Of a stretch of DNA of 64,000 bases, positions 1 to 64,000 are shown piece by piece. The stretch is from the NCBI GenBank assembly GCA_030407315.1, contig JALQPE010002849.1, positions 1 to 64,000 of the forward strand. Direction: 5' to 3'. The first letter of the stretch is position 1, and every line of letters begins with the position of its first letter. A program made the position numbers and the translations under genes. The notes under the pieces were generated by a model, which made no database searches, was not told the origin of the DNA, and saw nothing but the letters and a program-made list of their open reading frames with translations. The DNA comes from Asparagopsis taxiformis (taxonomy: Eukaryota > Rhodophyta > Florideophyceae > Bonnemaisoniales > Bonnemaisoniaceae).

Positions 1-430
1 GAAGTGGTCATCGTACGACACGACGCTTTTGGAGATGACGCTCAACGAAAGAGCAGTCTTCCATTCGGCACCGTTGCCTTTCGGAAATGTCCGCGGACAT
101 ACGAATACGGACGCCACCGAGATGAACGGCGGTTTTTCCTCGGGCGTCCCCTTCCATAAGTATGCGTCCATACGGTCGACGTAGATCGCGTCGTTGACGT
201 CACGCAACACGAGCGGTCGCAACGTCATCGACGCCGGGATCTGGTAACGTTCCGATCCCGGCGGCCCGTTTGGCGAAACGACGCCCGGCTGCTCGCCCCC
301 ACGAATCTTCGGCGGAACGCCATATAGTCGACGACCGCGCGGGCGTCCAGACGATCTCTCTGGCCAACGTGGCGAGATCGTCATCCGTGATACCCACGCG
401 GGGCACGCAGCCCACGCGTGGGTCAGGACG
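1..430 (-). CDS. partial unrecognised open frame at window edge
   Basis: On the minus strand one frame stays open from about 430 to the left edge and has no stop inside the window. Its downstream part has a coding-like composition (mixed hydrophobic and charged residues, for example RYQIPASMTLRPLVLRDV and PPFISVASVFVC), whereas its first third is rich in R, G and P. The end lies outside the window and no start can be fixed. I see no family motif. It could be the start of a transposon or retroelement protein, or a chance open frame in GC-rich DNA. Confidence 0.35.
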
Positions 431-2115
431 CCTACGTTTAGCGCCGCACCGCCACGTGAGGCGGTGCCGACCGTCCCAACGGGGTCACCACCCTCCGGCG
501 AGGGGTCCTGGCGAGGGAGAACGCGGCGAGCTATCACGACGAGGCACGCCCGTGCGGGCCGCCGCCACAGCACGCACGACGCGAACGAGCGGCCGCTGCC
601 ATCGCGGCTACACCCGTCGACGGGGCCGCAGGCATCCGGAATGATCGGGTGACGAATTCCCGAGTCGGACGCCGTTGCGTCCATCACGTGGGGCGACGGC
701 CCTAGCAGCCTCGGCAGGCGTCACGGAAGCCACCAGGCGAGACGGAGCCATGGGGCGAGACGAAGAGGCGACGGCCTGGGGAGCAACGGCTTCACCCCGC
801 CCTCACGGATGGGGCGGGCGCGACGGACGCTTCCGTCGCTGGCGGCGCACCGCCCCGACGAGGGAGGGAGCGCCCTGCGAAGGGGTTCTCGCTCCACCTC
901 CAGCAGAGCCGGCGGGCCGCGGGGTGTTGGCATCGGTACTGCGAGTCGTAACCATCGTGGTTACGCTGTACACGATAATTACGACGAGTGCAACGAGCAC
1001 GACGACGAGAGCCACGCGGGCAAAACGGAACAAGAGAACGAAAGGAACGGAGGTAGTAGTACCCAGCGGGGGAAGAGGATAAGGGAGAACGAAGAAGGCA
1101 ACGGCCTGGATGACGACGGTGAGAGGAAGGGTGAGCGACGATCGCTATCACGTTAAGCCGCGCTTAAATATCCTTCGGACGACCGTTGTCGACATGCCCG
1201 CTGGCAGATTCACGAAAAGGCCGCGGCCTGCGCTCGTATCGCGCTGAATTGACGCACACCCGCGTGGTGGAATTGGACACTGCATCCGTTGCAGGAAAAC
1301 GCCTAAGCGAGGCATTGACGTACGACGCCAACGGGCGGGCCGCGATGATTACGAAAGAGCCGGAGCGCACGCGCGCGCTCCGGCGCCGTGGCGATCCGAT
1401 CAGCCAACCGGGCCATGTACGTTTCAACGAGATTTTTTGGGACAACTGCCACGTCCGCAGTTGTACCCGAAAAGGCGCCACGGCCCGTGTCTCAGGCGCG
1501 TCCTGACGGGCCTCGCGTGGCCGGGACGTCCACGTGTGGGGGTGGGGCTGTGTAGTATACGTGGCAATTCCGAAATTGCAAATATTTACGTTTTCCGCGG
1601 AATTCGAATTTCGCCGGATACGACCGGCGACAGCAATGAACGAACATTGCTGGCGCATGCGCGCGCGCAACCTGCACACGTGTGCAACGAACGTATTGGC
1701 AACGGCCAACGGACCAACGGGTCCCTACGTGTGACCCACAAGGTCCCTTCCCATTCGGGGACGTTACGAGCAGTGTTTACACTGTAAAGCGATGCCATCG
1801 TGGCCATATAGGTATTGGCATCGTGCCGGGAGGGAAAGGGGACAAGACAACGATCGAGCAACGGCTCTAGTCTACGACTGACTTCTACGTTTACGTTTAC
1901 GTTGGCCGAACGAGGCTTCGTCTCCGTCGAGCTGCGTACTCCCTACCCATCGCCGCACGTAAGGCTGATTGCGTGTAGTGCCTCCGGGCTTGGTCGAGAG
2001 CGCCTCCGGTGACGTACCACCTCGTGTGCTAACGTAATCCTCGCGTGGATTGTTGCGTCGTGACGCTCGTGTCTACTCGCTAACCACTCTACCTTCTACC
2101 GTTCTAACAATACAG
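431..2115. other. GC-rich stretch without a recognisable gene
   Basis: Positions 431-1160 are GC-rich and low in complexity, with runs of ACG/GAC-like trinucleotides that open frames on both strands without any family signature. Positions 1160-2115 hold mixed sequence with several overlapping short frames, none convincing. A G-rich tract near 1535-1549 is followed by a segment with TG...CA ends (about 1551-2108), but there is no second copy to prove an LTR. Confidence 0.5.
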
Positions 2116-4142
2116 TCAAACACACAGCGGGTGGACTGCTCGTTTCGTTTCGTAAGGACAGCGTGTCCACTGGCTCGTACCAGCTACTACGTCTAACGAA
2201 CTATCGTTCCACACCACCATACCAACTAATTGCTGAAAAGCTACCCCCACATATTGACTGTACCGCCTTGTAAACTCCTTCTGCCGTGCACCTCCTTTCC
2301 CCTTCGGTTCATCCAAACACTCCACAGTAGTCACTAGCCAAGCATCCAGGCGCGCCAGCGTTAGTATGCTCGTCTCTATGTCCATTACTTGTTCTGGTCG
2401 TATCGAATAACCCCTGAAGATGTCCAGCACATTCACAGCTACTCGGTTGTTAAACCATGCATCACCATTCACTTCCATTTCGAAGCTGTCAGGAACCATG
2501 CCTTTGCTGTATCGCAGCTCTGAGAACGGTGCCGTTCGCCACCTCCCCATATCCAAATCACCGTTGCTTTCCCGTTTCAAACGCTTCTCAGACGCTTCGC
2601 GCTTTTGATCCTCTCGCTCGTCCATCTCAGCTCGCGTCGTCAGCATCGTGCATCTAGACATTAATTTCGTGTACCCCAGCGAACCGAACAATCTGTCCCT
2701 CGCATTACGCTTCCGTGCACTCATCACGTCAGACAGTTTCTGCGTCACCTTCACTTTCAATTCCTTGCTCCCCGCCACAGCCTCTTGACAGCACACACGC
2801 TGCTCCTCATCGGAAAACACATCACACCACGGACTTTGACGCAGTACGTGTCGCACCAAGTCATTCAGCAGATCACTCTCGTCCCTGTACGAAGGTGTAT
2901 ACCACTGCAGATTCTTGATGATATAGCCCGGAGGGGTAGCAATATATCCTACACCGTTTTCGCTCCAAAGTGTCCCTTCTACGGCTCTACCTCGATGGTA
3001 CGTCCAGTCCAACGTCTCTGCGTTTGTTCCGCTATAGGGTCCAGCTCCATAGTCTCGTTCTTGCACCACTTTGTCAGGTTTTCCTCAACCGCCCTAAGAA
3101 CTCCAAGGTATTTCACAGGAATGGCTTTCTGTATTTTCGACTTACCGCCACCGTGATCACTGATTCTACCTGTTCTCGCAATTGCAGTAAGGCTGGCATT
3201 TTCCGCCTGCAGAGTCTTCACCTTAGCCTCCAACGCAACTATCTCCGTGGCGAGTGCCTTGTTTGCTATGTCCTGGCTAAACACTTTTTTTCCAGCTCCG
3301 CGATCTTCTTCTTCTGCGCATTGATGCGACTCGCCATTAAATCGATGGATTCCGGCGGATGCAACCTCTCTGCCCTCACCGTCCCCCCATCTCGCACGCT
3401 ATCGGGATTATGATGTCCTCCATCGGCAATAGCCTGACGTCGCGGGGGCGTTACGCGCATATTGGCACCAATGACAGTCTGTTGTGACGAGGCCCGCACT
3501 CCGGCTGCTCTCTCCCCTCAGTACCACCTGACCGCCGATGATAGTTGGCATCCTGTGAACGTTGCTCAGAAACAACATCCCTTGCCGCTATCCTCGGGTC
3601 CCTGACTGCATTACCTGCTGGGGCTGATGTACTCGGCATAGTTGGCGCAGTGGGGGTCACAGCCTCCAGTGTCTCGGGAACCCCGGCTGGGACTCCGTCT
3701 GCAGCACCTCCGCATCTGCCAACCCGGGAGGAACTACCTTTGCCATAGCACTTTGCCGCAATTCCAACATGTTTTGAGCCACTATCATGTCATCATCATG
3801 ATGTTCACTGTCCCTGCGAGCACGCTTGCCTCGGTCAAGCCCCATCTCTCTCCGCGCCGTTCCTCCTTCCTCACTTTCTCGCTGCGGATCCCCAGTTCTG
3901 CGCCGGTCCGTCTTGCGACTACCGGACCGCGGTTCAATGCTGCCGGTAGGCCCAGACCGCTTCTTCGCACGGGATTGTCGGGCACTCGATACAGCAGCTG
4001 CTGACCGGGTTTTCTGGAGGCCCGGAGGCTTTGGAGCTTTCTTCGCAATACGCGGCGGCATAATGAAGCCTTCCCGGAAGCGATGGAACGATTGAGTTGC
4101 ACGAGATACAAAAAAAGATTGCTGTATAGTGTCGGTAACCAC
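2116..4142 (-). pseudogene. coiled-coil protein gene, broken by frameshifts
   Basis: Reading leftward, four overlapping frames make one plausible protein. It begins with a basic, disordered N-terminus (MPPRIAKKAPKPPG, ATG at 4061, with the frame open to 4142). A P/S/T-rich linker follows (3450-3660). Next is a heptad-like coiled coil around 3100-3340 (INAQKKKIAELEKK, then VALEAKVKTLQAENASL). Last is a 300-residue C-terminal region (2116-3069) rich in W, D and R. The breaks lie near 3660, 3285 (a run of T on the plus strand) and 3055. The family is not recognised. The layout of basic N-terminus, coiled coil and globular C-terminus fits a DNA-associated or transposon accessory protein, which is inference. 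It ends only about 130 bp from the inverted repeat at 4271, so it may belong to a neighbouring mobile element. Breaks in homopolymers could be sequence errors. Confidence 0.55.
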
Positions 4143-4270
4143 AACGGTCTGCGATGAACGTTCAGGTCAGGTCAAGTACCGGATAATACGCCAACAGCCC
4201 AGATTGTATACGGTAGGCAGTCATCAACAGTATTTAATGAGGTACAATTAAAGCTGTCGAGCTAGGCCGC

Positions 4271-4545
4271 GAGCACCCCTATGTCCGGAAGACGTCCTGA
4301 TTTGAATTAAAATTTGGGCTATTCTCAAAAACATGCACATGTGAACATGTTTTTGAGATGGGGGTGTGCCGTACGGCACAATCGACCCGCTGAAATCGAT
4401 GTTTTTTGCAATATTTTTTCTGCCCTGAATTGTAGAATTTCTGGGCTGGACAGCAATGCAACTGAGCTGGACATCCACCGGGCGTCCATTTCAACTTGGT
4501 CGTGTATTTTGCATCTGCACGCATAACAGCATCCAAGCAGTCAGG
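4271..4545 (-). repeat. left terminal inverted repeat of MTase-SET element (repeat family R, copy 1)
   Basis: This is the reverse-complement orientation of a repeat found six more times at 7.9-15.5 kb. Reading inward it starts with GCGAGCACCCC, then CCTGATTTGAATTAAAATTT, then a hairpin whose arms are CTCAAAAACATG and CATGTTTTTGAG, then the palindrome GTGCCGTACGGCAC, then an AT-rich tract and the GGACATCCACCGG block. Matching continues to about 4545. The outer GCGAGCACCCC tip is shared only with the copy ending at 10378. Confidence 0.8.
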
Positions 4546-4721
4546 TTCACTGCTCGGACGAAGTGCACCTGGAGTGTGAACGATTGGTTTCTGACAGGCG
4601 AGTACTGCTGAATAGGTTTCACCCTGGACTAATGGTGGCTGGACATGCTGCATTATATGATATACTTGAACTCTGGAACGTAGCTTTATTTGTAGTCGAA
4701 ATGAAAACATCTTTCGTGAAC

Positions 4722-7627
4722 CTAATTCCATGCTCTAAAAGCTGTCCCATAATGAACGTAGAGCTCCTGCCCTGGACGGATATCGCGGATTGCACGTACT
4801 ACAATGATCTTCGGATTTTCTAGGTCCTTCGCCTTGAGCTTCTTCCCCGTCGAACCGCTGCTGTAGTTCTCGACAAACTCGACGTTGGCCATCCGCCTGG
4901 TGTCTTCCGCCGGAGTGTCCTCACCTCGCAAATACCGCGGGTCGTTGATGAACTGCGCCGAACAGAACGGAGCCGGAACAATCCAAATTGGATGCTCGAT
5001 GTTTTCGTCGTCCTCCGCTGTTGCATACAGCTTGATGGCATACATCAAGAATGTTTCCTTCGTTATCGCCATGTGACCCTCTCCGTACGCGAACCGCATC
5101 GACTCCTTGCTCATATCAGAGTACACAACAGTTCCGTAGTATGCACATACTTCGTCGCCAACATTAAATGTCTGTTCAGCGAAGAGCCTCTTCTGCATTT
5201 GGATGCTTAATCAGCGATGGTCGAACGCTCAATTTTTTCGCAACACAATCGTGTGCCCGCATCACGCGAGGGTTTTCAGTTTGCAACCAGCGGCGCAGGG
5301 AAGGTGGCCAATAATGTACCGGTTTTTCCATGTGCTCGTGCGACGCAATCGACTCTGGGCACAGCTGCCAGAGGTACTGCCGAATATATTTCGGGAACCT
5401 CTGGTACAGGAGAAGGCCAGGTGGGGGTTTCGATGATCCTGCGTTCCCTCTGTGTACGCATCGTGACAGAGGGGGACGCCAAGAACTTCTCAGCACTCTG
5501 TTTCGCTTCTGTCGTGACCCTCATGTCAGTGTTGTTTGAAAGAATCACACGTGACATGACTGCACACAGCTTTGGAAGCGATCGTGCCACACACAATTTG
5601 TCCATGGCACTGCCGACGAAAACACGGTGCTCAGGCAAGCTCATAGCTGCTTTTCCCGTTGCGAAAGTGCCAGAGAATGGATCGACAACAATATCACGAG
5701 GCTGTGAATGCTGGCTGATCAACTCCATCATGAGAGCGACGCTCTTCTGCTCTGCACGAACTCTGACCGTAGCACCGGTTGTGCTCCTTGTTCGCCACAC
5801 CATCTCATTCGAATCGATGGCGGGCACGGAGTCCGAATTCATGGACGTAACCTCTTCTTCATCCGATCCGTCATCACTGGCAGCAGCATAGCAGCATCAG
5901 TTGGGCCTTCTGACTGCGGTCCTTTGTACGTTTCCAAGTAATGGAACCATTCGTAGAATTACAAAACGGAGCAGAACACGATGCCGTGGCCACCGGGGCG
6001 CAACAGCTCGTCAAACACTTCGATGCTAGCCTGCATATCTTCTGCAGTTAGCCTGTCGTACGAAGAGTTGGAATCGTTCCTCTTACGACGAACATTGTAG
6101 GGCGGATCAGTCAGAATGAGCTGAAACGTTGCCCGTGATGGGCACGTGTTCTCGGCTCTCGTCGGCACTGACCAAATCTTCGAAAGGGACGTCGTACACC
6201 CGGCAATACTGACTCATTTTCGAAAGAAAGTCCTTTGCGAGAGCCTGCCCTTCACTTTCCTGCTCTTCTGTCGCATGGGGTGACGGTGACGGGGGAGACG
6301 GCCCTTGGGCAGTAAGACTGGTCCTCCCAAGTCCAAGTTCAAGCCTGGTTGTGTGTCTTGTCGACGGAACCAAACCTCTCCCTCCTGTGTTGCGACGAGT
6401 GGGAGTGTCATCAACCGGCTTGGGGACGTTTTCTGCGTCCGCGGCTTGTGTTGCCGGGCGGAGGACAGCCATAACGTCTTCGTCGAGGGTGTCAAAGTAC
6501 GCTGGCAGCTTGTCCGGATTTCCGCTTGACAAGTATATTTCCAGCGCCCCCCAGCGGTCGGACTCCGGCCAGGTGTACAGGTCCGGGTTGACGATAAGAA
6601 ACTGCAACCGGTCGAAGAACTTCCTCACAAGGTCCCTAAATGCACTGTGCTGCGCACTGGTTCTTGTCTCTACTTTTCCACCATATCCATCAGGATGAGA
6701 TAGGGGAGCTTTGTCGTGGTAGAGATCTAGCTTCTGCTCCATCGGTGCGAATAGACCTTCATCGAGCACGTCAAACCAATGCTCACTGCTGTCGAAAATG
6801 ATGTACGGCGCCATCAACTCTTCGAAGCTGGAGAACTTTGCGGCGAAGGCCACATCGGTCCAAGCATGGTATAAAACTTGAACCACGTAACAAGCTCGAT
6901 TAGTGCTTTTCCGATGGGCTGGGACGCGTGCGGCTTCGTTCCCCTCTTCGGCCGCGTCGCCTATTCGGCGACGCGGCAGGTTCTTGTTGTGATTTCGGAT
7001 GATAGACAACGCTTGGAAATACATCAATACCTCGAACGTTTCCGGTGGAGCAAGAACGAAGGCGCTTGGTTCCCCGCGCTGCGGCGCCTGTAGTGGCGAA
7101 GGAAGCATGTTACATCCAATAAGGAAGGTCTGCGGCACGATCCCAGAAAGGATGCAGTGCTCAACCCATTGCCCGATACGCTCATCCTGTCTTGAAAACT
7201 CGGCAATCGGTAATGCCAGACGAACAATCTGCTTGGCTCGCTCAACGTTCATCTCTGCCATGACGATTTCGGCAACATCCGCCTCGACTCCAGCATTCTT
7301 CGAACGACCGCTGAAGGCCATGCTGAGTCGACCTTGCAGCGCCGCAAATTGTTCTTCCGTGCCCTGCGCAACCCAAGCGCCAAGGTCCGCGTATGTGAAA
7401 CCTCCCGGCTTGTCCGTCAAGTCTGCGAAACTTGGGTGGGCGAATAAATCCAGCAAGAGGCGGAGGAAGTCTTTGCCAGCGAGAGTAGTTTCGCGGGCGG
7501 CGCGACCTACGTTTCGACGTGTACCCATGTCACTAGAATCCTCCCAAGGGCTAGCGGGTTCGCGCAGAATTGGCACGGTTGCGTCGTCAACGATCGGATT
7601 GCTGTTGCGCCTGCGCTTATTCGTCAT
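4722..7627 (-). pseudogene. adenine-type DNA methyltransferase-SET domain fusion, broken
   Basis: Read from 7627 leftward. The first 506-residue frame (ATG at 7627) has a basic start and then a mostly helical region with no known motif. A frameshift near 6135 leads into a DNA methyltransferase: TDPPYN (motif IV) at about 6105-6120, then LRPGGHGIVFC. A TAA falls where glutamine would fit (about 5960). Another shift near 5850 leads to motif X/I sequence KSVALMMELI and VVDPFSGTF (about 5650-5750). Motif order IV-X-I is the beta class of N6-adenine/N4-cytosine enzymes, and DPPY favours adenine. After shifts near 5280 and 5190 a SET-like domain follows (4722-5230): FNVGDEVCAYYGTVV, FINDPR, NVEFVE and IRDIRPGQELYVHYG. 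SET enzymes methylate protein lysines. The DNA MTase-SET union on one transcript is inferred from collinearity and close joins. At least four breaks make this copy look dead. Confidence 0.75.
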
Positions 7628-7924
7628 AATGGAATGAGTGGAAATTCGGTACAGGATGGCGACCGCTCGGCGAGACAGTCAAATTTGACGACGTATCTCG
7701 TGACGTTTGCACTCTTTCGTGAGGAACACTGGTTGATATCGAATGGAACAGAGTATACGGGTACACAGCACTGGAAAGGTCTTGAAACCCGTAACCGGTG
7801 TAGGTAATAAGTTGTGACGGATACGTGGTAGAGAAAAAATTTTAAAAAGATTGTGATTCCCTGCCTTTGAGTGTTGTACTGCACGGCCGCCAGTCACATA
7901 GGTTGTCACAGGTGCATCACGCTT
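7628..7924. other. upstream region of the methyltransferase-SET gene
   Basis: About 300 bp between the ATG of the minus-strand gene and the right terminal repeat. It should hold the promoter and 5' leader. No TATA box or other motif stands out. Confidence 0.4.
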
Positions 7925-8148
7925 ACCAGGTGAGCGACATCCGGACGGCCACTGGACATGGGGATGTCCAGCTCAGATGCATTGCTGGCCAGACCAGAAA
8001 TTCTACAATTTCGGGCAGAAAAAATATTGCAAAAAACATCGATTTCGGCGGTCGATTGTGCCGTACGGCACATCCCCATCTCAAAAACATGTTCACATGT
8101 GCATGTTTTTGAGAATAGCCCAAATTTTAATTCAAATCAGGATGCAGA
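7925..8148 (+). repeat. right terminal inverted repeat of MTase-SET element (repeat family R, copy 2)
   Basis: It matches the left copy in inverse orientation: GGATGTCCAGCTC block, AATTTCGGGCA tract, palindrome around CCGTACGG, hairpin CTCAAAAACATG...CATGTTTTTGAG, then CCCAAATTTTAATTCAAATC. Matching stops after CAGGATG, without the GGGGTGCTCGC tip. Confidence 0.75.
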
Positions 8149-8149
8149 T

Positions 8150-9264
8150 ATTCGTCTTCTAGCATTGTCAGAACACATTCGTATAACCACATTTGGAGAA
8201 CCTGAGCCCAGAGCTATCGGTTTTGGCGGGAGCTAAGCCATATCTCATATAATCAGTAACTACTTCCCGCCAGCTGAGTGGTGGAACCCCTGCTATTTCT
8301 ACCAACGAGACATACGGGGTGTCAACTCGGCAATCGTATATGGTTTGGGTGCTAAATTTATTCAAGAGACGAATGGGCTTCGAAAAGGAGCCCAACAGCG
8401 TCTTCTTGTGATCCATGGGTATAGGACTACTCTATTCTTCTCCAGGCTTCCACCATAGCCTCCTCCACCTCCGTTAATGGAAAGAATATCCGAACCGCAC
8501 CTCAACATGTTCTTCTTGTGGTCCATGGGTACTGACATCTCACATGTTCTCCAGGCTTCCACTATAGCCTCCTCCACCTCCGTTAATGGAAAGAATATCC
8601 GAACCGGACCTGAACATGTGTTTCTTCTCATCCATGGGTACTGACATCTCACATGTTCTGAACATGTGAGATGTCAGTACCGGAGAAGTTCTCCAGGCTT
8701 CCTCCGTAGCCACCTCCTCCACCTCCGTCTGTGGGAATCAACACAATATCACCACTGCGTCTTACCTCACATCCACATCTCTCCGGGATGAAAACGGACG
8801 GACGACATAGGGTTTGTAGACGTTTAGAATCTTGTCAGAAAAAAGTAAACGAAAGAGAAGTTCTCTTTCATTGAATGATATCTCGTCCCTGTCGCAATAT
8901 GTTCCATTTTCGTTTTCTCGGGTTGCACACCCATCATGGGTGATCAAGGCCTGGATCGAACCCTCCGAGGGTCTTCGATGGATAGGACAGATAGTGGAAG
9001 GCTTTTAAGCCTGTGACCAAGCGGCTATTGATTGGTTGGAGGAAGGAAATTACAGAGGAAATATAGCTGAGTACGGTGCTCGCGATAGCTGTTAGGTTAA
9101 AGTCAAATATGTTTTTCGATTATTTTTCGTACGGAAATGCCTTGGAAAAGACGATGCTTTGTCGTTCTCTTGGAGGGACTCCGTTGCATTGCACTCAATT
9201 CGAGAGCATCGTCATGAAGGAGAGGGTTCTTTCTGCTTGTTAGAATCGGTTTAGAGCAGATAGC
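8150..9264. other. gene-free stretch with a ~110-bp tandem repeat
   Basis: Around 8413-8722 three to four units of ~108-110 bp repeat (CCATGGGTA recurs at 8414, 8522 and 8632). On the minus strand each unit encodes a short glycine-rich peptide (INGGGGGYGGSLE), so this may be a relic of a glycine-rich protein. A 45-bp hairpin (8637-8681) sits inside. Positions 8725-9264 show nothing I can name. Confidence 0.5.
8637..8681. repeat. 45-bp near-perfect palindrome
   Basis: Two perfect 22-bp arms (GGTACTGACATCTCAC... and its complement) are separated by one base (8659). It lies at the edge of the 110-bp tandem repeat. Confidence 0.9.
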
Positions 9265-10378
9265 TAATGCATTACTGGCCAGCCCAGAAATTTTAGAATT
9301 TCGGGCAGCAAAAATAGTGTAAAAAACCTTGATTTCAGCGGGTCGATTGTGCCGTACGGCACACCCCCATCTCAAAAACATGTTCACATGTGCATGTTTT
9401 TGAGAATAGCCCAAATTTTAATTCAAATCATGGTGTCGAATTTGGCCACAACGGCCCCAGGCACCGGCCGCCGCCCCGAGTGGGGTTGTCACTGGCTTCT
9501 GTAAGCACCAACTGTAAGGCTAAATGGCGTCTCACGAAGGGTCGATTTCAGGCTTAATACGCCAGGGACAGGTCTTGGTCCTTGTTCCATCATGGTCCCA
9601 CCCCACTCTCTCACGACCAACCTGAAATGGACGTCCGGTGGATGTCCAGCTCGATTGCACTGCTGGCCAGCCCAAAAATTCTAAAATTTCGGGCACAAAA
9701 AATTGTAAAAAATCAACGATTTGGGCGGGTCGATTGTGCCGTACGGCACACCCCCATCTCAAAAACATGTTCACATGTGCATGTTTTTTGAGAATAGCCC
9801 AAATTTTAATTCAAATCAGGGTGTCTAATCTGGCCACAACGGCCCCAGGCACCGGCCGCCGCCCCGAGTGGGGTCATCACTGGCTTCTGTAAGCACTAAC
9901 TGTGAGGCTAAATGGCGCCGAAAGATGGGTCGATTCCAGGCTTCAAGCCTAAGTTATGCTAGGGAGAAATCTTCTTCCGTGTTTCATAATGGTCCCGCCT
10001 TACTCCCTCAACACAAACACTACTCACCCATCACGTTACTCATATTCCGTGCACTTTATATTAGTAGTGAACGCGCCTGCTTAGTTGCTGCAATGCGTGG
10101 ATGTAGGCAGCACACGACCAACCTGAAATGGACGTCCGGTGGATGTCCAGCTCAGATGCATTGCTGGCCAGCCCAGAAATTCTAAAATTTCGGGCACAAA
10201 AAATATTGCAAAAAACCTTAAGGTTTCTTGCAATATTTTTTAAGGAATCAATTGATTTCAGCGGGTCGATTGTGCCGTACGGCACACCCCCATCTCAAAA
10301 ACATGTGCACATGTGCATGTTTTTGAGAATAGCCCAAATTTTAACTCAAATCAGGGTGTTCCCCGGATAAAGGGGTGC
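9265..10378 (+). repeat. three tandem-like copies of repeat family R
   Basis: Copies lie at about 9265-9520, 9610-9905 and 10085-10378, all in plus orientation. Copies 1 and 2 continue past the CAAATCAGGGTGTC end into a shared spacer (GGCCACAACGGCCCCAGGCA, then a GGTCGATTTCAGGC-type motif). The repeats are therefore composite units rather than simple transposon ends. The third copy ends in GGGGTGCTCGC, the mirror of the left tip at 4271, and contains an extra palindrome (10198-10241). Confidence 0.75.
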
Positions 10379-10703
10379 TCGCAGCCGCCCCAAAAGCCGT
10401 TTAGCTTGACAGCTGTAATTTTAACACATTACACATCAAGGACACTGCCTGCTTCACGCCACCTCGTCAGGTTTCGAGAGCCCGACTCGGGCCCGTTCCG
10501 AACGGACACTCACATCTCGATTGCCTGTCTTGCATTCCAGCGGTCACGATAGGTGTGTACCTAACAAAATTTCGGTTGTATTGTGTTATTATTTCCAGCG
10601 ATTGGCGTTCACGACCATTCTTCAACTTAAGGTGAAACCTACCATCCACATCACTCCAATACGTCAACGTCAACCATCTCTTTTCCTTTCCAACTCAACA
10701 ACC
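10379..10703. promoter_or_regulatory. presumed promoter and leader of the ParB-dioxygenase gene
   Basis: This 325-bp stretch lies between the end of a family-R repeat and the ATG at 10704. The frame is open from 10521, but the first well-placed ATG is at 10704 (context ACAACCATGGCG, a good eukaryotic start context). No TATA box is obvious. Confidence 0.35.
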
Positions 10704-13700
10704 ATGGCGGATACGCATTTCAGCAGTTTGTTTTCAACGGTTTGCGGCGATCAAGTGAGCGCGTCAGCGGAGTCGCGCGGACTCAAGCGCGGCGTCGATG
10801 TCAATTTGTTTGCGGACGTGGACGGTGCGGCTGTGCATATTGGGACGGCTTCGGTGAGCACTGCTGGTGGCGATGTTGGCCTTCCGCGCACGCTGCACAA
10901 CCACAAGCTGCCGGAAACCGACGAGGCGGACTATATCGTCGTGCGCAACATTGCGACTAAGGACAAGTTCAAGGACCTCCCGTTCCCGTACATGTTTGAT
11001 GGCGCCGAGGGACCGCCGGAGACGATGGGTGGAGCATACGCCGCGGCGTTTTACCCTTGGGATACTCGGATGATGCGCCCCGCTACGGAGGATGGCCCTA
11101 GCGACATTCGTACCCCTGCTGCAGCGTCAAACTTCAACGCAGCGACGAACCAGGCCAGCTCGGGACGGATGCCCAGTACCGGTCCAGCAGGCGAAATCAC
11201 TGGTTCGGGGGGTACGAAGCATCCAGCACGCTCCGTCCCGGTTTCGGGAGGCACGAAGCGCCCTGCTCGCTCTGCCAGAGCCTCCAGTGGAGGCACGAAG
11301 CACCCTGCTCGCTCTGCCAGAGCCTCCAGTGGAGGCACGAAGCACCCTGCTCGCTCCAACGTCACCGAAGCTACTACGCAGGACGTAACCGAGGTGGACG
11401 ACGAACCGGAGGTGGCGGAGAGCATTCGTGAGCAGCAGGGGACGCAAATTACGGTGCCCAAGTTTGTGACGTCGGATTACGTCGGAGAAGGAGCGACTGT
11501 GTTGGTGAGGCAGCTAGTGGAACCGGCCGTGACCCTTCGGGATGTGAAAGAAGACCACGTGGAGGACCTGCGCAACAATATGTTGGCTGTGGGGTATGTG
11601 AGCTCTTCGCGTATCACTGTGACGGTGCTGAGGTCGCAGAACACGCATCTGCCCGCCGACACGCGTCTGTTCCAGAATGGCAAATTCCATGCCAATGCGA
11701 ACGTGACCGTGATCGACGGACTGCATCGTCTCAATGCTATGCATAGCATTGCCGATGACTTCACGCGCCTCACCCGTATGCACAGAACCAAGCTGCCACA
11801 GGACGCAAACCGCTTGCGCTGGGTTACTCAGCCTCTGGATGTGTACTACCTTCGCCGCAAGGACGACAGTGATCTTCAGCGTCATGAGATCATCCACAAG
11901 AGTGCAGAGTCGAACCATACGACTGGGACGCAACTGACGGAGCGCTCCCTGGTTCGAATCTTGTCGTCCATCCAGCAGTTCATCCGTACGATTGCTGATG
12001 CAAATAACGTGGAAAACGCTGGCGACTTGCGTGAGTCTGATGTCATCCGAACATTGTTCGAGGCGCAGTTCATGGGGATGATGAATTCAACGAACACGGC
12101 CCGGCGGTGGACGCGTTTGGCTATAGCAACGCTGAAGCATCCTGTTCTCGACGAAGTGTTGCGTGAGCTGAACAATTCCGAGCGCCGCAACGAGATTGGG
12201 ATAACGCACCTGGACCACAAGATAGTGCGCGAGTTGCTGGAAGAAAACTTTGTCTTCGTCTTGCGTGGTCTTTCGGAGTACTTGAACCCTGCTCATGGTG
12301 GACGTCCGGATGGACGCTTTGACGTGAACGACTTCTATACATACGTCCGTCGCGTGACTGCAATAGCAAATTCTCTGTACGCTGCGTATGGGCGCCCAAA
12401 GAGTATTATGCGCAAGTCATTTCTGAGCACAGAGATGGCAATTGGGTCGGTTAAGCAGCCGAAGGAGTTGCAATGGCATCTCACCAATGCCATTGCAATG
12501 TATAGAGGGGACGACCGGAGCAGTGAGGTTCGAATGCGACGGAGAACCACGCGTTTACAGGATTTGGAAACGAACTTGAAAGAGTTTTTCAATCCGACAT
12601 TGAAGAAGAAGACTAAGGCTCGACGCAAACGCCGCCCTTCTGCTGCCAATGTGAGACTCACTCATAAGAAGCAGCGGAATGTCGAACATGAGCCTGCTTC
12701 GCATGGCATCCGCCGCCGTTCACAGCGACTTCGCTCGACGGGGAGCACACGCCTCGAGGAAGAAGAGCCGGTTGTGGTACAACAATCCGCCGGGGAAGAA
12801 GAACAGGCCGTTGTTGATAAACCCACCGATCAACAACAAGCCACTGCTTCCGGTGATGAGGTTGACGAAGACTCCGCCCGTTCCCCCGATTCTGCCGTTG
12901 AGATTGTCCCCCAAGATAACCAACGTGCTGGTGCGACTCCCTCCAACCAAGAATCTGTCCATACCGCTTCGGACGAGGAAGACAAAAAACGGTGCAGACG
13001 AGGGCCAAGTCGAAAGCAAGGGGGTCCGCGAAGTGACAATTACGCTCACTGTTCCGGAAGGAGTCGAAGTCGATGAAGACGATTACATCGTTCGTGACTC
13101 TCCTTCTGAACACGACCTCCTGTTCGACGACCGTATGCCATCTCTTCCTGACGATTTCGAAGTCAAAGACCGAGCCGAAGGGCATCATCTGGCGCAGCGT
13201 CCCGCGGACGTCATCGCATCGGTGAGGGTTGGCTGTCTGCCCCCGATTGAGCTCAGGTTGTTATTGGAGAGTGTGGAAATCGATGAGGAGGGCAGAGATG
13301 TGAGGTATTTGAAGCAAGTGGCGATGGACCCTGTGTTTGAGGGGCTGCATATTCCGGAACAACATCGGGCTCGTCATCTTGTTTTGGAGATCGACACCAT
13401 CTATCCGATGTTTTTCGCAGCGTGGAAGATGGCTGCCAAGGCGATGTGTGAGCCTACATCGACGTTTCTACCCTCGAGGCTGGACTTCGCCCAGGTTGCG
13501 CGAATGTCTACAAGCTGGAAGGATTCGTATGAGGCCGGCACTGGTATGGCGTACCTCCACAATTGCCGAACGGAAATCAACGAGCGAGGGTATACGGTGA
13601 TGCACAATTTCGCGGATGTAAGCTACCTCGATGCGTCGGACAAGTTCCCATTGACTTGGGTCTCATGGAAGAAATTCCTAACCAGGAATTGTTTCGGTAC

Positions 13701-14702
13701 TTCTTGGGAACATGGGAGGGTGAGGAGGTGCACAAGGACCCTGGGAACCGGCAGCTGTGGAGTCCCATTGTCAATACGGGGGACGATGAAACAGATGAGA
13801 AGAACCGGAATGAGGGGAGGGCTCGCTTCACGTCTACGCGCCACTGCCTGGTTGACTATGCCGAGAACGATGAGACGCATATCGACCGGTTCAAGTTTGT
13901 GACGCGGCGAGCCCTGCTGGATGTGTGGTTGGGAATCCTTGTCCGGCTGATAGGGCTGGAGGAGTGCGGTTTACCGGGAGAAAAACTTGTCATGCCGGCA
14001 TCTGGGGGACGGTTTTTGATAACGGGAAAGGGGTGTCCTCGGCAGGTCCCACACAATGATTTCCCTGTTCCTCCTCGCGACCGCAAAGATCAACTTCCGG
14101 GTTACTTTGCTATTGCCAACGGAGATGACCCATTCCCTATCTGGGTGTGTCCAGGGTCCCACAAGTACGTCTTTTCCAAAGCGCTGGAATTAGATATGTA
14201 CGCCAAGACGATGAAGCTGAAGAAGGTAATCGTTCCGCCACGTTCAGTCTTCATCGGTCACGGCCATGTACAACATGCCGGGGCAGGGCATGTCGACAGA
14301 GTTGTGTCACACACGACAACGAGGTATCACACGTATTTCAGGAATGCGTCGTATCCGATTCCCGACAATGTTTCGTTTGGTTTCATCAGGCGGTTGGGAT
14401 TCGAAGAAGAAGTAATCGCCAATGCTCCGCGCCGGTCTGCCAGGCAAAGTCAACCGGCACCTGTCAATGTTCGCCACAAGACAGTTGTTCCCATCCCAGT
14501 CAAGAAAGATCGTAGGCCGAAGACAGGGCAGCTCGGAATCATGCGGATGAAGACGACAGAAGCTCCCAAGAAGAGAACCCTCACACCGGGTGAAGAATTC
14601 ATCTTGAGCTATTCAACTCCACGGTTGCCGATAACGCCTATTCTGCCGGGAGATCCTGAATATGATGAGGACGAAGACGAAGAACAATTTTCCGACGGCT
14701 AG
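10704..14702 (+). pseudogene. ParB-like domain + Fe(II)/2-oxoglutarate dioxygenase gene with two frameshifts
   Basis: One long collinear coding region in three pieces: frame from 10704 to about 12985, a shift at the A6 run near 12985, a second frame to about 13660, then back to the first frame to 14702. The N-terminus (MADTHFSSLFS) is followed by the 14-residue repeat SGGTKHPARSARAS (11205-11357). A ParB/sulfiredoxin-like domain follows around residues 270-400, with VIDGLHRLNAM (about 338-342) in the place of the GxHR motif. Next come a helical region and a basic/acidic tail. The C-terminal piece has the dioxygenase marks: PHNDF (HxD), WVCPGSHKYV, GHVQHAGAG (distal His) and RYHTYF (2OG-binding Arg), closest to the phytanoyl-CoA hydroxylase-type fold. 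Likely role: DNA- or chromatin-linked oxidation, which is inference. Both shifts may be sequencing errors, in which case the gene is intact at about 1,330 residues. Confidence 0.75.
11205..11357 (+). repeat. 42-bp coding minisatellite
   Basis: Two full units (11247-11288, 11289-11330) and a partial third, with a degenerate copy upstream, encode SGGTKHPARSARAS. The repeat sits in the disordered linker before the ParB-like domain. Codon-exact periodicity (42 = 14 codons) keeps the frame. Confidence 0.9.
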
Positions 14703-14979
14703 ATAGCTTAACAACTACTACTAGTAGTACTTTAGCAAACAATTATCAAGAATATAATCATCTCCTTTATCACTTTCAATCTATGAACCTAGTATAATGT
14801 ACTTCCGTTCCATGCTTTCAAACTAGATTGTCCATTCCCTCGTGGGCTGGAGCATGATTTCCAGGACGATTCCCTCACATCTCTAGACTCGATGGTCTAT
14901 GCTAGAAATAGCAGAACAATTGGGTTTGTACGTGCTTCATCGCCTACTTGCTTCTGGTAATGGGTGGACGTGCACGATA
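14703..14979. other. 3' flank, nothing recognised
   Basis: AT-richer sequence after the stop codon, with CTACTACTAGTAGTAC near the start. It is the presumed 3' untranslated region of the dioxygenase gene. Confidence 0.4.
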
Positions 14980-15515
14980 CACGATCAACCTGAAATGGAC
15001 GTCCGGTGGATGTCCAGCTCAGATGCATTGCTGGCCAGCCCAGAAATTCTAAAATTTCGGGCACAAAAAAATATTGCAAAAAACATCGATTTGGGCGGTC
15101 GATTGTGCCGTACGGCACACCCCCATCTCAAAAACATGTTCACATGTGCATGTTTTTGAGAATAGCCCAAATTTTAATTCTAATCAGGGTGTCTAATTTG
15201 GCTACAACGGCCCCAGGAACCGACCGCCGGCCCCGATCGGGGCTATCACTGGCGTCTGTAAGCACCAACTGTAAGCCGGAACCGGCCGCCGCCCCGATCG
15301 GGGCTATCACTGGCTTCTATTAGCACCAACTGTAAGCCAAAATGGCGTCTCACGAAGGGTCGATTTCAGGCTCAACACGTCAGGGACAGGTCTTGGTCCT
15401 TGTTTCATCATGGTCCCGCCCCACTCTCTCACGACCAACCTGAAATGGACGTCCGGTGGATGTCCAGCTCGATTGCACTGCTGGCCAGCCCAGAAATTCT
15501 AAAATTTCCGAAAAA
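14980..15515 (+). repeat. repeat family R, copies 6 and 7
   Basis: A full copy (14980-15190) is followed by the GGCC-rich spacer, which is itself duplicated (about 15195-15335). A second copy (15425-15515) breaks off in the AAATTTC tract. Together with 10085-10378 they flank the ParB-dioxygenase gene in direct orientation. Confidence 0.75.
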
Positions 15516-17463
15516 TCAATTTGGTGGCCCAGCATCTCCTGTGCCGAAAATTCCCGCAGTCACTTCTGATATACTATATCGTAGTAGTAGTAGTAGTCTA
15601 GACGTGTTTCGCACTTGTCCGCATCAGGGAAGGCTGCACAGAAGGTTGAGACTACGCTACTTCTGTACCGCGTCGTCTGAAATAGCGAGTAGTGTTTGTT
15701 GTATAGCCTATACAACTGAGTTGTGGAGTATGCGTCTAGTGGTTTGTAAAGCTTGCAGAATGGGATAGGGATGTGGGTGGCCCTATTTTATGAGTACATG
15801 AGTACCAATATTCAGGGTTGACAAAGCGGAAAGTCATAGGCTCGTACATGTTTGAGATTGCATAGTGGAGAAAATATTTACATCGAAATTTACATGGAGC
15901 TGATGGAGGTTTTAAGGATGAGGTATGAGAGGAAGAAAATTCTTCTGTGGTATGAGGATTTGTTCTGTGGGGGGAAGGAATCTTGGGATGGTACAGGGGG
16001 AGGTGGAAATGTACGGAGTGCGGGTTTAGATTGGAGTGTGATTTGGAGAGGAGTGCCGACGAGCATATTATGGGGATTGGGGAGACGCTGCGGGGTGTTG
16101 GGGTAGTGAGGGCGGAGGAGGTGTTTAGGTGGGACCGTAGGAGGGTGCGGTTGAAGGCGCCGAGAGGAGGGGGTTTTAGGAAAGTGAGGAGAAAGAGGGG
16201 GAGGGGGGTAGCGTCTGTTCTGGCTGTGGTGAGTGGGGATGTGATGGAGAAGAAGGGGGTTATTGTATTTGGGGAGGGAGGGGAGTGGGAGGAAGGGTGC
16301 GAAGTGGGGGGTTGATATGTGTTTCAGAGCGGGGAGGTTTCTGGGGAGACGGCGGGGGAGCGGGAGCGTGGGCCGGTGGTGGTGGTGTATACGGTATCGA
16401 AGATGCGGATGGCGTGGGGGCATGGAGCAGCTGAGGGAGGGAGGGGTGGAGCAGGTCGGGTACGGGATGGGGAGTGAGAGGTTTTGGAAGAGTAAGCTGC
16501 AGGGGAAGTTTGTGTAGAGGGCGAAGGAGAGGGGTTGAGGTAGAGGAGAGAGGGTATTGAAGAACAATACGTTGCAAAGGTGTTGGGGGAGAGCATGGTC
16601 GAGGAGATAGGGGGTGTTTTTCCCTATTCTGAGGTAGTATGAGGACTGGTTATACGAAATCTGTACGGTAGAGCAGAACAGTAGGTATGGAATGGAGGTG
16701 TGCAGCGTGGAAGCGGGGATAGGTAGCTGAAAATGCGTGCTAGAGTGGTATTGGGGGTGTTTGAGGTACAGTACGGGGGAGGTGAGCACCAACTGGAAGG
16801 GGGTGTGAGCGAGAGGATGAAAAAATTAAAGACGAAATTGGAGTCGACCGACAAGGAAAAATAGAGTGGTCGCCGTGATGGATGCGGACATCCAAGTCGA
16901 GCACGGCGGCAGAAATTTCTGGGGTCGAAATTTTTGAATTTCTGAACCGGCGCCCGTCCTAGGTGGACATAGACATGGCGGAAGTCCATCCCGAGGGGGA
17001 CATCCGTGGTACTAGAAACAATGAATGTCGCCCTAGTAATACTAGACGTACTAGACCGCATGGACGTCCGGTTCTAGGCGGACATCCAAAAATACTGGAG
17101 AACATGGACGGCCGCCTAGTAATACTAGGTGTACTAGAGGTTGTGGACGTCCGCGTCCATTTCCGAGAACACAGACGTTCTTTCTTCTCCACCAAGACTT
17201 CGGCGCCGCTCTCCTCGAAAATCCTGCGAGCAGAAATCATGGCTCGTTCATGACTGGAAGCAATGAGCTCCCCATTCGTCCCCCGATTCCATTCCGACCA
17301 CAGCGAGAGCGTACGGAAACAGTGCCGAAGCACACAAAGTTTATGAAGAAAACGACAAAATCTTCAACGCTTTCACACTCGGCTGTGAGGAGCTCATGAG
17401 CTCCTAGGAGAGCTGAACCATGCATGGTTCAGCTCTCCTATACTGTTTCCGTCACAGACACAG
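15516..17463. other. strand-asymmetric G/T/A-rich island and short repeats, no gene
   Basis: Positions 15850-16800 are strongly depleted in C on the plus strand. The complementary strand therefore shows a long P/L/S/H-rich open frame (15890-16792) that I take for a composition artefact. Positions 16970-17160 hold two copies of an ~84-bp repeat (CCTAGTAATACTAG followed by TGGACGTCCG). Abutting palindromes occur at 17388-17405 and 17405-17440. Confidence 0.5.
17405..17440. repeat. 36-bp perfect palindrome, abutting an 18-bp one
   Basis: It is centred on ATGCAT with no spacer and has 18-bp arms (TAGGAGAGCTGAACCATG and complement). An 18-bp palindrome, AGGAGCTCATGAGCTCCT (17388-17405), ends exactly where it begins. 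Confidence 0.95.
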
Positions 17464-18745
17464 ATGCTGTCTCCTCATGAGGATGCATCCCCCAGTACCT
17501 CAAAACAGAGAAAAGAGGTGATAAAATTCTCCTTCCTCACTACCGCCATGATTCTTCTCAGCAGTCTCACTCAGTGCAATCAACGTCACATTCGCTGCTA
17601 CAGCACGGAAAGTATTCTCGACGCTTACAAAACTGCTCTATGTTTGAAGTCCCTCTTGTGATGTAATTTAAGTTGGTCGATAGCGTCGATGCGAACGCGC
17701 GCGCGTTTGTTTAAGTCCGCATGCATCAGAGTGAGTTAGTAAGCGAGCGTACGCGTGGCGTTTGATTACGTGTCACGGAGCGTCGATGCGAGCGCGTGCG
17801 CGCGAACGTTGGAACGAAACCCTTAGCCCGGCGCCACGTGTAGCACTTTTTCGAATTTCCCTTTATTTTCCCTTTTTGGGTTTTTTATGACGAAAGTCTT
17901 TTTCCCATATTTCCCCCTTTTTGCGTGCGAGCGCGCGGCCGCCGGCCGGCCACACAAGGACAACCTGTCCTAGGTAGTTAGCTACTAATGGTCGTTCTGC
18001 CTTGCACCTTACCAATAAACAGCCAGCACTTTCGCAGATACGAGTTAAGCGTTGAGCACGTCGCGAGGACCGATTGCGTTACGACGTTGCGTGCGGATTG
18101 CTCACGATCGCCGACGTACGTGTGCGCGCCGCGTTTACCGACCGTCGAATTGCGTCGCACCGCGAGACCGCACGTTGCGTCGCATACCGCTAGGCCAGGG
18201 ATTTACGACCCCTGCGTGGATCGTGCTGAGCTCGAGTTTACTCGGTGATCTCACCCTGAGATCACGGCTTGCGCCGGCCCGCGAATCCCGTGTTGCGATC
18301 GACCCCTGCGCGTTCCGCCGTTGTACTACCCGATCGCCACCGCGACCGAGCGACTTGCGAAACGCAAGTTCACTAGCGTGATCCGGTTCACTACGCCCTG
18401 ACACGGCAAGCGATTCTAGAACTCTCTTAGTGACCGCCATCCCGGCTGGTCCTACACCTCTTCTGCGCAATTCTCAATGCAAAAGATTATGCAGAAGATG
18501 GCTTCCCATGTGTTGGATATCACGGCTGCCTCGACCTTCGCGACTAGATCCCGGGTGGCGAGCTACTCTCCAGTTTGATTCGGAAGAAGAGGAATGTATC
18601 TGCCCATGAATATGAGACCATCAAAGTTGATGAATCTGACCTTCACTCTACGGCGTCTGAGGACCCCAATCCTTCCTGCAACGCCACAGAAGATTTGCAA
18701 CCTCTCTACGAAGATGAACAGCTTTTAATATCCCTCGTAAAGTGA
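17464..18745 (+). pseudogene. unrecognised short gene split by a solo LTR
   Basis: A frame from ATG 17464 (MLSPHEDASPSTSKQRKE) runs into the solo LTR at 17657. If the LTR and one CCTCT target copy are ignored, the same frame continues on the right side (FCAILNAKDYAEDGFP) to TGA at 18743-18745, with one in-frame TAG near 18545. The right part is acidic and serine-rich. The end AAAGTGAGT could also be a splice donor, so this may be an exon. The family is not recognised. The continuity of the frame across the insertion is the main reason to call a gene. Confidence 0.45.
17657..18456 (+). mobile_element. solo LTR of the Ty3/gypsy family (800 bp)
   Basis: It starts TGTGATGTAATTTA and ends GGCTGGTCCTACA, with perfect 5-bp target duplications CCTCT on both sides (17652-17656 and 18457-18461). 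It is homologous along its length to the gypsy 5' LTR at 42207-43000 (shared blocks include GGCGCCACGTGTAGC and GCCAGGGATTTACGACCCCT). No internal sequence is present, so recombination between two LTRs removed it. Confidence 0.93.
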
Positions 18746-19743
18746 GTCTTGCCCCATACCTAGAGCTAGCTACTTCAAACCCTGCCGTAAAATTTTGTTT
18801 TTGTTGTCACCTTCATAAGTGCCCATTTTACTGCTTTCACCTCCTTCCTTCTACTAGTACCTTTCTACATCCTCTTATAAGAGATCTGGTGCATGCGAGC
18901 GGGCATATGGGTCGTTCAAAATCTATCTTGGTAACTGGAAGAATTGCGTTTGTATGGATCCGTATGCATACGCGGTGAAAGTAGTGGAATGCCAATCTGC
19001 ATATATGCAGATTATGACCGCGATGCCAAACCATTTCCTGACCTACTGTACAACGTCAATCGCTCCACTCTTCATTTTAATTCCCGTATTCACTCCGGCC
19101 CCACCGCCCAATTGACCTCCCTTCCAGTACTACCGTACTATACTACCTACCAATTATTTCCTAGCTTTCCAACTTCTCACCTACCTCAACATAGGATATT
19201 TCCCTCGCTCACCGCAACGCCAGAATATTTTCCAAGAAAAAATTTCATACATGCACCTAGCCTACAAGCAGCTCACCCCAAGACATTGCTCATGCGTAAG
19301 TTCATTTACACCATGTCCCACACTACACCTACTGTAATGGAACCGCCAAAAACAGCGAAACCAGCCTCCCAAACTAGTCCATGCACTGGTTTCAACCACC
19401 CTCCGTACTGTATCCGTCGCTGGTTTGCCATTCCCGTCATTCCATAGCCGAAATTAATATTTTCAATGGTTTTATCCCACCCCCCGCTGGCCGCCAGCGA
19501 ATGGACGGGCGCAAATCTAAAACCATCAAAAAATCATACCCATCTACAGTACAGAACCAGGTTTTCAGCCTGGCCTGGCCGATGCTTTCCTCTGGTTTTT
19601 TTTTCATCCCATTTCTCTACTGTATCCACCCACGTCGCGTGGTTTATTTCCAATAAAATTTAAAACTTTTGCTCTGGCCAGCTATTCCATCCAAATCGAC
19701 TGGTTCAAACCAGTGAAATCAATGGTTTTCTCAAAAATTGCTC
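18746..19743. other. AT-rich stretch with CTGGTTT/AAACCAG inverted motifs
   Basis: No convincing gene. Short inverted motifs (CTGGTTTCAACC, AAACCAGTGAAATC, AATGGTTTT) recur from about 19350 to 19735 just before the Myb/SANT-like gene. They may be the subterminal region of the Harbinger-type element that gene came from (inference). A 20-bp palindrome lies at 18994-19013. Confidence 0.4.
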
Positions 19744-19996
19744 ATGCTGTGCAACGCTATATCCGAGGATGAACACAGCTCAGATGTTGATCAACCAGTT
19801 CCTCGTAGCAAAGCGGAAAGTGGAACGGAGGATCATGAAGTGGGTGCAGAAATCATACGGGATATTAGTGCAGAACAATCTGTGGAATTGGAAACGGAGC
19901 GAAACAGGCCGAGGCAGAGAGGAGCCGGGAGGGCAGCTTATGTACGGAGGCGATACACAAGTGAAATGGATATTATTCTGTTGGAGCGCATAGTCA
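19744..19996 (+). pseudogene. Myb/SANT-like transposon protein, 5' part (interrupted)
   Basis: ATG at 19744 opens an acidic N-terminus, followed by a basic stretch (RPRQRGAGRAAYVRRR) and YTSEMDIILLERIV, the first helix of the Myb/SANT-like domain found in partner proteins of PIF/Harbinger-type transposons. The frame is cut at 19996 by the terminal repeat of a 14.6-kb insertion. It resumes in phase at 34645 if the insertion and one CA are ignored. Such proteins help bind element ends and import the transposase; that is family knowledge, not seen here. Confidence 0.65.
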
Positions 19997-20020
19997 CACT
20001 ACGGTGTTGAAAAGGGGGCC

Positions 20021-20710
20021 TCAGACAGTACTGCGAGACAGTGATTTTTACTGTCTGAGACAGTAAAAATCACTATGCGGCAAATGAAAATTAATGCCAC
20101 ACTTGGAGACAGTGATTTGCACTGTCTGGCAGACAGTACGGAACACTGTCTGCAGACAGTAAAAAACACTGTCTCACAGTACTGTCTGAGGCAGTGAATG
20201 GAGACAGTAAAAATTAATGATTTATTCAATAGTTGGATATGATGTAATTTACTGTACTGGGCAGTGTTGGCGGATAGTGTTTTGTATTGGCCAAGACAAC
20301 ATGGCCGGATAGTGAAATACGCTGCCTGGGACAATAGATGGGACCAACACGGTGCACTGTCCTGGGTAGTACCTGGAGACAGTGATTTTCACTGTCCTGG
20401 GCAGTACCTGGAGACAGTGATTTTCACTGTCCTGGGCAGTACCTGGAGACAGTGATTTTCATTGTCCTGGGCAGTACCTGTAGACAGTACTTTGTGCTGC
20501 CCTGGGCAGTACCTGTAGACAGTACTTTGTGCTGCCCTGGGCAGTACCTGTAGACAGTATTTCGTGCTGCTCTGGGCAGCACCTGGAGACAGTATTTCGT
20601 GCTGCTCTGGGCAGCACCTGGAGACAGTATTTCGTGCTGCCCTGGGCAGCACCTGGAGACAGTAAAAGTAGTGTCCTGATATAGTAAAATTCGGTGTCTG
20701 GGAGTGGTGG
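20021..20710. repeat. left subterminal GACAGT array with nine 35-bp tandem units
   Basis: GACAGT and ACTGTC occur dozens of times. Between 20360 and 20674 nine direct units of exactly 35 bp follow one another (core CCTGGGCAGTACCTGGAGAC), drifting from GTGATTTTCACTG to GTATTTCGTGCTG endings. A 35-bp hairpin (20040-20074, 17-bp arms) lies upstream. Confidence 0.9.
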
Positions 20711-22278
20711 ATGAGATGGAGCGTCACGCTGTCGTGGGCATCTTTCTGGGGTAGAGGAAGGCAGTTCTAGCGCTATGAGGATGGGGCATGGACGGTATTC
20801 ATATGGGAATGGACAGAATAGTACGGCTAGGAATTTTTATTTCGTAATGACTATGAGCTAGCGAGAGGTATACGCGGTAGGATAGGTAGCAATCTAAGAG
20901 GGTGCGATATGGGAAGCTTCACTCTGGATTTTTTTATTTGCGCAGGCTACATTGAGAATAAACAATCTCTATGTAAAAATGCTACTACAACTAACACTAT
21001 TCCGACGAGTAAAACTAAAACTACTAGAAAAGTCTAGAAATCTATCAACTGATTGAGCTGCATGAATAAGCTAGGAAATGAAGAGAAGAAGAAAAAATGA
21101 TGTAGAGAAAGGAAACAAGTTAGTGACGTTGAATTGGAGAGGGAAACTGATGGTTACCAGGAGACTAACGTACCTTAACGAATACCATTGCATTCCAAGT
21201 TGAGATAGGTACTCACGGGCAGAGGAGATAAGAAAAGTATTGGAGAAGTGGTAAGAGAGGAAGATAAATGAAAGGAGAAGTGGAAAACTCACCGACTGGA
21301 AACCTGAGAAAACGAATAGAATACTGGGTTAGTGGCGTGAAATGTGGAGACGTACCATCTATACCGGTATAAAACAAAGGATCAATAATTACGCTCTGGA
21401 AGCGGTCGCTTCCAGAGCGTAATTATTGATCCTTTGTTTTCCGATGGATATGGAGATGGAAACAGGGATTTCCAGAATCTGTCGTTTAAGTAGTACTCTA
21501 CGGGCGGAAAAGACGTGTAGGAGAACAATAGAGGGATAATTTCGAAACAGAGCGGTGGGATGGGAGGCCCAGTAAAACGATGCCTAGGGTGCGAATTATG
21601 CTTGGAAGCACATGATCTGGCAGAAGAGGCGCACATGATCGACCGCCTTTTATTGTCTAGAATGACGTCATCACTACAGAAATATAGGAAAAACACTAGC
21701 ATATGAGGCCAACAGGAAAGGGGGAGGTGAAGAGTAAGAAAAATGGCGCACTTTCCTGGACGAGGAGTCCGCGCTTCCAGTGATGATGTGGATGGTATAT
21801 ATGGATGACGTCATTGCATGCTTTGAGAACACTTGGCAGGCAGGCTAAGCGGGCCACGTGGATGGTGGCGGTTAGGAGACAGCAGTGTCGAAGAATTTTT
21901 ATAATTTTCATGTTGCAAGCGAGCAGTGAATCTGCATTGCAATATATAAATTTATGCCAATTTAAGATATCACACGGAGTATGATTTAACGAGAGATCTT
22001 GTTTTCACCTTGTGAATAGGGCCGAGAATATGGTAGAGTATACGAGTAGGAACTACGTGCATGAGAAAATCATATTCAGTATTAGTTCTTAGAGCATCAC
22101 TGCGTAATAAACGGAAATGGATACATCTTGGCCGGGTTTGTGTTTAGGGAATGCGATACAACATAGCAAAACGATGTTGAGTAAGGTAAGCCCGGATGGA
22201 ATAACAATCATTCTGCATAAAGTAATGAGATAATGAGCATAGGACAAAGCGTTGTGGTGAACGAGTTCATTAGATCGA
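20711..22278. other. interior of the insertion, no gene seen
   Basis: AT-rich, with only short unrelated frames. It contains the 70-bp palindrome at 21371-21440. Confidence 0.4.
21371..21440. repeat. 70-bp palindrome (34-bp arms, 2-nt spacer)
   Basis: The left arm 21371-21404 and right arm 21407-21440 are exact reverse complements. The spacer is GT (21405-21406). No element boundary or terminal motif is visible at its edges. Confidence 0.97.
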
Positions 22279-23710
22279 ATGAAAGCCGGGAAAGGTTTCG
22301 CAACGGTTGAATGTAGTGGCGAAGAAGTAGCGGAAAAGATTAATTCTCCTTTAGCGAGTGAGACAAGCATCAATATTGCTCAGTATAGTTCGTCTGAGGT
22401 GCAAGTTGATCCTTACAAATTGAATGTCAGAGGTCGTTCGCAAGTGGTTGAAGAAGTCTGCAGCTGCAGCACTAGTGATGGAGCAATTCGTGCGAACGGG
22501 TTTGAGAGCAGAAAACTCGAAAGAGGACAGGGATACTGATCATCGCATTGGAAAGCACATTTTTCGTCCTTGTAGACTTACATGAAGACGTGATAGACAG
22601 AAGAAGTCTGAGAACCAAGAACGGGATGTTTCCAAACAGTTTTTATGACAAACTGGAATATGCTACGGGGACAAAGGCAATGTAGTTTACCAAGGTCGAA
22701 GAGGAAAGAGAACGGAGTCGTATGACCCCCGGAGAAATAGAACAAGCACTTTCTGTTGGTGAAAAAAGCAGAAGAGGAAGAAAATGCTGTGGCATAAGTA
22801 GAACAGGGAAATAATTCTATAAAGAAGGAAAAAGTGGAAACTCCTGATTTTTCTCAAGCAGAAGAGAGATTATCTGCCAAAGCCCAAGCAGAACAGGGAG
22901 TTTCTGATGTCGTGGAGCAAGAACAGGAAATCACTCCAATTGTCGTGACTGAAGAGGTGATTCCTGTTGGTTCCAAAGCAGTATAAGAGGCATTCCTCTA
23001 GAGGTGCACCTTTAAACACCTCAAAAGGAGCAGAAGACCGTCTTGCTGTAGCAAAAGTCGGAGAACAGAAAGGTCCTGCTAAACGTCTTGCTGTGCTCGA
23101 AAAAGAATAGGAACGTCTTTCTGCTTTGAGGACAGAGCGGGAACGTCGTGCTAGGGATAACTCTCCGGGAAGGATTGTCAGAGAAGATCGTCCTCAGGAA
23201 AGGAAACATAGAAGCGAAGTCTGGAAATCAACTTGGACAATAGTAGTCGCATGGACCTAGAAACGGCTGGAGAACAACCTCAAGATGCGCAGAACCGCTC
23301 TGTGATACTGAAAATTCGAATCAGGTCGCCAGAAACTAACAGCACTATCCCGGACAAGGAAGGAGACAAAGATGCCGAAGAGGACAAGGAGGAATCGGGA
23401 AGAAGCGGGAGTTCTGGTTGAAGCGATGAAAGTGAGTCCAGGCTGGATAAGAAGCGAAGAAGATAGCCCGAAGTTTTCTGAACCCGATACGCCTGATAAA
23501 AACAATTGGACTGAGCCTCCCCGGGAAAAGAATAGTATATTCAATGCAAGGAAACGAACGACTGGAGAAGAGGCACTTCTTTTCACTGATGAACAAGAAA
23601 ACTCTCTTTCAGACGGAAAATTTACCAAAAAATTATCTGCGAAGTTGCCTTTATGCGTTCCTTCCAGCTCAAGAGTGAATTATTATATGACAGGAGATAT
23701 ACAATACTGA
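22279..23710 (+). other. degenerate E/K/S-rich coding-like tract
   Basis: Plus-strand frames at 22279-22539, about 22860-22985, 23233-23421 and 23372-23710 are rich in E, K, S and P with repeated EE/EQE runs, and they are interrupted by many stops. They look like the remains of one long acidic, disordered protein, possibly the original cargo gene of the insertion. No motif allows a family name. Confidence 0.35.
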
Positions 23711-23814
23711 GTTTCTTCTGAGCTAGAGACGAAACGATGGCGGGCGCTACTGGAATAACAGAAGAAGGTGATGAGGGTAATTGGTCTGCAACATTGGGAA
23801 AATGACGAACGCCT

Positions 23815-26800
23815 ACAGATGGGGCAGTTTCGACGGAGGACTGAAAGCAAAGTCATTGTAACGATGACTTTGCCGTGAGGAAACAAACCATTACAGCAGC
23901 CACGAATTTTACCCGGAGAAAAAATTCTTGATGATGTTTTTACCCGGTAAAAATTCTTTGGCCACTGTAATGGAAACGTTTCCTTACAGCAAAGTGATCG
24001 TAACGATGACTTTGCTGTAAGCAAACAGAACATGACAGCATTCAGGATTTTTTACCCGGTAAAAAAATTCTCCGGCTACTGTAATGGAAACCTTTCCTTA
24101 CAGAAAAGTCATCGTAACGATGACTTTTCTGTAAGCATCTCTGGTAAACGGCTTTTCCTGTAAGCGGTTGGGAGTTTAGTCCCTCTCCCACCTTTGGAAG
24201 GATAGGAAGGGAAGTGTGAAATCGAGAACATCGCGAGCGAATGGTTTGGACGGTTTGTGACGGCTCTGGGAGGCACCCTGCGTCATGCTCAACCGGGTTT
24301 TAGCTGGCTTCACTACCTGGCATGGTGGCAAGAGTGCACAAAATTTCGGCCACCATATTCTCACGGCAGAGACTCGGACGGCCGAAATCTGATCTCTCTG
24401 AAAAGAGCTAGAACAGCTGTTCTACGGTCTTGGATATCCAGGTCTGGAGTACATCCAAGACCGCTGGAAAGGTACGATCAGGAAAATTTCTGTAGAAATT
24501 TTCGTGAGCATGCGGGGGGTTTTCCTTGCCGTAATCGAGCATAGAGGTTCTGCTAGCAAAGTTTACTCATGAAGAAGGTAGGGGGCTTTGTACCACACCA
24601 ACCATAGCTACTTACATTTGTAGTGTACTCTAGTGATCTAGTTAGTATTCTAGTTCCATATGTTCAAAGCCTAGCACGGGAGGGAGAGATGGAAGGGTAG
24701 GCATGCAGCTGCATACTTCTAGAAGTATGGAAGTATGGAGACAGTAGTATGTGTAGACTATGGCAGTAGTAGAAAATTATTTCATGCAAGAAAGGGGCGG
24801 GTGGAGTGACGCTGGAGACGTGGTGCTTAGCAGGAAGGGAGGTGGAGATGATGAAGGAGGACAACAGAAATGAGAGCGAGGGTTGAGACCAACGGCTTAC
24901 AGATGGAGCAGTTTACCACGGATGCTTACATCAAAGTCATCGTTACGATGACTTTGCTGTCAGGAAACAAAACATTACAGTAGCCCTGATTTCTTTACCC
25001 GGTAAAAAATTCCTGGCCACTGTAATGAAAACGTTTTCTTACAGCAAAGTCATCGTAACGATGACTTTGCTGTCAGGAAACAAAACATTACAGTAGCCAT
25101 GATTTCTTTACCCGGTAAAAAATTCTTCGCCACTGTAATGGAAACGTCTTCTTACAGCAAAGTCATCGTAACGATGACTTTGCTGTAAGCATCCGTGGTA
25201 AACTCCCTCAGCTGTGAGCGGCAGGGAGCTTCGTCCCTGTTCCCTTTAGAAGGGTGAGCAAGGAATTGTGAAGGCGAGAAACATGGCAGAGGGATGATTA
25301 TGACGGCTGTTGGCGGCGTTGGGGAGCACTCTGCGTCGTGCTCACCCGGTCTGGTCTGGGTGCCCTGCCTGGTATGTCTGCAGTAGTGCACAAAATTTTG
25401 ACCACAATTTTCTCAAGACTGAGATTCTGACGGCCGAAATTCAACTTCGCTAAAATGAACTAGAGTTGGCGTGAGAACCTCCAGAACCTCTGAGAATTCC
25501 CGGAGGACGGCTGCGCCCATGCTCGGAAAAAGTGCCGGGAGTACCTTAAGGTACTCCCGGCACTTTTTCCGAGCATGGGCGCAGCCGTCCTCTCCGACAT
25601 CAAGCCTAGAATATCCGTGGCCAAATTCTATTCCTGGTGTCGTGTGGCACAGTGACCACACCAAATTGCCCTCTTTAGCACACTATAGATTTGAGGTACT
25701 AGCAATCTAGCTATCTGCTATACGAACATAGTTGGTAAGTAGGCTAGCCTAGGATTTTAGGACAATCAGGAAGAATGGGAGGGTAAGTAAGCAGCAACAT
25801 GAAGAGGGTAGTATGAGTACACTATGGCAGTGGAAAACAAGGATTGAACTGACTGAAGGGTCGGCTGGAGTGACACCAGAGTCGGCTCAGGAAGGGAGGT
25901 TGGGATAGGCTGGGATGAAGGAGGACAAGAGACATGAGAGAGAGGGTGAGGCCAGACCGCTTACAGCTGAGGCAGTTTACCGCGGGTGCTGACAGCAAAG
26001 TCATCGTTACGATGACTTTGCTGTAAGTAAACGTTTCATTACAGCAGCCACGATTTTTTACCTGGTAAAAAATTCTTGGTGATTTTTTACCCAGTAAAAA
26101 TTCTTCGCACACTGTAATGTTTTCTTTTCTTACAGCAAAGTCATCGTAACGATGACTTTGCTGTAAGCATCCCTGGTAAACGGTTTCGGCTGTAAGCGGT
26201 TGGGAATTTCGTCCCTCTCCTACCTTGGGAAGGGTGAGCTTGAAATTGTGAAGTCGGGAACTTCGCGAAGGGATGGTTTCGACGACTTTAGGCGGCTTTG
26301 AAGAGCAATCTTTGTCTTGTTCACCCATTCTGAAGTACCTCAGAAGTTTAGTATTGCGCGAGGAGCACGACAAATTTCGAACACCATTTTCTCACGACAG
26401 AGATTCTGGCGGTCGAAATTCAAACTCGCTAAAATGGACTAGAGTCGGTGTGAACACCTCTAGGACCTCTGAAAAAGTACTGCTCGCACAATTTCCGAGG
26501 CTATAAGAGGATGTGCTTTCCAATTGGAATCTATGCTTAATATTAATATCAAGCATAGATTATCGGTGCGCAAAATATACTCCTGGTGCTGTGTAGCACA
26601 TTGACTATACAAAACCATCAACGAATTCGTTAACTCGTTACAATACACTCTACTCTCAAGTAAGTATGAATCTAGATATTCATGAATAAGTGCACTTTAG
26701 TGTAAATCTACATCGATGGTTATGAAGTAAGTTAGCCTAAGAGGGTAGGCATGCCATGCATGGAGTAAAATGGAGGCGGTAGTATAAGTAGACAATCGCA

Positions 26801-26960
26801 GCTGCGATTTTACCACTAGTGGTAGACATTTCTACTATACCTACGAATATACCTGCAGGTATTCAATTCTCTGGAGGGGCGTGTGGAGTGAGACCAGAGG
26901 CACGGTGCGTCACAGGAAGGGAGGCTGGGATGATGAAGGAGGACTAGAGAAATGAGAGAG
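23815..26960. repeat. 1.07-kb macrosatellite, three diverged units
   Basis: Three head-to-tail units begin near 23815, 24905 and 25975. Each contains in order: two or three AAAGTCATCGTAACGATGACTTT palindromes separated by TTTACCCGGTAAAAA tracts; a TAAGCGG..GGGA block; TTTCTCACGACAGAGATTCTG-like sequence; then a hairpin that differs in each unit (24426-24464, 25503-25592, 26528-26561); and a tail with GAAGGGAGG..GATGAAGGAGGAC. No protein signature is seen in any frame. Confidence 0.8.
25503..25592. repeat. 90-bp perfect palindrome without spacer
   Basis: Both 45-bp arms are exact complements, centred on CCTTAAGG at 25547/25548. It is the longest in the window. The arms are GC-rich and unrelated to the corresponding positions in the sister macrosatellite units. 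Confidence 0.97.
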
Positions 26961-27774
26961 AGTTTGTTGAGGCATGATTCTAGCTCTAGTACATAACTAA
27001 ATTGCTCCTCCACAGGCCACGGTAATCGATTCCAGCAGTCCAAGAAAAAATGGACTATATGAATGCTTCATTTCAATATCAGCACTGTGCAGTTGAGCCC
27101 CTTCAAGGTCCAAAACCTTGTCTAGAGTACGCTTCCCGGCCACTTGGAGGCATCCAGACCACTTGCACATCGTTCCGACAAAGTTCAATTTTGGCCATCA
27201 CATCTCCAGTTGTAAGAATCTGGTGACCAAAAATCGATGCATTATGTCAGGCCTAACGTGAAAGCCAGAATCTTTACGAACGCATAGAACACTTTCCCGT
27301 ACTTCCCAGAGCCACTCCATCCCTTACAGATCACTTCCACATCGTTCCGACAAAGTTCAATTTTCGCCATCACATCTCCAGTTGTGGGAATCTGGCGGAA
27401 AAAAATTAGTGATCTCCGGAAGCTCTACCTCGCAAGCCACCAGCTTTCAGGGCGAATAAAACCCTTTTCAGTACTCCCCAGATGCACCCCAACCCTCCCA
27501 GGCCACTTGCACTTCGTTCCGACAAAGTTCAATTTTGGCCATCATATCTCCGGTTGTGGGAATCTGGTGACAAAAAATCGATGCGTTCTGACAGCCCCAA
27601 CGCGCGAGCCGTCAGCTCTCAGGTCGAATAAAACCCTTTTCAGTACTCCCCAGACCCACCCCAACCCTCCTAGACCACTTTGCAGTCTTCTTCGTGAGGT
27701 CCGAAATCGTCTCCTTCTTCTTCCCGAGTGCGAAACTTCAGTCCCTCTCGTATGCTTACAGAGAAGTTGGTTTA
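26961..27774. repeat. ~172-bp tandem repeat, about three units
   Basis: The block CGTTCCGACAAAGTTCAATT recurs at about 27171, 27342 and 27514 (period 171-172 bp), followed each time by GCCATCA.ATCTCC.GTTGT. Units end with CCCTTTTCAGTACTCCCCAGA. No coding signal. Confidence 0.85.
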
Positions 27775-28165
27775 CCATGGTTTCTTACAGCAAAGTCATC
27801 GTTACGATGACTTTGCTGTAATTTTTTGTTTCCTTACAGCAAAGTCATCGTTACGATGACTTTGCTGTAATGTTTTGTTTTCTTACAGCAAAGTCATCGT
27901 TACGATGACTTTGCTGTAATGTTTTGTTTTCTTACAGCAAAGTCATCGTTAAGGCGGGTTTGCTGTAAGCAACCTGGGGAAACTGCCTCTGCTGTAAGAA
28001 AACAGAATAGCAGTTCCGACAGCTTGTCCTAAAGAAACAAATCCGCCTTAACGATGACTTTGCTGTAAGAAAACAGAGTAATTACAGTTGTGACAGCTTG
28101 TCCTGAAGAAGAAAACCCGCCTTAACGATGACTTTACTGTAAGAAAACAGAGTAATTACACTTCC
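27775..28165. repeat. ~50-bp palindromic satellite
   Basis: Four direct copies of a unit formed by CTTACAGCAAAGTCATCGT, one base, its complement, and a TGTTTTGTTT linker (27785-27960). Three variant half-sites follow in which one arm is replaced by GCCTTAACGATG (27960-28165). The same palindrome occurs in the macrosatellite. Confidence 0.85.
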
Positions 28166-28658
28166 GACAGCTTGTCCTGAAAACCCATCCTCCCGCACCA
28201 GTTTATAATCTGTTACCTACCTCAGAGCTCTACTGAAATTCCCTGTCTGAAATGTCGTACCACTTGATCATCACTCTCTTGTACTATATTTGTATGGATA
28301 AACACATTAGAATCATCGTTGCTGGACAGCATCCTTTCTGTTTATTGTTGGTGATAGATCGGTACCGAGGGTTCAAACGCTGCTGTTCCATAGTTGACAA
28401 TAAATTCGTTTCGAACAGATGCATACAAATACCTCTTCTCAAATGCGCGAAGTGAGGACATGAATTCTAATTCCAATATGTTAGTATCACTCGACATGGC
28501 GAGTAGTAATCCATCCTCATCTCTCGGTCACAACTCCTTCGCTGTTTCGCCTAAAACCTTTTCCGCCATTCCCATTAAGCCGCCTGGAATGAACCGATAA
28601 ACATATGTTTGATATCAAACTTGTACACCCCACAATGCGAACTTGCAACCGCGATAAA
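28166..28658. other. no gene recognised
   Basis: AT-rich sequence with two short plus-strand frames that lack motifs. Confidence 0.4.
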
Positions 28659-29040
28659 TCAGCGTCCTATGAAACCCGCAATCAGACCTGTTTCCTCATT
28701 GTGTAGCTTTGCAGATGCGTAACGCACATACAAGCCACCCAACGAGAAAGCTATTAGACTTATTGCCTCCAAATTGTCATTCTCTGCAACAATTCTTTGC
28801 ACATCTTCGGCCAATGTCAAGCCTCCCAGTACTCGTACGTACGATAACATCATGCGTGTTATCCATATTCACCATTTTCGCAAGCACTAATAATTCGCCG
28901 CTCAAAGCTGCTGCTGCCGTTGCTTGCAGTCCATCCAAAAACATACATAGTATGTAGTCTTCTTCAGCACCCTGAAGCCTATGAGCGAGGATTTGTAGTT
29001 CTGTGGGAGGTGCGCGTATGAGCGCGTCAGGTGGCGATAC
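28659..29040 (-). pseudogene. DUF676-type lipase fragment
   Basis: Two overlapping minus-strand frames match the DUF676 serine-esterase layout in order. The first has LQILAHRLQGAEEDY (family: V/L-H-G-L-Q-G..D). After a frameshift near 28845 the second has VLGGLTLAEDVQRIV and ISLIAFSLGGLYVRYA (family GHSLGG nucleophile elbow; Ser and GG kept, GH changed to AF). It ends at a stop soon after, before any catalytic Asp/His. It is clearly a truncated, inactive relic, carried inside the 14.6-kb insertion. Confidence 0.6.
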
Positions 29041-29649
29041 GAGGGGTGGAGACGCTGTATTTTGGACTGATATTGCAGGAGGAACACGGTAACATTCATC
29101 ACTATTCCCCTGATCCCCCAACTTCAGTAGTAATTGAGACGACTCTTCCCCGGCATGACCACCAATCATTCCGTAACCGCACGCTTCACTGCTCTGTAAA
29201 AAGGACGTCCTTTTATGCATAAATGTACATGTACATTCAACGCGCATTGAATTCCACAATTGTTGCCAGCATGTATGAGAATGGTCGTTGAGTGGAGAGA
29301 GCTATCTTACAGATTCCATCTGCAATTTGCAAGATGTGTGTAAATGCGGGAGTCTTGATGTTTGTTAAGGAAATATCCTTAGATATATCTAAAGTTATAG
29401 ACAGCGTCGAAAAGATCAGCGCACATGAGCGCTCAAAATTCGACGCGTTGTAGCGAAAAATCGCCCGCTTCACTGGGGACTTGAAACGAAACTAACACCG
29501 CATGAAGGGCGTTTTGCGAATCTTCATCGTCGTGATGTACGGAGTAATAATATTCACATCAGTCCCGGCACCTATAGGTGTTACTATAGTAACAACAACG
29601 CCTGTAGAATCAGATCCAGAATACAAAATCAATCCGTTTCACAATTCCA
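29041..29649. other. no gene recognised
   Basis: Short frames only. One plus frame from 29502 starts with a hydrophobic stretch (IFIVVMYGVIIFTSVP) but has no family match that I can see. Confidence 0.35.
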
Positions 29650-30030
29650 CTATCCATCCAAACGATCCTCATCGACAGGCAACGAGGATATTTTCATACG
29701 CTGTTTCCACAAAACGAAAATTGCTGCTACTTGATAGGAAGACTGTTTACGATGACTTCCATAGGGCGTATTCGAAGCCGCAATCCAATACGCCCAACCA
29801 TCAGCCGCCGAGAGAAACGCCCTTTGATCGCTAGCTCTCAAACACGTCGCCAATAAATGAGAGCAGGCTTCCACAATGAAGTTGCTTTCCGCAGATGCAT
29901 GTTTCATCAATTCGTCAACATTCGCATCGGACCGGCCACACACATCTTCTGCAATTGCATAATGACCCGCACCACGGTGTGGCGTTTCCTGTGCGGCATG
30001 GAAAGCCGAGTTGAGTTGGCTGCAAATCAT
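29650..30030 (-). pseudogene. possible ARM-repeat relic
   Basis: The minus-strand frame contains VDELMKHASAESNFIVEAC and LLATCLRASDQRAFLSAADG. This resembles armadillo-type helices of protist ARM proteins (alternating hydrophobics, A/G turn). It is short, without a credible start or end, and partly overlaps plus-strand frames. I rate this as a weak resemblance only. Confidence 0.25.
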
Positions 30031-30269
30031 GTGAAGCAGCTGATGGGAAGTTTCCGAATAAGCGACAACTATCTACAGCACGGCGACGATTACACATGTG
30101 TCATCGCAAAGAGGTATGCGCACGCGACGCGGAATTCGAAAGGCGTCGATACGCTGTGCTTCATCGGTGAACATCAACCAATCGCTTTGGAAGCTTAAGA
30201 TAACGATCGGCTTGTGATACTTCTGTGTCGCGGTCGAGTGTGGTTGAAGCGGCTAGATCCATGAAATCT

Positions 30270-30701
30270 TCCATTGGATAAACTGTCGAGAGCACTGTTC
30301 AGCGCCTCACTACCCCATTTTTGGACACTTGTCTCAACACACGTCCTGCTCGCCAATTGGCTGTTTTACACGGCGGCGTTCTCTACACTGTCAGTATGTC
30401 TCTCACACGTCTACACGTCGCTGGATGCAATATGGCATGATCTTATTCTAGGTGGACAATTGCGCTACCGTCAAAGTGTGTGACGCTGGGGTTAGTCGAT
30501 CGGAGAACGTCCAGACAATCAACACAGGCCAACAGCACTTGGTCGGCACCATGGCATATTGATCCTGAAATTTTTGAGTATCGCCCGTACAGAGCAATTG
30601 TCGGTGTTTGGAGCCTCGGGTTTATTTTCCACGAGTTGGGTGTAATGCAAATGTTTTTTCGGATCCCTGAACATGTAAATGATGAGTTAAAGACGTCTTG
30701 A
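30270..30701 (+). pseudogene. protein kinase C-lobe relic
   Basis: Frames read in order give the catalytic half of a TKL-like protein kinase: LSHVYTSLDAIWHDL (family YLH..IIHRDL, HRD changed to WHD), VDNCATVKVCDAGVSR (family DNxxTVKVCDFGLSR, DFG changed to DAG), then after a shift HIDPEIFEYRPYRAIVGVWS (family APE...DVWS) and FIFHELGV. Frameshifts near 30460 and 30560 and lost catalytic residues show that it is dead. A diverged second copy of this region lies at 33020-33660. Confidence 0.6.
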
Positions 30702-32239
30702 AATTATGTTGGGTATGGGAACTGCCACAAAGAACGTTGGAAAGATATCTTCATGGAGAAGATGGATCCTGCAGGATCCATTCATTACTAAGGCACGAAA
30801 GTTCAGAAATTCTTTGAAGCTATCAAGTAGATCATCAGATTCCAGTACACCCCATACCAGTGCCATATGCTTAATGGATTAATTTGAACTCCACAGATTG
30901 TACCTTTCGGAATTTTTTGATGTCATGTATGTCACCTACATCCGATCATTTGACGTTGATTGACGAATCGAAAGTTGTTTTCTCTGAACTCACCAATGTG
31001 ACTACTCAGTCAATAAATACCCACTTCCACAATTTGTACAATCTAATGTCATGCATAATCATGGTGCGAACGAGGACTAGCCTATAGCGCAGGAACGATA
31101 GTGCAAGCAGCACAAGTACAGCGTGGATGTGTATGTGCTGCAGCACATAGCCATGGCTTGCGGTGCGCATGTTTCCAGCAGCATGTTGTCATTCTGATCT
31201 CGCGTTGCAGTGGTGGATTGACACTGTAGCGAGCAGTGCCATAAATGTTTCTACTGAGGTGGATACAGCAGCAATGGCAATGCCTTTTAGCTCGAGCACG
31301 ATTATAATCGTTTTTGTCGGTATCGGCGATGATTGCGCCGTCTGCAGAATAGGTATTGTAGAGAAAAGCCACCAGTCTTATAGGAGATGCTCTCAGAGAA
31401 TCGTTAGTTTAAAGAGTGTCAATAAGTACGTGCGTACGCACTTCCGCAATTTGTACAATATAAGGTTTATAGTAAACTTTTCAATAGCGTATTCCAGCCT
31501 ATCGAGAAGAAGTTAAAGATCGTCTGCGATCACTCGGCGCAGGTAACTGCTATTGGGAAGCAACTCTTTTGTGGGTCTAAGGGTGCAAACAAGGATGTGC
31601 GGCTTACTATGCAGCTTTGTGAAATGTGCATCGACAAGTGTAATAGAAAACGGGCCATGATAGTGCTGGGGGAAGTACTCACGGGGAATACCCATAAAAT
31701 GACAAAAGACGTTGATCATGCAATGAAACTGTTTCAGTAATCTCACTGCATCGAGCTTAATAACGAAGCAAACGCACGGGTGTGGGATATGGTATATGGA
31801 ACTAGACTGAATCGAAGAATGTGGCGGTTGCTAAATACTTGTTTGAGGGTTTAGTAGAAATGAGAAATGAGCGATTCGACATAGCTGGTCAGGGGAAATC
31901 TGGTTGAAAACACAGAGTGATAGTGAGTACATTCGTCGCAGTCTTGAGCTCTGTGAGATTTTTTTCAACTGTGAGGGAGTAGTTGGAAGTTTATCCCATT
32001 TAGCGATAGAAGTATAATTATACATTATAATGTTCCAAACAAGAGGATAATTGAGCAACACCGAGCTGACACGGCAATTGTACGAGATGTACATGGAATC
32101 ACGGAGTGAATGAACGCAAGCTCCAGCGTGCCATGGTTATTCTTGCTAAAGTACTGGTAGGCAACATATCAAACAGTAAAGAAGCTGAGCGAGCAATACA
32201 TCTGTGCGTCTTCCACCATAAAAGCGCCTGCCGAACCAG
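30702..32239. other. no gene recognised
   Basis: AT-rich, many stops in all frames. Small palindromes at 30762-30781 and around 31133. Nothing else. Confidence 0.4.
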
Positions 32240-32799
32240 TTAGTTGTAAACGCTATAGCGTTTAGATATATCTAAAAGTTGAATTGCGACCTTGTAAAGT
32301 CGGCTAGGTTGGTTTTTGGTGCTTAATTGGGCGTTAGAATTGTCAGCGTCTGTGTGGAGAGACGCCCATAAACGCCGCACATATTCGGCTGTGCGTGATA
32401 CCGTTCCGACGTCAATTTTTGTTGTGGTTTCCATTATCCCTGCAATGCTGGTGGCAAACTCGTGTCCGCCGCACATCGCTCTTCTGCGCTCACACTGCCA
32501 TTCATTTCGCTGATTAAATGCGGTGCAATCCCGGCCACCGTTTTCTGCCAGCACGCCTCGCCGCTGTGGGTGCGCTTTTCTCATAACAGTCCTTGGGCAG
32601 ATTCATGCACGACATTGTCACTTCCAAACGATGCCATCAAAATTTTTCCACTCATCCTCGCTTCTATTCGGCGCTTGCACATTTTCACGCGCGCCATCCA
32701 CTGTCGAATTGCGGCGATGAGTGTCGGCAGAATGGCCAGGTCGTTCGAATAGGCATCCCAGGCTTGCAAACAAGAGACCGCGGCACGGATATTACGCAA
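32240..32799 (-). pseudogene. possible second ARM-like relic
   Basis: Minus-strand frames hold helix-rich sequence (ILPTLIAAIRQWMA, FGSDNVVHESAQGLL) broken by a stop near 32580 and a frameshift near 32470. The spacing of hydrophobics resembles ARM repeats as at 29650-30030, but no repeat register can be proved. Confidence 0.22.
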
Positions 32800-33019
32800 G
32801 GCTGCATGGTCAAGATGGGCGGGGATATTGGCCTATAAATTGGCGAGCATAAAGAGAGTTGCCTGCAGAAAAAGTGTGCATTTTGGGCACAAATGAGGTG
32901 CAAAGGCTGCGTCTCTGCGCGTTGAGCTTTGAGCATGACAGCCGACATGACGAGACATGTGCGCACATGGTCGTCGGCGAGTACGCAGCCGCTAGCGGAG
33001 GTCGAGCCACGTGGAGATG

Positions 33020-33660
33020 CGCAGCGACGATTGCACATGGGCCATCGTGGAGAAGCATGCGCACACGAAGAAGTGGGGGGCGGAGAGGTGATGGAGCGCG
33101 AAGGCACGAGGCGGGATTCATAAGGCGTAGATGCGTTGTGCGTCATCGTTCAACATCAACCAATCGGTTTGGACTCGATGATGCAGCGTCATGACGTCGA
33201 ACAGACGCGCGCGCTTCTACACGCGCGAGTGGCGTCGCATCGGTGCCAATCAATTGTGTTCATATGGAACATGGGGGTTGGGAATGACGCACGGCAGTGA
33301 GATATCGATAGGCTTGCGATACTTCTGTGCCGCAGTCGAGTGTGGTCAAAGCGAGTTGCACGGTAGCGAGGGAGAATTGATGTGCGCTTTTATGGATTGT
33401 GATTGGCGAATTGATCCACGAAATTCTTTTTTAGATAAATTTTCAAGACTGTGTTGTGGTGTGGGTCGTTTGGTCAATGATTGACGCAAGCAAGATTATC
33501 TTGCGTTCAGCCTTTCTGTGTGCCTCTCGCCCCAATTTCCGTACACCTGTCTCAACACACATTCTGCTCGCGCATAGGCTGTTCCACACGCTGGTGATGT
33601 TTTAAATGTCAGCATATCTCCACCACTTGTACACCTCACCAGACGCAACGTGAAGACCGC
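33020..33660 (+). repeat. diverged duplicate of 30080-30480
   Basis: Shared blocks in the same order include GAACATCAACCAATCG/TTCAACATCAACCAATCG, CTTGYGATACTTCTGTG, GTCGAGTGTGGT and CTGTCTCAACACACRT, with extra sequence inserted in the second copy. It includes the start of the kinase relic, again decayed. It points to a segmental duplication inside the insertion. Confidence 0.6.
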
Positions 33661-34329
33661 ACTGGATCAGACTCCAACAATCTACGGTTTGATCCACTCG
33701 GCGCATCAAAACTGTGATCGTAAAAGGCTCTCAAACTGAACAATAATCAGCCATGTAAAAATTTTGTTCTTTCCTCTCAAGGCGTCAATTGGTGTTCTTG
33801 GTTGAAACCGGTGGTGCTAGGGACAATAATGTTATCTCCCATCACTACAGAACTACATTTGATTCTATTCGCAAGTGACAGCCACGCTCTGCACGTGCCC
33901 ATGGCCGATGCGCGTACAGCTCAATACTCCAAACCAGCCGTTCGACTAAACTACTCCCTCACGCCGCATACTCTCCCGTGCAGCTCTAATGCACACTTCT
34001 TGTGCCTCCTCACACAATATAGTATACATTTCTCCATCGCTCTCACGAAAACTTGGATGTCCCGTAGTACCATCAATCATAATCTTCTTTCTTTTCCTTG
34101 TCTCTTTCAATTCCATTTGTACTTGTCGATAGGCAGTATGAGGAAACCAGTCTTGAATTCCAATGCTGCACTTCAACTTTAGTTTCAGCCATCTTACTAC
34201 GCAGGCCTAGTACCAGATTATCTACCTTCACAATCACAATACGCAGTTTATTTCCTCTCAAGTCCACTCCACCAGACAGTCTTGTCAACCAATGCACTGT
34301 TCTACCCGCAGACAATAAATTTGCTATCT
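33661..34329. other. no gene recognised
   Basis: Mixed sequence with short frames only, between the duplicated segment and the right subterminal array. Confidence 0.4.
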
Positions 34330-34620
34330 ACACTACTGTCTACAGATTTCCCCAGACAGTGCAGTAATCCAATACAATGCATTGCCTCAGACAGTAAAAT
34401 GTACTGTCTGCACATACTGTCTGGCGGCAACACTTCCGGACAGTAAAATTTACTGTTCTGGACAGTAAATTTTACTGTTTTTGGTACTGTCCAGATTTCG
34501 TGCCAGTTTATTGCTGCAGCAGTATTCTGAAATTTCCAGACAGTAAATTTTACTGTCTCCGCGCACTGTCTTGGCCAGACAGTAATTTTTACTGTCTCAG
34601 ACAGTAAATTTACTGTCTTT
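34330..34620. repeat. right subterminal GACAGT array
   Basis: Repeated CAGACAGTAAATTTACTGTC-type inverted motifs, the mirror of the array at 20021-20710. It lies just inside the right 13-bp terminal repeat. Confidence 0.88.
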
Positions 34621-34644
34621 TTCCATTCCCAACACCGTAGTGCA

Positions 34645-35602
34645 ATTACAAGGCTCGAATCGCCCGTCATGGAGCTCGTATGAAATCATTTCAGACGGTT
34701 GCTACTGATCTGAACAGTTCTATAGATTTTGTCAGAGCTATGCGAGATGAGATCGAGAATAGGACGCGGACGGAAATTGAGGATGTGCGTATATGGAAAG
34801 CTACTGGAAAAACGTGTATGGACAGGCTAACAGGCTAACAGTTTTATTGGATCGGTTTAATAGAGGTGAGAGAGCGCCGATAGACCTGCATGAGGAGGAC
34901 GAGGAGCATTTTACTCGTTTGTGTGTCGAAATATCTGAAGAAATAGCCGCAGAGAAGGAAGAGAATAATTTGAGGAGGAGTGAGGAGAGGCGTCAGGATG
35001 ATGAGCTAATTGCTGCTGGAGCTGAGGTGCGGAGGCTGTCCACTCGTTCCATTTCTTTTCCACCAGAAGACGGTATTGGTGTTCGTGAAACACCGGTTAG
35101 CAGGGATGAAAATATTGTCTCTTCCGCTACTGGAAGTGTTTCACCAGCACCGAATACAAAGGCTAGAAATAGGGGACGGGAATCCAAACTTGACACTCCT
35201 TTATCTTCTATGCAGCGTGCTGAAGATCATAGAATGGAGCAGGCGAGGAAGGAAAACGAACGGAGTGAGAAAGAGCTGAAAATAAAAAGGCAAAAGGTGG
35301 AAAGTGAGAATGCAAATGCGGCAGTGTCTCTGCAGCTACAGCGAGAAATATTTGAAGCGCAGAGGGAGGAAGCCAAAGAGAGAATTAAAGAGGCAGCAAA
35401 GGCTGCAGAGAATACTTCAAAGGAGCTGGAAATAAAAAAAGTTGGAGCTAGAGCTAGCTGCTTCGCAGCCAAAATCTCAACAAAAAAAGGATAGAGACTT
35501 TCTACAGGCAATGACAGATATGCGTCGTGATTTCGTCTTACTTGTTGGTAGCCGAGGTGTATCCGGCGTTGGGAGTGCACCTGGGGGCCCAGAAATGTAA
35601 TG
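34645..35602 (+). pseudogene. Myb/SANT-like transposon protein, 3' part
   Basis: This continues the frame cut at 19996: NYKARIARHGARMKSFQTV, LNSSIDFVRAM, then DRL and LLDRFNRGERAPID followed by EEDEEHFTRLCVEISEEI and a long E/K/R coiled coil. This order (SANT helices, DRxxxLLxxFxxGE, acidic coiled coil) is that of partner proteins of Harbinger-type elements. Two lesions occur. An 8-bp tandem duplication (AGGCTAAC twice, about 34823-34838) causes a shift, and an A-run near 35440 shifts the frame again, after which it ends as SAPGGPEM at a TAA near 35600. The gene is on the opposite strand to the Harbinger transposase at 38.9-40.1 kb, and the two may once have formed one element. Confidence 0.65.
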
Positions 35603-35609
35603 AGATAAA

Positions 35610-35915
35610 TTTAGTAAATTTCATTACAAGGATTGGCGGCGGTATAGTTCGCACCATGCTAACCAATACATCCATCGCAGCGCAATTATCTCTCCTTACT
35701 TGTACTTCATTTGTAAACTCTTCAACTATCACCGATTCCATCATCGTCCTTGTCAGCTTTTTCAGGGCGACGGTTTCCCGGTTGTATTCGCCTTTGTGGA
35801 CACCTGCGCCTGACCCTTCCGAAATCTTTTCTCCTGTGCGCAACTTTCTCAAATTGAGTTGAAACTTGAGCTCAAGTCTGAAGACGCATTCTTGTGGCAG
35901 AGGTGGAGCGAACAC
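35610..35915 (-). pseudogene. protein kinase N-lobe relic
   Basis: The minus frame gives LRTGEKISEGSGAGVHKGEY (glycine-rich loop, GxGxxG kept as EGSGAG), ETVALKKL (ATP-binding lysine), VIVEEFTNEVQV (alpha-C glutamate region) and PPPILVMKF (hinge). Nothing follows: no HRD or DFG segment on this strand. It is opposite in strand to, and separate from, the C-lobe relic at 30.3 kb, so the two are not halves of one gene. It abuts the end of the Myb/SANT-like gene tail to tail. Confidence 0.55.
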
Positions 35916-35945
35916 CGGAGCGGCTTGGGAAACAAATGGCTCAGG

Positions 35946-38743
35946 TTAGCGTTCTTCATACGGAGCGGCAGCCCCGGGTTCTTCTGGACTGTACTCCACA
36001 CTTTCGTAGGAATCATAGTCGTAGTAAGATTGTGCAGCAGGTAGTGATACAAAGGATCGGGGTGCGTACGCTGCAGCACCATTCTCATTCCCTGCCCCGC
36101 TTTCGACGTAATCATTTCCTTCGTGCTCATAGTATTCTTGATTGCCATTCCCTGCATATGTACCATCATCCGTGCCATCCTGGCTCATATAATAATCGTT
36201 GGGCGGTGGTCTTGCATCCGTAGGTTGCCTTTCTTCGTCTCCGTATCCTTCAACCGCACTGGACTGAGCTTTCTGGGCAGCTGCTTGCGCTTCTTGTTGA
36301 GAGACGCCACATTGGTAGAAATCAGGATATGAATTCTTCGCTGTATTGGCAGCACCACTAACAACGAGTGCCCCACCACTATATCGCGGTCTCGAAGTCC
36401 ATGCCACTGTACTTTATCCCTGCTCTGAACTTGTGTGCACTTCATGTTGACGCACCTGATATTCTTGGTATGCGCCATTATCCTCTTCGTCATCACCGTA
36501 ACCTCCAGGAGCGGGTAATGCTGCATACTGACCACCGACAGATTCTCCAGCCACCCCTAAAGCAGACACAAGAGCCTGCAGGCTGTCCAATGCGCATGCG
36601 CATTGGACAGCTCCGCAGGCGGTCTTGGAGCAGGTTTGGGTATAGCTACATGATTACGTGCCACGGACCACTGGTCCGTTGGCAATTGCAAGCAGATCAC
36701 CGAACATTGTGGTAACAGCCGCTGCTGCTGCGTCACCAGCTCCATGGACGACTAGAGCCCCATCTGCTGCAGTGATATCATCATTCTTAATCCCAGAAGT
36801 GGATTCCTCTTCGACCACCTTTTTATTTTTCTTCTTCTTCTTTGACTCCTTTTTTGGTCACTCTTTGAGAATTTCTTCGGACTCACCCCAACCTTCATTG
36901 CGGAAATCCGCTCCCTCTGAGCCCACTACGTTATTCTCCTTGGCTTGCGCCTCGGCAACGTCTGGTGGGTGCTCGTTCGCAAACTGTTCAACCCATTTTT
37001 CACCACCACCGGATGGCACCTTTTCGAAAGCAAATACTAGCGCGTGTGTGCAGCATGGTACAATCGCTCAATTCTCTGGGCCATCTTCTGTGCTTCGTGT
37101 ACCTTTTCCACGTCATGATCAAGCTCATCTCTCCATCAAAAGACAGACAAACTTCACTAACAAATACACCGAGTGCAGCATGTTTGATAGGAAACTCTTC
37201 ATCTGTCGCGTCTGCTAGCCGACAGCCCAACTCGGAAGCCATCTCCATGACATCCGCAATCCCTGAGACGACTTTTCTCCGGCCAATGGCGAGAACATCT
37301 CGACCATCAGCATTTAGAGCACCTTTTCTTTCCCATCGACCAGAAAACCCACCTGCTGCAAGCATGTGGAACCGGGCCTTCCTTCGAAGTAGAACAGAAT
37401 AGAACGCGAGTTCTCCAGATGCAAAACAGTACACGGAGGAATATGTTTCTTCCGGATCCTTTACCGCTTAAATGGCTTTCCTTGTCCACGGCAATTCAAT
37501 CCAATCCATAAACTTGTCATTTTTCTTCACAGCAATTGCTGTTCTGTGCTTGGTTAACCAACATCGTGTCAGGAGCATCCAACATGAGGTTATGGAGCAT
37601 TATGAGTACAAGAATTGCACATAAAGGAACCTTACTCATTGGAGTTTTGAAAAGAGAAGCAAAAATCGCGATTGGTACTGCTTCCGGTTGTGCATCAAGA
37701 TCATTAAGAAGAGCAGCAAATTCCGAAGCAATATCCACGCCAGATGCTATTCGGACCACGTTTCGTTCAGTATACTGGGCTTTCTGATTCGGCAATGCTG
37801 GAAACTCGCTCTTCTTGGATACATCGAGAACCGGTCCACCTGGTTCGGCTCCTGCTGTCAATGCGGCATCGTACAAAGCCTTTGGTTGCGGCCTGTCAAA
37901 CACCAAAGAAAAAATATCAAATAGGCGTGGAGAATATGGCGCATCGTCGGGAAATTCCAGCGACTCAGATTGAGGGGTACGAAACATCAGCGTGTGCAAG
38001 ACAAGTCCGATATCGAATGCGTCATCGGCGCGAGAGAACGAAGCGTTATCTCGAAGAATTGCGGATCGATGCGCACCGAATCCGGAAAGTTGCAAGCGAC
38101 CATCCTCATTAACAAGCAAAGAATTGTACTCGATGTGGGCGTGCAGGGCATCTAGCGCGGCGGCGGCAGCTGCAAGATCTGCTGCAACGGTGAGAATCAC
38201 CGGCTCGGAGAGCGGGGGCTGCTTGGGTAGAAGACCGCGTGCGCAAAATTGGGAAAGAAATGTGACGGAATAGGGCGCTGTTCGCACGACGAAAACATCA
38301 ACAAGTTCGGGAATTGTGGCGGCAGCATCGGAGAGACATGCTTCTCTCCATGCGGCAACTTCATATACAATAGAATCGATCTCTGGAAGCGATTCCAATT
38401 GTTGGCGTTTAGCGGAATACAGACGTGATGAGAATTTTTCGCGTACTAGCCATACGGAAGAAGCTGGATTGGCGGATTTCTCGCCCGGACGCGGAGTTAG
38501 ACGTCGTTCGAATCGTAATGTCCATCTCTGACCCGACGCACCTTCGAGGGACGACTCGGTGCCCAATGTACCCCAGGTCTTTTTGGCAATGTCGGTCGGC
38601 AGAAAGAGAGAGCGATTGCTGGAGTGGGGCTCGGAGAAATGTTTTGGAAATGATTCAGAAATGCAGCGATGAGCGATTGACTGGTGGACTGAACTATTCG
38701 GTGCGATGTACTTGGCAAGATATGATTTTCTGTCGCCATACAA
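35946..38743 (-). pseudogene. NAK-type pseudokinase with ANTH-like region, decayed
   Basis: The first frame (37517-38743, 408 residues) looks like an Ark/NAK-family kinase fold: IVYEVAAWREACL, then ALDALHAHIEYNSLLVNEDG where HRD would be, and LQLSGFGAHRS where DFG would be. Both catalytic motifs are lost, so it is a pseudokinase. Its tail (VPLCAILVLIMLHNLMLD) and the next frame (37000-37434: FYSVLLRRKARFHML) resemble the helical ANTH fold of AP180-like clathrin adaptors. A K/E-rich linker follows. Then come FGDLLAIANGP, a 30-bp palindrome (36582-36611) and a Y/D/G/N-rich tail (35946-36407) like a disordered adaptor tail. Several stops and a frameshift at TGA 37517 indicate decay. The role by family would be endocytic adaptor regulation at the plasma membrane. 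The ANTH match is weaker than the kinase match. Confidence 0.5.
36582..36611. repeat. 30-bp perfect palindrome inside decayed gene
   Basis: Centred on GCATGC, arms GCTGTCCAATGCGCA and complement, no spacer. It falls at a point where the reading frame of the adaptor-like gene is lost. Confidence 0.95.
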
Positions 38744-38887
38744 GCGCTATATTTATTCACTTTCACGTATTCCGATGTCATTTCACACACGCTATTTGCG
38801 AGCGAATAGACGATATACAGTATCATGTCGCTGCGTACGTGAACAACTTTAACGTCAACGAATATGTATCTATTGAACTCCATTTAT

Positions 38888-40081
38888 TCATACAGCTTCT
38901 CCTTCATGCACCCCTAGTGATATATACTCTTCAAATGTAGGAGGTTCACAATCGAAGTACCTTGATGTTTGTGTTCCATAAAAACATGTCCGTATATTTG
39001 TTAAGATGCAAGAAGCCTGATACCAAAAAGCGGCCAGAGACTTGCCTATTCTCATCTTGCGAACGAAATCAACATGGCTGAAATGCTGCTTTATGTTTTT
39101 AAATGCCCATTCGACGGTAGACCTCGCTGCTTACATTCTTTTGTTGAATTGTTTTTCCTGTTCTGTCATATCCCCTTTGTATCCAACTATCAGGTAAGGC
39201 CGGAGCGAATAAGCTGAATCAGCATATAGGTAAAACTGCCTCCCTCCAACTAACATATTATCATCCAACATATTCTCAAGCCCTGACTCTGTGAACAGTA
39301 CCATGTCATGAATTCTTCCCTCTACAGGTCCATACATGTTGACAATAAATCCATCCGGCAGCGAAACACCTTGAAAATGCAGACAATTTCGCTTCTTGTG
39401 TCCGTTATAAGTAGTCTGATCCATTATCCCTTTTGGCTTACTGATATAAATGTTAGTTCCTTCTAAAAACCCAATACAGCTGTCGAGAGGGGCACCGGAT
39501 TCCTTCACTTTTAGAGCATAACTTTCCGCTCTAGAATGAACGAAATCTGTACAGATTTCGTTTGCTGTGTCTGTTCCACACGTGTGGAACAGACACAGCA
39601 AATGTTCAAATTGGTCTATGAATGCATCCAGCGCATAATAAAATATTTCGCGAAGGACTGGAGCAGGTTTGTAGAACTCTTTCTCCAGATCAACCCACAC
39701 GCAAGCTGTACTTTGTCGTCGTGTCAAAATACAAAACGCTTCGATTCTACTGGTTCTGTATCGCCTCCTATAGGTATTCCATGAGGAATTAAGCCATCCT
39801 ATTCGCTTTATTACCTCCAGTAGGTAGCATTTAGCTATTCGAAAGCGCCTGAAGCATTCAAATTCATCTAGTACATCCAGATCGAATTTACTCAACAGTA
39901 ATGACACCCTACGCTTCTTCCGTAATATTCCGTCATAATAATTGTCGAACGCTTCCTATAAAATAAGAGATGCTAGAAGATCACTAGAGTAGTAAGTATG
40001 ACGGAAGCACGCAAACTGCACTAAATTCCTTTTCGAGGCCTTTGAAATAGTGAAGTCCCGTTGCCTCCTCCTTTCCTCCAT
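38888..40081 (-). pseudogene. PIF/Harbinger transposase with in-frame stops
   Basis: From ATG 40081 (MEERRRQRDF) one frame runs to TGA at 38888-38890. It is interrupted by TAG (39956-39958, possibly inside a small intron because TTTTATAG resembles an acceptor) and by TAA (39131-39133). DDE_Tnp_4 signatures: YNGHKKRNCLHFQGVSLPDG, GPVEGRIHDMVLF, LYADSAYSLRPYL (second catalytic Asp) and, beyond the TAA, ARSTVEWAFKNIKQHF (catalytic Glu). The usual first catalytic Asp in DGT is Glu here (FLEGTN). The helix-turn-helix end would be RIAKCYLLEVIKRIGWLNSS. About 30 residues around 39539-39602 are encoded by two abutting palindromes. The family cuts and pastes into TWA-type 3-bp sites. This copy is inactive unless stops are misread. 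Confidence 0.85.
39539..39602. repeat. two abutting perfect palindromes (24 and 42 bp) inside the transposase
   Basis: 39539-39562 is centred at 39550/39551 and 39561-39602 at 39581/39582. Both have zero spacer and perfect arms. They overlap by two bases. Confidence 0.95.
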
Positions 40082-40097
40082 TACTGCTTTTCCAGAT

Positions 40098-40514
40098 CTA
40101 AAACGTCCTTGTCTGCAGCGTGGTTTGAAAGTGTAGAAGTGGACAAGAAAAGCCAGATATTTGTAGTCCGGTATCCTTCAACAGAGCCGTGCCTCCGATT
40201 TTGATAATGCGCAACACCAACAGTTGGTTTTCCAGGGAGTGTATTCTAATGGCTGCATCTATCGAAACGAAAGACAGCTGTGTTTTCTTCATGGACGTGA
40301 TCTTTCCGGCCTCATTGTGACCGTGACGGTGACAAAACTGCAGAACTTTCGTTTTACATTCGCTTTTCGATGATAGCTGTAGACATTCCATTTCTAGGTA
40401 TCTGTAAGCTAAAATGTTTTGTTCTCCCTTGAACACAGTAGTCCAGGAGAGTGTGCCGAGCCAGCACCGCCGCTGCGCAAAATTAGTCCCAAACAAATAG
40501 TCCGACACAGTCAA
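40098..40514 (-). CDS. unrecognised open frame upstream of Harbinger transposase
   Basis: A 138-residue minus-strand frame just upstream of the transposase ATG. It contains C/H-bearing sequence (CKTKVLQFCHRHGHNEAG) that could bind zinc, but there is no recognised pattern. It may be part of the element's leader or a separate short gene, or it may be chance. Confidence 0.22.
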   Translation of the reverse strand: MTVSDYLFGTNFAQRRCWLGTLSWTTVFKGEQNILAYRYLEMECLQLSSKSECKTKVLQFCHRHGHNEAGKITSMKKTQLSFVSIDAAIRIHSLENQLLVLRIIKIGGTALLKDTGLQISGFSCPLLHFQTTLQTRTF

Positions 40515-42206
40515 CGAACGACATTGGAGAATTAAAAATCATTGTACTTCTAGAAGTCCGTTTCCGGTCAATCCTAGTTCTACGTAAAGCTAGTTGAGTA
40601 ACCAATATTTTATCGCTTATCCTATAGTTCTAGCTATCTTCGTTGCGCCGCAATCGACGGTTGTTCCCGCCGGCATCAGAAATTTCGGCCACGGCTGAAC
40701 GGTCGGAACCGTGCAGCTGTGGCCAAAATTTTTTTGCCGAAAGGGCGCGCCACGGCGAGTACAGGGGAGAGTGGCGAATACACCGCTGGCTTAGTGTACA
40801 GTGACGCCAGCAGTGCTTGAATCACCACATGTGCCACGTGGAAAAAATAAATTCCAACCATTGGCTAAACCCAAGCGTATTAGAGGATGATTGGTTCGTG
40901 TATTTGAACGGTGTTCAGTGAACGTGACAATTAAATTATTTTCATAGGCAATAATATAAGGTGTAGTAGCCAATCACAAGTGGTGACCTGATGAAGGGTT
41001 GACAGCTAGAGAATTGTACACTCTAGCACCAGTGCTACAAAGGGGAGAATCCTATACTCAACAAAGCAGATCCAGACGCAATTTCTTGACAGAAGCACAC
41101 GAATGGATAAGTGTCGCGACAATTTATTGTAGAAATGGGTTTGTGTTCCAATGTGACACATTTATATTCATTTTTGATACCCCTCGAAACGATGTAATAA
41201 AACATGGTCCAAAGCTCTATCCTTCACCGAGAAAACGGTTGCTAGAGTTTTGCACCCCGAAGTTCGTCAACAATACCATGGATGAGGATAAAGTGTCTCT
41301 TAATCTGTAATGAACTGTAATGGAAATTTGAGAGAGATTTGTAATGATTGTAGTAGATTCAAATAAAGAAATATTAATTTTCCGTGTTGTCTCCATGAGG
41401 CTACCGATGGATTGAAATTTCACACAAACAAATCCAAGGCTGAAAAGTGTCGGTACGAAAGAAGTGTGGCTATGATGGAGGAAGCGTCTAAATACGTATA
41501 AAAGTATGAATTAATCTCAATGGTAAATGTACGTTCGCGGATAATAATCAGAAAGTTCATTGAAGAAAGAGACCCCCAAAGAACTACAACGTCCTTAACG
41601 TGAATGACTGGAAAGGTACTCTTCCCTCCAGCATTGACTACCGATGAGAACCAGGAATGAAGATTTCTGATGGAGACTATGAATAGTGGTGAAATGAAAT
41701 AGTAGGAAGGAAACATGGAAAAAACTGTCATATGTTCAATGAATGTAGCGTCTAGGAGATGAAGACCGGGGAAGGATATCGGCGTAATAACTCCACATAC
41801 TAGAGAGGTCATGAAGTTGAAAAGCACGCAGATGGATAGAGGTTAGAAAGGCTGGTATTAACAACCTCTATATTTGTTTGGAGTATTCATTGACAATACG
41901 GGAAGAATTGAGGAATGAATCCTGATAAACCTGGTGGTGAGGTGAACTCGAAACGATGGTCAAGGAGAACGGGAAGATAGGTTCAGGAAAAATGAAAAAT
42001 ACCTAACCCAGTGGAATGGAGAACTGGAAAGTAGTGCAGTGATTGAAAAAGTTTCTTTGAAATAAAGCACGGATTACAAATAGTGAAACGCAGGGATGGT
42101 CACACATAGCTATTAATGACGTGCTGCTGTACAAAAAGCGCACTAATGGTTCCAAAGCGTTAAGGTGGCTCCAAAGCAGCAATAAGGGGTCCAAAGTTGT
42201 AGTAAC
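40515..42206. other. no gene recognised
   Basis: AT-rich sequence. Short frames only. Nothing identifiable up to the gypsy LTR. Confidence 0.4.
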
Positions 42207-43000
42207 TGTGGTGCAATTTATGCCGCTAACGCGAACGCGGGTTGAAGCGATATCGACGAGTTGAGTCCGCGTGCATCCGCGCTGAGTTAGTTAGTAAGCG
42301 AGCGTACGCGTGGCGAGTCGATTACGTGGCACGGTGCGCCTGCGCGAACGCGTGCGACTACGAGCCCGGCGCCACGTGTAGCGCCTTCTGCGAATTCCCC
42401 TTTATTTCCCCTTTTTGGGTTTTTTATGACGAAAGTCTTTTTCCCAAATATTTCCCTTTTTTTGCGTGCGAGCGAGCGGCCGCCGGCCGGCCGCACAAGG
42501 ACAGCCTGTCCCAAGTAGGTTAGCTATTAGTGGTTGTTCTGCTTCGCACCTTACCAATAAACAGCCAGCATCTTCGCAGCTACGAGTTAAGCGTTTAGCG
42601 AATCGCGAGGACCGATTGCGTTACAACGTTGCGCGCGGGTTGCTCACGATCGCCGACGTTCGCGTGCGCGCTGCGCATAAACCGATCGTCGAACTGCGTC
42701 GCACCGCGATAGCGCGCGTTGCGTCGCACGCCACTAGGCCAGGGATTTACGACCCCTGTGTGGATCGCGTTGTACTCGAGTTTACTCGGTGATCTCACCC
42801 TGAGATCACGGCTTGCGCCGGCCCGCGAATCCCGTGTTGCGATCGTTCCCTACGCGTTTCGCCGTTGTACCACCCGTTCGCCAGCGACACCGAGCGACGC
42901 GCGAACGCAAGTTCAACCAGCGCGTTACGGTTCACCTCGCCCTGACACGGCTGCAATTCTAGAACTCCCTTAGCGATCGCCACCCCCGGCTGGTCCTACA
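42207..43000 (+). repeat. 5' LTR of the gypsy element (794 bp)
   Basis: Starts TGTGGTGCAATTTA, ends GGCTGGTCCTACA. Homologous end to end to the solo LTR at 17657-18456. It is followed directly by ACTGGTCTCTCGACCTAG, where TGG at 43003 can be the 3'-CCA complement of a tRNA primer-binding site. Confidence 0.92.
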
Positions 43001-43577
43001 ACTGGTCTCTCGACCTAGAATTGCGCGAACCGACGTGCGAACTCAGCGAAGCACAGAAACTCCGCTTGGGGAAAACACGGGACGCCAAAACCTATCGGTT
43101 ACTCTAATTTTCCCTTTCTCCGTTCGTCGTGCGCGACAGCGAGGGCGATTGACGCGTGCGCGCGTATCGCTATCCCGGAAGCGGTGCTATAGCCTCTCTG
43201 GTTTGTATAACTACCCTACCTCTACTACGACGATTCGCCGCGCGGAACGACGCGATCGAAGACGCAGCGCGTGCGCGCGCTAGTTCGCAACCCTAACGCG
43301 GGTTCCGTGGTGCCGAAAATATTGGGTTGGCGAACGATCGAGACCCGTCTTTGCGCGTTCCGAGCGAGGAAGAAGCCCTCCTGCGAGCGAACTCGTCCCC
43401 CTCACCCTTACTACGCGCGCCCGATACGCAGACAATTTTCGGGAAGCGCTTCCCCTTTTACTTGCCAATTTTTCGACGCGCCGACGCGAGATTTTGACGC
43501 GCGCCGAATTCCCCTTTCTCCTTCCCCATAATCCCTTTTTCCCTTTCCCTAGGCGACGATCGAACGCAACCGCGCCG

Positions 43578-45547
43578 ATGGATCCATCCGCGCCCGAGCG
43601 ATCGAACGCGCCGACCGAACCGCCGCCAGTCGCGTCGCAAACGCACGCAGTCGACGCGCTGGTCGCTTCACATATCCCTGACCCTACCGCTTCTCCGTGG
43701 CCGCCGTTGCCGACGCAAGCGCTCGCGAGCATCGACGACGACGCGCAAACGTCCGACGATGGCGCCGCAACGAAGCGCGAGGCCGAGTTCCGCGTTTCCG
43801 ACGTGCACGCCACGCCGTCCGCAACGCTTCCGAGCTTGGTTCGACAAGTAGTGGACGACCCTACGTTCCAATGCATGCTCCAGGCTGAAGTACGAGCTGC
43901 AGTGGACCGCGCTATCAAGGGCCAATCACGTGGATGGACGGCTCAGATGAGGGCGCAAGTCCACAACCTAATCGTCACTACGATAGACTCCCGCGAGGAG
44001 CACAATATTGAGCGCGCGAACGTCGCTGCGCGCGAAAACCGAACGCGAACCGCAACGCACGCGACCCCTACGAACTACGCGCGCAACGCGGACCCCGAAG
44101 GATGGCTGGAACTGGCGCGCCAGGACCTGTCATTCGACGACCACCCGCATTCGGATAGCGACAATGGACCCGCGCATCCCGGGCTGGTAGAGATCCAGCC
44201 GTTGAACGAGCTGTTCACGCGCGCGCTTTCGTATCGCACGTATCGCTTGCGTAATACGGACCGCGCGTTTAACCGAACAATTGCGAGTGAACTGGCTAAC
44301 ACCGCGAAAATGGTGCGCCATTCGATGCAAGGGGAGAATTTCACGGGCGCTGACGGAATCGCCGTGCTATCGTTCCTGAAGTATTTCAAGAGCGCATGCG
44401 ACGACACCGGCGTATCCGAAGGCGCAGCGTTGCCGATTCTCAAGTATTTACTGTCCGACGAGGCGCGCGACACGTTCCAAACGTACGTGGGACGAACGTT
44501 CCGAGGAGCTCGCGCGGGCGTCGATTCGATTACGTGCTACGCGGAAGCCGTTCAGTGGCTCCTGCTAACCTATGCGCGCGAAGGCGACGTCGCGCAAGCG
44601 TATCGTGACGTGGCGCAACAAACGCAAGAACCGAAGGAAACCGAAACGCAATTCGCTACGAGACTACGACGCCGCGCGCTGCGCTGCGGCGATGCGTTTA
44701 GCAGCGAACGCTTGTTTCTATTTTCGTCGATGGTCTACGACCCTATGCGCAACACCTCGTGCGGGACGCGCTGTCTCGCGACCCGCGTCGATACACCTTT
44801 CGAGAGCTAGTCTCTATTGCGCAGAGCCACGGGGACACGCACCGAGCGATGACGCCGACGACGGGCGCGAGACCACTATTACGGCGAAATCCTGCGCTCT
44901 AGGTGGAAGAGGACGAGACACCGACGCTGCAGGCGCTGACCGTGGGGCATACCCTGCCATCAGGCCTCTCATCGCCAAACGTCTCAACCTCCGTCGTAAC
45001 GCCGCACGCTCCGCGCGAACCGAAGTTCTCGACCCCGAGCCCCATGCGAAGTCCAACCTCGCTTGGCACCCCTTCGTCGAATTATCGCACGCCACGCTCT
45101 CGCGACGCCTCGCCCGCGGACCGCTCGCGCCGCTTTGCGCATAACGACGACCGAGAACGCGAACGCGCGGGACCGTACACGGCGCACATACCGCGCGCAA
45201 CTTACCCACCGCCTATCGTGAGACAGACGGCCCCGGCCGACACGTCTCGCACAGCGGCGTTCCGCTGTCTGATATGCCGAAAGTTCGGGCATCCCATGGT
45301 GAGTTGCCCGCTGCTCTCATCCGAGCAACAGGCCGCGATTCGCGAGATGCATAGCCACGTGCGCCTGACGCCCGAAGAACTGAACCTGCAGCGCAACGTT
45401 CAGGTTTTCGAAGTTTCCGCGGACGATGACGCACGCGAGCGCGAAAGCGAACGCACGCGCGAAGATGACGCGCACGACGGCGAGCAGCTCACGCCCCACT
45501 CGGTTCGCTTCGCAGAAGACCCGGGAAACGCCTACGAGGAGTCGTAG
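43578..45547 (+). pseudogene. gypsy gag-like gene with zinc knuckle, frameshifted
   Basis: Start chosen at ATG 43578 (MDPSAPERSNAPTEPPP), because the frame before it is LTR leader. The first frame to about 44750 holds the capsid-like part (FKSACDDTGVSEGAALPILK, DVAQAYRDVAQQTQEP). A shift near 44750 moves to another frame, with a TAG near 44898, then P/T/R-rich sequence and the CCHC knuckle CLICRKFGHPMVSC near 45265-45305. The tail is E/D/R-rich. The role is packaging of element RNA in virus-like particles. At least one shift and one stop make this copy defective. Confidence 0.75.
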
Positions 45548-45591
45548 CGGGTGGGCCGACTCCTCTCCACTCAACGGACACGCGACGCGCG

Positions 45592-46800
45592 ATGACGCAA
45601 CCGCCGCGCGAAAGACCGCCTCCGTTACCACCCGAAACAGTGGTCCTGTTTCAGACCCCTACCGCGAACTACAAACTCGAGATTCGCGTCGGATATAATC
45701 TACGCACGGCCACCGCGGTGACCGCTGTGCTTGATACCGGCGCGGGCCCGAGCCTCATTCGCGAGAACGTATTAGGCGCTGATTGGAAGCGCCACGCTAC
45801 GCCGCCGACGCTGCGCTGCGCGATTATCGACGCGAATGGACGACGCCTCGCGCCGAACGCGTCGTTGCGACTTAGCGTTCTTCTAGGTGCCCGCGCGCAC
45901 CTTCAAACTTTCCTGGTGATGCCGCGCTTATCCGTCCCTTGCATTCTGGGAGCAGACTTCATCAACCGTGTGGTTCGGATGATCTATACTGGGCCGCAGC
46001 GCGCGTTGCGAACCCGCTATGGAGACCAAGTTGCGCGTCGCACGTCGATTCCGCCGCACGCGACGCGCGCCATCGAAGTCACCACGGGCGCTGACGGACG
46101 CTGCATTATGATACCCGCGACCGACCTCTACGGACAGAAGTTGCTGCGTCTAGTCAATGGTGAAACGCAGGTTAAAAGGAACGTGCCCTTCAGTGTACAT
46201 GTGCACAACGCCAGCACCCGCCTACAGGTATTGCCCAAAGGCATGAAAGTGGGCGCCGCAGTGCCCAACCCCGTAGGTTACCTACAAGTTGCACAAGAAG
46301 CGCCGACTCCGCAAGACCGACCGCCCGACGATGCGACGCCACGCAACGCGACGAACCCGCCGCGCCCGCGCGAAGCCGACGGAATTGCGAAAGCGACGCC
46401 GCATTGGGAAGATCTACTACGCGCGACGCTACGCGATGAGCGAGTAGACGACGACCTACACGCGCGAATTATCGAGATGTTGCGAAAGCACGAGCGAATG
46501 TGGAATGGCACGCTTGGAGCCATCCACGCGACCGAACACCGCATCGAACTGGTTCCGGGGGCGACCCCCGTCAACCAACCGCCGTACCGCGCCGGACACG
46601 CGTCGCGCGAAATTATCCGTACGCAAGTGGATAAGATGCTCCGCGCTGGAGTGATCGAACCTGCTACATCGGAATGGGCGAGCCCGGTCGTAGTCGTGCC
46701 TAAGAAGGACGGGACTTCCCGCTTCTGCATCGACTACCGCCGCTTAAACGCCGCCACCGTCAAGGACGCGTATCGATTCCGCGCATGGACGATTGCGTCG
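45592..46800 (+). pseudogene. gypsy pol: protease and truncated reverse transcriptase
   Basis: The frame opens close to the end of gag in another phase. The retropepsin motif [12 protein letters not shown] (about 45727-45762) and [15 protein letters not shown] follow the family pattern. The reverse transcriptase start is [17 protein letters not shown], then [36 protein letters not shown] and ATVKDAY. A frameshift follows just where PRMDD-like sequence would be expected, and homology ends around 46800. The catalytic YxDD is missing, so there is no activity. Confidence 0.85.
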
Positions 46801-46972
46801 AAACACAGATTTCGATGTGAACAGAATTTATTTTCGAAAACATAATTTCTTAATTTTAATATTGATTGAAATTCAGACTTCCCTCGAACATGATTTACCA
46901 TAATGATTGACTCCGTTATGGACTATCTAAATCGTAGTACGATGAAATCAGTGAGATGCAAAGGCGTACTTA

Positions 46973-49524
46973 CTAGTGCAGTCCGCTCCATTCCTTACGG
47001 AGAGAGGAAAGGCCCGACCTTATTTCTTTTTCGACTCCAGCTCTTATTTTCTTGTTTGTGAGAGAGGGAAACTCAGTTATAACAGTGTCCACAGATATGG
47101 TTCCATTCCATGGCTTCGCACTCTTTCCTTTGCCTATTACAGCTGGGCGATACTTACCACTCCACGCGTTCCCTTCGTCGTAAACTTCATACCACCGAAT
47201 ATATAGTTTTTCTGTTACTCCATTACCGTTTTGTATACATTCCAGGATTTTTCCGATCCAGAACGGCATTCCGTAAGTACAGCCTTCTCCATTAACAGCA
47301 ACAAACCTGTTCCTGGAGTATGGGAGGTTTGATAATGGAGGTTCATGCTGGTTGTGTAACTCATCTGTATCCTCAAATTCGGCAGCACAGAGTTCTTTTT
47401 TGTATATTCCATTGAGTTCGAAAGTATTCCGAAGATTCCAGTGAAATGGTTCGTCCCTGTCTCTGTAAACTTGATCTACCATTTCCATCAGATCTCTCAT
47501 TTTCTCTTGGCTATTGATTCTAGGTTCTTCCGACCTTAACCTCTGCAAAAATTTGTTAGGTGGAGATCTGACGCTGTTGCACGGAGTTGAAAATAGTGAT
47601 GGCGGGCGAAGCGTGAACCCACTGAGTTTCGGGGTGATAGTTGGTAGGGCTTCCCATTCATCAGTACAAAATATTTTAACATCACAAGCAGTTTGGAAGA
47701 AATCGGAATCTTCTTCCGCATCTTCGTCTCGATAGAACCGGAAGTATCTATATTTTGAGAATGGTTTAACCCTTCCAATAGAGTTCTCCAGCTTACACAG
47801 GGCTGAAAAGTTGACGACATGAAGCATTCGAACAACAAACGGCTCGGGTGTGAAAGAACTTCTCAGTTCTTTGTGTAAGTCCTCTATTGTTGCAGCGTCA
47901 TTTGAGTGTAGTCTCCTTGATGTACAACTGAAAGCCTGATCTATGTCTGCATGCGTGTGTCCCACAGGAAGAAATGAGACGAAAATCTCCTGGAAAACGC
48001 CCCATGCCACCAAACACTCCAGATAACAAAAGAGGAAAGTGTTCTTGTTTTCACGTGTGCAGTTATCGACTTGTAAGTAAAGTACCCCTTGGAGTTTCGA
48101 GCTTGTTGCCTTGGTCGCAAGAGTTCTGTGAAGAGCCTCAATTATGTGATTTGCCCCAGTCTCATGTTCGCTTGTCATTGTGTATAGAGAGAGTCGTTTC
48201 CGAATTCCATGTTCAAGGACACCTATCAGCTTAACTTTCAGACTATGTCCAACTGTTGCTTTCGTTGTAACAGAGAAATGAGGGAGGCCATAGCCAGACT
48301 GATCGGCACCGTCAATGATGAGAGATGTAAATCTTGATGGATGTAAGGCAGCTTGTTCGCACTTCTTCTGATATTCCCTGCGCTCTTTTGCAACCATCTC
48401 AATGTGCAAATGTCTCCTTTCCAGGAGGGGAAATGTGCGACTTGGGTCTGTTCCCATTTTCTCCAGGGAGTCCCTGATAACTCACACTCTGTGCACTTTG
48501 TAAACCTCTCAATTCTCCTTACTTTAATATCACTGCAGTACTTCTTCCAGGTGGAATAAAAGTATGGTAAAGATGGTGTTCCACAATCTCCATACAGAAC
48601 ATAATACTGTTTGCAGAACATCTCATAAACAGCTTTCTTCTGGAAAAGTGGGAGGTGCCTTTCGTTCGTGTCCGGCATTCTATCAGCTGTTGAATCGGCG
48701 AAGCGATCAAGAAAGCATACCACAGCGTCCCTTTGTGGTGATTCCGGTTCCTTTGATACTGCAGTGGAAAAGATATTTGTTCCGTTCTCCGCCGACTTCT
48801 TCACTGAGCTCTGTAACTGACGAGAAAACATAAACGAAGACTCAAGAAACCTGTAGCAGACTTTCATTCCGGAAAAAAGAAAAGATTTGGATCTTGGATC
48901 AAGCAGGCTCAGAAGATATTTTCTTCTATTTTCCCTTCCCCATAGCAGCACACGAGAAGCTTCACTCTGCAGGAATATATGGTCAGTTCTAGAGAAACAA
49001 TTTTTCTTGCAACATTGCTTCTTCTTAATCACTGCTTGGGAAAGATTTCTCACCAAACTTCTTCTGGCTTGACTTCTTCTACTTTCAGTTTTCCGTTTTT
49101 CATTCCTTGTGCTGTCATATTTCTTGGGTGTTTGACTGCTGTGCAAGCGAGGAAGAATAGTATGAAGCCCCTCATCTTTGTCCTTTTGGTTGCATTCGGA
49201 ATATCCCTCCAGTGTCGGACAACGTATATTGTTCTCGACGTTTTTGAAGAGAGTTGATGAGTATAGCTGATCCTCACAATAGGAGATCCCTTCCGTTAAT
49301 TGTTTGAGATTGGACTTGTTGGCCGGTTCTTGAGCTTCAGAGATACCATGACCTGATCTCTCCAACTGTTCCTCTCTGTGTGAAGACAGTTTTTCCATTG
49401 CTGTATTCTTCTGACTCCAATCTGTCCCTGAACCCGAACCGATTCCCAGAGCTGCTAGAATGGATTCAGCCTGTGTGCGGAGTACAGCGGAGTCAGTCTC
49501 GGAAAGGAAATCATGATCTTCCAT
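46973..49524 (-). pseudogene. DUF7869-type transposase with one frameshift
   Basis: ATG at 49524 (MEDHDFLSETDSA). The first frame runs to about 48450 and includes a basic segment and a Cys motif (KKKQCCKKNCFS), then CTECELSGTPWRKW. A one-base shift at about 48450 leads to the second frame ending at 46973. There lie FTSLIIDGADQSGYGLP (first Asp), QVDNCTRENKNTFLFCYLEC (second acidic cluster) and FLPVGHTHADIDQAFS (conserved GHTHxDID), the signature of the DUF7869 family found in many eukaryotic transposon-like genes and thought to be an RNase H-like nuclease. The C-terminus has a small domain (GCTYGMPFWIGKI...IRWYEVYDEGNAWSGKY) shared with the copy at 54.3-55.2 kb. The total would be about 850 residues. 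The gene starts the region right after the truncated gypsy element. Confidence 0.75.
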
Positions 49525-50307
49525 GGCGATGTGCTCAGGTTGCGATATTCTTCAGTCTTGAGTTTCACAGACTGATGTAGAACATTTTCTTACGTTCATT
49601 ACAGCACGAATTGGAGGAAAAAAGTTAAAATAGCTCTCTTGGGACATAATACCAGTGAAAAATTCACAAAAATTGAGCGAGAAAAAGTGAGAGCGAAATT
49701 TTTCTGAAGATAGCTGACAGGGACAGAAAAATCCCCACACATAGTGACGCGACACGTTCCTGCGTTCGGTTCAATCAGAATAGATTTACTCAATGAGTAG
49801 TTGAGTTCCACAGATTCACTCGCTTAGCAAAACATATAGGGATACCAAACTTCCACTTCGGGCATAAATAAACTCCAAGTGTGCTGTGAAAGATGGGAAT
49901 AGAACTACGCCAATAGGATTGGTACACCAGGGAATGAAGAGTGATGAGAGTATCGTTGATTACATAGTACAGTCCAGAATTTGGGGAACTCAACAAGATC
50001 ATTTTGTGGAATGAAACTACCTCTGATCAAGTTGGTACTCAACTAGACGATTTCCAGTATAAAATTCCGTTTGCTTCATTTAGTATCCTGCATATAGCAG
50101 TTTTGTCGGTACCCATAAAGTTTCTGTGCCTGCTGTGTCGGAACTATACAGAGCTGCTTTCAAAATCCTCGCAGGAATCATAATTGTTGAACTAATTAGT
50201 GGAATGCAAGGGAACTGACGGCTTCATTCATGCAACGTGATATGGTTTTATTGGGACTCGTATTACTTGGTTCCCGAATAGTTTTCATCGTTTTCTTGAG
50301 AGGATAT
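49525..50307. other. intergenic, nothing recognised
   Basis: AT-rich spacer between the two minus-strand genes. It holds the 5' side of the transposase gene and the 3' side of the methyltransferase gene. Confidence 0.4.
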
Positions 50308-53148
50308 TTACTTCGAAGCTCTCATTTCGTTGAGATCCCAAGAGAATATTCCAGTCAGACCTTCTAGTAACTTCGGTGGGGGCTCAACACCTCCATATTT
50401 ATAAGGGTACTCTATGTTTCCCACATTTCCCTTTGCCTGAAAACTGTAACAAGAAACAAGGTTCTGACCATCCTTCTCGAACATAGTAAGAGGGACGTTG
50501 TGAATAACTTTTTGGATATTTCCATTTCCTTCAGAGCCGGGAAGAAGCTTTCCAATTCCTACAACTTGACCATTCAGCATTAGCTCCACGAAGTCACCTC
50601 CTTTCAGAGATCCCATCTCCTTCTGGACAGATATTCCCGATTGGGTACTGTCAATATCCCAATTTAACTCAGCTTTTCCGTTTTCTTCCTTTTTTCTCCT
50701 CTTCATAAGTTCTTCAGACCTGGGATATTGTTTGTGCAATATTTCTGCAACGGCACGGAGCCTCTCGTGAGCGATACGATAGATTCGTGCGTTTGCCTCG
50801 ATAACGTAGCATGATCGAGCTGTTCTCATCGATGCAATTGCGGAAGTCAGAGTTCCTGCATACATATCCAAAACAGAACCTCTTTCCGGACAGAACGTAT
50901 TAACCAACTCGGATATAAGACCAACATTTTTCTCCTCAACAAGCACAGGAGACTTGGTTCCTGGAATAAGGAGTTTCTCTTCCGAAACTGGTATGTTTGA
51001 CATTGCAGCAAATCTTCTGCTCGTTTTTGACGGAACGAAATGGTATGGGCTCTTCATATCAGGTTTGAACCCCTCTTTTGACACCCCTGGTGCCCTAGCT
51101 ATGATGGCGAAATCACAAGCATTCTGAGGAGTGCTATCGCCTCTGTGGTGTTGTACGGTTTGAGTATATTTCATAATGACGAAAGGGTACTCAGGACCTG
51201 TGAAACCAATTCGATGAAGTTCACTATAGAAAAGTTCGAAGTTTCGGAAAGAAAGGAACGAGAAAAACCATCCGCCCGGCTTCAAAACCCGCCGAGAAAA
51301 CTGACAGAGCGATTTGACCTCTTTGTCGTCTATGAAGTTATCATATGACGTTCTGCGCAATGATTGCGATTTTGGAGTACCATATGGAGGATCTGTTAGT
51401 ATCAAGTCGAAGAGTGGATGACTATCTGTCCACACAGTTTTGTCGAAGTCCTGCCATTTCATTTGATAACAAGACACACCCATTGCTTCCACATGATCAA
51501 ATCTTTCATCTAAATCTGCTTTTTCAGGAGCAGGTCTTTTCGGGCGTGTATTTAAACGGTTCGAGTTGGCACTAGGCGCTTTTTCAGTGAATCCAGTTTT
51601 CTTTTCTCCGTCTTGTCTATCTTTTCCAACAGAAATATCTTCTGTTTGGAGATCATTCTGGGTGACATGTTTGTCTACTTCAGGAAGCGATCTAAATGAT
51701 CTTTTAGTAGGAGATTCCAGTATCCTTGGATTGATATATTCTCCCTCCTCTCCTTCTGACTGGAGTACATTGCACTCGGTAGTACATGGAATATTTCCAG
51801 ATGATGTATCACCAGGATTATTTTCCGAATGATTCCTGTTCATCTCTTTAAACTTCTTTTCCTTCAATGGGGCAGCCTCAGGACACACTTTTCTGTATTG
51901 CTTCAGAAGGGCATCAAGAACATCCATGTCGTTCCCCGAGTTCGCAGAAACCTCTGCATCGAATTTCGTATTACGAAGCAGGTTTTTTCTGATAGCTTCC
52001 ATACCAGAAGGCCAGTCTTTTCCTTCGATGGGAGACTCGAACTTCCGGGCTTCCCTCAAAGCATTGCACGCATTCTCGTATTGTTCGACTGTAACCTTAT
52101 ACGATGCCGCTTTGAACTTATTAGACCTAGAGATCTCTCGCAAACGATATAGTGTGTTGATTTGATTTTGTTCGGCATCTGGTCCTGAGGCATTCATAAA
52201 TTTCGTAGCTGACTTGATAGAGGTTATGTTAAGGAACTTCCGGTATACTCGACAATCAGTTGTTTCCAGTGCAGATACGGAATCTGTACACCTTTCGTCT
52301 GCAGAACGAGTTACTGCCAACTCTGGATGTTCCGCGTTCATGATTATACCAATCTCGTGGATTACTGCGAGTGGCAGGCGAACAGCAGTAGTAGCAGTCT
52401 GTCGCATTGTATTGTCCTTGAGGTGTGTGCAGCCATCGAATGCTGAAGCTATTTGTTTTGCAGTAGGTTGCTTCCCGTTTGACATGGATTTTAGGCGATC
52501 AGACTGTTCTCGGAGACCAAATAATGTATCATATAGTGTGGACTCTATGAAAAATGACGAGTCATGCTTCCGGTTCTGATGTCTTCCCAATTGCTTCAGA
52601 ACTTGCATGTTATGGCCTCCCTTTAGAATTGTAACAGGCCAGAGAAAAGATTCCCACGTATCTGGACATTCATCCATCAACTCTAGAATAGCGGTAAGTC
52701 TATGCATCCCATCCACCACCCCGTACCACACAGAGCGACTTTCCGCTTTTTCAATAGCCTGTGACTCTGACATACATTGTTCTTCAGAGGCATTTGAAGA
52801 CCGCAGAAAGTCTACGACATGACGCTTCAAACCACCTGTTAGTTCAACTACAATACCATTGTCGGAACCTGCAACGAATCCCTGGGCACAGTTTTCGTTT
52901 AAAGCAAGATTTTTTGTTGCCAACTGCGGAATTGCCGATCCGTTGAAGATTGTCTTGAGTCTCATGACGCCGGATCGAGAAATTTGCCGAATGGAGGTCA
53001 ATGGAACACATGATCGAGGATCCACACGACTATTAGTTGACCCTTCCATAACGTCTGCAAATAATGCTTTGACGGATGCATCATGCTCGAAAGAACGATT
53101 TTCTGCTTCTGTAGATCCCATCTTTCTCTTGAAGAAGGAGCTCTTCAT
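50308..53148 (-). CDS. ParB-like domain + DNA adenine-type methyltransferase, intact
   Basis: An uninterrupted 946-residue frame, one of very few intact long genes here. ATG at 53148 (MKSSFFKRKMGS). Residues about 45-200 form a ParB/sulfiredoxin-like domain with VVDGMHRLTAI (146-150 in place of the GxHR motif), followed by a helical region. A disordered linker covers about 430-550. The methyltransferase spans about 560-800: LILTDPPYGTP (motif IV, 586-589), VLKPGGWFFSF, then NVGLISELV (motif X) and SVLDMYAGTLTSA (motif I, about 759-770). Order IV-X-I marks the beta class, and DPPY favours N6-adenine. A C-terminal ~100 residues (FVELMLNGQVVGIGKLL...VIHNVPL) resemble small domains seen in plant transposon proteins (DUF8039-like, weak). 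ParB-methyltransferase fusions are well known in phages and bacteria, so capture from there is plausible. Likely nuclear, DNA-modifying. It is flanked by two DUF7869 copies. Confidence 0.85.
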   Translation of the reverse strand: MKSSFFKRKMGSTEAENRSFEHDASVKALFADVMEGSTNSRVDPRSCVPLTSIRQISRSGVMRLKTIFNGSAIPQLATKNLALNENCAQGFVAGSDNGIVVELTGGLKRHVVDFLRSSNASEEQCMSESQAIEKAESRSVWYGVVDGMHRLTAILELMDECPDTWESFLWPVTILKGGHNMQVLKQLGRHQNRKHDSSFFIESTLYDTLFGLREQSDRLKSMSNGKQPTAKQIASAFDGCTHLKDNTMRQTATTAVRLPLAVIHEIGIIMNAEHPELAVTRSADERCTDSVSALETTDCRVYRKFLNITSIKSATKFMNASGPDAEQNQINTLYRLREISRSNKFKAASYKVTVEQYENACNALREARKFESPIEGKDWPSGMEAIRKNLLRNTKFDAEVSANSGNDMDVLDALLKQYRKVCPEAAPLKEKKFKEMNRNHSENNPGDTSSGNIPCTTECNVLQSEGEEGEYINPRILESPTKRSFRSLPEVDKHVTQNDLQTEDISVGKDRQDGEKKTGFTEKAPSANSNRLNTRPKRPAPEKADLDERFDHVEAMGVSCYQMKWQDFDKTVWTDSHPLFDLILTDPPYGTPKSQSLRRTSYDNFIDDKEVKSLCQFSRRVLKPGGWFFSFLSFRNFELFYSELHRIGFTGPEYPFVIMKYTQTVQHHRGDSTPQNACDFAIIARAPGVSKEGFKPDMKSPYHFVPSKTSRRFAAMSNIPVSEEKLLIPGTKSPVLVEEKNVGLISELVNTFCPERGSVLDMYAGTLTSAIASMRTARSCYVIEANARIYRIAHERLRAVAEILHKQYPRSEELMKRRKKEENGKAELNWDIDSTQSGISVQKEMGSLKGGDFVELMLNGQVVGIGKLLPGSEGNGNIQKVIHNVPLTMFEKDGQNLVSCYSFQAKGNVGNIEYPYKYGGVEPPPKLLEGLTGIFSWDLNEMRASK

Positions 53149-54282
53149 AGTTAGGATACTTACAGCCTCAAGATTCCGAAACTTTAGTTCCCTATATTGC
53201 TGCAGGATGGAAGTGACTTTTAGTATACCAGAGCAACATTTTCCAACTCTATGAAAGGAAAAAACCTGCGAGCGACTGTCAAAATAATCTAAACAGAATG
53301 AGATCCTGATTGGGTCCGCTGTACTTTAAGTCTGTATCTGGACACTAGCATAATATTTTCTTGAATGGAGGACGTATTGGAGAGTAGTTACCCTGTCCAA
53401 GTTTCATCTCCAATCTTACTCCAATATTTCAAACGGATGGATAAGTCGAAATCACCTACAGGCCGCTCGGAAATTTTCTGATGGCGGTGAAACATATCAC
53501 GGTGGAACCCTGTGCACATTGGATCTGTTGAGAGGAATGAAACAAGGTGCATAACGGACATATTTGTCCGGGTCAAAATGACAAGGAATCAATGGTGCAG
53601 TACAGAAACTATGGAAGCATCGCGCAAATCATCGGGCATGATGCGCGGCGCACTTGCCTAGATTTGTACATCATATCGTGCACCATAGTGATTTGGCCAC
53701 TCTCACGAACATAATGGCACATGTGGTGCCTCCATCGAGGCAGGCAGGGCAGGTCTGTAGTACATTATTCTGTACCTGAATATCAATATTGCGCAATAGA
53801 ACACACGTTGGACGTGGCCCAGGGAGCTGTGATAATAGGTTATACTGCAAGGAAGCAGTAGAAATGGTATTGCAAAAGTACCATGTGACACATGGAATGA
53901 TGGTTGACAGTAGAAGGATTAAGCATATTTTAATTCCGAAACACTAATGGCATAATTTTACAATTCATGACCTATTTTTAGGCAGTCCATTTTTCCATAC
54001 TGGAAGAACTATCCTTCGAATATCAATATTGTCAAATAGGTATGCATCGGTACAAATCTTATCTGCTTTCTTCACGTTCCCATACCAATTCCAGTTCTGT
54101 AGAGTGAAATAAAACTTGAGGAAAAATTTTAGTAAAAAACCTGGCGATATTGAAAGTTTGTGCGGTATTTCATTCTGTTTCTAATAACGAAATTCCAGAC
54201 ATGAAGAACTGCAGGCCGCTTCTTCATCTGGGTACGGCAAGCTTGGTCTGCAGGCAGAGTGAGCGTCCCAGAAGGTTTCGAT
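53149..54282. other. intergenic, nothing recognised
   Basis: Upstream region of the methyltransferase gene and leader of the plus-strand gene at 54.3 kb. No gene or terminal repeat recognised. Confidence 0.4.
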
Positions 54283-55248
54283 ATGGCTCCGAAGTCTAGA
54301 CGCCCAGCCGCAAAAAAGGCTCCACGTCAAAATGTGAGGCCCTCAAGAGCCATGAAAGCACCCCGCCAGTGCCCTCAGTCTCCTACCCAAGATACTCGAG
54401 CATCAAGAAAAAAGGTTTCGGATTCTCCGTCAGCTTCTAATACTGGTGTCGAAACTACTAGTACAGCGCCAAGATCATCTGCAGATATTGATACTCTTAC
54501 CGTTTCTCAAAGGAAGCGTATGGATCAATCCAACAACTTGAGCTCGATGATTTCAAAAAATGAATTGAAGAAAAAAAAGTGTTGCAAACTAGAGTGTTTC
54601 AGAATGGTTGACGGGAAAAAGCTTGTGGAGGACACGAAGAGAGTCGCCAAGATGGATAAGCTAACTAGGAGGTCTTTCCTTCATTCTATGTTCGTCAAGG
54701 AATTCAAAGCTTAAAGATATTCTGGCAATGGCGTTTGCTACAAGTTTCTGAGGGAGACTTTCCTCTTCTCAGTGGATATGCAGTGGAAGAGCAAACAGCG
54801 GATGCTTGATTTGAAGCAAATGAGATCTCATTCAATCCCCGAATCGGATTATGAAACTGATTCGGAACATGACGAGCCTGCAGCTCAAAGTGATCCTAGT
54901 CCTCCGTCGGCAGCTCGGGCTGATGTGGCTTCAGAGGACTCCATGGTAGATACTTTCGTTGCCATGAAAGGGACAGGCTGTACGAGTGACGAGCCTTTTT
55001 GGCTTGGGAAAGTTAAGGGTATCAAGAGAGATAGCGATGGAAACCTGATGAAAATTGTAGTCCATTGGTTCGAAAAGAGTGGCAATGCAATCAATGGCTC
55101 CTACAGTCCGTGTACGAACAAAAAAGGATTGGAATGGGTGGACACTGTATCCGCACAGTCAGTCATACTAGAGATACCGGAACTATTAGATGGGAGGCTC
55201 GACGCTTATTCGCGAGACTACCTAAAACGCTACCTGGAATCGAGCTGA
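54283..55248 (+). pseudogene. internally deleted relative of the DUF7869 transposase gene
   Basis: One frame from ATG 54283 (MAPKSRRPAAKKAPRQ) to TGA at 55246-55248 with a single TAA (54712-54714). Its parts match the gene at 47.0-49.5 kb in order: basic N-terminus, LKKKKCCKLECF (versus IKKKQCCKKNCF), RRSFLHSMF, GVCYKFLRETFLFS (versus KVCYRFLESSFMFS), then directly the C-terminal domain MKGTGCTSDEPFWLGKV and VVHWFEKSGNAINGSY. The whole catalytic centre (DGADQ, DNCTRENKN, GHTHADID) is missing. It could be a non-autonomous derivative, or a truncated DNA-binding regulator. It is diverged in sequence, so not a recent deletion of the neighbour. Confidence 0.7.
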
Positions 55249-57854
55249 GAAATTAGTATAGATCGTTCTGATAGACTCCCTAATCATAGATGAATTAAAC
55301 AGTAGAGAACAATTGGTAGCTTTTCACGCGCACATTTACGAGCAATATAGACATGGCTCTCATCCTTCATAAGAGAGACCTTGCTAGCCGAAAAACCAAA
55401 CTCTCATATCGAAACATCCACACACCACTTGACCTCCTGCCGCAGAGGGACGGCACAACCATATGTTGCTTTCCTGTGCGTGTACGCTATTTCAGGGCTC
55501 ATTCATTAATTGTTTTCACGTCTCGACGCGACAACAGCCGCAACCACCCATAAGCGCGCCCTGGTGGTCGCCTGTCGTGCGAAGCGTGCCAAACAGCTCT
55601 TCCGCACGCTGTCCAAGCCCGTTCAGCAAGCTCTTTCCGCTGCCCTCTGCTATATGCGATATGCGACCCGCATATGTATTCGCCTACCAGCTGTTGCTCG
55701 ACGCCGCGCGCTTCCTGTGCTTGCTCATCGTCTCGCATGCGTCTCATACCGCGCAGGAGAGCGAGGTGCGTCAGTTTCGTGACTTGGCCACCAGGTGTCA
55801 GCACGCGGCTACTAGAGCTGGATTAGTCAGTTTATCCCTGTTTTTTACGCACTGGAGCAGTTGGCACGTCTGGTCGTTTCGGAGGAGGAGCATGCGGTTT
55901 CTTGTGCCGCTGAGGAGGTTTCTGAGGCAGCGAGAGTTTTCAAATTTGAACGTAGCGTTCTTGCAGATAAGGCGACGAGTATTCGAGCCCAGAGGAGCTT
56001 GAGAAAACAGGTTTTACTCAGGCCTAATTGAACGAATGTTTACGTGCGCTGTTTGTCATTTCTTTTGTACTTTGTTTCATCCCATTGCTAGCTGTACAAC
56101 AGCTTTGGGTCACCATGATTGATGGCGGCGTTGGTACGTCGCGTCGGTTGACGTTTTTGTCAACTTGGGTTGAAACATGCATGCCTACCTTTGTTCGACT
56201 AATGTTATCAGTAAACGTCAACACAATATCTATATACACAGCGCCAAAAACCGTAGCACACGCCATATGTTTATCACGCAACCGCTCCATTACTTACATG
56301 CACACACGCTGTAAGACTGTAATGACGGACGCCATATGTATTGTCTTTTGCAGCGAGATGAGTGAATTTGTCGAGGAAATCTAGGAACGCATCGGAGACA
56401 ATCTCCGCAAACTGGTCCAACAACATCTGCACCTTGGCACCGTGGCCAAGTTCAATGAACCATACGCCGTCTGGGAACTTTTGCTTTTCATGCGCCCTAA
56501 TGAGGCCAATCAACGTGTCGGATGTCTTCCACGTGTCTATATCTTGTTTGCGGACACTACACATACTCTATTCCTATTCGACTTGTCTCATGGTAGAACA
56601 AGTGCCATACACAAAGTACACCCGGACCACGGTTCGTGTACACTGTGCCATGATGTATCATGCGTACACTAGCACTAAATGCAGGGCATAGTGTACTCGT
56701 TCGAACCAACTGTTGCACCCGGGCGGGAGCAAATTTCTTCGTTCAGTACCGGCCCGACACCGCCCTCCAAGTTCAGTGAAGACTACCACCAGTCGAGCCC
56801 AAGTCATCCAGTGTGTAGCCGCTTTCCGATTGTTCCAAACACGAAACAGGCGTTTGCAATGACGCCAAATGACTTCCAGTCGCAAACTAAACATGCTGCC
56901 ACGATGCGTTCGATGACTGCATTCCCAGCGCCCCCTCCGTAGGCAGCATCCATCACCTGATCAACTCGCAGTCCACAACTGAACAGAACCTACAGCCTCA
57001 AATTCCGCCCACAAAATCTATCGTACGCCGTTGTGCAGGATTTCTGCAAGAGGGAATGATACTTCAGCCTGTGACTGCACGCGCGTACAGACACATTGTT
57101 TGCGTTCAGCCCGTGCGTCCGACGCAGCCTGTGAGACGATAGGAAACGGATTTTTGCGGGATATAATACAGCAATAGCTTAGTTGCTCCCATGCATAGTC
57201 TACGACCTTCGTTGCGCTCGTTCTCAGCAATATTCCAAGTCCATCGTTATCCATTTGGCGACTACAATTGCGGAATGGATTTCAGATCTCTGCATGCAAA
57301 GTGGAGTGGATAGCCACTTGACAATCATCCCTCGCTAGTGTAGTTTGCACATATACGGGCACTTTGGCCGACATAGCGTTCTGCATACCTTTGTTTCACT
57401 TTCGCCAACGGCCGTCATAGGCGGACACCTGTTCCGTCCAGCAAGTAGTGATCTATCCAAGCATGGCTACTCACAACTCGAAGACGAGCGCATTGTCCGA
57501 GTCCACTGTTCCGCTGCACTTTCATAGTAGCGCTACACGTCGATGGGGTCGGCCAGTATAGCGCACTGCTGCACTCTACCCATCCCTACAACGTTACACT
57601 ACCTCCAATCTATGTACTACAGAATTCCATACGCATTCCACGACTTGCCCTACTACAAATTGTCACTGCACAATAATAAATGCATTCGCGGGGTGCGTCA
57701 ACGGATCAGCACCTCTGCTGGTTTCCAGACGCATCCCGGTCTCCACGATCGTGTTCAATCTCAATCTCGTCTATAAACCTGTCCTGTTCCCTTATTTTGC
57801 ACTGCCCTCATCTTTCAACTTTTCTGACATCTACAGAGCAGGTGCCACTGAAAG
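55249..57854. other. relic-like sequence, no gene recognised
   Basis: Several overlapping frames (55463-56002, 56028-56700, 56679-56942) look weakly coding but change frame and meet stops. For example, an A/R-rich stretch at 55510-55782 is followed in another phase by EVSEAARVFKFERSVLAD at about 55910-55970. I cannot assign any to a family. Probably old transposon debris. Confidence 0.4.
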
Positions 57855-58206
57855 TGTTGGTGAAAAGAGTGATCAGTGCGACACTCACTGCGCAACTGTC
57901 TGCTTACAGAGCCATGACAACATGTCAACTCCAAGACAGTGTGAAGGAGACACTAAAATCTCCACGTGGCTGTCTCCTTCGAAGTACGACACAGCGCAAG
58001 ACAGTGATAACCCTAGAGATAGATCCATTGCGGAAGCCAGCGAGCTCGCAACCCAAAAGGGAAGCATCTAGAGACAGTTTCGAGTTCAGTATTTAAGTGG
58101 TAGGTGTAGAACACCCTCCAACAACTAAAGCAAGAAAATTAACAACAAGAAAACATCAACCAAACCACACCAATCGCCAAGGCAAATATTAGAGAAAACC
58201 TCTAAC

Positions 58207-58307
58207 TCTCCCAAGGGAGAAACACTCCTGCTTCCAAGGAAGCGACCCCGCCTTCAAGGAGGCAACCCACCGCCTTCAAGGAGGCACCCATCACTCCCAA
58301 GGGAGAA
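58207..58307 (+). promoter_or_regulatory. AA-spaced mini-hairpin cluster in the copia LTR
   Basis: Five short inverted repeats with an AA spacer follow each other: CTCCCAAGGGAG, CTTCCAAGGAAG, GCCTTCAAGGAGGC twice, and CTCCCAAGGGAG. They lie about 190-290 bp before a TATA-like palindrome GGTTATATAACC (58487-58498). A role as repeated activator sites is inference. Confidence 0.4.
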
Positions 58308-58486
58308 TAATTGACCGCAGTGCGTCACTGCCTGCAACCGAATTATAGGAAACGTGTCTAACACTTTCTGACACACAACTATCAAAAGAAACAATTCAGA
58401 ATCCCACATCACTTCGAAGTAAGTGGGTCTGGAAACTCACTGGATAAGGAACGAACACATTCCTGAACCAATACCTCTGCACAAGT

Positions 58487-58498
58487 GGTTATATAACC
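58487..58498 (+). promoter_or_regulatory. TATA-like box in the copia LTR
   Basis: GGTTATATAACC lies about 50 bp before the gag ATG, near the inferred LTR end. It is suitably placed for a TATA box only if the transcript starts close to the gag start, so this is tentative. Confidence 0.35.
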
Positions 58499-58549
58499 CT
58501 GCATTCAACTCTGTCGAACTACACACATCATCAAGCCTTGGATTCCAAA

Positions 58550-60546
58550 ATGAGTTCAAAACTGTACGCCCCTCCTGCCCCGGGAACCAGAGCGGCTAAA
58601 TATCTCATGATCAAAGATGTAAAACTTTGTGACCACCCCATGGCGAAATCATGTATTAAGGAACTGGAACTAATCGATCCGGACTCAAAGGTCGTCGATT
58701 ACGTCATATATGTTATGACAAAGATACTACAAGGAGATGCACTACCGGAAGACAGCAAGAACGAACTGTTTAATGATCTCACGGCTGACTTACTGGGAGA
58801 CGAAGCAGTCTTAGCTGAAAAAAAGCTGTTTTACATCCTACGCAACGTACTATTAATGGTCGGAGCAGAAGTTCGCAGCGGCAAAGGCAACCCAATCGTC
58901 ACTGCAGTGCTAGAAACTATATTTCCTGCAGGCACAGAAGGAAACGCGCATGTTACAGCCAGACAGAAGGCAATATCTGAGCGCCAACGAAACGGAGACG
59001 CGTTCTCAATCGATAACGCCCGTGCCCGAGAGGAATCAAGCCACGAAGCAAACGGAACGAAGGAACCGAATAACTCACCGATGAAGGGCCCTATAACGCG
59101 CCAACACACGGCTAATGAAAGTGACGTACAGGATTCGTCATCACCACCAGCTAACCTCCCCAATGCTGAAGATATAGTGACCAACATCGAAACACCAGAG
59201 AAGAGGAAACCCCGAAAGAATAATTCCCAAACCCAATCGAGGAAACAGAACTCCCGTGAAACGCTGGATGGCGACAATAGTGACCAATATCCTAGCGAAA
59301 GCGAACCGGACGATGAGACTTATGTCCCTACGGATACCAAAAACTGGAAAGGACGCAGACAAGTCGAGCAGTCCAGATCACAGTCATATGACTTAGCCAG
59401 CAACAAAAGTCGCGTTGCGCTAATGGTGAAGGACAAATGCTTTACCGGAGCACCAGACACTGGAACGGACTTCTATACGATGTCAAAAACATTCGAAGCG
59501 GCCTGCATTCAGCAAGAGCTACCACTAGATGAAGCTACAGACGTCCTATGGCATTGCTTAGACGGAGACGCCAAGCGATTCTACTTTGAGCACATACAAG
59601 GAAAGAGAATGACTCTCACCGAGACATTTGGCCTCTAAAAAGCCAGTTCGATACCTTGCATCATCAAAGCCAAGCCCAATCTTATGTCAATAGCATCACC
59701 ATGCAAGCCATCCGATGCGAAAAAGGATGCAACGATATTGAAGCGTTACGAATCGTCCATCAACGGCTGTCTGAAACGTTACCGAAGTGCGGACAGATCT
59801 GTCGCAGCGACGAGTACAAAATATTGACTCTCGAGCGAATCGTCAAATACGAATCATGGGCAGCGAACGTAATAACTACCCAATCGGCTAACCTCAACCT
59901 TGCGTACTCGAGCTTCTACACAATGCTTTGCACCGCCGCAAATTTACACGTTGAGAAATCAGCTACCAGTTCGGCTAACGACGAACAGACCACAGAGGAG
60001 AACAAGCAGATTGCAGCAATTCCGATACATTATGGGTCAACATACGGCGTGAATGACTCACAACACTATGGGAAGAGAAGCGGGGAAGCCAAGAAGATTT
60101 TCCATCGACGTGGAAACCGACCCGAAAACCGCTCGCAAAATTTCCGGAACAACCGGCGCACTCCAGAGCAGATGGAAACTCGGAAGTCTCGCACCCGTTG
60201 TCACTACTGCGGCGAGCTTGGCCATTGGCGAGAGGAATGCAAGAACAGAGATCGGACATTGGCCGACGTCGTTCGAGCACGCCTAAGCGAAAAAGCAGAC
60301 CTGCAGCCTCTCACAGCCTTCGCTGAAGTTCTCGGAGAAATTGTACAACACGAGGACGAGTACCACGAATACGTCACCATGTGTTCGCCCGAATCACGCA
60401 TAGAAGAAAGCCAAAATAGTCACGTGGAACTCATGAACGACGTATTATACAGCAACGAAGAAGCGGAAGCATGCGCGACAGATATATTCAACCAAATCGC
60501 AGCCGATTCTGGGAGTCGACAACATTTTCAGGATGGGGGAGCTTAA
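58550..60546 (+). pseudogene. copia gag with one frameshift
   Basis: Start chosen at ATG 58550 (MSSKLYAPPAPGTRAAKYL). The first frame ends at 59638 after the capsid-like core (FTGAPDTGTDFYTM, LWHCLDGDAKRFYFEHIQGK). A single-base shift near 59628 leads into the second frame (LKSQFDTLHHQSQAQS) that carries the CCHC knuckle CHYCGELGHWREEC (about 60200-60240) and ends at TAA 60544-60546. A P/K-rich linker in the third frame (about 60550-60780) probably continues towards pol. Function: particle formation and RNA packaging. Confidence 0.8.
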
Positions 60547-60714
60547 GTGAGGACCCCTCCTCCACAAACAACTGCGATAACACGCATATTGACGACGAAA
60601 CCGTCAAGACAAACACCTCACAAAGACCCACACTCCCCGACAACGGCTTACAACTAAACCAGGAGACTTGCCGACCACCTCCGAAACCGCCACCAAAGGT
60701 GAATTCACAATTCG

Positions 60715-63700
60715 ATGAATATTTCAGTCTACAGCCAAAATTCAAACTCATCTCGCGCTCTATCAACCACTCAGAAAAACAAAAAAACACATCTAGAACA
60801 CCACGTCCCGACGCCAACTTGGAAATTGAGACACGACACCGGAAGGAAAGACAACGGGAAATTCCTAGGCGCGCTTATCGACACAGGCGCACAACGCTCA
60901 GTCATCGGCGAAGCCCAGGCACTTGCTTATTGCAACCAACATGGAATACCCTATCAACCATCAAAGTCATACAACAAATTCCGATTTGTGTCACTTTTGA
61001 AAACTTCACTTGGGAAGATCCCCATTCTCATAACCACACCAAACGGGTTACTCCGCATGAATGTCGATATTGTCAGAGAAGACATACCACTCCTGATGGG
61101 TATCAATTTCATGGATGAAAACGGTTTGCAATTCCTCTCCGTAAGAAATGAGCTTCAATGCGTACATGACGACTGGACAATGCCCGTCACACGACGCGGT
61201 GGACACAGATACCTATGTTGGGAACCGATATCAAGCGTGATGTTCAACAAGGCACAACTATTGAGATTGCATCAACACTTACTACATCCAAGCGTGCAGA
61301 AACTTTACAACCTCCTTCAGCGAGCGAAACCAGAAGATATGACTCCGAATACCAAGGAAATTCTGCAAGAAATTACGAGTAATTGCGAACAATGCATCAG
61401 ATTCTCGAACAGACCGATCACATTCCGCGTTCGTGACGACGAAAAATTGCGCTTTAACCAAGAACTAATGCTGGACATCATGTACCTACCAACGAAAAAT
61501 GGAAGACAAACACCAGTACTACATATGGTGGACGCCGCCACCCGCTTCAGCGCTGCATGTATGCTGCACAAAGTCAATGTCTCAGCAGTATGGAACGCCT
61601 TCTTAAGGAACTGGTCTACCATGTACGTGGGATACCCAGAATCCATGTTGACAGACCAGGGATCAGTCTTCGTATCAGCAGAATGGAAGTACGCATGCGA
61701 AGTGCAGAACATAGAACTACGCAACACAGGAACAGAGAGTCATAATTCATTGGGAGCAGGTGAAAAATATCACCACACACTGCGAACAATCTATCTCAAA
61801 GTCCAAGCCGACTTCCCATCCGTCGACGACGCTACACTACTCGCGATATCAGTGAAGGCGATGAATGATACCGTCGGACCGGAAGGACTCGTCCCGTCAC
61901 TACTAGTCTTCGGCGCCCTTCCTCGATTACCAACCATATCGCCCCGTGACTATCCATCACACAAGGAACGTATGCGCGCCATGATAGTGGCACGAAACGA
62001 ACACGAGAAGATAGTTGCACGAAACAGAGTAAGAGTCGGCATATCAAGACGGCCACCACCTTCCGCAAATTACGACATTATGCCAGGCGACTTTGTGTAC
62101 GTCTACCGCGAACGAATCAAGGCCTTTACAGGACCCCACCTTGTCGCAGAAGCGAATGGAAAAGAACTAAGAATACACGTCGGCGATCAAAGGGGGCCGA
62201 GACCATTCAATATAGCGCAAGTCAAGCCGGCACCTATCAGCCGAAGAGATGACACTGCAGCATCCATTGGATACACAAACCACTCCCGTCCGCAATCGAA
62301 TATCATGCACACTGAAACCTTGCCCGCAGGAGACCCACGTGAGTACCTGTTCGATGATGCGAAACGCAACGAGCTCCTCGGATTAATTGAGAAAGGCACA
62401 TTTCGGATTGTACTTAAAGAGGACATGGAGAAAGAAGGACATAATCTGAACGTTATCCCGTCAAGATTCGTATTAACCATCAAGGAAAACGATGGCATAA
62501 CAAAGTACAAAGCGAGGTTTGTACTAGGCGGCCACAAGGATCGTGACAAGAACACGATAGTCCACAACTCTACTACGCTCAGACATTCATCCGTTCGTGT
62601 CTTGATGGCACTTGCCACTATAATGGGATTCGACATCTGGTCATCAGACTTCACCCAAGCGTACCTTCAGGCTGGCGCGAAATTACAGCGAAAAGTCTTT
62701 ACCCGACCCAACATCCTCAATTTGGCACAAAACGAACTACTGCAAGTTATACTACCCCTTTACGGACTCACCGATTCTGGTGACTATTGGCACGAAACGA
62801 TTACCAAGTTCCACCTTAATGAACTCCGCATGAAACAACTAGCTGGGGATTTCTCATTCTTCTTCCAAAGCAGCCAATCGGCTAATCTCAATGTCAGGTG
62901 CATATGTTGATGACATCCTCCAAGCATCACTCCCCTCTGACAAACCGAAACTACAGAAATTGATGCAAGAAAACTTTGACATAAGGCTGAATGGCGAAAA
63001 GGACTTCACATTTACCGGCATACAATGCAGCACTTCTGACAGTCTGTTGCGAACCATGACACAACGCGACTATATCGGCCGACTAAAACTACTGACGTCA
63101 GACACCAACTTCGCTACTTTTCGCTCTATGCGACACAAGCTAGCATGGGTAACCAACACGCGTCCGGACATCGCGTGCGCTGTTTCAATGCTGACCCAAG
63201 TGACGGAAAGAAACTTTGGCCAGGAATCAATTCGCGAAGCGAACAAAATTATCAAACACCTTCAGAAAACTCAAGAGATCTCCCTGAATTATCCTAAGCT
63301 CGACATGGAGACGCTTAGAATACTGATTTATACGGACTCAAGCTTCAAACAACGCACGGACAATCGCTCTCAACTTGGATATATTATCATTTTTCTGATG
63401 CCTCTAACAAGTGCAGCATTCTACATTACGCCTCTATTAAGAGCAAACGTATTGTACGCTCAAGTATGGCTGGAGAAACACTGGCATTTTCGGCGGGATT
63501 CGACGCTGGATTCATCCTGAGACATGACATTGAACTCATGACAGGAATGAAAATCCCTATAATAATGTTGACGGACTCAAAATCACTCTTTGACGTGCTA
63601 ACTCGCGCAAAGTATACAACGGAAAAACGGTTAATGGTTGACATAGCCGCCGCACGAGAAGCCTACAACGATCACGTCATCTCTAACATTGCTCTCATAG

Positions 63701-63878
63701 ATTCCGCCGATAACCCAGCCGACGCCCTCACCAAAATCGGACACAATTCGGCGCTGCAAAATCTATTACGCACTCATCGCATATCACACCCCATCATCCA
63801 GTATGTGATAGAAAACCAGTTGCACGCGAGCAAATTACAACCAGATCCAGCGCAGTTCGGTCTTCCAAAAGGGGCATG
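60715..63878 (+). pseudogene. copia pol: protease, integrase, RT, RNase H
   Basis: The first frame (60715-62910) has the protease motif ALIDTGAQRSVIG, a GAG-pre-integrase-like HxxxH/CxxC segment (LHQHLLHPSVQKL...CEQCIRF), integrase acidic residues (MLDIMYLP, MLTDQGSVF, GAGEKYHHTLR) and the RT start (ARFVLGGHKDRD, WSSDFTQAYLQAG, LPLYGLTDSGDYWH). A shift near 62895 continues with AYVDDIL (catalytic YVDD) and RHKLAWVTNTRPDIA. A second shift near 63385 continues with SDASNKCSILHYASIKSK and RNase H (SSMAGETLAFSAG, LTDSKSLFD), open into the 3' LTR. Domain order is copia. The shifts are single-base, and with near-identical LTRs they may be sequence errors or fresh mutations. Confidence 0.88.
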
Positions 63879-64000
63879 TGTTGGTGAAAGAGTGATCAGT
63901 GCGACACTCACTGCGCAACTGTCTGCTTACAGAGCCATGACAACATGTCAACTCCAAGACAGTGTGAAGGAGACACTAAAATCTCCACGTGGCTGTCTCC
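63879..64000 (+). repeat. 3' LTR of the copia element (partial)
   Basis: The first 122 bases of the LTR, identical to 57855 onward except for one A in an A-run. The rest lies outside the window. Confidence 0.93.

Follow-up and report, generated by a model that had tools for sequence, protein, structure and literature searches.

A giant Plavaka-type DNA transposon of Asparagopsis taxiformis carries a predicted DNA methyltransferase fused to a SET domain

Studies of how base marks and histone marks are coupled at transposons usually involve two host enzymes, each a separate protein. A segment (positions 4271 to 8148) of a 64,000-nucleotide stretch of the Asparagopsis taxiformis contig JALQPE010002849.1 (hereinafter, the window) raises the question of whether a mobile element can carry both kinds of enzyme in a single protein, as the original prediction held when it described the segment as an element bounded by terminal inverted repeats (TIRs) and encoding a DNA methyltransferase joined to a SET domain. 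A transposon with both domains in one polypeptide and many near-identical whole copies makes this coupling testable with one protein. The segment is almost certainly part of a giant DNA transposon, in a copy that lacks its left end (Table 1); the transposon has a Plavaka (CACTA/EnSpm-like) transposase and, as an accessory gene, a single protein composed of a beta-class amino-methyltransferase and a C-terminal SET domain.

Table 1. Features of the transposon copy in the window
Feature	Position	Strand	Remarks
Plavaka-type transposon copy, left-truncated	2211..17177	.	Without transposase and left terminus
Decayed gene without assigned function	2211..4061	-	ORFs; several frames; starts MPPRIAKK in other copies
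Internal repeat, left of methyltransferase-SET gene (left "TIR" of the original prediction)	4265..4476	-	Palindrome near 4323-4358; inversion joint in L086
Decayed methyltransferase-SET gene	4722..7627	-	Frame pieces; whole ORF in L039 and P0001
SET domain	4746..5186	-	PF00856, E 2.1e-6, above cutoff
N6_N4_Mtase, C-terminal part (FxGT motif)	5612..5806	-	PF01555, E 2.6e-9, above cutoff
Point of ~300 bp missing relative to other copies	5826..5827	.	38/40 scored copies split, with extra bases between
N6_N4_Mtase, N-terminal part (DPPY)	5968..6123	-	PF01555, 18.9 bits, E 0.0016, under the 26.7 cutoff on its own
N-terminal region without assigned function	6110..7627	-	No credible Pfam match
Internal repeat (right "TIR" of the original prediction)	7962..8142	+	Palindrome near 8079-8114
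Internal repeat	9268..9437	+	Palindrome near 9370-9405
Internal repeat	9612..9826	+	Matches second inversion joint
Internal repeat, interrupted	10049..10386	+	Palindrome near 10293-10328
ParB-like ORF region	10425..13902	+	Frames 10425-13076, 12655-13902; in L084, a single 979-aa frame
2OG-Fe(II)-dioxygenase-like ORF	13533..14702	+	HxD, H, R invariant in 4/4 relatives
Internal repeat	14941..15194	+	Palindrome core at 15127
Internal repeat, partial	15391..15520	+	
Right terminal inverted repeat	17131..17177	-	40/47 positions, including the first 10, shared with the left terminus of copy C2479

Each frame piece of the window methyltransferase-SET gene was scanned separately against Pfam. On the minus strand, the pieces are ordered as an N-terminal region without assigned function (6110-7627), the first part of an N6_N4_Mtase domain (5962-6213), its last part (5279-5896), and a SET domain (4725-5210), in agreement with the single collinear, decayed gene originally described; a further piece (5179-5520) had no Pfam match. 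The decay consists of reading frame shifts and the loss of approximately 300 bp at 5826/5827, which, among 40 scored copies, are absent only from the window and the near-identical contig C2719.

At other sites in the genome, the gene is whole and forms one 1065-aa open reading frame (ORF) that includes the N-terminal region, the beta-class N6_N4 DNA methyltransferase, and the SET domain. Both domains exceed their Pfam cutoffs in this ORF, whereas the DPPY piece of the window does not when scanned alone. In P0001, the PF01555 match reaches 57.2 bits (above the cutoff), and DPP (507-509) precedes FSGT (748-751). Beta-class amino-methyltransferases have the DPPY motif ahead of the FxG motif. The nearest solved chains are the adenine enzymes DpnA and CcrMI, followed by a cytosine-N4 enzyme at an E value of 0.014, and the closest relatives are phage and bacterial DNA methylases; the enzyme is predicted to be of the beta-class amino type, modifying adenine N6 or possibly cytosine N4.

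The fusion also occurs in a second, diverged family (23% identity over 887 aa; E value, 4e-49), in which ParB-like, methyltransferase, and SET parts are joined in one ORF. The SET domains of the two families score 29.3 and 27.6 bits (cutoff, 22.4). SET lysine methyltransferases usually have an NHxC-type motif and a catalytic Tyr; the fusions of both families retain N992 and Y1057, with D after the N where H is usual, as well as DPP and FSGT. The original prediction of a mobile element uniting the two domains was thus borne out, and intact homologs do not resolve into two separate genes: 23 of 30 loci, picked by high score, carry one unbroken ORF. Codon differences among loci (15 synonymous and 12 other single-base changes) gave a pN/pS of 0.23 (binomial probability, 2e-4, or 0.005 if 70% of changes are expected to be nonsynonymous) for the best-scoring loci, a choice that favors whole copies; the count excluded the duplicate loci L039 to L042 and the codons in which more than one base had changed (617 to 619). 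In protein searches for the fusion, P0001 was the only match among the scored candidates, which shared exact words with the query and numbered no more than 8000 per search. A scan for viral relatives found none, and is weak because its two patterns were taken from a poorly aligned stretch.

The gene is enclosed by inverted copies of one repeat, as predicted: the pair 4295-4387/8050-8142 (93 nt) is 99% complementary and the pair 4387-4476/7962-8051 (90 nt) is 93% complementary, far beyond chance. These real and nearly identical repeats are what would be expected if a 3.9-kb element used them as TIRs to move the methyltransferase-SET gene alone. That reading is hardly tenable: window positions 4001-8500 match at approximately 98% through both flanking repeats in all four copies compared, the repeat recurs between the genes of a larger element, and the true ends are located elsewhere, next to the gene for a Plavaka transposase. 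The boundaries originally assigned at 4271 and 8148 are thus not those of the element.

Copies with differing flanks share the right end at 17177. To the left of position 2211, the sequence continues in four other copies, which agree among themselves over approximately 1.1 kb. Position 2211 was rejected as the element's own left end, since truncation of the query copy explains why alignments begin there; a frame piece of the decayed gene in this region (2119-3084) had no Pfam match. The contig C2613, which matches positions 1-2214, was rejected as an empty site: its alignment stops at 2186 and does not pick up again at 17178. The element, which measures 20.1 to 21.5 kb in the four copies that have both ends, includes the Plavaka transposase gene together with several other genes. 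The termini (5'-CGTCTGTGTT...AACACAGACG-3') are fixed at 10 left and 10 right ends, with one right end altered; they fit neither of the fungal subgroups, PlavakaA (TGT..ACA) and PlavakaB (CATCA..TGATG), as given in PMC12730594. Plavaka target-site duplications are 2 to 3 bp. The dinucleotides flanking the four copies are TA/TA, TA/TG, AT/TA, and TA/CA, so that a matching pair, as a target-site duplication would leave, was found in one copy and not in the other three. The transposase domain (PF18759) scores 86.7 bits against a cutoff of 26.3 in the ORF of L052 (872 aa up to the end of the stretch), and CHRC and HLLDH are visible by eye in the ORF examined for Plavaka membership. Genome-wide, all 123 scored PF18759 matches are above the cutoff, many of them in frames of 1036 to 1037 aa, and the element is abundant in the genome.

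Genome-wide, a 34-place pattern of the palindromic core of the repeat matched at 3645 sites on the forward and 3716 on the reverse strand, whereas a control with the pattern reversed gave 0 on each. The palindrome is family specific, and palindromes adjoin the genes in both families. Among 39 linked pairs, the methyltransferase-SET gene is oriented in one way relative to the transposase in 28 and in the other in 9; the remaining two (C476 and C41) are at other distances. In L086, in which the gene is flipped, both inversion joints fall in the repeats. Misassembly is unlikely as the sole cause of the two orientations, with the second arrangement present on nine contigs at 9.42 to 9.79 kb; seven of these have a 1154-aa frame, and the other two have frames of 1137 and 452 aa. 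L086 differs from other copies by 10 to 13 synonymous and 8 to 15 other changes, and the inversion may reflect an old divergence between lineages.

Two further ORFs were named from their motifs. The ParB-like ORF, without a Pfam or NCBIfam match, has a DGxHRxxA motif that is invariant in all five aligned families and present in both fusion families. Its protein matched the phage ParB family phrog_1033 (E value, 0.003; L085 only) and, among PDB profiles, only SbnI (E value, 0.025); a protein search scoring at most 8000 candidates that share exact words returned nothing. The signature of 2OG-Fe(II) dioxygenases is an HxD...H triad with a downstream R. In the dioxygenase-like ORF, H125, D127, H199, and R215 are invariant among all four relatives, and no Pfam, NCBIfam, or credible PDB match was found. 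Within the reach of Pfam, no family appeared at an E value of ≤10 for this ORF or its relatives, and membership in TET/JBP was not indicated. Both transposon families have a relative of this ORF (E value, 1e-14), and a similar gene set adjoins a copy of the second family.

What might such an element do with these proteins? The explanation that we consider somewhat probable as a whole combines a fusion-bearing Plavaka-type element with targeting and self-marking; the targeting and self-marking part is itself possible but open to doubt. Cut-and-paste transposition would be driven by the transposase. Binding of the palindromes would fall to the ParB-like protein, which is a separate product here and part of the fusion in the second family; it would recruit the methyltransferase-SET protein to the DNA of the element itself, and that protein would then methylate bases as well as histone lysines close by. 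Host silencing would consequently read the marked copy as expressible or as self, and one of the marks may be removed or converted by the dioxygenase. That the element might mark its chromatin on both the DNA and the histones, as initially proposed, is plausible. A more elaborate version, which we regard as rather unlikely, is a self-addressing system in which the ParB-like protein would read family-specific, parS-like palindromes, one enzyme would write both marks, the dioxygenase would edit them, and inversion would change the orientation and upstream sequence of the writer gene. Each family would then mark only its own copies, and the combination of palindromic sites, ParB-like protein, and writer would give a giant element a simple code for telling its own copies from the rest.

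The same proteins could serve other ends. The methyltransferase-SET protein may silence its own copies rather than protect their expression, which would keep damage low and allow the family to persist. Bdelloid transposons carry the mark of a bacterial-type amino-methyltransferase alongside H3K9 methylation (PMC8885841), in line with such self-restraint; the families are numerous and near-identical and therefore moved recently, which argues against it, and we consider it an outside but serious candidate. The closeness of the methyltransferase to phage and bacterial enzymes would also suit a shielding role, in which base methylation keeps nucleases off the DNA of the element once excised or while replicating, much as in restriction-modification, and a nonhistone partner (e.g., the transposase) is the substrate of the SET domain. 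This role is improbable, as it leaves the SET half without explanation although that half is kept in two diverged families. Finally, the methyltransferase-SET, ParB-like, and dioxygenase-like genes could be hitchhiking after capture by chance. Giant transposons often bear accessory genes of unknown role (PMC12477816), and 74 of 139 scored mobile SET matches (150 minus 10 strong host-like matches and C1479, with four in-frame stops) are in frames shorter than 1065 aa. However, the recurrence of a similar gene set beside the second family, frames of at least 1100 aa in 52 of 78 second-family matches (one score group), and the low pN/pS in the first family make passenger status very improbable.

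Parts of the self-marking explanation are already in print: ParB-methyltransferase cargo of algal transposons with a proposed self-marking role (PMC12477816) and SET genes in other DNA transposons (PMC12730594). For a SET-methyltransferase fusion in a transposon, no printed report was found in titles and abstract openings among the matches listed. In Ectocarpus, Sola1-1_Ec32 is likewise a giant DNA transposon (21.5 kb) with ParB-like and amino-methyltransferase cargo; its accessory protein of approximately 1100 aa, on the strand opposite the transposase, combines ParB-like and N4/N6 methyltransferase parts and was proposed to bind and modify its own element (PMC12477816). That element has a Sola1 transposase, and the excerpt mentions no SET domain, whereas the window family has a separate ParB-like ORF and a methyltransferase fused to SET. 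HarbingerS and Phytophthora MuDR transposons also encode SET histone methyltransferases (cited in PMC12730594), but they belong to other transposase families, and the sections of that source consulted mention no DNA methyltransferase fusion. According to the same source, fungal DNA transposons, including Plavaka, carry a TET/JBP dioxygenase acting on DNA marks; the Plavaka type and a putative dioxygenase are common ground, but the enzyme is a recognized TET/JBP there and dioxygenase-like by motif here, where methyltransferase-SET and ParB-like genes and other termini are found. Mobile elements encoding DNA methyltransferases further include retrotransposons, with DNMTs in dinoflagellates and charophytes and Dam-like enzymes in DIRS, for which methylation of self-DNA was proposed (PMC5890265); these differ in being retrotransposons with C5 or Dam-like enzymes, and no SET fusion is mentioned in the extract available. 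The bdelloid N4CMT similarly ties a bacterial-type amino-methyltransferase to chromatin signaling in a eukaryote; according to PMC8885841, it is a host gene with a histone-reading chromodomain, and histones are written by a separate protein (SETDB1), whereas in the Asparagopsis element the DNA writer and the SET domain form one transposon protein.

The inverted copies of one repeat that were predicted to enclose a methyltransferase-SET gene are present at 4265-4476 and 7962-8142 of the window, where they pair in one stretch of 93 nt (99% complementary) and another of 90 nt (93%). Scanned as separate pieces, the minus-strand frames between them comprise an unknown N-terminal part, a DNA methyltransferase (N6_N4_Mtase, PF01555) in two parts, and a SET domain (PF00856). 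The copy is decayed, as originally described: its pieces are spread over different frames, and ~300 bp present in 38 of 40 scored copies is absent at 5826/5827, a gap confined to the other two, the window copy and C2719, a near-identical contig.

Intact copies of the fusion were found in the host genome. At locus L039, all parts lie in a single 1,065-aa open reading frame (ORF), and a protein database holds one corresponding cluster (P0001; 1,065 aa; 13 members, 99% identical), in which the methyltransferase (residues 501-774) and SET (909-1058) domains both score above the Pfam cut-off. Among high-scoring loci, which are not a random sample, the ORF is whole in 27 of the 34 read (23 of 30 after removal of four duplicates), and single-base codon changes include 15 synonymous and 12 non-synonymous ones (pN/pS, 0.23; binomial probability of this split, 2e-4, or 0.005 if 70% non-synonymous changes are expected). 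The methyltransferase resembles phage family phrog_67 and bacterial adenine enzymes. The methyltransferase-SET fusion in a giant transposon is real and unusual, with a putative function, and may already have been described in the red-algal literature. According to Kojima 2025 (PMC12730594), many fungal DNA transposons, including Plavaka, carry TET/JBP, and SET genes are cited there for HarbingerS and Phytophthora MuDR. A giant transposon of Ectocarpus encodes an accessory protein combining a ParB-like domain with an amino-methyltransferase (PMC12477816).

The flanking repeats had also been read as terminal inverted repeats, a reading that fails because four other copies match window positions 4001-8500 at ~98% straight across both of them; the repeat also recurs at several places between 9.2 and 15.5 kb. 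The interval 4271-8148 is therefore wrongly bounded as a whole element, and lies inside a giant transposon whose ends are elsewhere. Two copies match the window almost unbroken from 8200 to 17,179, and the flanking sequences of copies part at 17,178, just past the right end. At the other side, leaving aside the window and C2719, 37 rows start at 2211; in the four copies read further, ~1.1 kb left of this point agrees and leads to an ORF whose Plavaka transposase domain scores 86.7 bits (cut-off, 26.3). Further left, copy C2479 contains an inverted counterpart of the window right end (first 10 positions identical, 40/47 matching). The termini are CGTCTGTGTT (ten left ends) and AACACAGACG (ten right ends) with varied flanks, except that one right end is altered and two of the ten left ends share a flank. 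Four copies with both ends, their interiors read in part, span 21,262 (C519), 20,079 (C136), 21,525 (C1871), and 20,104 (C2479) bp. Comparison for target-site duplications gave equal flanking dinucleotides in C519 (TA/TA) and different ones in C136 (TA/TG), C1871 (AT/TA), and C2479 (TA/CA). At locus L051 (C266), the right end of one copy abuts a position equal to window 2380 of another, a joint of tandem or nested truncated copies.

The usual gene order is transposase (+; absent from the window copy), unknown gene (-), methyltransferase-SET (-), repeats, ParB-like ORF (+), dioxygenase-like ORF (+), and right end. A Pfam scan named no family for the unknown, ParB-like, or dioxygenase-like proteins. 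The ParB-like motif DGxHRxxA is invariant in 5/5 sequences, and the top solved chain is the ParB-fold enzyme SbnI (E, 0.025); the PHROG "ParB-like partition protein" matches only L085, from a second family (E, 0.003). In the dioxygenase-like protein, HxD, H, and R are invariant in 4/4, and the PDB gave no credible match. Both identities are leads drawn from sequence motifs.

Pairing 123 scored Plavaka hits with 139 SET hits (11 SET rows having been removed beforehand) yielded 39 pairs, with SET on the opposite strand 5.2-5.5 kb away in 28, on the same strand 9.4-9.8 kb away in 9, and at other distances in 2. In L086, one of the nine, the sequence from window 4290 to ~9820 is reversed between normally ordered stretches. 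Because both joints fall within repeat copies, the inverted repeats look like recombination sites. L086 has diverged from other copies (10-13 synonymous and 8-15 other changes), so that a long-standing split between lineages accounts for at least part of the difference in orientation.

An N6_N4_Mtase search of the genome (141.5 Mb; 3,156 contigs) gave 2,605 candidates, of which 150 were scored, all above the cut-off. The host is probably a red alga; its genome has ten rows for light-harvesting proteins, two of them belonging to one gene, and for one of these proteins the second-ranked solved chain is 7y5e, from the red alga Porphyridium. In the high-copy L085 family (family 2), a ParB-like motif close to the N terminus, a methyltransferase (655-878), and SET (1004-1151) are united in one protein, which shares 23% identity with P0001 over 887 aa (E, 4e-49); frames of at least 1,100 aa occur in 52 of the 78 rows of the family's score group. 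Adjoining a copy of this family on contig C436 is a 1,211-aa ORF with a ParB-like motif, whose C terminus is akin to the window dioxygenase-like protein (E, 1e-14); the ParB-like part of this ORF shows a weak relationship to that of the window family (E, 3e-4). A 947-aa ORF (L087:694-3537) is transposase-like by eye in its first part, where the Pfam scan gave no match, and over its final 280 residues it shares 36% identity with the dioxygenase-like C terminus of the 1,211-aa ORF next to it. A third kind, combining a ParB-like motif with a methyltransferase and giving no SET match in the Pfam scan, occurs in L003, L006, and the window, where it is another ParB-methyltransferase family. Since L006 (C609) has a cysteine-rich C terminus where SET would be, accessory proteins seem to differ in their C-terminal parts.

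Family 1 repeats contain a 36-nt imperfect palindrome with perfect 13-nt arms; its core pattern has six matches within the window copy, and its 34-place form has 7,361 in the genome (reversed control, none). Near the family 2 genes is a different palindrome (37 nt; perfect 18-nt arms). The ParB-like proteins would presumably bind such palindromes. Window 23766-28153, with clusters of the family 2 palindrome (TTACAGCAAAGTCATCG..) and family 2 repeats and no frame of at least 260 aa, looks like a family 2 element remnant. Another high-copy repeat (19997-24000) recurs over ~4 kb at 99-100% identity in at least eight other contigs.

Additional mobile-element and methyltransferase genes in the window
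Feature	Position	Strand	Remarks
DDE_Tnp_4	39131-39955		mobile-element gene
Retroviral-type protease	45469-46845		mobile-element gene
DUF7869	46973-48481		mobile-element gene
ParB-like methyltransferase, nearly whole 1005-aa frame	50308-53325	-	VVDGMHRLTAI motif; N6_N4_Mtase 44.2 bits
RVT_2 + integrase match	60703-62910		mobile-element gene
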